Below are positions 1-32,586 of a DNA stretch of 32,586 nt, one piece after another. Position 1 is the stretch's first letter, and the number at the start of each line of letters is the position of its first letter. A program made the translations under genes and the position numbers. The notes beneath the pieces are model-generated. The model had not been told where the DNA came from and searched no databases. It saw only the letters and a list, made by a program, of their open reading frames with translations. The stretch lies in IMG/VR virus record IMGVR_UViG_3300047551_000296, positions 1-32,586 of that record; one strand, given 5' to 3'. This stretch comes from a virus.

Positions 1-1
1 C

Positions 2-817
2 CGTGTGTTCCGCGAGCAAGACGGCATTCCCCGTAACTACCACGAAGAACCAGTGCTCTACGGTTTCGGCTTGGCACCATTGCTTCCTGATGGTAGCCCC
101 GTAACGTATCAGCAAGGTGGCGTACTCTTCCTCAAGCGCTATGTTTACAGTGTGTATGGCCTGGCCTTCGCACTGACCAAAGTGCTTGTTGAGGATGGCG
201 ATCACATCCGTATCGGCTCGGTCTATGCCCGTCACTTGGCACAGTCTTTGGTTGAAACCAAGGAAACCCTGTGCGCCAACGTGCTGAACAACGCCTTCAC
301 GGGTGGTCAGTATGCTGGTGGTGATGGTGTGGCGCTTAACAGTGCTTCCCACCCCATCGTGAATGGCACCTTCAGCAACCTGCTGACCAACGCTGCTGTT
401 CTCAGCCAGACATCGCTTGAGCAAATGCTCATCCAGATCCGTCAGGCCGTGGACAACAACGGCAAGAAGATTCGTCTTGTGCCACGACAGCTTGTCGTTG
501 CTCCTGGCAATATCTTCCAGGCTGAAGTGTTGCTCAAGTCCGTCTTGCGTGCTGGCCAAGCAAACAATGACATCAACCCAGTCAAATCCATCGGCTTGCT
601 CGATGAAGGCGCTGCGGTTCTGTCACGTTTGACTTCAAGCACTGCATGGTGGGTCCAGACCGATGCGCCCGAGGGTATGAAGCTCATGATGCGCCGCCGC
701 CTTGAAAAGACCATGGAAGGTGACTTTGAAACCGACACCATGCGCTACAAGGCAACTGAGCGTTATGACGTTGGCTTCACTGATCCTCGTGCCATGTACG
801 GTACGCCTGGCGTCTAA
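2..817 (+). CDS. Major capsid protein, C-terminal part (5' end cut by window)
   Basis: The reading frame is open from the first bases, so the gene starts upstream; a GTG at position 5 is internal and not a credible start. The 271 visible residues fit the C-terminal part of a Mu gpT-like/HK97-fold major capsid protein. There is a helical stretch (KVLVEDGDHIRIGS), then a GDGVALNSASHP segment resembling the 'DG..L....H' signature of this group, a NNGKKIRLVPRQLVVAP strand and a C-terminal strand region ending FTDPRAMYGTPGV. This is inferred from remembered family patterns, not from a search. It would build the icosahedral shell. A perfect GC hairpin follows the stop codon, as is common after highly expressed capsid genes. 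The capsid assignment is fairly secure; the exact family is not. Confidence 0.75.
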   Translation, partial: RVFREQDGIPRNYHEEPVLYGFGLAPLLPDGSPVTYQQGGVLFLKRYVYSVYGLAFALTKVLVEDGDHIRIGSVYARHLAQSLVETKETLCANVLNNAFTGGQYAGGDGVALNSASHPIVNGTFSNLLTNAAVLSQTSLEQMLIQIRQAVDNNGKKIRLVPRQLVVAPGNIFQAEVLLKSVLRAGQANNDINPVKSIGLLDEGAAVLSRLTSSTAWWVQTDAPEGMKLMMRRRLEKTMEGDFETDTMRYKATERYDVGFTDPRAMYGTPGV

Positions 818-825
818 GGAAACCA

Positions 826-847
826 GGGGGCTTCGGCCCCCGTCTTA
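826..847 (+). terminator. GC-rich UUCG hairpin after the capsid gene
   Basis: A perfect six-base-pair stem, GGGGGC (826-831) and GCCCCC (836-841), encloses a TTCG tetraloop and is followed by GTCTTAT. It lies 8 nt after the capsid stop and just before the AGGAG ribosome site of the next gene. The T-run is weak, so it may be a leaky terminator or an RNA 3'-end stabiliser that keeps capsid transcript in excess over downstream genes. Confidence 0.6.
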
Positions 848-860
848 TAGGAGTTAAAGC

Positions 861-1541
861 ATGTCTACGACTCGGTTTCCTAATGGAGTCACTAACGTAG
901 GTGAAGATTCGTTGTTTGCTGCTCTTGGGCAGTTGGCAGCGACTCAGTTTCACACTTACTTTGAAGACTTCGATTATTACAACGCCGCTAATTGGACCGT
1001 TACAGAGACGCAAGCAGGCGCAACCCAAGCGCTTACTGATGGCGATGGTGGCTTATTGCTGTTGACCAACACGGCTGCAGACAACGACCTAGTAGCGCTT
1101 CAAAAGGTTGGTGAATCGTACCGTTTTGCTTCGGGCAAAAAACTGTTTTTTGAGGGGCGCTTCAAAGTCAGCAATGCAACAGAGTCTGACGTTGTGATGG
1201 GCCTTCAAATTACTGACACTACCCCGCTTGATGTTAGTGATGGCGTGTTTTTCTTAAAGAGTGACGGGTCAACAACGATCAGTTTGCTTGTAGAGAAAAA
1301 TGGCACCGCGACCACGACATCGGTCGGTACGCTGGCAGATGACACCTACATCCGTCTTGGCTTTTACTACGATGGCAATTCGTCCATTCAAGCTTTTGTG
1401 AATGGTACTTATGTTGCCACTTCAGCAACCACGAATTTGGTGGATGATGAGGATTTGACGATATCGTTTGCACTTCAAAACGGTAACGCCGTGGCAAGAA
1501 CCATGACGGTGGACTACGTTTATGTAGCCAAGGAGCGGTAA
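861..1541 (+). CDS. Putative capsid decoration/virion protein with jelly-roll (LamG/ConA-like) fold
   Basis: A 226-residue protein. Residues 1-33 form a short N-terminal segment. From about residue 34 (FEDFDYYN) to the end, the alternating strand pattern resembles concanavalin/LamG-like jelly rolls: GKKLFFEGRFKV, a VVMGLQIT strand, YIRLGFYYDG, SIQAFVNGTYV and a final MTVDYVYVAKE strand. Proteins of this style placed directly after the capsid gene are known in environmental phages as capsid-surface or decoration proteins. That role is inferred here from fold impression and position. The start is supported by AGGAG ten bases upstream of the ATG. No catalytic residues of a glycosidase are evident, so a structural role is more likely than an enzyme. 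Confidence 0.5.
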   Translation: MSTTRFPNGVTNVGEDSLFAALGQLAATQFHTYFEDFDYYNAANWTVTETQAGATQALTDGDGGLLLLTNTAADNDLVALQKVGESYRFASGKKLFFEGRFKVSNATESDVVMGLQITDTTPLDVSDGVFFLKSDGSTTISLLVEKNGTATTTSVGTLADDTYIRLGFYYDGNSSIQAFVNGTYVATSATTNLVDDEDLTISFALQNGNAVARTMTVDYVYVAKER

Positions 1542-1543
1542 TC

Positions 1544-2845
1544 ATGGGCCAATTCAAGCCGATGGTCAAAATGATGACCACTGAGCCTTCAGTTGTACTG
1601 AAGCTCAAAAAAGGCGGTCATGTTTCCATGAAGCATGGTGGCAAGTCGGATGGCCACAAGATGATGAATGGCGGTGTTATGGCAGGGCTTGCTGAAGGCC
1701 CGGCTCCAAGCCGTATGCAGATGGGTGAGGGCACATTGCCTGGTGCTGCACCTGCGCGTCCATCATTGGCCATGCGTCGGAGGATGGCAATGAAGCGTCC
1801 GATGGCTCGCCCCATGATGAAGGAAGGTGGCGAGACCAAAGCCGAGCACGCAGCCGAGATGAAAAAGATGGCAGGCACTGAAGCCAAGCTTAAAAAGCAT
1901 GCTTCTATGCCAGCATCTAAGGCCCACAAAGGCCTAAAAACCGGCGGTGTTGTGATGGGTCAAGGTGGCTACAAAGATGGCGGCATCATCAAAGTAGCAG
2001 CCTCTGAGAAGGGCGCAAAGGGCTATGTAAGCACGAAGATGGACACGGCTGAAGGTGAGCGTCACACGCCTAAAAAGACGGGTGAAGTGTCCATGGGCAA
2101 GCCTGGTGGCTACAAGCGTGGTGGATCTGCTTATGCTAAGGGTGGCGGCGTTGAGGGTAATGTCTCAACCTCCAGTCCTGGTGTAACCAATACCACCACA
2201 GGCGAAGTCAAGAAGGGCAATGCTGGTGGTTACAAGAAAGGCGGCAAAGCTAAGCGCATGGCTGATGGTGGTATTAGCGGTTTGGGCGGCATGGTTGGCC
2301 CTGAAGGCGGCACGCAATACTCAATTGGATCTCAAGGTAGTGGTGGCGCTTTTGGTGGATTGGGCAAGATTCGAGGTGGTGCCCAAGATATTGAAAGCGG
2401 ATTGACATCAGCCCAACAAGCTATTGGGTCTCCAAGTGGTGCTGGCAGTAGTGGTGGCCTGAAAAAAGGTGGTGCCGCAAAAAAGCGCTACGCTACGGGG
2501 GGTCTTGTTGATACTGGCAAACCCGTAGCGTATCCCAAGCATCAAGTATCAAAGCCTGTAGCTAACAACCTGCAATCGGGTACGTTCAAGAAGGGTGGCA
2601 AAGTTTACAACCAGGGTGGCACTGCCAAGCCTGATGTATCCAAGCCAGTTCCAGATCCTGAAGCCACCGCGGCAAAAGCCAAGCGTGACCTTGAGGACGC
2701 CTTGAATCCTGTAAGCATGGTCAAAGAGCTTGGCGGCAAGTTGATGGATAAGATCCGCGGTAAGGGATCAGTGACTGAGACCAAAGAATCGGTCACGGTG
2801 ACACCGCCAACAGCCACAAAGAAGCGAGCAGGCGGCGCGTGCTAA
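1544..2845 (+). CDS. Gly/Lys-rich low-complexity phage protein with GGYKxGG motifs
   Basis: A 433-residue basic protein of unknown function. The N-terminal third is rich in Met, Lys and Gly (MKHGGKSDGHKMMNGG, MRRRMAMKRPMARPMMKEGG). The middle carries repeated Lys-Gly-Gly motifs, including GGYKDGG, GGYKRGG and GGYKKGG, each set in a short 'TGEV..G..GGYK' context. The C-terminal part keeps KKGG motifs (LKKGGAAKKR, FKKGGKVYNQGG), then an amphipathic helix (PVSMVKELGGKLMDKIRG) and a Thr/Val-rich end. No enzyme domain is recognisable. The charge and repeats suggest a DNA- or capsid-interior-binding virion protein, but this is inference. AGGAG at 1531-1535 lies 8 nt before the ATG. A second UUCG hairpin follows the stop. 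Confidence 0.7.
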   Translation: MGQFKPMVKMMTTEPSVVLKLKKGGHVSMKHGGKSDGHKMMNGGVMAGLAEGPAPSRMQMGEGTLPGAAPARPSLAMRRRMAMKRPMARPMMKEGGETKAEHAAEMKKMAGTEAKLKKHASMPASKAHKGLKTGGVVMGQGGYKDGGIIKVAASEKGAKGYVSTKMDTAEGERHTPKKTGEVSMGKPGGYKRGGSAYAKGGGVEGNVSTSSPGVTNTTTGEVKKGNAGGYKKGGKAKRMADGGISGLGGMVGPEGGTQYSIGSQGSGGAFGGLGKIRGGAQDIESGLTSAQQAIGSPSGAGSSGGLKKGGAAKKRYATGGLVDTGKPVAYPKHQVSKPVANNLQSGTFKKGGKVYNQGGTAKPDVSKPVPDPEATAAKAKRDLEDALNPVSMVKELGGKLMDKIRGKGSVTETKESVTVTPPTATKKRAGGAC

Positions 2846-2847
2846 AC

Positions 2848-2871
2848 AGCGGGGGCTTCGGCCCCTGCTTC
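2848..2871 (+). terminator. Second UUCG hairpin terminator-like element
   Basis: A nine-base-pair stem, with one G-T pair, is formed by 2848-2856 (AGCGGGGGC) and 2861-2869 (GCCCCTGCT) around a TTCG loop. It begins two bases after the stop codon of the Gly/Lys-rich gene. The tract after it (TCATTTG) is a poor T-run, so partial termination or 3'-end protection is as likely as full termination. It shares its core GGGGGC-TTCG-GCCCC with the hairpin at 826. Confidence 0.6.
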
Positions 2872-2886
2872 ATTTGAAAGCATGAT

Positions 2887-3672
2887 GTGGCAACTATAAT
2901 TTCCTCGATTACCAGGCAAGGAACATTTGAGCCATTTGAGCTGCAAGTAGCTCGTGGTCAAATCCAAGGCCACAAAACACTTTTTAAGTTTGGTAATAAC
3001 CAAGACATCAACGGATCGCTAGAGACTATTTGGAGTCATGGCGGTTTGTATTCCTACCTTGCCGCAGCGTCGGTGTTAAAGGTATCAAGCAGTTCAGCAA
3101 ATGACGCGGCAGCAGGTACTGGAGCAAGGACGGTAACGCTTGCCGGTCTTGACGCCAGTTACAACGAAATCTCTGAAACGGTGTCTCTCAATGGACAAAC
3201 AGAGGTTCTCACCACGCAATCATTTCTGCGTGTTTTTCGTGCTTTTGTGGTCACTGCTGGTTCTGGTGGTACTGCCGCTGGGACTATTTATATGGGCACT
3301 GGCGTTGTAACGGCAGGTGTTCCCGCGAATGTTTATGCAGAAATACCGTTAGGAGCCAATCAAACGCAGATGGCTCTGTGGACGGTTCCTGCAGGCTATA
3401 CGCTTTACATTACGGGTGGGGTATTTTCAGCAGCCTCTAATAATGCAGCGCAGTATGTGCTTGGCCAGTTCTTCTTCAGGCCGCTAGGCGGCGTATTTCG
3501 CAATGTTGCTGACATTACAGTGAACTCTAATGTGTTCCGATATGACTGGGAGATTCCCCTAGCAATTCCTGAAAAGTCAGACATTGAGGCAAGAGGCATT
3601 GCATTATCAGGCAGCAACTTTTATGTTACTGCTTCGTTTGAAGGTATGTACATCAAAAATTCGGGTGAATGA
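2887..3672 (+). CDS. Virion structural protein (unnamed family)
   Basis: A 261-residue protein starting MATIISSITRQGTFEP. I take the GTG at 2887 as start because the ATGs at 2882 and 2885 are out of frame and an in-frame TGA lies at 2875-2877. The protein is beta-rich: an N-terminal strand pair, then ARTVTLAGLDASYNEISE followed by VSLNGQ, then IPLGANQTQMALWTVPAGYTL, and a C-terminal VTASFEGMYIKNSGE. The 'GLD..Y.EISE.V.LNG' arrangement recurs in structural proteins of environmental phages that I recall, but I cannot name a domain. No catalytic signature is seen. The next start codon overlaps its stop, indicating translational coupling with the two small proteins that follow. Confidence 0.6.
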   Translation: MATIISSITRQGTFEPFELQVARGQIQGHKTLFKFGNNQDINGSLETIWSHGGLYSYLAAASVLKVSSSSANDAAAGTGARTVTLAGLDASYNEISETVSLNGQTEVLTTQSFLRVFRAFVVTAGSGGTAAGTIYMGTGVVTAGVPANVYAEIPLGANQTQMALWTVPAGYTLYITGGVFSAASNNAAQYVLGQFFFRPLGGVFRNVADITVNSNVFRYDWEIPLAIPEKSDIEARGIALSGSNFYVTASFEGMYIKNSGE

Positions 3673-3992
3673 TGAGACCAATTACTGTTTCTCAAACGGA
3701 CGCTGGTTCAACAGGTGCGGTGCCACTAAATCTTAGTGTCAACCCGTTTAATGTAAGTATGGCCGTTGTTGTCACGGGAACTGTAGATTACACCGTGCAA
3801 TACACATTTGATGATGTGTGGTCACCAACTTACAATCCGGCTACAGGAACATGGTTTAACCATGCTTCGTTAGATGCGCAAACAACAAATCAGACGGGGA
3901 ATTTTGCATTCCCAGTGGCGGCAATACGGTTGACTGTTAATAGTGGCCCTGATACGGCGACAATGACTGTCATACAAGCGGGTATTGCATGA
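3669..3992 (+). CDS. Small virion-associated beta-rich protein
   Basis: 107 residues, starting at an ATG that overlaps the previous stop (ATGA); a second Met follows immediately. The sequence alternates hydrophobic and polar residues: VPLNLSVNPFNVSMAVVVTGTVDYTVQYTFDDVW, quoted here only as a description of residues about 18-51 and best read as a beta-sandwich. The end is AAIRLTVNSGPDTATMTVIQAG. Proteins of this size and pattern sit beside structural genes in many environmental phages. The function is unknown; a minor capsid or head-tail structural role is inferred from context alone. Confidence 0.55.
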   Translation: MMRPITVSQTDAGSTGAVPLNLSVNPFNVSMAVVVTGTVDYTVQYTFDDVWSPTYNPATGTWFNHASLDAQTTNQTGNFAFPVAAIRLTVNSGPDTATMTVIQAGIA

Positions 3993-4222
3993 ATTTAGGT
4001 TCTGCAGGCGTATCCAACCAGGCTAATACATCGTCGGGTTATGCGCTTAATGTATCTGCTGCTAATACAGGCTCATTGGTTGGAGTTGGGGTAAGCGGCC
4101 CTGGCGTAGTGGATTCCTTCTCTGGCGGCATACCTACTGATGGATTTATCATTTTAGAAGTATCAGGATATCTTGTACAGGAAGTAGGTGCGGGACCAGA
4201 CAATCGTTTTGATTTGGAGTAA
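3989..4222 (+). CDS. Small hypothetical structural-cluster protein
   Basis: 77 residues (MNLGSAGVSNQANTSSGY...), beginning at an ATGA overlap with the gene before it. It is rich in Gly, Ser, Val and Asn and has one likely strand pair (GFIILEVSGYLVQEVG) near the C-terminus. No family is recognised. Tight coupling on both sides (the next ATG is two bases after its stop, preceded by GGAG) supports it as a real gene of the virion operon. Confidence 0.55.
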   Translation: MNLGSAGVSNQANTSSGYALNVSAANTGSLVGVGVSGPGVVDSFSGGIPTDGFIILEVSGYLVQEVGAGPDNRFDLE

Positions 4223-4224
4223 TC

Positions 4225-6417
4225 ATGGCAGATACCAAGATCTCTGCATTGCCAAGTGGTAATCCAGCGCAGTCTGGAGATCAGATTCCAATTGCGCGTA
4301 GTGGAGCAAACTACAAAATTACGGCGGCAAGTATCGCATCACTTGCTGGCAACGTAGATGGTCCAGCATCATCAGTAGACAACCAGATTGCTTTATTTAA
4401 CAGTACGACTGGCAAAGTAATTAAAGCCGCCTCAACAACGGGCCTTTTAAAAGCATCATCGGGTGTGATTGCAGCGGCAGTAAGCGGCACAGATTATGCC
4501 CCTGCTACATCAGGCACAAGCATCCTTAAAGGATCTGGCACGGGTGGTTTTAGCAATGCAGCAGCAGGCACTGATTACCTTGCGCCGCCTTCTGGAACAT
4601 CCATTCTCAAAGCAAATTCTGGCGGCGCTCTTGCAAATGCAGTATCGGGAACGGATTACGCACCGGCAACATCTGGCACAAGCATTCTTTATGGAAATGG
4701 ATCGGGCGGGTTTAGCAACGTTACTGTAGGAAGCGGACTATCTTTTGCTGCTGGTACGCTATCAGCATCAGGGGGTGGCACAACGACAAATGCGCTAACC
4801 ATGAACAATAGTGGTTCTGGCGCAGCGTCTGGCACAACATTTGATGGCTCTGTAGCAAGAACAATCAGTTACAACACCGTAGGTGCGCCCAGCGAAACTG
4901 GCACAAATGCGTCGGGAACCTGGGGTATTTCAGTAACCGGGAATGCGGCCACCGCAACTTCAGTGGCAGGTGGCGCAGCCAACAAGATTGTTTATCAATC
5001 TGGTTCGGGTACAACTGTATTTATTGATGCCCCTGTGTCTTCTAATACATATCTTGGCTGGAACGGATCGGCATTTGCATGGAGCGCTCCGTCTGGTGCG
5101 GGAACGGTTTCATCCGTAGCACTGACAATGCCCACTGGATTTTCGGTAACTGGCTCACCAATTACAAGCTCAGGAACATTTGCGGTTACAACGTCGCTTA
5201 GTGGCATTTTGAAGGGTACTGGGTCAGGGTTTACAACTGCCAGTGCAGGCACAGACTACGCATCAGCGCCAACGGGCACGAACGCTCAATTACTAGCCAA
5301 CAACGGCAGCGGTGGCTTTTCCAATGTTACGGTTGGGTCTGGATTATCTTATTCCGCAGGAACTTTAACAGCTACAGGTGGTGGGTCAGGCACAGTTACA
5401 TCCGTTGATGTTTCTGGTGGCACAACGGGTCTTACAACATCTGGCGGCCCGATAACAACGTCTGGGACGATTACGCTTGCAGGCACTCTAGCCGTTGCCA
5501 ATGGCGGTACTGGTATCACATCATTTGGTACAGGTGTAGCAACAGCATTAGGCCAAAATGTTACGGGTTCTGGCGGCATTGCTTTATCCACAAGTCCATC
5601 ATTTACAACGCCAACACTCGGTGTTGCTAGCGCAACCTCAATCAATAAAGTGGCAGTTACTGCGCCAGCAAATTCAGCAACACTAACTTTATCTGATGGA
5701 TCTTCACTCATTACGTCTGGTGGTCATGCGCTGACGTTCACGACAACGGGGTCAACAAATGTTACGTTGCCTACATCGGGCACGCTTGCCACAACATCTA
5801 ACACGGTAGCATCAATTAGTTTTGGCACGACAGGATTAACACCAAGCACAACAACAACGGGAGCAGTGACGGTTTCTGGTACTTTGGCTGTCGCTAATGG
5901 TGGCACTGGCATTACATCGTTTGGCTCTGGCATAGCAACATGGCTAGGAACGCCATCATCGGCTAATTTAGCCGCTGCTGTTAGCGATGAAACTGGCACA
6001 GGTGCGCTTGTTTTTGCAAACACGCCAACACTTGTGACGCCTGTGCTTGGCACGCCAACATCCGGCAATTTAAGCAACTGTACTGTTGATGGCACTAATA
6101 AGGTTGGTTACATAGGAGCGCCGCAAAGCACCAATACAACCGTAGCTGCAAGCGACGCAGGTAAGCACATTTACTTCACAGGTGGTTCAACTGCGACGCT
6201 TACCGTCAACACAAACACAACAACGCCGATAGATGTTGGCACCACGATTCTTGTTGTCAACAACAACAGCGGTAACTTAACGATTTCAGGTGCTGGCGTG
6301 ACGTTCCAACTAGCTAACGGCGCAACAGGTAATAGGACGGTGGCAACAAAAGGCATGGCTACTTTGCTTAAAGTTGCAACCGATACTTGGTATGTTTCTG
6401 GCGCAGGGGTAACTTAA
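4225..6417 (+). CDS. Repetitive tail-fibre protein
   Basis: 730 residues. The N-terminus (ADTKISALPSGNPAQSGD, IPIARSG) is a widespread phage fibre head module. Residues about 80-190 contain tandem 'SGTDYAPATSGTSIL...G.GGFSN' repeats. They are followed by the fibre module GAASGTTFDGSVARTISYN with GASETGTN-type turns, and by two copies of VANGGTGITSFG (near residues 424 and 555). The C-terminal 120 residues form a compact beta domain (IYFTGGSTATLTVNT, TTILVVNNNSGNLTISG, MATLLKVATDTWYVSGAGV) likely to end the shaft. Such proteins trimerise into receptor-binding fibres. Similar modules recur in the fibre at 9968, so the two may exchange segments. GGAG stands five bases before the ATG. Confidence 0.75.
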   Translation: MADTKISALPSGNPAQSGDQIPIARSGANYKITAASIASLAGNVDGPASSVDNQIALFNSTTGKVIKAASTTGLLKASSGVIAAAVSGTDYAPATSGTSILKGSGTGGFSNAAAGTDYLAPPSGTSILKANSGGALANAVSGTDYAPATSGTSILYGNGSGGFSNVTVGSGLSFAAGTLSASGGGTTTNALTMNNSGSGAASGTTFDGSVARTISYNTVGAPSETGTNASGTWGISVTGNAATATSVAGGAANKIVYQSGSGTTVFIDAPVSSNTYLGWNGSAFAWSAPSGAGTVSSVALTMPTGFSVTGSPITSSGTFAVTTSLSGILKGTGSGFTTASAGTDYASAPTGTNAQLLANNGSGGFSNVTVGSGLSYSAGTLTATGGGSGTVTSVDVSGGTTGLTTSGGPITTSGTITLAGTLAVANGGTGITSFGTGVATALGQNVTGSGGIALSTSPSFTTPTLGVASATSINKVAVTAPANSATLTLSDGSSLITSGGHALTFTTTGSTNVTLPTSGTLATTSNTVASISFGTTGLTPSTTTTGAVTVSGTLAVANGGTGITSFGSGIATWLGTPSSANLAAAVSDETGTGALVFANTPTLVTPVLGTPTSGNLSNCTVDGTNKVGYIGAPQSTNTTVAASDAGKHIYFTGGSTATLTVNTNTTTPIDVGTTILVVNNNSGNLTISGAGVTFQLANGATGNRTVATKGMATLLKVATDTWYVSGAGVT

Positions 6418-7247
6418 TGGCTGGCGCACTCACAGCTTCGATTGCAGCAGCATTTGCTGGAAGCGCGTCACTTTCGTCCGTTGATTACCAAGTTGTTGCC
6501 GGAGGAGCATCTGGAGGCGCTCAATTTGGTGGTGGAGGAGGTGCGGGTGGAAGAAAAACAGGGGTATTGTCTGTATCTTCTGGATCAACTTACTCAATTA
6601 CCGTTGGTGGTGGTGGTGCGTCTATAAGCAGCGATAACAACGGAAACCCAGGTTCTAATTCCGTCCTTTCAACAATAACCGCTACGGGTGGTGGTTACGG
6701 CGCTAAAGCCAATACATCAACAACAGGCGGATCTGGTGGTTCTGGCGGTGGCGGTGGAAGAGGTGGGTCCGGAGGTTCCGGAACATCTGGAGAGGGTAAT
6801 TCTGGCGGTGGTTCTGGATCTAGTGGTTCTTATGGTGGTGGTGGTGGAGGCGGTGCTGGTGGTTCAGGATCTTCTGGGACAACATCTGTTGGCGGTGCTG
6901 GTGGTTCAGGAGCTGAATGGCCTACTGGTTCTGGTACTTACTACGCAGGTGGCGGTGGAGGTGGAGTTTATATAAGTGGGTCCGTTGGAGTTGGTGGTAC
7001 AGGAGGAGGCGGATCTGGAGGTATAAGTTATGGATCAGCTACAAATGGTGTAGCAGGAACGGCTAACACCGGCGGCGGTGGTGGTGGTGGTGGAACTAAT
7101 TCAGGGGCTGGTGGGTCTGGCGTTGTCTTTATTCGTTACGCAGATACCTTCCCTGCTTTAACTAGCACAACAGGATCGCCAACGATAACCGTAACTGGTG
7201 GTTATCGAACCTACAAATGGACAGGGAACGGTTCTTTTACGGTGTAA
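6417..7247 (+). CDS. Polyglycine-rich tail-fibre/adhesin
   Basis: 276 residues from the ATG at 6417, which overlaps the previous stop as TAATG; this is preferred over an upstream in-frame ATG at 6387. After an Ala-rich start (MAGALTASIAAAFAGS) and a strand (SVDYQVVAGGASGG), residues about 35-235 are a glycine-rich sheet of GGGGxGG, GGSGG and GGTGGGG tracts interrupted by Tyr, Thr and Ser. This resembles the glycine-rich domain of phage fibre-tip adhesins, in which polyglycine II helices carry variable loops. The C-terminus returns to a beta pattern (GVVFIRYADTFP, TGGYRTYKWTGNGSFTV), a conserved ending of such proteins. It probably contributes to host-receptor contact. The fibre assignment is strong; the receptor is unknown. 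Confidence 0.7.
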   Translation: MAGALTASIAAAFAGSASLSSVDYQVVAGGASGGAQFGGGGGAGGRKTGVLSVSSGSTYSITVGGGGASISSDNNGNPGSNSVLSTITATGGGYGAKANTSTTGGSGGSGGGGGRGGSGGSGTSGEGNSGGGSGSSGSYGGGGGGGAGGSGSSGTTSVGGAGGSGAEWPTGSGTYYAGGGGGGVYISGSVGVGGTGGGGSGGISYGSATNGVAGTANTGGGGGGGGTNSGAGGSGVVFIRYADTFPALTSTTGSPTITVTGGYRTYKWTGNGSFTV

Positions 7248-7251
7248 GAAT

Positions 7252-7617
7252 ATGGCTCACTTTGCAAAGTTAGATGAAAACAATGTAGTGCTTGAAGTGC
7301 ATGTTGTTCACAACAACGAGCTGCTTGATAAAAATGGCGTTGAACAAGAACATAAAGGGATTGATTTCTTAATTAACTGGTCAAACGGCTACTTGGCTTG
7401 GAAGCAAACAAGTTACAACGGATCGTTTAGGAAGAATTATGCAGGTATTGGTTATACCTATCAAGCAGACATTGACGCCTTCGTGCCGCCACAGCCTTTT
7501 GCTAGTTGGACGTTGAATGCAAATGTTCAGTGGGAAGCGCCAACACCTATGCCAAACGATGGACAGATGTATACTTGGGATGAGGCTTCAACCAATTGGG
7601 TGAAGTATGCCAGCTAA
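7252..7617 (+). CDS. Conserved tail-associated protein of cyanophage-like type
   Basis: 121 residues from the ATG at 7252, five bases after the previous stop; a further upstream in-frame start lies inside that gene and is unlikely. The sequence MAHFAKLDENNVVLEV...VVHNNEL, then WKQTSYNGSFRKNYAGIG, then QPFASWTLN and WEAPTPMPNDGQMYTWDE, matches a pattern I recall from small proteins next to fibre genes in marine cyanophages and other environmental phages. The Trp-rich end (ANVQWEAP, YTWDEASTNWV) looks like a small beta domain. It may be a fibre-tip or fibre-chaperone-like factor, but no function has been established that I know of. Its end overlaps the next start by 11 nt. Confidence 0.6.
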   Translation: MAHFAKLDENNVVLEVHVVHNNELLDKNGVEQEHKGIDFLINWSNGYLAWKQTSYNGSFRKNYAGIGYTYQADIDAFVPPQPFASWTLNANVQWEAPTPMPNDGQMYTWDEASTNWVKYAS

Positions 7618-8011
7618 AAGTAAAGCACAGTTTCGGCTCATGAAAGCAGCCGAAAACAATCCCAAGTTTGCCAAGAAGGTTGGCATTCGATCTGATGTGG
7701 CTGCAGAGTACACGCAGTCCAATGTGAAGGGAAAATCGTATGCGAAGCTTCCTGAACAGCTTAAAAATGGCGGTCCGAGCCTTGCGATTGGCCGTGGTGA
7801 AAAGCTTCCTGCAGATCAAGGCGCGGGTCTTACCGCCAAAGGCAGAGCGAAGTACAACCGAGAAACAGGATCAAACTTGAAGGCGCCACAGCCCCAAGGA
7901 GGCCCAAGGCGTGATTCGTTTTGCGCACGCATGGGTCCTGTAGCAAGAAAATCAGAGCGCGGGTCTCGTGCCCGAGCATCAATGAAACGCTGGAATTGTC
8001 CATCATGGTAG
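7607..8011 (+). CDS. Small basic phage protein, DUF6321-like
   Basis: 134 residues, Lys/Arg rich. The N-terminus (MPAKSKAQFRLMKAAENNP) forms a helix found in several phage basic proteins. The core GLTAKGRAKYNRETGSNLKAP, followed by RRDSFCARMGPVARKS, is a highly conserved motif in a family I recall as DUF6321; the label is from memory. Homologues typically end shortly after a 'KRWNC' sequence. Here three further residues (PSW) follow, and this tail lies exactly where the gene overlaps the 3' end of the - strand endonuclease. The function is unknown; the basic charge suggests nucleic-acid contact. The start overlaps the preceding gene by 11 nt. Confidence 0.6.
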   Translation: MPAKSKAQFRLMKAAENNPKFAKKVGIRSDVAAEYTQSNVKGKSYAKLPEQLKNGGPSLAIGRGEKLPADQGAGLTAKGRAKYNRETGSNLKAPQPQGGPRRDSFCARMGPVARKSERGSRARASMKRWNCPSW

Positions 8012-8497
8012 GCGATCAGTATGTGTGTAAAGCTTGGCAGCTTCTGCTTTATATGCTTGCCAAGCCTGCTCTTTGGTGTCAAAAAACCCAATTGTTTTTC
8101 GTTGATTGTTGTGTGAAATTCTGGCCATCCACTTTCCGTAATTTTTGTGCCAACCAACACCGCGAAGACCAGAGGAGCTATTTTTTGGTGCAGCACGGTT
8201 TTCTTGGTTTTGTTTGTTTGTTGCAAGCCGTAAGTTTGTTAGTCGATTGTCAAGCTTATTGCCATTGATATGATCAATATAAAAATTTGCAGGTATGCTG
8301 CCAAACATCCAGAGCCAAATGATCCTTTGAACTCGATATGTTTTTGAATTGATAGTGACAACCATATAACCAACTTTGTTGACGCAGCCAGCCAAAGAAC
8401 CTTTAATCATGTTTGATCTTCTATCTTTCCAAGTCAGATGCCCAGTTAAGGGGTCATACATGAATATGCTTTGCAAAAAATCTTGTGACAAAGACAT
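8003..8497 (-). CDS. HNH homing endonuclease with AP2 DNA-binding domain
   Basis: 164 residues, the only - strand gene. Residues about 55-100 hold an HNH_3-type core: RVQRIIWLWMFGSIP, then the catalytic IDHINGNKLDNRLTNLRLAT with Asp-His, Asn and Asn in the expected H-N-N order. The usual 'VHR' His before the core is Gln here. Residues about 110-157 form an AP2-like domain (GLRGVGWHKNYGKWMARI, then FFDTKEQAWQAY), the standard DNA-binding partner of free-standing phage homing endonucleases. It would nick or cut an allele lacking the gene and spread by repair. A GGGAG site lies six bases before the ATG and a promoter-like pair lies further upstream. Its 3' end overlaps the convergent gene by nine bases. 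Confidence 0.88.
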   Translation of the reverse strand: MSLSQDFLQSIFMYDPLTGHLTWKDRRSNMIKGSLAGCVNKVGYMVVTINSKTYRVQRIIWLWMFGSIPANFYIDHINGNKLDNRLTNLRLATNKQNQENRAAPKNSSSGLRGVGWHKNYGKWMARISHNNQRKTIGFFDTKEQAWQAYKAEAAKLYTHTDRLP

Positions 8498-8525
8498 GGT
8501 TGGCTCCCAAAGAATAGCAGCCCAA

Positions 8526-8555
8526 ATTTTACCACTTAATATGGAGTGGTAACAA
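8526..8555 (-). promoter_or_regulatory. Candidate sigma-70 promoter for the endonuclease
   Basis: Read on the - strand, TTGTTA (8550-8555) and TAAAAT (8526-8531) are separated by 18 bases. They match four of six and five of six consensus positions. Transcription would begin near 8519, giving a short leader with the GGGAG site before the ATG at 8497. It would let this gene be expressed independently of the late + strand operon. No activity evidence exists; the call rests on motif matching. Confidence 0.35.
8529..8552. repeat. Perfect 8-bp inverted repeat between endonuclease promoter boxes
   Basis: TTACCACT (8529-8536) and AGTGGTAA (8545-8552) form a perfect inverted repeat with an 8-base centre. 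It occupies the spacer of the candidate - strand promoter. Its right arm includes part of GGAGTGG, which acts as ribosome site for the + strand gene starting at 8557. It could be an operator-like site, or an RNA hairpin that partly hides the ribosome site. Either role is inference. Confidence 0.5.
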
Positions 8556-8556
8556 A

Positions 8557-9627
8557 ATGTCCTATTCCGATACTTATGGCCAGGTTTTTAACGTCCAGAC
8601 GCTGATTGACCACGCTGCGAGGCGTTGTGGCAAGCTTGCTGAGGAGTTGACCAGCGAGCAATTGCTGACGGCCAGAGAGTCCTTGGGCTTTGTGCTGACC
8701 AATCTAATCAACATTGGCATCCAATACTGGGCTGTTAAGAAGGAAGTGATTGGCCTAACGCCAGAAAAATACATTTACACCTTGCCAGTGGGTGCTAATG
8801 ACGCCTTGAATGTGCTTTATCGGACCATGACACGGCCTTCGGGAAGCTACTCGAGCAGCGCTGGTGGCAATGCAGCTTATGCAGGCGATAGTGATGTTGA
8901 TACTTACTGCCTGCAAACAAGCACTAATGGCAATATTTCAATCAATTTTGGCACGAGCAACCCGATTTATGCTGGGTCAATCGGCCTGCTCCCCTATGTT
9001 TCTGGTGGTGGAAGCGCCACATGGACTCTCATCCTTGAGTATTCGACCGATGGATCAACTTGGAACACCTTGTATGACATCGGATCAGTGGTTGTTACTG
9101 ACAAACAGTGGGTTTGGTATGACATTGACCCCGGTCAGAGCGTCCAATACTACCGAGTAAGGGCATCTGGTGGCACAACACTGGCTTTGCGTGAGTTTTA
9201 TGTGGGCAATAACTCGCGTGAAATCCAAATGGCAAGGCTAAATCGTGACGATTACACGAATTTGCCCAACAAAAACTTCACGGCCAATCAGCCCTACCAG
9301 TTTTGGTTCAATCGCACGGTCCCACAGCCTGAAATTTACCTCTGGCCAGTGCCCAATGAGTGGTATGTGCAGATGACGGTCTGGTATTCCAAGCAAATCA
9401 TGGATGTGGGTGATTTAACCGATGAATTGCAGATTCCACAGCGCTGGTATCTGGCCACAGTGGGCATGTTGGCGCATCAATTAAGCATGGAATTGCCCCA
9501 AGTGCCGATGGATCGCATTCAATACCTTGAAAACCAGGCTGAAAAGTATCTCAATCTTGCCGAGGCAGAAGAGCGCGATCGTAGTCCGATTTACTTTGCA
9601 GTCAACATAAATCCATACACACGATAA
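8557..9627 (+). CDS. Head-tail adaptor-like protein with inserted discoidin-like domain
   Basis: 356 residues. Residues 1-92 (FNVQTLIDHAARRCG, LTSEQLLTARESLGFVLTNL) and 220-356 (IPQRWYLATVGMLAHQLSME, YLENQAEKYLNLAEAEERDRS) together resemble the helical adaptor proteins below the portal (P22 gp4, T7 gp11, SU10 adaptor). Between them, residues about 97-217 look like a galactose-binding/F5-8 type C sandwich: SDVDTYCLQTSTNGNISINFG, then LEYSTDGSTWNTLYD and YYRVRASGGTTLALREFYVG. The insertion could project from the connector as a decoration or carbohydrate-binding lobe. A second, shorter adaptor-like gene lies at 20167, so one may be a paralogue. Family membership is inferred from pattern; the insertion is visible. 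Confidence 0.55.
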   Translation: MSYSDTYGQVFNVQTLIDHAARRCGKLAEELTSEQLLTARESLGFVLTNLINIGIQYWAVKKEVIGLTPEKYIYTLPVGANDALNVLYRTMTRPSGSYSSSAGGNAAYAGDSDVDTYCLQTSTNGNISINFGTSNPIYAGSIGLLPYVSGGGSATWTLILEYSTDGSTWNTLYDIGSVVVTDKQWVWYDIDPGQSVQYYRVRASGGTTLALREFYVGNNSREIQMARLNRDDYTNLPNKNFTANQPYQFWFNRTVPQPEIYLWPVPNEWYVQMTVWYSKQIMDVGDLTDELQIPQRWYLATVGMLAHQLSMELPQVPMDRIQYLENQAEKYLNLAEAEERDRSPIYFAVNINPYTR

Positions 9628-9968
9628 TGCCAATGTTCCTTGACACCGAGGGCTATGCCGACATTGCGATTGCAATTTGCGATCGTTGTCGTATGAAACG
9701 TCCTCATGCCACCCTTGGCCCTGACATTAACTTTCCAGGGTTGATGGTTTGCGAGGAGAATTGCCGCGATGAAAAAGATCCTTATCGCCTACCAGCACGG
9801 CAGACAGAGCGTATTAACTTGCGTTTTCCACGGCCTGATGTTTCTGTGGCTGCTATCCAGAATAATTTGGTCTTGAATGATCAGCAATCAATCATTCTTT
9901 CGACAGAGGGCAATACCCAGACGCCGGAAAACAATGGGAATCTCGACGGACTAGCGATTTCACCATAA
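9627..9968 (+). CDS. Small four-cysteine (putative zinc-binding) phage protein
   Basis: 113 residues, starting at a TAATG overlap with the adaptor-like gene. Residues 18-46 contain C18-x2-C21, then C42-x3-C46 (CDRC and CEENC), which suggests one zinc ribbon-like site. It is followed by DPYRLPARQTERINLRFPRPDV, a conserved stretch I associate with small proteins beside adaptor genes in phages of Proteobacteria. The last 25 residues are Asn/Gln rich and probably flexible. A connector-associated or packaging-linked role is plausible from position, but nothing in the sequence fixes the function. Confidence 0.6.
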   Translation: MPMFLDTEGYADIAIAICDRCRMKRPHATLGPDINFPGLMVCEENCRDEKDPYRLPARQTERINLRFPRPDVSVAAIQNNLVLNDQQSIILSTEGNTQTPENNGNLDGLAISP

Positions 9969-11284
9969 TGGCAAATCAAACTATTACCCAGTTACCTGAT
10001 GCCACTGCATTAGCAGGCACAGAGTTAGTCCCCATTGTCCAAGGCGGTGGGACTGTCAAAACAACTGTCTCTGCGATTGCTGCAACATCAACATCATCCT
10101 TTAGCGCTGGCACGACGGGATTAACGCCATCAACGCCAACAAGCGGCGCTGTTGTTCTTGCAGGCACGCTTATTACAAGCAATGGCGGCACAGGTCTATC
10201 TTCCTATACAGCAGGCGATACGCTTTACTACGCCTCGGGAACGGCTTTATCAAAACTAGCCATCGGTGCGGCATCACGCATCATGACGTCATCGGGATCT
10301 GCGCCACAGTGGACGGACCCGGCAAGTATTACCGTGGGTACGGCAACTTCTGCCACTACGGCGACAAATATTGCCGGTGGTGCCGCAGGATCATTGCCCT
10401 ATCAAACGGGCGCTGGTGCAACGTCCTTCCTCGGTATTGGTACGGCTACGCAGATCTTAAAGGTCAATGCAGGTGCTACGGCACTGGAATATGCTGACCA
10501 GTCAACACTGGCGGTCGGTACTGCAACCAACCTAGCCGGTGGAACTGCTAATCAGATTGCTGTGCAGTCCAATGTCGGCACCACGACATTTATCACAGCA
10601 CCCACGGTTGCAAGCACGGTCTTGTCATGGAATGGTGCAGCATTTACTTGGGCCACACCAGCAGCAGGGACCGTCACAGCAGTCACAGCATCAGCGCCAC
10701 TAGCATCTTCAGGTGGCGCGACTCCAGACATCAGTTTGGGCACGGTGACCACAGCTAATGGTGGCACAGGACTCACCACGTACACGGCTGGCGATCTACT
10801 GTATTACGCCACGGGCACGGCGCTTAGTAAGCTCGGGATTGGCGCATCAACCTACATTCTGACATCTTCAGGCACAGCGCCACAGTACACAAACCCTGCC
10901 ACGATTACGGTGGGCACGGCAACCACAGCAGGCTCGGTGGCCAACTCAGTGACGTTTAACAGCACGGGCGGTGCATCACCTGGCACGACGTTTAATGGCT
11001 CAGTTGCCAGGACAATTGACTATAGCTCGGTGGGAGCGCCTAAGGCTGATGGCACAGGCGCTTCAGGCACTTGGGGCATTAGCATCAGTGGCAGTGCTGC
11101 GTCGGCCACTTCTGCAACCACAGCCACCACAGCCACTAATGTTGCAGGTGGTGCTGCAGGCTCACTGGTTTATCAAACTGCAAGTGCAACAACATCAACA
11201 TTAGCACTAGGAACCCAAGGTTATGTCCTTCGTGCTGGTGCTTCAGCCCCTGAGTGGGCAGTGATCGACGGAGGTACATTCTAA
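9968..11284 (+). CDS. Repetitive tail-fibre protein
   Basis: 438 residues, starting at a TAATG overlap. The head segment MANQTITQLPDATALAGTE, followed by LVPIVQGGG, is the same type as that of the 4225 fibre. The shaft has repeated blocks of the form 'TANGGTGL.TYTAGD.LYYA.GTALSKL.IGA' (near residues 60 and 260), 'GTATNIAGGAAGSLPYQTG' modules at three places, and one GGASPGTTFNGSVARTIDY module shared with the 4225 fibre. The C-terminus stops abruptly at AVIDGGTF, an ending also seen as GGISGGTF in the protein at 20799, so both may need a partner protein to complete the tip. It probably trimerises into a fibre shaft. Confidence 0.7.
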   Translation: MANQTITQLPDATALAGTELVPIVQGGGTVKTTVSAIAATSTSSFSAGTTGLTPSTPTSGAVVLAGTLITSNGGTGLSSYTAGDTLYYASGTALSKLAIGAASRIMTSSGSAPQWTDPASITVGTATSATTATNIAGGAAGSLPYQTGAGATSFLGIGTATQILKVNAGATALEYADQSTLAVGTATNLAGGTANQIAVQSNVGTTTFITAPTVASTVLSWNGAAFTWATPAAGTVTAVTASAPLASSGGATPDISLGTVTTANGGTGLTTYTAGDLLYYATGTALSKLGIGASTYILTSSGTAPQYTNPATITVGTATTAGSVANSVTFNSTGGASPGTTFNGSVARTIDYSSVGAPKADGTGASGTWGISISGSAASATSATTATTATNVAGGAAGSLVYQTASATTSTLALGTQGYVLRAGASAPEWAVIDGGTF

Positions 11285-11862
11285 TGCCAGCCACCAACTT
11301 TACGCCTATCCAGCTTTATAGAACCAACACGGCGTCTACCACGGCGCCAGCGGCTGGTAACTTAAACGCTGGTGAACTTGCCATCAATTACAACGATGGC
11401 GGGATGATTCTGTTTGCCAAGAACACCACGGGCACTGTTATCAAGTTGATGAACAACCCTGCTAGCTTGCTGTATCCCACGGCAGATGGCACCAATGGAC
11501 AAGTCATCAAAACAAATGGCTCTGGCACGCTTTCATTCACGACAGTGGGCTATCTCAACATCCCCCAGTCAGGATCGGCTAAAACCACGGCATATACACT
11601 CACAACAGGCGATGTAGGTGAGTTCATCGAGGTGGGATCTGGTGGCTCCATTGAAATCCCCAACTCAACATTTTCTGCTGGTGACGCTGTTTTGATCTTC
11701 AACAATACGGCTGGTGGCATTACCATTACTTGCACGATCACGACGGCTTACATTGGTGGCACGGACTCCGATAAAGCCACGATGACATTAGCCACGCGAG
11801 GCATTGCCAGCATCTTGTTTGTTTCGGGTACGGTGTGTGTTGTTACGGGTAACGTGAGCTAA
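11284..11862 (+). CDS. Fibre-associated beta-rich virion protein
   Basis: 192 residues from the ATG at 11284 (TAATG overlap); an upstream in-frame ATG at 11254 lies inside the preceding gene. The N-terminus FTPIQLYRTNTASTTAP, followed by LNAGELAINYNDGGMILF, is a common phage fibre/baseplate attachment motif. The C-terminal half (FIEVGSGGSIEIPNSTF, GDAVLIFNNTAGGITITC, ATRGIASILFVSGTVCVV) forms a beta domain similar in style to the end of the 4225 fibre. It probably extends or caps the preceding fibre and is translationally coupled to it. Confidence 0.55.
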   Translation: MPATNFTPIQLYRTNTASTTAPAAGNLNAGELAINYNDGGMILFAKNTTGTVIKLMNNPASLLYPTADGTNGQVIKTNGSGTLSFTTVGYLNIPQSGSAKTTAYTLTTGDVGEFIEVGSGGSIEIPNSTFSAGDAVLIFNNTAGGITITCTITTAYIGGTDSDKATMTLATRGIASILFVSGTVCVVTGNVS

Positions 11863-11865
11863 GTC

Positions 11866-13260
11866 ATGCCGATTGTTCTCAAAGACCGAGTTAAGACCAC
11901 GACCACAACCACGGGTACGGGTACGCTCACCCTTAGCACGGCAGCTACGGGCTATCAAGCTTTCTCAGCTATCGGTGATGGTAACCAAACGTATTACATG
12001 ATTACGGATGGCACCAACTGGGAAACGGGTCTGGGAACGTATACGGCAAGTGGCACGACACTGAGCCGTGACCAAGTCTTTGAATCAAGCAATAGTGGTG
12101 CGCTGGTTAACTGGGGTGCTGGAAGCAAGGATGTGCTGTGTGGCTGGCCGTCTGCTGCTACTGCCGGTGGTGTGCCAAGTGCTGATAACAGCAGTATCGG
12201 TACAGACTTATCGGGATGGTCAGCCTTCCAAGCATCGTTGATGAATGGTGTGAATGGTGATGTGACCTTTGGGAACAATAGTACCAATGGGATAGTGAGT
12301 ACTTACAGTCTGGTTTATTCTTCAGCGGCTTTTAAGCACTTCGGTGGTGTATTAGCCCCCAACGGTGATATTCATTTCCTTCCTTATGATGCGCCAGTTG
12401 GTCAAAAAATAAACTATTTTACTGGAGTAGTTTCTACTTATTCTTTGGCATATACAAATCCCGGAGGCGGTTTAGCAGGCGGTGGTGTTCTTGCACCCAA
12501 CGGAGATATTCATTTTGTTCCTACTGAAGCAAGAGTAGGACAAAAAATAAATGCCTCAGGAGTTGTTTCTACATATTCATTAGTTTATACAACATCAAGT
12601 GCATATGCTGGCGGTGTTCTGGCTCCTAACGGAGACATACATTTTGTACCACGTGGCGCAGCGAGGGGGCAAAAAATATCTGCTGCTGGAACAGTGTCCA
12701 CATACTCATTAGTTTATACGACATCTGAAGCATATTACGGTGGCGTACTAGCCCCTAATGGAGATATACATTTTGTTCCTAATAGTGCCGCAGTAGGTCA
12801 AAAAATATCAGCAGCGGGAGTGGTATCTACCTATTTATTAGTTTATACGACAACAAATGCTTATAACGGTGGAGTGTTGTCTCTTAACGGAGACATTCAT
12901 TTTGTTCCTAAAAGCGCTGCTGTAGGTCAAAAAATCTCTGTATCTGGAGTAGTTTCCACATATTCTTTAGTTTACACAGTAAGTGCGGCTTACGGTGGTG
13001 GAGTTTTAGCCCCCAATGGCGATATACACTTTGTGCCGTATTCTGCTAATCAAGGCCAAAAAATTTCTGTGAATGGTGTTGTGTCTACCTATTCTCTTGT
13101 TTATACGAGATCAAACGCAAATTGGGGCGGCATTCTTGCTCCTGATGGAAGCATTTATTTTATTCCAAATGTTGGCGGAGTAGGCCAGCGCATCAACACT
13201 AATCCCGGCTCACCACTTGGTCTTGGTGTATGCCTTTCATCCTTCCTTAATAAGTTCTAA
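11866..13260 (+). CDS. Seven-repeat putative beta-propeller tail protein, paralogue A
   Basis: 464 residues. Residues 1-95 form a domain (MPIVLKDRVKTTTTTTGTGT, QTYYMITDGTNWETG, GTTLSRDQVFESSNSGALVNW) common at the N-termini of phage tail proteins and probably the virion anchor. Residues 96-141 are a linker. Residues 142-446 are exactly seven tandem repeats of 43-45 residues with core STYSLVYT, then GGVLAPNGDIHFVP, then GQKI. Seven blades of this length fit a seven-bladed beta-propeller; the 'GGVLAPNG.I...P' core recurs in propeller-like proteins I recall. The C-terminus is GVCLSSFLNKF. It is the first and most divergent in synonymous codons of three tandem paralogues. A receptor-binding role is inferred. 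Confidence 0.7.
   Translation: MPIVLKDRVKTTTTTTGTGTLTLSTAATGYQAFSAIGDGNQTYYMITDGTNWETGLGTYTASGTTLSRDQVFESSNSGALVNWGAGSKDVLCGWPSAATAGGVPSADNSSIGTDLSGWSAFQASLMNGVNGDVTFGNNSTNGIVSTYSLVYSSAAFKHFGGVLAPNGDIHFLPYDAPVGQKINYFTGVVSTYSLAYTNPGGGLAGGGVLAPNGDIHFVPTEARVGQKINASGVVSTYSLVYTTSSAYAGGVLAPNGDIHFVPRGAARGQKISAAGTVSTYSLVYTTSEAYYGGVLAPNGDIHFVPNSAAVGQKISAAGVVSTYLLVYTTTNAYNGGVLSLNGDIHFVPKSAAVGQKISVSGVVSTYSLVYTVSAAYGGGVLAPNGDIHFVPYSANQGQKISVNGVVSTYSLVYTRSNANWGGILAPDGSIYFIPNVGGVGQRINTNPGSPLGLGVCLSSFLNKF
12289..13203 (+). repeat. Seven in-frame ~129-bp repeats in paralogue A
   Basis: Seven units with lengths in residues of 45, 45, 43, 43, 43, 43 and 43 start at residue 142. The framework (positions 1-11 and 18-31) is nearly invariant. 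Positions 12-17 and 32-36 vary from unit to unit. The seventh unit departs from the rest (GGILAPDGSIYFIP, GQRI), as expected for a closing blade. Confidence 0.9.
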
Positions 13261-13263
13261 GCC

Positions 13264-14652
13264 ATGACATTCGTTGTTCGTGATCGAATCAAAGTCACCA
13301 CGACCACTACAGGCACGGGGACCTTGACGCTTGGATTGGCTGTTGCTGGCTTTCAAGACTTTACCAATATCGGCAATGGCAATCAGACCTACTACACCAT
13401 CACGAATGGTATTGACTGGGAAACAGGCATTGGCACGTACACATCATCGGGTACGACACTAAGCCGTGACATAGTGCTGGCATCTTCAAATAGTGGGGCC
13501 TTAGTCAACTGGGCCGCAGGAACCAAAACAGTCTTTGTACCCTTTCCTGCAATGGCAAGCCAAGGATCAGCACCGACGGGTGATAACAGCAGCATTGGCA
13601 CGGATGAAGTTGCCTTCCAAAACTTCCAGAAGAACTTATACAAAAGCGTCAATGGTGGCGTAGCCTTCAACAACAATGGTACGAATGGTGTTGTGAGTAC
13701 GTTCAGTTTGGTCTATACCGCAGGGGGGGACTTATCCTATGGTGGTGTATTAGCTCCTAATGGTGATATATATTTCATACCTTTATCCGCAGCCGTAGGT
13801 CAAAAAATCTCAGCATCAGGAGTAGTTTCTACATACTCTTTGGTTTTTACGAGAAACTCAGCATATTCTGGCGGCGTCTTAGCCCCTAATGGTGATATAC
13901 ATTTTGTTCCTTGGTTAGCTGATGTAGGACAGAAAATATCGTCATCTGGCGTAGTATCAACTTATTCTCTCGTATATACCGCAGGGGGCGCATATATTGG
14001 AGGTGTACTTGCACCCAATGGGGATATTCATTTTGTTCCTAACTCAGCAAACAGAGGTCAAAAAATCTCTGCTGCTGGCGTAGTAAGTACGTATAGTTTA
14101 GTGTATACCGGGTCGGCTTTATATACTGGCGGTGTATTAGCTCCTAATGGGGACATACATTTTATCCCTAACAGTGCAGCAGTAGGCCAAAAAATTTCTG
14201 CTGCTGGAGTAGTTTCTACATACTCTTTAGTTTATACAGGAAGTAATTCATACCAAGGCGGTGTATTAGCCCCTAATGGAGATATACATTTTGTGCCTCG
14301 TAATGCAGCAGTAGGCCAAAAAATATCTACTTCTGGCGTAGTATCAACTTATTCTCTCGTCTATACCGCAGTAGCCAAACACACAGGCGGTGTACTAGCA
14401 CCTAACGGTGATATTCATTTTGTTCCTTATAATGCAGCAGTAGGACAAAAAATATCTGCATCTGGGGTAGTTAGTACTTATAGTTTGGTGTATACCGCTA
14501 GCGGTGCTTACATCGGTGGTGTTCTTTCTCCTGATGGCTCAATCATATTTATACCGGGCGCTGGCGCCAATAGAGGCCAACGCATTCAAACCTGCCCAGC
14601 TATTCCACTAGGCATTGAGTCATGCCTAAGTTCATACCTTAATAAGTTCTAG
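13264..14652 (+). CDS. Seven-repeat putative beta-propeller tail protein, paralogue B
   Basis: 462 residues, starting three bases after paralogue A ends. The N-terminal domain (MTFVVRDRIKVTTTTTGTGT through VNWAAGTKTVFVPFP) aligns without gaps with that of A, and the repeat block again starts at residue 142. Seven repeats (44, five of 43, then 44 residues) follow, with a distinct last unit (GGVLSPDGSIIFIP, GQRIQTC) and the shared ending CLSSYLNKF. Like A, it is predicted to be a seven-bladed propeller on a fibre-anchoring domain. Silent codon choices show a period of three repeats (see findings), implying past block duplication. It may form a heteromeric tip with A and C or be an alternative binding protein. 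Confidence 0.7.
   Translation: MTFVVRDRIKVTTTTTGTGTLTLGLAVAGFQDFTNIGNGNQTYYTITNGIDWETGIGTYTSSGTTLSRDIVLASSNSGALVNWAAGTKTVFVPFPAMASQGSAPTGDNSSIGTDEVAFQNFQKNLYKSVNGGVAFNNNGTNGVVSTFSLVYTAGGDLSYGGVLAPNGDIYFIPLSAAVGQKISASGVVSTYSLVFTRNSAYSGGVLAPNGDIHFVPWLADVGQKISSSGVVSTYSLVYTAGGAYIGGVLAPNGDIHFVPNSANRGQKISAAGVVSTYSLVYTGSALYTGGVLAPNGDIHFIPNSAAVGQKISAAGVVSTYSLVYTGSNSYQGGVLAPNGDIHFVPRNAAVGQKISTSGVVSTYSLVYTAVAKHTGGVLAPNGDIHFVPYNAAVGQKISASGVVSTYSLVYTASGAYIGGVLSPDGSIIFIPGAGANRGQRIQTCPAIPLGIESCLSSYLNKF
13687..14595 (+). repeat. Seven in-frame repeats in paralogue B with three-unit periodicity
   Basis: Units 1, 4 and 7 encode the framework serines with AGT (AGTAC...AGT). Units 2 and 5 use TCT ACA TAC TCT, and units 3 and 6 use TCA ACT TAT TCT CTC. 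Units 2 and 5, and likewise 3 and 6, also agree through the LAPNGDIHFVP segment. This indicates duplication of a three-unit (about 387 bp) block. Confidence 0.8.
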
Positions 14653-14654
14653 CC

Positions 14655-16037
14655 ATGCCAATAGTCATCAAAGATAGGGTCAAATCCACGACCACCACGA
14701 CGGGGACGGGCACTTATACGCTTGGCTCTGCTGCTGTAGGCTTCCAAGCCTTCTCAGTCATTGGTAATGGCAATCAGACGTATTACTGCTGCACGAATGG
14801 CACGGACTGGGAATTAGGCTTAGGCACTTATACGTCATCGGGTACAACGCTATCCCGCGACACAATCCTTGCATCATCCAACAGTGGCAATGCAGTCAAC
14901 TGGAGTGCTGGCACACGAGACATTTACGTTACGTATCCTGCTGAGTACACTCCTGGCGCAGTGCCAAAAGCTGATACAAGTGCTGTTGGTACGGACCTTG
15001 TGGCATGGAACAACTTAAAGAAGGTCTTGGATCTGGGTGTCCAAGAAGGTGTGCCGTATGCCAATAACGGCACCAATGGGATGGTTAGTACTTATAGTTT
15101 GGTATATACCGCTGGCAGTGCTTACCAAGGTGGAGTATTAGCACCTAATGGTGATATTCATTTTATTCCATATAGTGCAGACCGAGGACAAAAAATATCA
15201 TCCTCTGGCGTAGTCAGTACTTATAGTTTGGTATATACCTTTGGCAGTGCTTACGTAGGAGGGGTATTAGCATCTAATGGAGATATTCATTTTGTTCCAT
15301 TTCTTGCAGACCGAGGACAAAAAATCTCATCTTCTGGTGTAGTTAGTACCTATAGTTTGGTGTATACCCTTGGTACTGCTGGTGCTTATTCTGGTGGAGT
15401 ATTAGCACCTAACGGAGATATTCACTTTATTCCATATAGTGCAAACATAGGTCAAAAAATCTCATCTTCAGGAGTAGTTAGTACCTATAGTTTGGTGTAT
15501 ACCGTTAGCGGTGCTTACCAAGGAGGTGTATTAGCCCCTAATGGAGATATTTATTTTGTTCCAACTAATGCAAACAGAGGACAAAAAATATCATCTTCTG
15601 GTGTAGTTAGTACCTATAGTTTGGTTTATACCGCTAGCGTTGCTTACCGAGGTGGTGTATTAGCACCTAACGGAGATATTCACTTTATTCCATATAGTGC
15701 AAACAGAGGTCAAAAAATCTCATCTTCAGGAGTAGTTAGTACCTATAGTTTGGTGTATACCGTTAGCGGTGCTTACCAAGGAGGTGTATTAGCCCCTAAT
15801 GGAGATATTTATTTTGTTCCAACTATTGCAAACAGAGGCCAGAAAATATCATCTTCTGGTGTAGTTAGTACCTATAGTTTAGTGTATACCACAACCAATG
15901 CTTACTGGGGTGGTGTTTTAGCTCCTAATGGTGATATTCACTTTGTCCCATATAGTGCAGACAGAGGCCAAAAAATCTCCACTAACGCCACCTTCCCCAT
16001 AGGCGTTTGTCTTTCACCATTCTTTAACAAGTTCTAG
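14655..16037 (+). CDS. Seven-repeat putative beta-propeller tail protein, paralogue C
   Basis: 460 residues, two bases after paralogue B. The N-terminal domain (MPIVIKDRVKSTTTTTGTGT, WELGLGTYTSSGTTLSRD) is colinear with A and B, and the repeat block begins at residue 142. Seven units (six of 43 residues and one of 45) are the most homogeneous of the three genes; nearly all end GQKISSS and share silent codons. The last unit is not divergent as in A and B, and the C-terminus is the shortened GVCLSPFFNKF. A 222-bp near-identical duplication lies inside it. Predicted fold and role are as for A. The AGGAGG ribosome site of the next gene follows directly, so the trio and the transferase appear to be one transcription unit. 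Confidence 0.7.
   Translation: MPIVIKDRVKSTTTTTGTGTYTLGSAAVGFQAFSVIGNGNQTYYCCTNGTDWELGLGTYTSSGTTLSRDTILASSNSGNAVNWSAGTRDIYVTYPAEYTPGAVPKADTSAVGTDLVAWNNLKKVLDLGVQEGVPYANNGTNGMVSTYSLVYTAGSAYQGGVLAPNGDIHFIPYSADRGQKISSSGVVSTYSLVYTFGSAYVGGVLASNGDIHFVPFLADRGQKISSSGVVSTYSLVYTLGTAGAYSGGVLAPNGDIHFIPYSANIGQKISSSGVVSTYSLVYTVSGAYQGGVLAPNGDIYFVPTNANRGQKISSSGVVSTYSLVYTASVAYRGGVLAPNGDIHFIPYSANRGQKISSSGVVSTYSLVYTVSGAYQGGVLAPNGDIYFVPTIANRGQKISSSGVVSTYSLVYTTTNAYWGGVLAPNGDIHFVPYSADRGQKISTNATFPIGVCLSPFFNKF
15078..15986 (+). repeat. Seven in-frame repeats in paralogue C
   Basis: The seven units have highly similar DNA. Over 15481-15600 I count 46 G+C in 120 bases (38%), against 64 of 120 (53%) over the N-terminal stretch 14701-14820. 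The repeat half of the gene therefore has its own composition. Confidence 0.9.
15401..15880 (+). repeat. 222-bp direct duplication spanning two repeat units
   Basis: 15401-15622 and 15659-15880 match at all but four positions and are offset by 258 bases, exactly two 129-base units. Units 3-4 are therefore a recent copy of units 5-6 or the reverse. The differences include Ile/Arg (ANIGQ versus ANRGQ) and Asn/Ile (TNANRG versus TIANRG), both at the variable second segment. Confidence 0.9.
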
Positions 16038-16045
16038 GAGGATTT

Positions 16046-17431
16046 GTGTATAGCCGCGACAAAATCATTGCAACCATGCAAGAAATTTACGATGAGTCAA
16101 AAAGCATTGCGCCGTATGTCGTGATTGCCCAGCCTCGTCGAAACTTAGAAGAGACTGCGGCTCAAAACTTTGATGGCTATGATGGCCTTCATATTGATTT
16201 ACTTGGCTTTTCCCATGGCTTTTGCAACATCGGCGGTGAGAAGGTTGACGTTGCTCGAAACTACTTGATTGAGCAAGCCCTTGAGTCAGGTGCCAAGTAC
16301 TTGTTCTTTGTGGGTGAAGATACTGTCATCCCCTATGACGGCTTCAAAGTGTTGCACGAAACAGCAGAAGCTAATCCCGGCTGCATTGTGACAGGCGTGT
16401 ACTACATCAAATGCTCAGATGCCATGATCATGGTGCGTAATGGCAACTGGATCACGATTCCCAATGTAGACCCCGGCCAACTGATTCAAGCGTGGCAAAC
16501 AGGCATGGATGCCATGCTCATCCCAATTGAGATCCTGCGTCAGATGAAAGAAGAAGCGCCTGATATGCCCTTCTGCTGCATTGGTAACAACGTGGATGGT
16601 CCCAAGGGTGTGATCCCCTTTATCGGTGAAGACAACTTCTTTGTCCACCGACTGCATAAGCGTGGCACCAAGCTCTTAGTGAACACGGATGTTCAGTGCC
16701 TGCACATGGACTTGGCTTCGGGTATGTACACCGCGCATCCCTCGGTCAATCTTAAAAACTTTTATACCAACATCAAGCCCACCAGACCACTGACGTTGGA
16801 TGACAAGGACTTCATTGATCGTCGCTGGCATGATCGTTTGCCTGAAGGCACAGGTGTTAAAGCGGACTATGCAAGCATCATCACGCAGATGATCAAAGAA
16901 GGGCAGTCCATCAAATTCAATATGGGCTGTGGCTCAGACAGGCGCAAGGGCTATATCGGTATTGATAAGCATAGTGATCGCGCTGACATCAGACAGGACT
17001 TATTCAAGGTCAATTTGCCAGAAGAGTGCGCCGACGAGATTCTTGCCAGCCATGTGATTGAGCATTTGCCACAGCACCGTGCGCCAGAGATTTTGACTAA
17101 ATGGCACAAGACATTAAAGCCCGGAGGTAAGTTTGTCACCGAGCAACCAGACCTTGAAGAACTTTGTAAAGACTTCTTGACGCAAGATGGCATGGATAAG
17201 CACATGACTGCTATGTGCATTTATGGTGCGGCGATTACATCTGAAGTGCGTTTTGACGGCACACTAGACCCTGAGGTGTTGGAGAAGGGCGCTTTATCAC
17301 CGCATCTTTGGGGTTACACGCCGAAGACTTTGACTGATCTTTGCCAAGCAGTAGGGTTCAAAGACATCCAAATCCTGCCAGCCATTGGCGGTCATCCCGG
17401 CAAAAACTTTAGACTTGAGGCAACCAAATGA
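16046..17431 (+). CDS. Glycosyltransferase-methyltransferase fusion
   Basis: 461 residues from a GTG start preceded by AGGAGG with a four-base gap. Residues about 20-245 look like a GT-A fold glycosyltransferase: DVARNYLIEQAL, the strand AKYLFFVGEDTVIP with Glu91-Asp92 where a DxD metal motif is expected, GEDNFFVHRLHKRG at 194-207 (the GED..F type) and a late CLHMD His. Residues about 285-445 are a class I SAM-dependent methyltransferase: FNMGCGSDRRKGYIGID at 291-307 (SAM loop and acidic strand end), ILASHVIEHLP at 332-342 and WHKTLKPGGKF at 353-363. The product could add and methylate a sugar on a virion protein, a host polysaccharide or DNA. Donor and target cannot be read from sequence. 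No signal peptide is seen, so it acts in the cytoplasm. Confidence 0.75.
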   Translation: MYSRDKIIATMQEIYDESKSIAPYVVIAQPRRNLEETAAQNFDGYDGLHIDLLGFSHGFCNIGGEKVDVARNYLIEQALESGAKYLFFVGEDTVIPYDGFKVLHETAEANPGCIVTGVYYIKCSDAMIMVRNGNWITIPNVDPGQLIQAWQTGMDAMLIPIEILRQMKEEAPDMPFCCIGNNVDGPKGVIPFIGEDNFFVHRLHKRGTKLLVNTDVQCLHMDLASGMYTAHPSVNLKNFYTNIKPTRPLTLDDKDFIDRRWHDRLPEGTGVKADYASIITQMIKEGQSIKFNMGCGSDRRKGYIGIDKHSDRADIRQDLFKVNLPEECADEILASHVIEHLPQHRAPEILTKWHKTLKPGGKFVTEQPDLEELCKDFLTQDGMDKHMTAMCIYGAAITSEVRFDGTLDPEVLEKGALSPHLWGYTPKTLTDLCQAVGFKDIQILPAIGGHPGKNFRLEATK

Positions 17432-17859
17432 GCATCTCACTGGAAGGCTTGATGTCCCCCGGCGGGGACGAGACACGGGCATTAGCTATGCTCAAGGTAG
17501 ACCACAACGGCCTGACTTATGACTGGCAGGCTTTTGTGCCGCCCAATACAGATCTCACAACCTTCATCGCGCAGTCAGAAGCAACGATCAAAGCACAAAT
17601 TGACGCTAAAGAAGCGGCATGGGCAGCACTCACACCCAAGACGCGGGAAGTCATTGATCCCATCACAGGTGAAACCAAGACAGTACCAATTGAAAAGTCA
17701 GAGATTGTGCGGCCTGACATCCCTGACTATTACGCCAAGCGCCGTGCTGAATACCCATCAATTGGTGATCAACTGGATGCATTGTGGAAGGGTGGCGAAG
17801 CGCAGGCCGATATGTTTGATGCTATTACCGCAGTCAAAGCAAAGTATCCCAAGGAGTAA
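17428..17859 (+). CDS. Small tail-associated protein with EYPSIGDQLDALWKGG motif
   Basis: 143 residues, coupled by ATGA to the transferase gene. The C-terminal motif YYAKRRAEYPSIGDQLDALW occurs in small proteins next to fibre genes in many phages, some annotated as tail-fibre-assembly or tail-associated. The middle is a charged helix (AQSEATIKAQIDAKEAAWAAL), and the N-terminus has a strand pair (NGLTYDWQAFVPPNTDL). A fibre chaperone or attachment subunit is possible; the function is unproven. AAGGAG at its 3' end serves as ribosome site for the 36-residue gene that follows. Confidence 0.55.
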   Translation: MSISLEGLMSPGGDETRALAMLKVDHNGLTYDWQAFVPPNTDLTTFIAQSEATIKAQIDAKEAAWAALTPKTREVIDPITGETKTVPIEKSEIVRPDIPDYYAKRRAEYPSIGDQLDALWKGGEAQADMFDAITAVKAKYPKE

Positions 17860-17862
17860 ATC

Positions 17863-17973
17863 ATGGCAGGCATCGTCATTATGTTTTTTGGTGGTGGCGG
17901 TGGCGTCATCATCATTCTTGGTGAGGGTGCTTTTTCTGCTGCGCCCATGATGGAAGTTGGATTTGGAGGTTGA
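17863..17973 (+). CDS. 36-residue hydrophobic peptide, possible lysis-accessory gene
   Basis: The ATG at 17863 follows AAGGAG by six bases and opens a 36-residue frame: MAGIVIMFFGGGGG, then VIIILGEGAFSAAPMM, ending GFGG. It has one hydrophobic stretch (residues 4-20) broken by five glycines. Its tail encodes the GGAGG ribosome site of the lipoprotein gene, whose GTG lies one base after its stop. The ribosome site and exact fit between neighbours suggest a real gene, possibly a holin-like or lysis-regulating peptide at the head of the lysis cassette. Family membership is unknown. Confidence 0.5.
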   Translation: MAGIVIMFFGGGGGVIIILGEGAFSAAPMMEVGFGG

Positions 17974-17974
17974 T

Positions 17975-18625
17975 GTGAAAAAGCTAATCCTCACCCTGCC
18001 CCTGCTACTAGCGTCATGCGCTACAAATTACGAAGGCTATGCCGAGGCCAATGTAAAAATTGCCCAGGCTCGCGCACAAGCTGAGAGTGAGAAGTACAAA
18101 GCAATGGCAGCAATTGCTGCTACGGGTGATGCAGCGGCAAAAGTTGCCGCCGTGATGAGCATGGCGCTTGGACAGCCAAGCCAACAGCAACAACAGATTG
18201 CACCGCCCAAGTCGGCAGCAGACACAACCCTGCAAGCCATAGCAACCATTCTCCCGTCTATCGCGCAAATCTACGGCATCAACCGCCAAGTCGCGCTGGG
18301 CATGGAGCAGGTCAGAGGTAACGTAGCCATCCAGCAAGCTGTAAGCAATGCGTCGGTCATGACGGCAAGAAGCACGAATGACACCTTTGCAAGTATTGCT
18401 GGCAAGATCCAAGCCCCAGCAGCAAACGTGACTACAACCACAACGACATCAACCGACAACACGCACACACCGACTGTTGTGACGACGGATAAAGCTGTTG
18501 TGCTTGATCCTAAAGTGATCACTACCGAGAAGCCTGTAATTGTTAATCCAACCGTTGTGAATCCGACTGTGGTGCGGCCTGAAGTGGTGAATCCTGTGAT
18601 TGTTAACCCGACGACACCAAAGTGA
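17975..18625 (+). CDS. Putative outer-membrane lipoprotein, possible spanin-like lysis protein
   Basis: 216 residues from GTG 17975, chosen over the upstream TTG because GGAGG lies five bases ahead and the protein then begins with a perfect signal: MKKLILTLPLLLASC, lipobox L12-A13-S14-C15, and Ala at +2 (outer-membrane sorting). The mature part has a charged helix (AEANVKIAQARAQAESEKY), an Ala/Gln-rich stretch, a second helix and a Thr-rich linker. It ends in five-residue VVNPT-like repeats (positions about 190-216) that suggest an extended rod. It stands just before holin and lysozyme genes, the place of o-spanins in some phages. However, it is longer than typical o-spanins and no partner i-spanin is recognised. 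The role is inferred; the lipoprotein call is strong. Confidence 0.6.
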   Translation: MKKLILTLPLLLASCATNYEGYAEANVKIAQARAQAESEKYKAMAAIAATGDAAAKVAAVMSMALGQPSQQQQQIAPPKSAADTTLQAIATILPSIAQIYGINRQVALGMEQVRGNVAIQQAVSNASVMTARSTNDTFASIAGKIQAPAANVTTTTTTSTDNTHTPTVVTTDKAVVLDPKVITTEKPVIVNPTVVNPTVVRPEVVNPVIVNPTTPK

Positions 18626-18627
18626 TC

Positions 18628-18825
18628 ATGAGCGAAGATTTGGACAAGCGCCTTTCGGTCCACGAAGCCATTTGTGCGAGCCGATACGAAAACATTGAAA
18701 AGCGTTTTGCTGACGGCTCAAAGCGTATGCAGCGTATTGAATACCTGCTCTACATCACGATTGCTGCCGTTTTGCTTGGTCCAGGTGTGGCGGCTATGTT
18801 TGTTAAGAATTTGCTAGGTATCTAG
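18628..18825 (+). CDS. XhlA-like membrane protein (holin/lysis accessory)
   Basis: 65 residues from ATG 18628, preferred over the GTG at 18622 that overlaps the preceding stop. An N-terminal coiled-coil-like helix (EDLDKRLSVHEAICASRYEN, then KRFADGSKRMQRIE) is followed by a single C-terminal transmembrane segment (YLLYITIAAVLLGPGVAAMF) at about residues 38-57. This is the layout of XhlA-type haemolysin-associated and small one-TM holin proteins. Its position directly before a three-TM holin and a lysozyme agrees with a lysis-timing or accessory role. Confidence 0.6.
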   Translation: MSEDLDKRLSVHEAICASRYENIEKRFADGSKRMQRIEYLLYITIAAVLLGPGVAAMFVKNLLGI

Positions 18826-19323
18826 ATGCTAGACATCATTGGTGGCGGCATCTTTGGCACGATCTTTGGGGGCCTGTTTCGACTGGCGCCTGAAGTCTTA
18901 AAGTTCCTAGACCGCAAGAACGAGCGCAGCCATGAATTGGCCATGTTTAACCGCCAGTGTGAACTTGAGCAGATCCGCGGTGAGATGAAGCTTGCTGAAA
19001 TTGGAGCCGAGCGTGATAAAGCAATCGATACTGGTGTTATGGCTGCATTTGAGGCTGCCATCAATTCACAAACCGAGATGGCTAAGGCTGCCGGTGGCTG
19101 GGTGGCATCGCTATCTGCATCAGTTAGGCCCGTCGTAACGTACTGGATTCTGGCTATTTGGTCAGCATCACATGTGTGGTTTGCCATCCTTGCATCGCGT
19201 GAAGGCTTGCCCGTGCAAGAAGTCTTCAAGATGATCATGTCACCCGACTTTGCCGCGCTGGTTGCAGGAACGTTCAACTACTGGTTCCTCGATCGCACCT
19301 TGAAGGCTAGAGGTCTTGCGTGA
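18826..19323 (+). CDS. Three-transmembrane holin (GTA-type holin family)
   Basis: 165 residues. Hydrophobic segments lie at about 2-22 (IIGGGIFGTIFGGLFRLAPE), 103-123 (VVTYWILAIWSASHVWFAIL) and 138-156. A charged helix (DRKNERSHELAMFNRQ, EMKLAEIGAERDKA) sits after the first. The 'GGLFRLAPEVLKFLDRK..RSHELA' start is the signature I recall for the three-TM holin family first described for gene transfer agent release (PF11351). It would permeabilise the inner membrane to release the lysozyme encoded directly downstream, whose GTG overlaps its stop by four bases. Confidence 0.8.
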   Translation: MLDIIGGGIFGTIFGGLFRLAPEVLKFLDRKNERSHELAMFNRQCELEQIRGEMKLAEIGAERDKAIDTGVMAAFEAAINSQTEMAKAAGGWVASLSASVRPVVTYWILAIWSASHVWFAILASREGLPVQEVFKMIMSPDFAALVAGTFNYWFLDRTLKARGLA

Positions 19324-19778
19324 AGCTGGACCTTGCCAAGGAACTTTGCAAGCGCTTTGAAGGCTTCTCTGCAAAGCCTTATTTGTGCCCTGCAGGCGTT
19401 TGGACAATCGGGTATGGCTCTACTTACTACCAGAGTGGCGATCGCGTCACCAAGGACGATCCTGAGGTTACTATGGAGTATGCCGAGCAATTGCTGATGC
19501 ACGAGCTTGTGCATACCTACGCCCCTGGTGCAATCAGGCTTTGTCCCATCTTGCTGACCCTGGCCATTCAAAACAAGGACTGGGGCAAGTTAAATGCCAT
19601 CGTGGACTTTTGCTACAACCTAGGTGTTGGTCGATTGCAAACGTCAACGCTTCGACGCAAGATCAACCAGCAAGACTGGGAAGGCGCCAAAGAGCAATTA
19701 AAGCTATGGGTCCGCGGAGGTGGAAAAGTCCTGCGTGGTTTAGTCATTCGACGCGATGCGGAGTGTGCCCTGCTATGA
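19320..19778 (+). CDS. Endolysin, T4-type lysozyme (GH24)
   Basis: 152 residues from a GTG overlapping the holin stop (GTGA). The catalytic pattern E14-(8)-C23-(5)-T29 is visible in KRFEGFSAKPYLCPAGVWTIG, matching the Glu-8-Asp/Cys-5-Thr triad of phage lysozymes. The later FCYNLGVGRLQTSTLRRKIN segment matches the conserved 'F..N.G......STL..K.N' helix region, and a C-terminal GLVIRRDAE(C) closes the family signature. It hydrolyses the peptidoglycan glycan chain. No signal-anchor is present at the N-terminus, so release depends on the holin. Length is normal for the group. Confidence 0.9.
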   Translation: MKLDLAKELCKRFEGFSAKPYLCPAGVWTIGYGSTYYQSGDRVTKDDPEVTMEYAEQLLMHELVHTYAPGAIRLCPILLTLAIQNKDWGKLNAIVDFCYNLGVGRLQTSTLRRKINQQDWEGAKEQLKLWVRGGGKVLRGLVIRRDAECALL

Positions 19779-20167
19779 GTTCAGCGACTAAGTCAGATCC
19801 GGCCAAGTGGAAGCGCATCGTTGCATCCGTGAAGGCCTCCGGTAAAGGCGGCTCACCAGGCCAATGGAGCGCCCGTAAGGCCCAATTAGCCACCCAGAAG
19901 TACAAAGCCTCTGGCGGGGGTTACAAAGGTCCTAAAAAAGCGGATAATTCGCTCTCAAAGTGGACGAAGGAAGACTGGGGTACGAAGTCTGGTAAGCCGT
20001 CTACGCAAGGCCCCAAAGCAACTGGCGAGCGTTACTTGCCCAAGGCAGCACGAGAGAAGCTCACCCCTTCTGAATACGCGGCAACCACGCGAGCCAAGCG
20101 CGAAGGCATGAGGCAAGGCAAGCAGTTTGTGCCCCAGCCCGAATCGATCAAGAAGAAGGTGTGGTAA
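19775..20167 (+). CDS. DUF5872-like basic protein
   Basis: 130 residues from ATG 19775 (ATGA overlap with the endolysin). Lys-rich and without hydrophobic segments. The motifs GKGGSPGQWSARKAQLA, then GGGYKGPKKADNSLSKWTKE, then RYLPKAAREKLTPSEYA and REGMRQGKQFVPQPES follow in the order of a small domain family I recall as DUF5872, present in cyanophages, other environmental phages and some bacteria. The function is unknown; the conserved Trp and basic residues could suggest nucleic-acid binding. A protein made alongside lysozyme and adaptor genes is probably late and possibly packaged. Confidence 0.65.
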   Translation: MSSATKSDPAKWKRIVASVKASGKGGSPGQWSARKAQLATQKYKASGGGYKGPKKADNSLSKWTKEDWGTKSGKPSTQGPKATGERYLPKAAREKLTPSEYAATTRAKREGMRQGKQFVPQPESIKKKVW

Positions 20168-20796
20168 TGGCCTACGCAATGACTTACAACAACTTGGTGA
20201 CAGACATCCAGCAATACCTGGAGCGCACCGACGCCGAGACTGTTGCTCGCATTCCCACCTTCATCGGACTTGCCGAGCAAGTCATTGCAAGCCAGATTAA
20301 GTTCCTCGGTAATTTGACCGTGCAAAGCAGCACGATGAATGCTGCTAATCCAATTATCGACAAGCCTGCACGGTGGCACAAAACTGTTTCCATGAACATC
20401 ACAGTGGCAGGCAAGCGTTATCCTGTGCTGCTACGAAAGTATGAGTACCTGCGTGAATACTGGCCGGACCCGACTCAAACGGACATTCCCAAATTCTATT
20501 GCGATTACGATTACACTCATTGGTTTGTGGCTCCAACGCCGACTCTTGCGTATTCCTTTGAAGTACTTTATTACGAAAGAGTACAACCGCTAGACTCAAG
20601 CAATCAAACCAACTGGTTCACGGTGTATGCGCCACAGGCATTGCTTTACGGCTCACTGCTGCAAGCGATGCCATTCCTCAAAAACGATGAGCGCACACCG
20701 ATCTGGCAGGCGCAGTATGACGCCATCATACAAACCCTCATGGCTGAAGATAAGCTACGTATTGCTGATCGCCAGGCCATTGCCGCGGATAGTTAA
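20167..20796 (+). CDS. Head-tail adaptor protein (SU10/P22 gp4/T7 gp11-like)
   Basis: 209 residues from ATG 20167 (TAATG overlap). The N-terminal helical region (YNNLVTDIQQYLERTDAETVARIPTFI, given as residues about 6-33, and LAEQVIASQIKFLG) is followed by a small beta insert (RYPVLLRKYEYLREYWPDP, FYCDYDYTHWFVAPTP). Then comes EVLYYERVQPLDSSNQTNWF and a helical end (YAPQALLYGSLLQAMPFL, DAIIQTLMAEDKL). This is the pattern of the phage adaptor family that forms the dodecameric ring under the portal. The nozzle gene lies one gene downstream. It is shorter and cleaner than the related protein at 8557. Confidence 0.7.
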   Translation: MAYAMTYNNLVTDIQQYLERTDAETVARIPTFIGLAEQVIASQIKFLGNLTVQSSTMNAANPIIDKPARWHKTVSMNITVAGKRYPVLLRKYEYLREYWPDPTQTDIPKFYCDYDYTHWFVAPTPTLAYSFEVLYYERVQPLDSSNQTNWFTVYAPQALLYGSLLQAMPFLKNDERTPIWQAQYDAIIQTLMAEDKLRIADRQAIAADS

Positions 20797-20798
20797 TC

Positions 20799-22040
20799 AT
20801 GAGCTATACCAGTCCGTTTACAGGCGACGTTGTACAGCCTACTGACGTTTCGTATGAGTCCATCACACTAACTGCCAACTTGCAGTTGGTATGGCCCATC
20901 AATGGCAATCTGACCACGGATACGCCAGCAGCACGCATCATGGATGTGTCAGCCTCAAGTGCCGGCCTTGAGTTGCGTATGCCAGCAGCCGATCAAGTAT
21001 CGGTAGGCCAAGATGCGCTGATTAAAAACACGGGCGCTAACACCTTTACGGTCAAGACCTATGATGGTACGGGCACGATTGTTGCCATTGCCTCGGGCAC
21101 ATCGCGCTACATCTATCTGACCAACAATGGCACTGAGGCTGGCACTTGGGCCAACTTCGAGTTTGGCGCTGGCACTTCGAGTGCAGATGCTGCCACGCTT
21201 GCTGGCGCAGGCCTTCTGGCATCAGGACTGACGCTCAATCAAAGCCATCCTGTTGAATCAGTTGTTGCAAGCCAATCCTTTTTAGACGGCGATCGCGCCA
21301 AGACTTATGTATGGTCTGGTGGCGTTACCACGGTCACATTGCCATCTGCTGTTACCGTGGGCAATAACTGGTTCATGCTTTTGAAGAACAATGGCACAGG
21401 CACATTAACGCTTGATGCGCCAGGCTCTCAAACCATTGACGGCGGCTTGACCAAAGCATTTGCACCCAGTGAGTCAGCCTTCATTGTTTCCACGGGCACT
21501 GAGTTTGTCACGATCGGCTATGGTGTCAGCACGCAGTTTGAGTTTGGCATTCTGACCAAAACAGTAACCAATGGCACTTACACGCTGACTGCTAGCGAAG
21601 CTGCCAATACGATCATGATCTTCAATGGCACGTTGACTAATAACGTGACCATCATTGTGCCGCCTGTGATCAACTTTTATGTGATCAGCAATCAAACCAC
21701 GGCAGGTGGCTTTACGCTGACCATTTCAACGGGTGCTGTAGGCGCTAATGATGCGCAGGTGCCTGCAGCAGGCCAAGCCACGGTATTTTGTGATGGCACA
21801 AATATTCTGAATGCCAACACCACACAGGCTGGCGGTACGTCCTTTAGCCTGGTTAATGGCTCTGCTGGCAGTCCATCACTGAACTTTGGTTCTGAGACCA
21901 ACACAGGCATTTACAGGCCTGGTGCTGGGCGTTTTGGCGTTTCCATTCTCAGTAACTTAGTCTTAGATGTCACTGCATCAGGCATTAGCGTGACTGGCAC
22001 TGGTAACTTTACCGGAGGTATTAGCGGGGGCACCTTCTGA
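20799..22040 (+). CDS. Fibre-type structural protein near the connector genes
   Basis: 413 residues. The N-terminal 120 residues (MSYTSPFTGDVVQPTDVSYE, LVWPINGNLTTDTPAARIMD, AGLELRMPAADQVSVGQDAL) form a beta-sandwich-type module often encoded next to nozzle genes. The centre has repeated beta modules (TVTLPSAVTVGNNWFMLLK, TIMIFNGTLTNNVTIIVPP). The end, ETNTGIYRPGAGRFGVS followed by GTGNFTGGISGGTF, is the start of a fibre shaft that stops abruptly, as in the 9968 fibre (IDGGTF). It may be the nozzle-proximal part of a tail fibre whose distal part is supplied by another gene. Confidence 0.6.
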   Translation: MSYTSPFTGDVVQPTDVSYESITLTANLQLVWPINGNLTTDTPAARIMDVSASSAGLELRMPAADQVSVGQDALIKNTGANTFTVKTYDGTGTIVAIASGTSRYIYLTNNGTEAGTWANFEFGAGTSSADAATLAGAGLLASGLTLNQSHPVESVVASQSFLDGDRAKTYVWSGGVTTVTLPSAVTVGNNWFMLLKNNGTGTLTLDAPGSQTIDGGLTKAFAPSESAFIVSTGTEFVTIGYGVSTQFEFGILTKTVTNGTYTLTASEAANTIMIFNGTLTNNVTIIVPPVINFYVISNQTTAGGFTLTISTGAVGANDAQVPAAGQATVFCDGTNILNANTTQAGGTSFSLVNGSAGSPSLNFGSETNTGIYRPGAGRFGVSILSNLVLDVTASGISVTGTGNFTGGISGGTF

Positions 22041-24319
22041 TGACCAAGAAGGTTTTTGCGCTTGATACCAAGCCTGGCATTCAAAGGGATGGAACGCTCT
22101 TTGATAAAGAGTTTTACTCTGATGGCAGGTGGGTAAGATTTCAGCGTGGCCGTCCTCGCAAGATCGGTGGTTATCGAGAAATCATCAATAATCTGGCAGG
22201 CCCCTCACGGGGCATTTTTGTAGTTGTCCGCAATCTTTTTAACAACGTCTACAGCGGTTACAGCGATGGCTTGCAAGTGCTGCCTGTCAATAACAGTGGC
22301 GTAGGGTCAGGCCTTCAAGATTACAGTTTTGGCGGTCCGATTGCATCGTTATCGATTGCTGATGCAGGCTCTGCCTATACCAATGGTACGTATACCAATG
22401 TGCCTTTGAGCTATACCACCTCGGGCACAGGCGTAGGTGCTGTAGCTACAATCACGGTAACGGGTGGTGTGATTGCAGCAGCCACGATCACAGGCTTTGG
22501 TGTGCATTATGTGGCCAGTGAATTGCTCACAACGGCCAACACAAACATTGGCGGTACTGGCTCTGGCCTTGTCTTGCAAGTGGCAACCATTGACTCGCCA
22601 TTTACAGCGTCTGATGTCAATTCCTGGCAGTTTGATACGTTCACAGACACAGTCAGCTATCAAACCAACTTGCTCTTAGCCCATCCCTCGAGGGATCTGG
22701 ATAACATTGATTCAGACATCAATACGCCACTGCTTTGTGGACCGTTATCGGGCACTGTTTTGTGGGCTGCAGGTCTTTTTGCTGTCTCAAGTTGCTCGGT
22801 TACTAGTGGCTCAGCGACGGTCACGCTTGCAACCATCAACACGAAGATTGCTGCAGGCCAATTGGTCAAGGGTTATGGCATTCCTGCTGCCACCACAGTA
22901 GTTTCGATTGTGGGTACCACGGTCACACTCAGTGCCAATGCCACGGCCACATCAACAACCACGCTGACATTTGACAATCAAGTCTCAATCTCAGGTGGTG
23001 TGGTTGCCCTGCACCCCTACGTGTTTGTGTATGGCAATGATGGCTTGATCAAAAACTGCTCAGCAGGTGATATTGATGACTGGGTCTCAGCAGACGCTAA
23101 CGAGGTCAATGTGGCAACGGGCAAGATCCTGCAGGGTTTACCCGTTCGAGGCGGTTCCAACGCGCCTAGCGGCCTATTTTGGTCCTTAGACAGCCTTGTT
23201 CGCGTGTCCTTCACGCCTCAAACGCTTGGTGTGCCTGGCACGGGTAATTTTGCTGCCACCACGTACTGGCGCTATGACATCATCACAAGCCAGTCATCAT
23301 TTCTGTCGTCATCGGCAGCCATCGAATATGACGGGATTTACTACTGGATTGGCACTGATCGATTCCTGCTCTACAACGGTGTCGTCAAAGAAGTTCCCAA
23401 TCCAATGAACCAGAATTACTTCTTTGATAACTTAAATTACGCACAGCGCCAGAAGGTCTGGGCCACAAAAGTTTCAAGGTTTGGTGAAGTATGGTGGTTC
23501 TATCCGCGTGGCAGTGCCGTTGAATGCACGGATTGCGTGATTTATAACATCCGTGAAAACACTTGGTATGACTCTGGTGAAGCTTATGGCGTTCAGCGTT
23601 CTGCAGGCTACTTCACGCAAGTATTCCGCTATCCCGTGGAAGCAGGGTATGAAGTCAATACAGCGAATGCTATCAATCAAGTAAGCATCACGGACCTTGG
23701 CAGTGGCTATACCGACGGTACGTATAGCTTTGAAGCACTGACGGGTGGCACAGGTTCTGGCGCAACAGCCACCATGGAAGTGATTGCAGGTTCAGTGGTG
23801 CAAGTCACAATCAACAATCGTGGCTCAGGCTATACCGTGGGCGATACGCTCACAGCCACGCTTGATGGCATTGGTATCGACTTTGAAATTACGGTTGATA
23901 CGCTCATGCAATTGGTCTCGTTATGGCAGCATGAAGTGGGCAAGAACCTTGTGAAGGGCACCAATGTCTTGGCCATTGAAAGCTCATTCACCACCTCAGA
24001 TCTCGGTGTAATTGCTGGCGGTCCATCACAGCCAAGTCCAGTGGGTGAGAATCGTTGGACGCGTCTTGAGCGTGTTGAGCCAGACTTTATTCTTGAAGGC
24101 GACTTGGACCTTTACATCGTTGGCAGGCCTTATCCTGACCAGCCCGATCAAATTACGGGGCCTTACACCTTCGATTCAGTCACGGGCAAGATTGATATGA
24201 AAGAGCAGCGCCGATTGCTGCGCTTGAAGTTTGTGTCCAATCAAGTTGATGGCGACTACCAAGTCGGTAAAATTATTGTCGATGCCGATTTGGGCGATGT
24301 TCGAGGTTACACAACATGA
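22040..24319 (+). CDS. Tail nozzle / tube protein (P22 gp10-like) with inserted modules
   Basis: 759 residues. The N-terminus (KPGIQRDGTLFDKEFYSDG, WVRFQRGRPRKIGGY) and the C-terminus (NRWTRLERVEPDFILEGDLDL, then EQRRLLRLKFVSNQ) bracket a central region (FWSLDSLVRVSF, YYWIGTDRFLLYNG, KVSRFGEVWWFYP) with the propeller-like pattern of podoviral nozzle proteins. At least three accessory modules interrupt it. Residues about 100-183 and 545-620 are related 'SAYTNGTY/SGYTDGTY...GSGA.AT' modules, and residues about 250-313 form a 'TSGSATVTL...GYGIPAATTVVSI' module. It would close the tail tube below the adaptor. The family call is good; the module roles are unknown. Confidence 0.7.
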   Translation: MTKKVFALDTKPGIQRDGTLFDKEFYSDGRWVRFQRGRPRKIGGYREIINNLAGPSRGIFVVVRNLFNNVYSGYSDGLQVLPVNNSGVGSGLQDYSFGGPIASLSIADAGSAYTNGTYTNVPLSYTTSGTGVGAVATITVTGGVIAAATITGFGVHYVASELLTTANTNIGGTGSGLVLQVATIDSPFTASDVNSWQFDTFTDTVSYQTNLLLAHPSRDLDNIDSDINTPLLCGPLSGTVLWAAGLFAVSSCSVTSGSATVTLATINTKIAAGQLVKGYGIPAATTVVSIVGTTVTLSANATATSTTTLTFDNQVSISGGVVALHPYVFVYGNDGLIKNCSAGDIDDWVSADANEVNVATGKILQGLPVRGGSNAPSGLFWSLDSLVRVSFTPQTLGVPGTGNFAATTYWRYDIITSQSSFLSSSAAIEYDGIYYWIGTDRFLLYNGVVKEVPNPMNQNYFFDNLNYAQRQKVWATKVSRFGEVWWFYPRGSAVECTDCVIYNIRENTWYDSGEAYGVQRSAGYFTQVFRYPVEAGYEVNTANAINQVSITDLGSGYTDGTYSFEALTGGTGSGATATMEVIAGSVVQVTINNRGSGYTVGDTLTATLDGIGIDFEITVDTLMQLVSLWQHEVGKNLVKGTNVLAIESSFTTSDLGVIAGGPSQPSPVGENRWTRLERVEPDFILEGDLDLYIVGRPYPDQPDQITGPYTFDSVTGKIDMKEQRRLLRLKFVSNQVDGDYQVGKIIVDADLGDVRGYTT

Positions 24320-24564
24320 CGATTGCGCTTGTTTACGATCCTCGGTATCACACGTTTGATTCGTGGGCAGCACTCATGTGTGAAGCCTACGCAGGCCAAC
24401 AACTGCAAATTCCTGGCCCTGATGTGGACTTTAAGTCTTGGGGCGCAGGCTTAAAAGCCATCGATATTTTTGCCAATGAAGGCATACCAGAGCCTTATAG
24501 TTTTGAAAACTGGGAAGATTGGGCGGCTGCCTTAGTCAACGCCGTTAATAGAAGGGTTGAGTGA
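24316..24564 (+). CDS. Small conserved acidic Trp-rich virion-cluster protein
   Basis: 82 residues, coupled to the nozzle gene by ATGA. Conserved-looking aromatic motifs: FDSWAALMCEAYAGQQL, then DFKSWGAGLKAIDIFANEGIP, and ENWEDWAAALVNAV. This pattern (a Trp-Ala pair, then 'W..G' and 'W..WA') is shared with small proteins encoded between nozzle and internal-protein genes in other phages I recall. No function is known. It is predicted to be mostly helical; it could be a chaperone or small tail subunit. Confidence 0.55.
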   Translation: MTIALVYDPRYHTFDSWAALMCEAYAGQQLQIPGPDVDFKSWGAGLKAIDIFANEGIPEPYSFENWEDWAAALVNAVNRRVE

Positions 24565-24565
24565 C

Positions 24566-26263
24566 ATGACAACTTCAAATTTGCTATCCAGCACTGGAAC
24601 TACTTTTCAGATGAGTCCTTTGGATTATGCAAATGCACTCAACAAAACCTACACAGATGCAACTGATCTGTACAACCGAGCCGTAGGAATGTTTGGCGAG
24701 ACATCTGCTCAAGCGGCGGCTGCTAAAAATAATATGCTTGCATCTCAGAGGCAGTTGTCTAACTTAAGCGGTGCCGCAACAGGAGCTTTGCCAGCCACGG
24801 GCGCTGTAACAACCACCCCAGCTACTGGTGCTTTAACAACAACTCCAGCAACAGGTGCCATAACAGCAGCACCAGCTACTGGTGCTTTAACAACACCAGC
24901 TACGAGTGCTGTAACGTCGACTCCTGCTACTGGAGCCTTAACAACGTCAGCCACAGGTGCTGCGACAGCAGCGCCTTTGACCATCCAACAAAGACTTCAA
25001 GCAGCCGCCGGAGCCGACAATAACTTGACATACAGTCAGTTGATGTCGATTGCTAACCAGAACAATTTAACGCTTGATCAAATAGCGCCTTACATCTCAG
25101 ATCCTACAAATCGTACGGCAGTGCTTGCAGATCTAAATAAATTCAAACCTTCGTTTAATGCACTTTATGAAACGTATGCTCCAAATGCTGTAAATACGTA
25201 CGCTATTAACCAAGCGGAAGAGCTAGCAAGGGAAAACCAAAGAGTTGATTTTTCTAATCAAAACCGTGCAACGCAGTTAGAAGCTTGGAAGCGTGGCTAT
25301 TGGAACACCCCTGAATTATTGGCAGGTGGGCGGGAATCGATCAACACTTATTACGGCGCAAAACCCGTTTATTTAACAAGCGCACTAACTGGTGCGAACC
25401 AAGGTGCTACGAGCAATCGCCTTATATCAACGCTTCAAAACGCTATGCAAAACCCTGGAGGGTTGGGTGAAAACATCAAGGCGGCTGTTGGTGCGTATCA
25501 AGATCCGACGGGCAAGACAGTTGCTTCGCCAACAGAGATTGCAGCAGCAGACGCTTATGTCAAAAGAATAACAGGCAATCCAAATGCAACTTACACAAAC
25601 ACTTTACGAGATTTAGATACGCGTGGTGGCGGCTTCATGTACGACGAGCAGCGACTACTCGGTGATGTGAAGAGCAATCTTACTAAAGGGTTAGAAGCAA
25701 ATCTTTCTATATCGAAGTGGGACCCCAAGACTAGGGGTGAGATGTTTGCGAAAAAGATAAACGACCTTGGGGTTTCTCCTAATTTTGCGGCAGCGGCACT
25801 GGGCGTTTCAGAGAATGATATTTTAAGACTCGCCGGTGGCGACCCTGCACTGTGGAGCCGACTTGCAGTCAATGAATTAATCCCCACGCAACCCGTAAGA
25901 GAGGGTGCATCTTACAGATATGGGCCAGCCGCAATAGTAAGTGGACCAAGCACTAACACGGCGCTTACGGCTAGCCAACCAACAACAAGCACTAGCACAG
26001 CGCTTACGGCTAGCCAACCAACAGATACCGGAACAATACTTCCAAAATCTGATCTTTTTCCTAAGACTGGCGCGGGTCTCGTTAATCCACAAAGTGTAAG
26101 AGTAGGAACAAAGGTAGTTTCTATGGAATCAATTTCCGGATTGCCTATTCCCGAGCAAGTAATAAAGCTTAAAGCGCTTGGGGTTAAAGCGTCTGATTTG
26201 ATTGCCGGTGGTTTCAACACAAATTATGTTAATGACTTAGTAAGCCAAGGGTTGCAAAAATAA
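24566..26263 (+). CDS. Large virion protein with ATGAL repeats, possible internal/ejection protein
   Basis: 565 residues from ATG 24566, favoured over an in-frame TTG nine bases upstream because of AAGGG at 24552-24556. Residues 71-137 are short ATGA(L/V/I)-TTTP repeats. Residues 140-430 are helical (EELARENQRVDFSNQNRATQ, LEAWKRGYWNTPELLAGG), and a second short repeat (TALTASQPT, twice) lies near residue 475. The C-terminus contains IPEQVIKLKALGVKASDLI. It precedes two other large helical proteins in the same run. In podoviruses this place holds proteins packaged in the head and ejected with DNA, so that role is suggested by position. No enzymatic motif is seen. Confidence 0.55.
   Translation: MTTSNLLSSTGTTFQMSPLDYANALNKTYTDATDLYNRAVGMFGETSAQAAAAKNNMLASQRQLSNLSGAATGALPATGAVTTTPATGALTTTPATGAITAAPATGALTTPATSAVTSTPATGALTTSATGAATAAPLTIQQRLQAAAGADNNLTYSQLMSIANQNNLTLDQIAPYISDPTNRTAVLADLNKFKPSFNALYETYAPNAVNTYAINQAEELARENQRVDFSNQNRATQLEAWKRGYWNTPELLAGGRESINTYYGAKPVYLTSALTGANQGATSNRLISTLQNAMQNPGGLGENIKAAVGAYQDPTGKTVASPTEIAAADAYVKRITGNPNATYTNTLRDLDTRGGGFMYDEQRLLGDVKSNLTKGLEANLSISKWDPKTRGEMFAKKINDLGVSPNFAAAALGVSENDILRLAGGDPALWSRLAVNELIPTQPVREGASYRYGPAAIVSGPSTNTALTASQPTTSTSTALTASQPTDTGTILPKSDLFPKTGAGLVNPQSVRVGTKVVSMESISGLPIPEQVIKLKALGVKASDLIAGGFNTNYVNDLVSQGLQK
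24776..24976 (+). repeat. Short tandem coding repeats (ATGAL..P type)
   Basis: Eight ATGA/ATSA units spaced 7-9 residues apart, with near-identical DNA such as GCTACTGGTGCTTTAACAAC recurring. Such repeats change copy number by slippage. The encoded segment is probably a flexible linker between the N-terminal helix and the helical body. Confidence 0.75.
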
Positions 26264-29200
26264 TGGCTGATCCTGATTACGCCTCGCTCGGGCGCTTGTT
26301 ATTCGGGTTTAAGCCCGAAGAGCCACTTGAGGAGCCGTTAAAGGAGCCGCAAGACTTAATCGGCGCTCAGCCACTCATCGAAGAGCAATCACCTCTCGAT
26401 ACGGGCGCGAGTCTTTTTAAAGCTACAGAACAAACAGCGCCATTGACTGATGCGTCAAGCTCAAGCGCGTTAGATACGCTTATTGCAAAACCAAAGACAG
26501 CCGACACGGTCACAGGTGCAATCGGCAGCGACACAATAACGGGCGCTGTTCCAGACACGGGTCTTGCAGATCGATTTTATGACCCTATGTTGAAATCCAA
26601 CTGGGGCCGTGAAAGTGTTGCTGATTTTGGTTTGCAAAACGACCCAAGGTTTGCTGGAAGCACTGAGTTTTATATTGATCCAAATACTGGAAAGCATGTA
26701 TCAAGAACAGACTATTTAGCGACCGCCAATACGCCAGAGGCCGTTGCTTATCGCAATGAGCAGGCTCGAATTGCCGCTGCAAATGCAAAGTTATTCAGAC
26801 CTGGAAACACGCTAACAAGTGGTTTCGGCAACATCACTGAACAGCTTGGAGGGTCTGGCTACTACAAAGGCGTAGCCATACCAAGGTTTTATGAGCAGTC
26901 TCTTGGCGACGCTGGGTGGTTATCGGTTGCCGATCAGCTTGCAACATGGAAGGCCAATATTGATAAGCAAGACCTGAGCGCTAACGCACCCTTTGGTTTT
27001 GTCGAGACGCCAATTTATTCGCCAGGAAGCGGTGATTCAGATCCTTATGTTAGTGGTTACAAATCAACACCTGCTACGGCGTTTGATTACTTAACGCAAA
27101 ACAATCCTAATATTGCAAATGCTGTCTTAGGGCATACGTCAACAGGTGCGTTTGCGTACAAAGTTGTCAATGGCGAGCTAAAAGAAGTTGGGCATGATGA
27201 GATAACGCCTGAAGATATTGCTCAAGGCAATGCTTTCTTCTTGCTTGCAGGCGCAACAGGCGGTCCAAATCGACAGCGCATGTCGCAACTTTACCGCGCC
27301 GAAAATAATGATCTAGTTCCTGTTGGTGACCCCAAGATGTACCAGGGTGCCAAAGAAACGAATTTCGGCCTTGCGTTCTTGGATATGGTTGCATCAGCCC
27401 TGGCATTTGTTCCAGGGCCATGGCAAGTTCCAGCAGCAATTTACAAAGCTGGACGCGCCATAGACGAAGGAAATTGGGCGCAAGCAGCAATTGCTGCAAT
27501 ACCCGTCATTGGCGACTTTGCAAATGCAGCGGCGGTTGACTCAGAAGCTGCACAGATAGCAGGTGCTGTTGAATCAACATCTTTTGCAAATGACATTGTT
27601 AACGCAGTTTCGAGTGCTGTTCCATCGCTAGACTCCGTAGGAAAAGTAACCAACGCGCTGCAACAATCAGTTAGTGCTCTAAAAGCCATTGACGACAAAA
27701 ACTGGTTGGGGCTTGTTGCGTCGGGCACAGGGCTTGCTGGAGCCACAGGAGTAATTGACCCAAATACAGCGGGTCTTATCAGGAGCACAGCAAATCTTGC
27801 AAATGTTTTGAATAACAACGGCAGCCCAGCGCAAATCATTGCTGCAGCCACTTCATTGGCAAACAATCAGGGTTTTGTTGATCGCGCCACTACCGATCAA
27901 GTCAATGCAGTTGCTGCGATTATTGCTGCAAAGGACAATCCTGCGGCGCTGATGGGTGCTGTAGCGCAAGCAGCCCGATCAGGCGTATTTAATGAGACTG
28001 CGAAAATCGGTGCGCAGTACGAGCAACTTAACAACCGTGGCGTAATCGACGAATACAACGTCACTGGTGGTGGCGGTGCGCTTATAAGCAGTGGCAACCC
28101 CACTGAAGACGAGCAAATTAGAATCCAGCAGCGCCAGAACGCTGCCAACCAGGCATTAACAGACTACATGGGGTCAGGCAACGACCTGAGCCGTGAAGGC
28201 CTAGTAAGTCAATTGCAAAGCCTTGGTTTTACGAAAGATCAAGCTGAGGGCTATGCGCAACAAGCCGATCAGAAGATCAATATGAATCGCGTCGGCGCTG
28301 ATGTGATGTATCGCTACTCAAAGATTGATCCTGAGTTTGGTACGCCTCAGCTTGATCGAGATACGGCGGTACAGGAAATGGTTGCTGCTGGCTTCACATT
28401 AGATCGAGCCAATGAAATACTCAATGGTATTGATGCGCAGAATGCGATCAAGTTAGAAAACAAACTGAGCGTTCAATCTGCATACAACAATTACACATCT
28501 GGCAAAGGTACTGAAGAGCAGTTACGGAGTGCATTGACATCGGCTGGTTACACAGATGCAGAAATCAATAATTTAGTCACGCGTGGCAACGCAGTCCTTG
28601 AAGGCCAAAGACTTACTTCTGGTGAGCAGGCTCAAGAGCGTGCCGCAACTCTGCCGGATATAAGAGCAGAGATTGCAGGCAAATCCACCTTTGATGAAGC
28701 GTATGCGCTAGCCAGAGAAAAGCTTGGTGCAGGCGCTACATTTACTTGGCAAGGTAAAGACTATGTTGCGTCATCTGCTGCTGAGCGTCCAGACTTAAGT
28801 GGAAAACCAACCGACTATTCGGCAGCAGGTGCTTCACTGTTTAAAACGCCCACTGCTGATATTTCATCCTATGGTACGCCTTACGTAGCTCCAAGTGGCA
28901 TGCACAATCGTGCGTCATTCATACAAGCTGGTGGTGGCACAAGCGATGAGGACTATGCCAAATATGTGCGAGCCGTAAATGCGTTGATAGCAGAGGGTAA
29001 ATCAGGCACATTGATTAAGCCTGCTTCGGTTAACAGCACTGGCAAGGAGTTGCCATCAACTAAGGGTCCTGTACTGTCTGAAATACCAAGGGTTGATTCA
29101 GTCTTGGGTAGTGTTGCCGCGCAAGGAGTTGCCAGTTTTGGTGCCAATACAATTGGCGGTGCGCTCAATGCGCTTGGGTTCACAAACGCAGGCGCTGCTG

Positions 29201-31656
29201 CAATCAATAAAGCCAATCAGTTGGCAAATGCTGCCACCGCCGCCGAGGGTGCTGACATCACCCAAGGCAAGGCGAAGATTGATAGTGCTATTGATAAGTT
29301 GGCAGGATCATCAAGCTTTAAAGAAGCTGCCACAAACACTGGTAACTTATTTTCTACGATTTACGCAAATCCAAAAGCTTTTGGTGCAACGGTTGGCTCT
29401 GAAATTGTCGAAGAAATATTGCAGATTGGTGCGCTAAAGTTTTTGCCCGTAGGGTTTTGGACAAAGGAACTCATATCATCTGCCACAGAAAATGGCGGTG
29501 CTGCTTATAACACGGAGTATGACAAGCAGATCCGTGCTGGCGCTTCTAAAGAAGCCGCGCATAATGCAGCGCAAAATGCCGCTGGCGTTGCTGCAGGGAC
29601 TACGGTAGCGCTTGCAGGTGCTGCCATGGGTCTTGGAAAGGTGGTTGGTAAAGTTGCTGGAAGTCAAGCAGATGAGGCCGCCAGCGGCGCAATTGATGCC
29701 ACAAAACAAGTAGGCAAAACTACCATCAAAGAATCAGGGCAAGAGATTCTTGAAGAGGGATCAGTTGCTTCAGCAGTTGATTTGGCTTTGCGCGGCACGA
29801 TAGATGCAAAAAATTCGCTTATAAATATGATCGGCGGTGGTTTGTATGGAGGCCCAACGAGTGGTTTTATGCAGGCCACAAATCTTGGCTCACTTGACCA
29901 GCAATCAACATTTATTGGATCTGGACTAGGGGCCGATTCAGCATCTGTTAATCAAGCAATTAATAATTTAGAGTCAGTTTTTGGCACTGATGGCGCAGCA
30001 AATTATGTTGGCAATCTGATTGGCTCGGACAATCTTGCTGCTGGAGGTCAAACTTTAGCTAATAATCTTTCTAATGTAATGGGCAGCGATGCTGCAGTCA
30101 CAACGGCTAATACGCTTGTTGGCAATCTTGCTATTAGCAAAGTCTCAGACACATTGCAAAGCGCAGGTATCGACTTAGAGAATTTATCAACCGTGGTTGG
30201 TAAAACCGACGCAGGCAATGACATCACGCTTGGTGATGCACTCGGCGCTTCGATTACTGGCAATGGTCAAAGCGTATCAGCATCGACTGTAGTTGGCCTA
30301 AAACCAAATGGGTCAGATCTCACTCTTGGTGAGCTAGCCAGTGCTATAAAGACTGGCAATGTATCTCAAGTGACCACTGACTTTGCAGAGACAGGTAAAT
30401 CGCTTTTTGGAAGCGGTCAAGATACTGCCACTTCAGGAGCAGTAACGACTGACGTTACGGGTTCAACGGCAACCACTGGCACAGCAACTGACACAACTGG
30501 GGTAGTTACTGCCGAAACGGGCGCTACAACTGGAGCCGCAACTGGAGCAACTTCAGGCGTTGACACAGCCACGGGTGCGAGCACATCTACTGATCCAGCA
30601 ACTGGCGTTATTACGTCCACATCTACTGATGAAGCCACTGGGGTAAAAACAGTAAAAGAAGTTGATCCTGTCACGGGCGAATCTACCGTGATTACGTCCG
30701 ATGAGACGGCTGGTATTGTCACAAAAGAGACTATCGATTCAAATGAAAGTAGCACTACAACTGTAGACTCAAATAACAACATAACAACAAACACAACTGT
30801 CAATACAAATACAAACACGACAACTAACATAACGGTAAACACCAATACTGGTGAAGTTGTTGTAAAAGTTACAGACAGTGGTACTGGTAAAGTTCTTGAC
30901 ACCCAAATTAAGACTGTTGATGAACTAACGCCTAGTGAACTAGAAAAACTCACTATTACTGACCCAACAACGAAGACGCCAGTAACTAAGAAGCCTGTAA
31001 CCAAACCTCCGGTGGCTACAGCGCCAAAACCAGGCTCATCAGCCGGATTTTCTATGTTTGGAGAAATAGGAAGGTTAGGTACGCCTATGCTTAAATCTGC
31101 TGGTGACACCCAAATAAGAAACCCGCTTGAGCAATTGTTTCAAAGCGTTGATGTGATGAATCAAATTGATCCTGCGCTTTTAGCAGTGATGACACAACGC
31201 TTAAATATTCAGCCTGAGCAAGCGCCTACATTCACTTATGGCCAAGAAACATCCATTGATGACATCCTAGGCCTTCGAGAGCCTAAGAAGCCAGAAGAGG
31301 CTCTGTATGCTGAAGGTGGCTATGTAGAGCCACTTCGAGCCAAGCCAATGAACTTGCAATTCATGAATCGTGGCGGTGCATTACCAGGTGGCCGTGAAGA
31401 CTTCAAAGACGGCAAGCACGTTGCTGGCGATGGTGACGGTCAATCGGATGACATCCCAGCATGGCTTGCAGACGGAGAGTTTGTGTTTCCAGCCGATGTT
31501 GTGTCAGCACTTGGCAATGGCTCAACCAAGGCAGGAACAGATAAACTCTACAAGATGATGCACGAGATCCGAGCACGAGCCAGATCTACGAAAGTCAAAG
31601 ACTTACCACCGCCAGCGCACAAGTCACCGCTGGACTATATCAAGAAGGGTAAATAA
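26263..31656 (+). CDS. Giant (1797-residue) internal virion protein candidate
   Basis: It starts at a TAATG overlap. Residues 1-110 are acidic and Pro-rich. Residues about 367-430 hold hydrophobic helices (LAFLDMVASALAFVPGPW, AAIYKAGRAIDEGNWAQAA), as do residues 1095-1145 (HNAAQNAAGVAAGTTVALAG). A long helical middle carries 'LTSAGYTDAEINNLV'-type repeats. Residues about 1384-1586 are Thr/Ser-rich low complexity (TGVITSTSTDEATGVKT, ITTNTTVNTNTNTTTN). The last 100 residues hold an ordered module: EGGYVEPLRA, MNRGGALPGG, then DDIPAWLADGEFVFPADVV and ALGNGSTKAGTDKLY, a motif I recall at the end of many environmental phage proteins. Size, helices and position fit an ejected or internal protein like T7 gp16. 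No lysozyme or transglycosylase motif is seen. Confidence 0.6.
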   Translation: MADPDYASLGRLLFGFKPEEPLEEPLKEPQDLIGAQPLIEEQSPLDTGASLFKATEQTAPLTDASSSSALDTLIAKPKTADTVTGAIGSDTITGAVPDTGLADRFYDPMLKSNWGRESVADFGLQNDPRFAGSTEFYIDPNTGKHVSRTDYLATANTPEAVAYRNEQARIAAANAKLFRPGNTLTSGFGNITEQLGGSGYYKGVAIPRFYEQSLGDAGWLSVADQLATWKANIDKQDLSANAPFGFVETPIYSPGSGDSDPYVSGYKSTPATAFDYLTQNNPNIANAVLGHTSTGAFAYKVVNGELKEVGHDEITPEDIAQGNAFFLLAGATGGPNRQRMSQLYRAENNDLVPVGDPKMYQGAKETNFGLAFLDMVASALAFVPGPWQVPAAIYKAGRAIDEGNWAQAAIAAIPVIGDFANAAAVDSEAAQIAGAVESTSFANDIVNAVSSAVPSLDSVGKVTNALQQSVSALKAIDDKNWLGLVASGTGLAGATGVIDPNTAGLIRSTANLANVLNNNGSPAQIIAAATSLANNQGFVDRATTDQVNAVAAIIAAKDNPAALMGAVAQAARSGVFNETAKIGAQYEQLNNRGVIDEYNVTGGGGALISSGNPTEDEQIRIQQRQNAANQALTDYMGSGNDLSREGLVSQLQSLGFTKDQAEGYAQQADQKINMNRVGADVMYRYSKIDPEFGTPQLDRDTAVQEMVAAGFTLDRANEILNGIDAQNAIKLENKLSVQSAYNNYTSGKGTEEQLRSALTSAGYTDAEINNLVTRGNAVLEGQRLTSGEQAQERAATLPDIRAEIAGKSTFDEAYALAREKLGAGATFTWQGKDYVASSAAERPDLSGKPTDYSAAGASLFKTPTADISSYGTPYVAPSGMHNRASFIQAGGGTSDEDYAKYVRAVNALIAEGKSGTLIKPASVNSTGKELPSTKGPVLSEIPRVDSVLGSVAAQGVASFGANTIGGALNALGFTNAGAAAINKANQLANAATAAEGADITQGKAKIDSAIDKLAGSSSFKEAATNTGNLFSTIYANPKAFGATVGSEIVEEILQIGALKFLPVGFWTKELISSATENGGAAYNTEYDKQIRAGASKEAAHNAAQNAAGVAAGTTVALAGAAMGLGKVVGKVAGSQADEAASGAIDATKQVGKTTIKESGQEILEEGSVASAVDLALRGTIDAKNSLINMIGGGLYGGPTSGFMQATNLGSLDQQSTFIGSGLGADSASVNQAINNLESVFGTDGAANYVGNLIGSDNLAAGGQTLANNLSNVMGSDAAVTTANTLVGNLAISKVSDTLQSAGIDLENLSTVVGKTDAGNDITLGDALGASITGNGQSVSASTVVGLKPNGSDLTLGELASAIKTGNVSQVTTDFAETGKSLFGSGQDTATSGAVTTDVTGSTATTGTATDTTGVVTAETGATTGAATGATSGVDTATGASTSTDPATGVITSTSTDEATGVKTVKEVDPVTGESTVITSDETAGIVTKETIDSNESSTTTVDSNNNITTNTTVNTNTNTTTNITVNTNTGEVVVKVTDSGTGKVLDTQIKTVDELTPSELEKLTITDPTTKTPVTKKPVTKPPVATAPKPGSSAGFSMFGEIGRLGTPMLKSAGDTQIRNPLEQLFQSVDVMNQIDPALLAVMTQRLNIQPEQAPTFTYGQETSIDDILGLREPKKPEEALYAEGGYVEPLRAKPMNLQFMNRGGALPGGREDFKDGKHVAGDGDGQSDDIPAWLADGEFVFPADVVSALGNGSTKAGTDKLYKMMHEIRARARSTKVKDLPPPAHKSPLDYIKKGK

Positions 31657-31658
31657 TC

Positions 31659-32586
31659 ATGGCTGGATTATTTGAAGGTTCTGCGCCGCCAGACATTACA
31701 ACCACGCGTACGACGGCTGCTCAGGCGCCTCAGTATCTTACTGACTATTTGACTAGCCTTGCTCAAGTAGGGCAAAGTCAACTAGGTACGGCTGGCGTTG
31801 ATGCTTCAGGAAAGCCAACCATGACGGCTTTTCAGGGTAAAGACCTGATTGCTAGCAGGCCAGAATATCTGACCAATTTAACGTCTGGCATTGACCCGGC
31901 AACGGGCAAGGCTTACGCAGCAGGTAAGTTGCCAGCCCTCAGTGACTTGACTCGGTATCAAACGCCACTGGATCAAGCATTGACGGCTGGCAAGTCTGCT
32001 ATGGATGTGTCCTCCGCAGACATTTCAAAGTTTTACAACCCATACCAGCAGCAAGTCATCGATGAGATGCAAAAGCAATCTGACATCAACTTGCAGCGCA
32101 GTGTGCTGCCAGGCTTAAAAGCATTAGGAATTAGTGGTGGCCAGTTTGGTGGCAGCAGGGTGGGTAACATCGGTGGCCAAGCGCTTGCAGACATTGCCGC
32201 TAAACTTCAAGCACAACAAACCGAAGCAAGGTCTAAGGGTTTTGAGACTGCATTGGATGCTGCGCTTAGAGAGCAAACCGGGCAGACAGGTGCTGCTACT
32301 GCATTGACAGGACTAGGATCTCAAGAGCAACAAGCTGCAAAAAGTGCTCTAGGCACGCTGTCAGATCTTGGTACACAACAGCTTGCATATGAGCAATCTA
32401 AGATTGAGGCGCCCTTAACAAGGGCTGCCAATGTTGCTGCATTGCTGAGAAATTATCAGTTCCCGACCACAACGACTGAAACCTATAAGGGTCCAATGGC
32501 TGGCATTGAATATGGTCCTAGCACACTTGACAAGGTCGGCTCACTTACTTCAATTATTGCTGGCATGACAGGCAAAGGGACTGGTA
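31659..32586 (+). CDS. Helical virion protein, 3' end beyond window
   Basis: The ATG at 31659 is two bases after the giant gene's stop, and the frame stays open to the window end (309 codons visible). It begins MAGLFEGSAPPDITTTRTT. The central part (DISKFYNPYQQQVIDEMQKQ, LQRSVLPGLKALGISGGQF, GGSRVGNIGGQALADIAAKL) matches a motif order I recall from podovirus proteins encoded among the internal/ejection genes: 'NPY...VID' followed by 'GQFG.SR'. Gln/Ala-rich helices follow (QQTEARSKGFETALDAALRE). Probably an internal or ejection-associated virion protein; the complete sequence is needed to place it. Confidence 0.6.
   Translation, partial: MAGLFEGSAPPDITTTRTTAAQAPQYLTDYLTSLAQVGQSQLGTAGVDASGKPTMTAFQGKDLIASRPEYLTNLTSGIDPATGKAYAAGKLPALSDLTRYQTPLDQALTAGKSAMDVSSADISKFYNPYQQQVIDEMQKQSDINLQRSVLPGLKALGISGGQFGGSRVGNIGGQALADIAAKLQAQQTEARSKGFETALDAALREQTGQTGAATALTGLGSQEQQAAKSALGTLSDLGTQQLAYEQSKIEAPLTRAANVAALLRNYQFPTTTTETYKGPMAGIEYGPSTLDKVGSLTSIIAGMTGKGTG

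Follow-up and report, generated by a model that had tools for sequence, protein, structure and literature searches.

Results

Architecture of the three genes

The window, i.e. the whole stretch of DNA that was analysed, is the linear record IMGVR_UViG_3300047551_000296 of an uncultivated virus in IMG/VR (32,586 bases). On its plus strand three adjacent open reading frames were confirmed at positions 11866-13260 (gene A, 464 aa), 13264-14652 (gene B, 462 aa) and 14655-16037 (gene C, 460 aa), with stop-to-start gaps of only 2-3 nt. Their products share the colinear order of N-domain, linker, repeats and C-tail which a preliminary description of this DNA had assigned to them. The N-domains are encoded at 11866-12159 (residues 1-98 of A, an adaptor type common to cultured phage tail fibres), 13264-13557 (B) and 14655-14948 (C), and the repeat domains, predicted to be seven-bladed propellers, at 12295-13188 (A, assigned from its repeats and its homology with the modelled B), 13693-14589 (B, residues 143-442) and 15084-15974 (C). 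In B the linker (13558-13692), with a helix at residues 115-128 in the model, and the C-tail (14590-14649) are specific to the gene position. All of these features lie on the plus strand.

Each protein contains exactly seven units of the type VSTYSLVYT..GGVLAPNGDIHFVP..GQKIS. The number seven had been recognized before and holds; in the present phasing the first repeat of A, B and C is found at residue 144 (142 in the preliminary description), the linker running to residue 143, and the spacings are 43 residues with a few of 44 or 45. The mutual identity of A, B and C is 66-68% over the N-terminal ~98 residues, 47-51% in the linkers, 71-75% in the propellers and 42-64% in the C-tails. The C-terminal ends (CLSSFLNKF, CLSSYLNKF and CLSPFFNKF, respectively) follow the shared pattern C-L-S-x-[FY]-[LF]-N-K-F, as had been noticed earlier.

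Genomic surroundings

Two fibre-like genes lie upstream of the trio (9968-11284 and 11254-11862), the second of which, on the plus strand, has a weak match to the long tail fibre distal subunit (PHROG 1699). On the downstream side, also on the plus strand, a glycosyltransferase/methyltransferase-like gene (16046-17431; weak PHROG match in the N-terminal part, class I methyltransferase in the C-terminal part) is followed by the gene of a 143-aa protein without assigned function (17428-17859). The neighbours in the window include genes of fibre, endolysin and tail structural type, arranged as in Caulobacter phages GB2A and RW; the structural block resembles those of Caulobacter phages GB2A, RW, RLK and KcrB, and no relatives of the trio were found in these four phages.

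The transferase-like gene travels with the trio. A gene like 16046-17431 stands directly 3' of the trio in 62 of 65 loci, and the 143-aa protein comes next in 59 of the 65. Conversely, a propeller gene was found just upstream of the transferase-like gene in 53/53 loci with enough upstream sequence, and exactly three propeller genes preceded it in 38/40 loci where the upstream sequence was long enough. No match to the transferase-like gene was obtained in 50,697 phage records.

The N-domain (residues 1-96) is 62-65% identical to annotated tail-fibre proteins of cultured or sequenced phages. It also heads propeller-less fibre genes in two related phages (L042, L047), and it is present in an S74-annotated fibre protein of Methylophilales phage Venkman. 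In one relative (L067) a collagen-like gene lies directly upstream of the trio.

Occurrence of the trio across viruses

The scan of viral contigs gave 73 distinct loci among the best 80 matches, and further scans added 18 contigs; since the loci were found through similarity to the query, they are not a random sample. Only loci whose array is not cut by a contig end were counted, 53 after removal of redundancy. Exactly three propeller genes are present in 50 of them (28 with the N-domain, 22 with a start of ~25 residues in its place), the exceptions being L044, where the third gene is broken, L073 and L135, and exactly seven repeats were counted in 149 of 155 genes. A search for the same trio in other phage genomes, which had been suggested in the preliminary description, thus yielded a widespread module in which three genes are the rule. 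The statement that three such genes in a row are unusual remains valid for cultured phages, but not within this family.

The collection searched comprises 50,697 phage records; these yielded no more than the N-domain and remote propellers, and none of its cultured phages carries the trio, which cultivation has therefore missed. Close relatives in bacterial or archaeal genomes could not be confirmed among 84,980 genomes searched. The trio-bearing phage contigs reach about 240 kb.

In some relatives the N-domain is a site at which whole adhesin domains are inserted: one or two members of the trio have either a LamG lectin-like domain or a further propeller set into it. In L061/L062 and L211/L223 extra propellers inserted in the N-domains bring the number of repeats up to 27 in one frame, and these genes still finish in C-tails of the usual kind.

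Predicted fold of the repeat domain

It had been proposed, from the number of the repeats, that each protein folds into a seven-bladed propeller, and a confident structure prediction other than a closed seven-bladed ring was to refute this. All three proteins exceed the gathering score (50) of Pfam PF24684, the family of virginiamycin B lyase (Vgb), with 51.8 (A), 51.6 (B) and 94.1 bits (C); together with the recurrence in 50/53 uncut viral loci this places the three-times-seven arrangement far beyond chance. At the sequence level protein B matches virginiamycin and streptogramin B lyases of known structure (E 7e-8). AlphaFold2 was run on B with 98 relatives (99-sequence alignment), and the model has a mean pLDDT of 85, mostly above 90 across the repeats. 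It predicts four strands per blade, in the order D (143-147), six A-B-C-D rounds and a final A, B and C, where the first strand completes the last blade, which would otherwise have only three strands, and so closes the ring, the usual mode of closure in propellers. In the comparison of the model with fold databases by Foldseek and VIA-align the top matches were all Vgb lyases, seven-bladed virginiamycin and streptogramin B lyases (TM 0.86-0.90 on target; Z 33 over ~295 residues, rmsd 2.4), and the next family followed with Z 27. The proposal withstood its own refutation test, and with three methods in agreement there is hardly any doubt that the repeat domain is a closed seven-bladed beta-propeller of the Vgb fold, a structure predicted and not solved.

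In the sequence alignment of B with the lyases, the two catalytic histidines of the virginiamycin B lyase, His228 and His270, align to column 15 of blades 6 and 7. The H270A mutant of the lyase is inactive according to the title of its structure (PDB 2z2p). At these two positions A has G/W, B has T/I and C has Q/W, i.e. the catalytic His is absent. With 3.78 bits, column 15 exceeds all other columns of the repeat in variability. The NCBIfam VgbA/VgbB models score 41-81 bits (VgbA 50-81), far under their cut-off of 600. Lyase activity was rejected on these grounds. The trio proteins are thus similar to Vgb (PDB 2z2p, 2qc5; PF24684) in being seven-bladed over about 300 residues, but differ from it in the hypervariable residues at the catalytic His positions, in blades that are near-identical repeats fused to a tail-fibre N-domain, and in being encoded three in a row in phages.

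One hypervariable face and probable selection on it

Column variability was computed over 1,060 distinct blades. Seven of the 43 columns (10, 11, 12, 15, 30, 31 and 33) are hypervariable, with 2.7-3.8 bits against 2.2 bits for the next column. Among the conserved columns, scaffold glycines, prolines and hydrophobics prevail. When placed on the strands of the model, the hypervariable columns sit either in the B-to-C loop or in the D-to-A loop and the beginning of strand A; all seven fall inside the D-A/B-C loop regions, which comprise 16 of the 43 columns (P = 3.6e-4). By propeller topology these two loops of the predicted structure are on one and the same face. There is little variation in the C-D turn, and the A-B turn, which is on the opposite face, is conserved. 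This gives 7 variable positions per blade, 49 per head and 147 per trio.

In 87 close blade pairs 357 nonsynonymous and 38 synonymous changes were counted in the variable codons, against 104 nonsynonymous and 468 synonymous changes in the scaffold codons. Because pairs with little scaffold divergence had been picked, the scaffold rate is lowered, but the ratio within each class is unaffected. The nonsynonymous excess at the variable columns points to diversifying selection on a putative binding face.

Fixed frames and exchangeable heads

In order to compare the parts of the proteins by gene position each phage was left out in turn and the best match was sought in the other phages (n=89). The best match was found at the same gene position in 87 cases for the N-domain, in 86 for the linker and in 88 for the C-tail (97-99%), and in 28 cases (31%), which equals chance, for the propeller. 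The tree of N-domain plus linker requires 3 changes of gene position, where the least possible is 2 and the shuffled mean is 44. Of 29 loci, 27 have three different frame types, always arranged alike, and in this 29-locus comparison the nearest frame never came from the phage's own genome. As far as sequence comparison can tell, the frames are old and distinct paralogues. Since N-domain, linker and C-tail identify the gene position and the propeller does so only at chance level, the trio can be described as three fixed frames with interchangeable heads.

The pattern is less sharp in the class without N-domain (position match 79-89%, propeller 56%). The weaker position signal is partly due to the order of the genes, which is apparently swapped in L069/L070. 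Frame positions of the classes with and without N-domain agree in only 30/60 and 26/60 cases, and no clear mapping emerged.

Replacement of heads and copying of blades

The way in which the heads change is seen between the window and a close relative (L005). The DNA of the N-domains is 91-96% identical and that of the downstream region 93%, compared with 72-80% in the scaffold codons of the blades, where the variable residues are only 18-32% identical. The identical fraction of the four-fold degenerate sites is 0.86 for the N-domain, 0.40 for the blade scaffold and 0.34 for random blades; the remaining phage pairs gave the same picture, with the exception of L031/L055. Slot-by-slot comparison may understate the identity where blades were shifted, and such a shift is recombination too. 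Sliding identity falls with the first blade, and by the C-tail it is again above 87%. In gene 2 of L015 and L033, blades 1-3 are mostly above 90% identical and the following part ~68%, which places a breakpoint inside the propeller. From the conserved N-domain and flanks, the drop of identity and this internal breakpoint it follows that heads were replaced, whole or in part, by recombination. Slow divergence in place cannot be excluded everywhere for part of the heads, the scaffold being highly conserved at the residue level.

Stretches that repeat at whole-blade shifts indicate that blades were also copied within genes. Shifted against itself by two blades, gene C of the window is 93% identical along 329 nt; its blades 4 and 6, 98% identical in DNA, represent a recent within-gene copy. 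Genes 2 and 3 of L067 share a same-phage tract (92.5% over 187 nt). No recent one-event transfer of a whole head between frames was found, only such shorter same-phage tracts. The blade count presumably stays at seven because the closed ring requires it.

Discussion

Propellers in phage receptor-binding proteins, in a few single examples, and highly repetitive propellers are already known. Amplification and exchange of blades occur in the highly repetitive propellers and in the WD40 heads of fungal NLR proteins. These proteins (PMC9218822, PMC12222747) resemble the trio in their near-identical blades and variable binding surface, but they are cellular proteins, and the word 'phage' is absent from the main text of PMC9218822. 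The receptor-binding protein of Staphylococcus phage phi11 is a homotrimer from one gene with a five-bladed propeller (PMC4901313). As in the trio, the propeller forms the head of a tail receptor-binding protein, with a helical segment ahead of it and a first strand which closes the last blade; the differences are seven blades instead of five and three genes instead of one. As cited in the same article, PhiKZ gp131C (PDB 4GBF) is a seven-bladed propeller at the baseplate periphery with suspected receptor binding and unproven function; it is a single protein, unlike the trio, and neither a trio nor a hypervariable repeat face is described in that article. Tentaclins (PMC10743442) were set aside as relatives, being C-type lectins and not propellers.

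A counterpart of the gene arrangement is found in the virophage DSLV2, in which three consecutive tail proteins form a 1:1:1 heterotrimer and bind LPS (PMC12724248). There, too, paralogous genes stand one behind the other, a single copy of each of the three, and their fixed order is conserved among related viruses. However, the DSLV2 tail is a T4 gp37-like needle with the collar domain PF07484 and has no propellers; PF07484 was absent from the trio proteins in a Pfam scan up to E 1, and propellers or repeats are not mentioned in the DSLV2 text. The fixed trio, the separation of heads and frames, the one-sided hypervariability and the linked transferase were not found in the limited literature searched.

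We propose that the trio is a host-recognition fibre composed of three fixed frames with exchangeable heads, and we give this explanation as a whole a probability of about 0.7. It starts from what was computed: the architecture, the predicted fold, the number of genes, the fixed frames, the exchange of heads, the one-sided hypervariability and the gene linkage. A, B and C would be subunits of a tail fibre or of a similar structure on the virion surface and would jointly form one host-recognition device. N-domain and linker may serve as the conserved attachment part of each subunit, the propeller as an exchangeable head of Vgb fold without the lyase residues, and the C-tail would be a further conserved part. 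The frames would be kept one of each in fixed order, whereas the heads could be replaced and mixed by homologous recombination, both between phages and between the blades and genes of one phage; changes at the seven loop positions of each blade might then be retained by selection for binding new surface molecules of the host. Modification of the assembled fibre, or else of its target, is the probable role of the glycosyltransferase/methyltransferase-like protein encoded next to the trio.

An adhesin role appears very probable to us, even if virion location and receptor binding are inferred, as is the role of the transferase. Host recognition, already suggested in the preliminary description, is now better founded, since the N-domain is found in tail fibres, the trio is set among fibre genes and the variation is confined to one propeller face. 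The assembly of the subunits is much less certain. Most likely A, B and C would associate as a 1:1:1 heterotrimer at the end of one fibre, and the number three would thereby be explained; this reading rests on that number, on the presence of one of each frame and, by analogy, on the precedent of virophage DSLV2, and the oligomeric state so inferred has about even odds. A single-chain prediction of the fused trio of L075 (stops read as Gly, alignment of three sequences only) reached a pLDDT of 42 and carries no weight for or against the heterotrimer.

The main rival reading, which we regard as rather unlikely without dismissing it, is that each of the three proteins trimerises with itself, giving three separate homotrimeric fibres, three adhesins on one ring with a wider host range. 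The occurrence of the N-domain on propeller-less fibre genes and on the S74-annotated protein of phage Venkman agrees with such homotrimers, proteins of the S74-annotated class being typically homotrimeric, and so does the interchange of heads between frames. It would leave unexplained, however, why exactly three genes, one of each frame, are present in 50/53 loci and why the frames never homogenise although the heads do. That the propellers act enzymatically, as hydrolases or lyases (depolymerases) on host polysaccharide or other surface compounds, could be argued from the match to a lyase fold and from the frequency of propellers among glycan-active enzymes. We consider it improbable, because the positions of His228 and His270 fall on the hypervariable column 15 and are not His in A, B or C, no conserved polar set for a common catalytic site is evident on the variable face, and the VgbA scores (50-81) are remote from the required 600.

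A non-virion role, in which the propellers would be secreted or intracellular and directed against the host, e.g. as inhibitors or decoys, gains some room from the phages that carry only a ~25-residue N-terminus ahead of the linker and from the nonexistence of virion proteomics; with a tail-fibre N-domain, adjoining fibre genes, inserted LamG domains and a collagen-like upstream gene all against it, its chances are slightly poorer still. Finally, variation limited to defined codons within a conserved scaffold would also suit heads that are mutated actively by the reverse transcriptase of a diversity-generating retroelement. But reverse transcriptase (PF00078) was found in 0 of 22 related virus records, some of which may be fragments, although the control search was positive in 3 genomes; moreover the synonymous scaffold sites differ almost randomly as well, and the variable codons do not have an AAY-derived pattern. 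Such an origin was rejected and is scarcely credible.

If the fibre we propose exists, its heads appear, by inference, to be a swappable tool for the recognition of host bacteria, and the trio offers a test of phage retargeting without retroelements. Heteromeric fibres from three paralogues have just been shown, in one virophage only, and the trio is a candidate for heterotrimeric fibre assembly. It also offers a library made by nature, with over 1,000 distinct blades built on a single scaffold. With frames and heads separated, the sequence by itself shows which parts are fixed and which may vary. A stronger version remains tentative, and we would sooner expect it to fail than to hold: an obligate A-B-C heterotrimeric adhesin with heads shuffled by recombination, combinatorial, antibody-like recognition without a retroelement, maturation by its own sugar/methyl-transferase, and mobility as a cassette. 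An obligate heterotrimer would present 21 blades with about 147 hypervariable residues per complex, and as a cassette the whole set would travel between phages of very different genome size.

The extra domain carried by only one member in some relatives is compatible with a symmetric trimer and is not predicted by it. Translational coupling was rejected as a proof of 1:1:1 expression, as B and C of the window are without a Shine-Dalgarno-like motif and the feature is not general; such a motif is found on gene 3 in 27 of 35 related phages of the same class.

Judged by sequence comparison, the closest cultured relatives of the heads of the trio (the exchangeable seven-repeat propellers of its three adjacent genes) are proteins of the Cylindrospermopsis phages OQ625504.1 and MH636380.1, where a related propeller was recognized with 35-37% identity. 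In OQ625504.1 a large protein, encoded beside virion structural genes, carries this propeller as its C-terminal part. In nearly all of the related viral loci carrying the propeller set (L-numbers) the trio is linked to a glycosyltransferase-like and methyltransferase gene (16046-17431 in the window), to which the phage collection of 50,697 records contained no match. Its product could have a role in fibre modification, for which functional data are lacking.

Among the other window genes, 8557-9627 encodes a protein with weak F5/8 type C (discoidin-like) and SU10-adaptor-like matches, neither of which reached its gathering score; it is a possible adaptor with a sugar-binding domain. The tail block ends with a 1,797-aa protein (26263-31656) without a match in PHROG.

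A glycine-rich C-terminal region replaces the last blades in gene 3 of L117 and L128, and in the latter the PF21722 match fell below the cut-off. Propeller genes broken into two frames were found in L007 (gene 3) and L044 (gene 2/3); sequencing or assembly error within the repeats and a real off state could not be distinguished here.

Additional propellers built of the same repeat are located within the N-domain (the first ~98 residues) in frames of the same set, namely in L211 (1614-5969), L223 and L061 (3177-5672 and 5685-7994), and the repeats per protein reach 27 among these. Whole domains, either a second propeller type or LamG_3, were also observed inserted in the N-domain of gene 1 and/or 3 in L012, L023, L031, L040, L053 and L055, in that of genes 2 and 3 in L054, and, in gene 3 of L059, in the short start (~25 residues) that stands in place of the N-domain.
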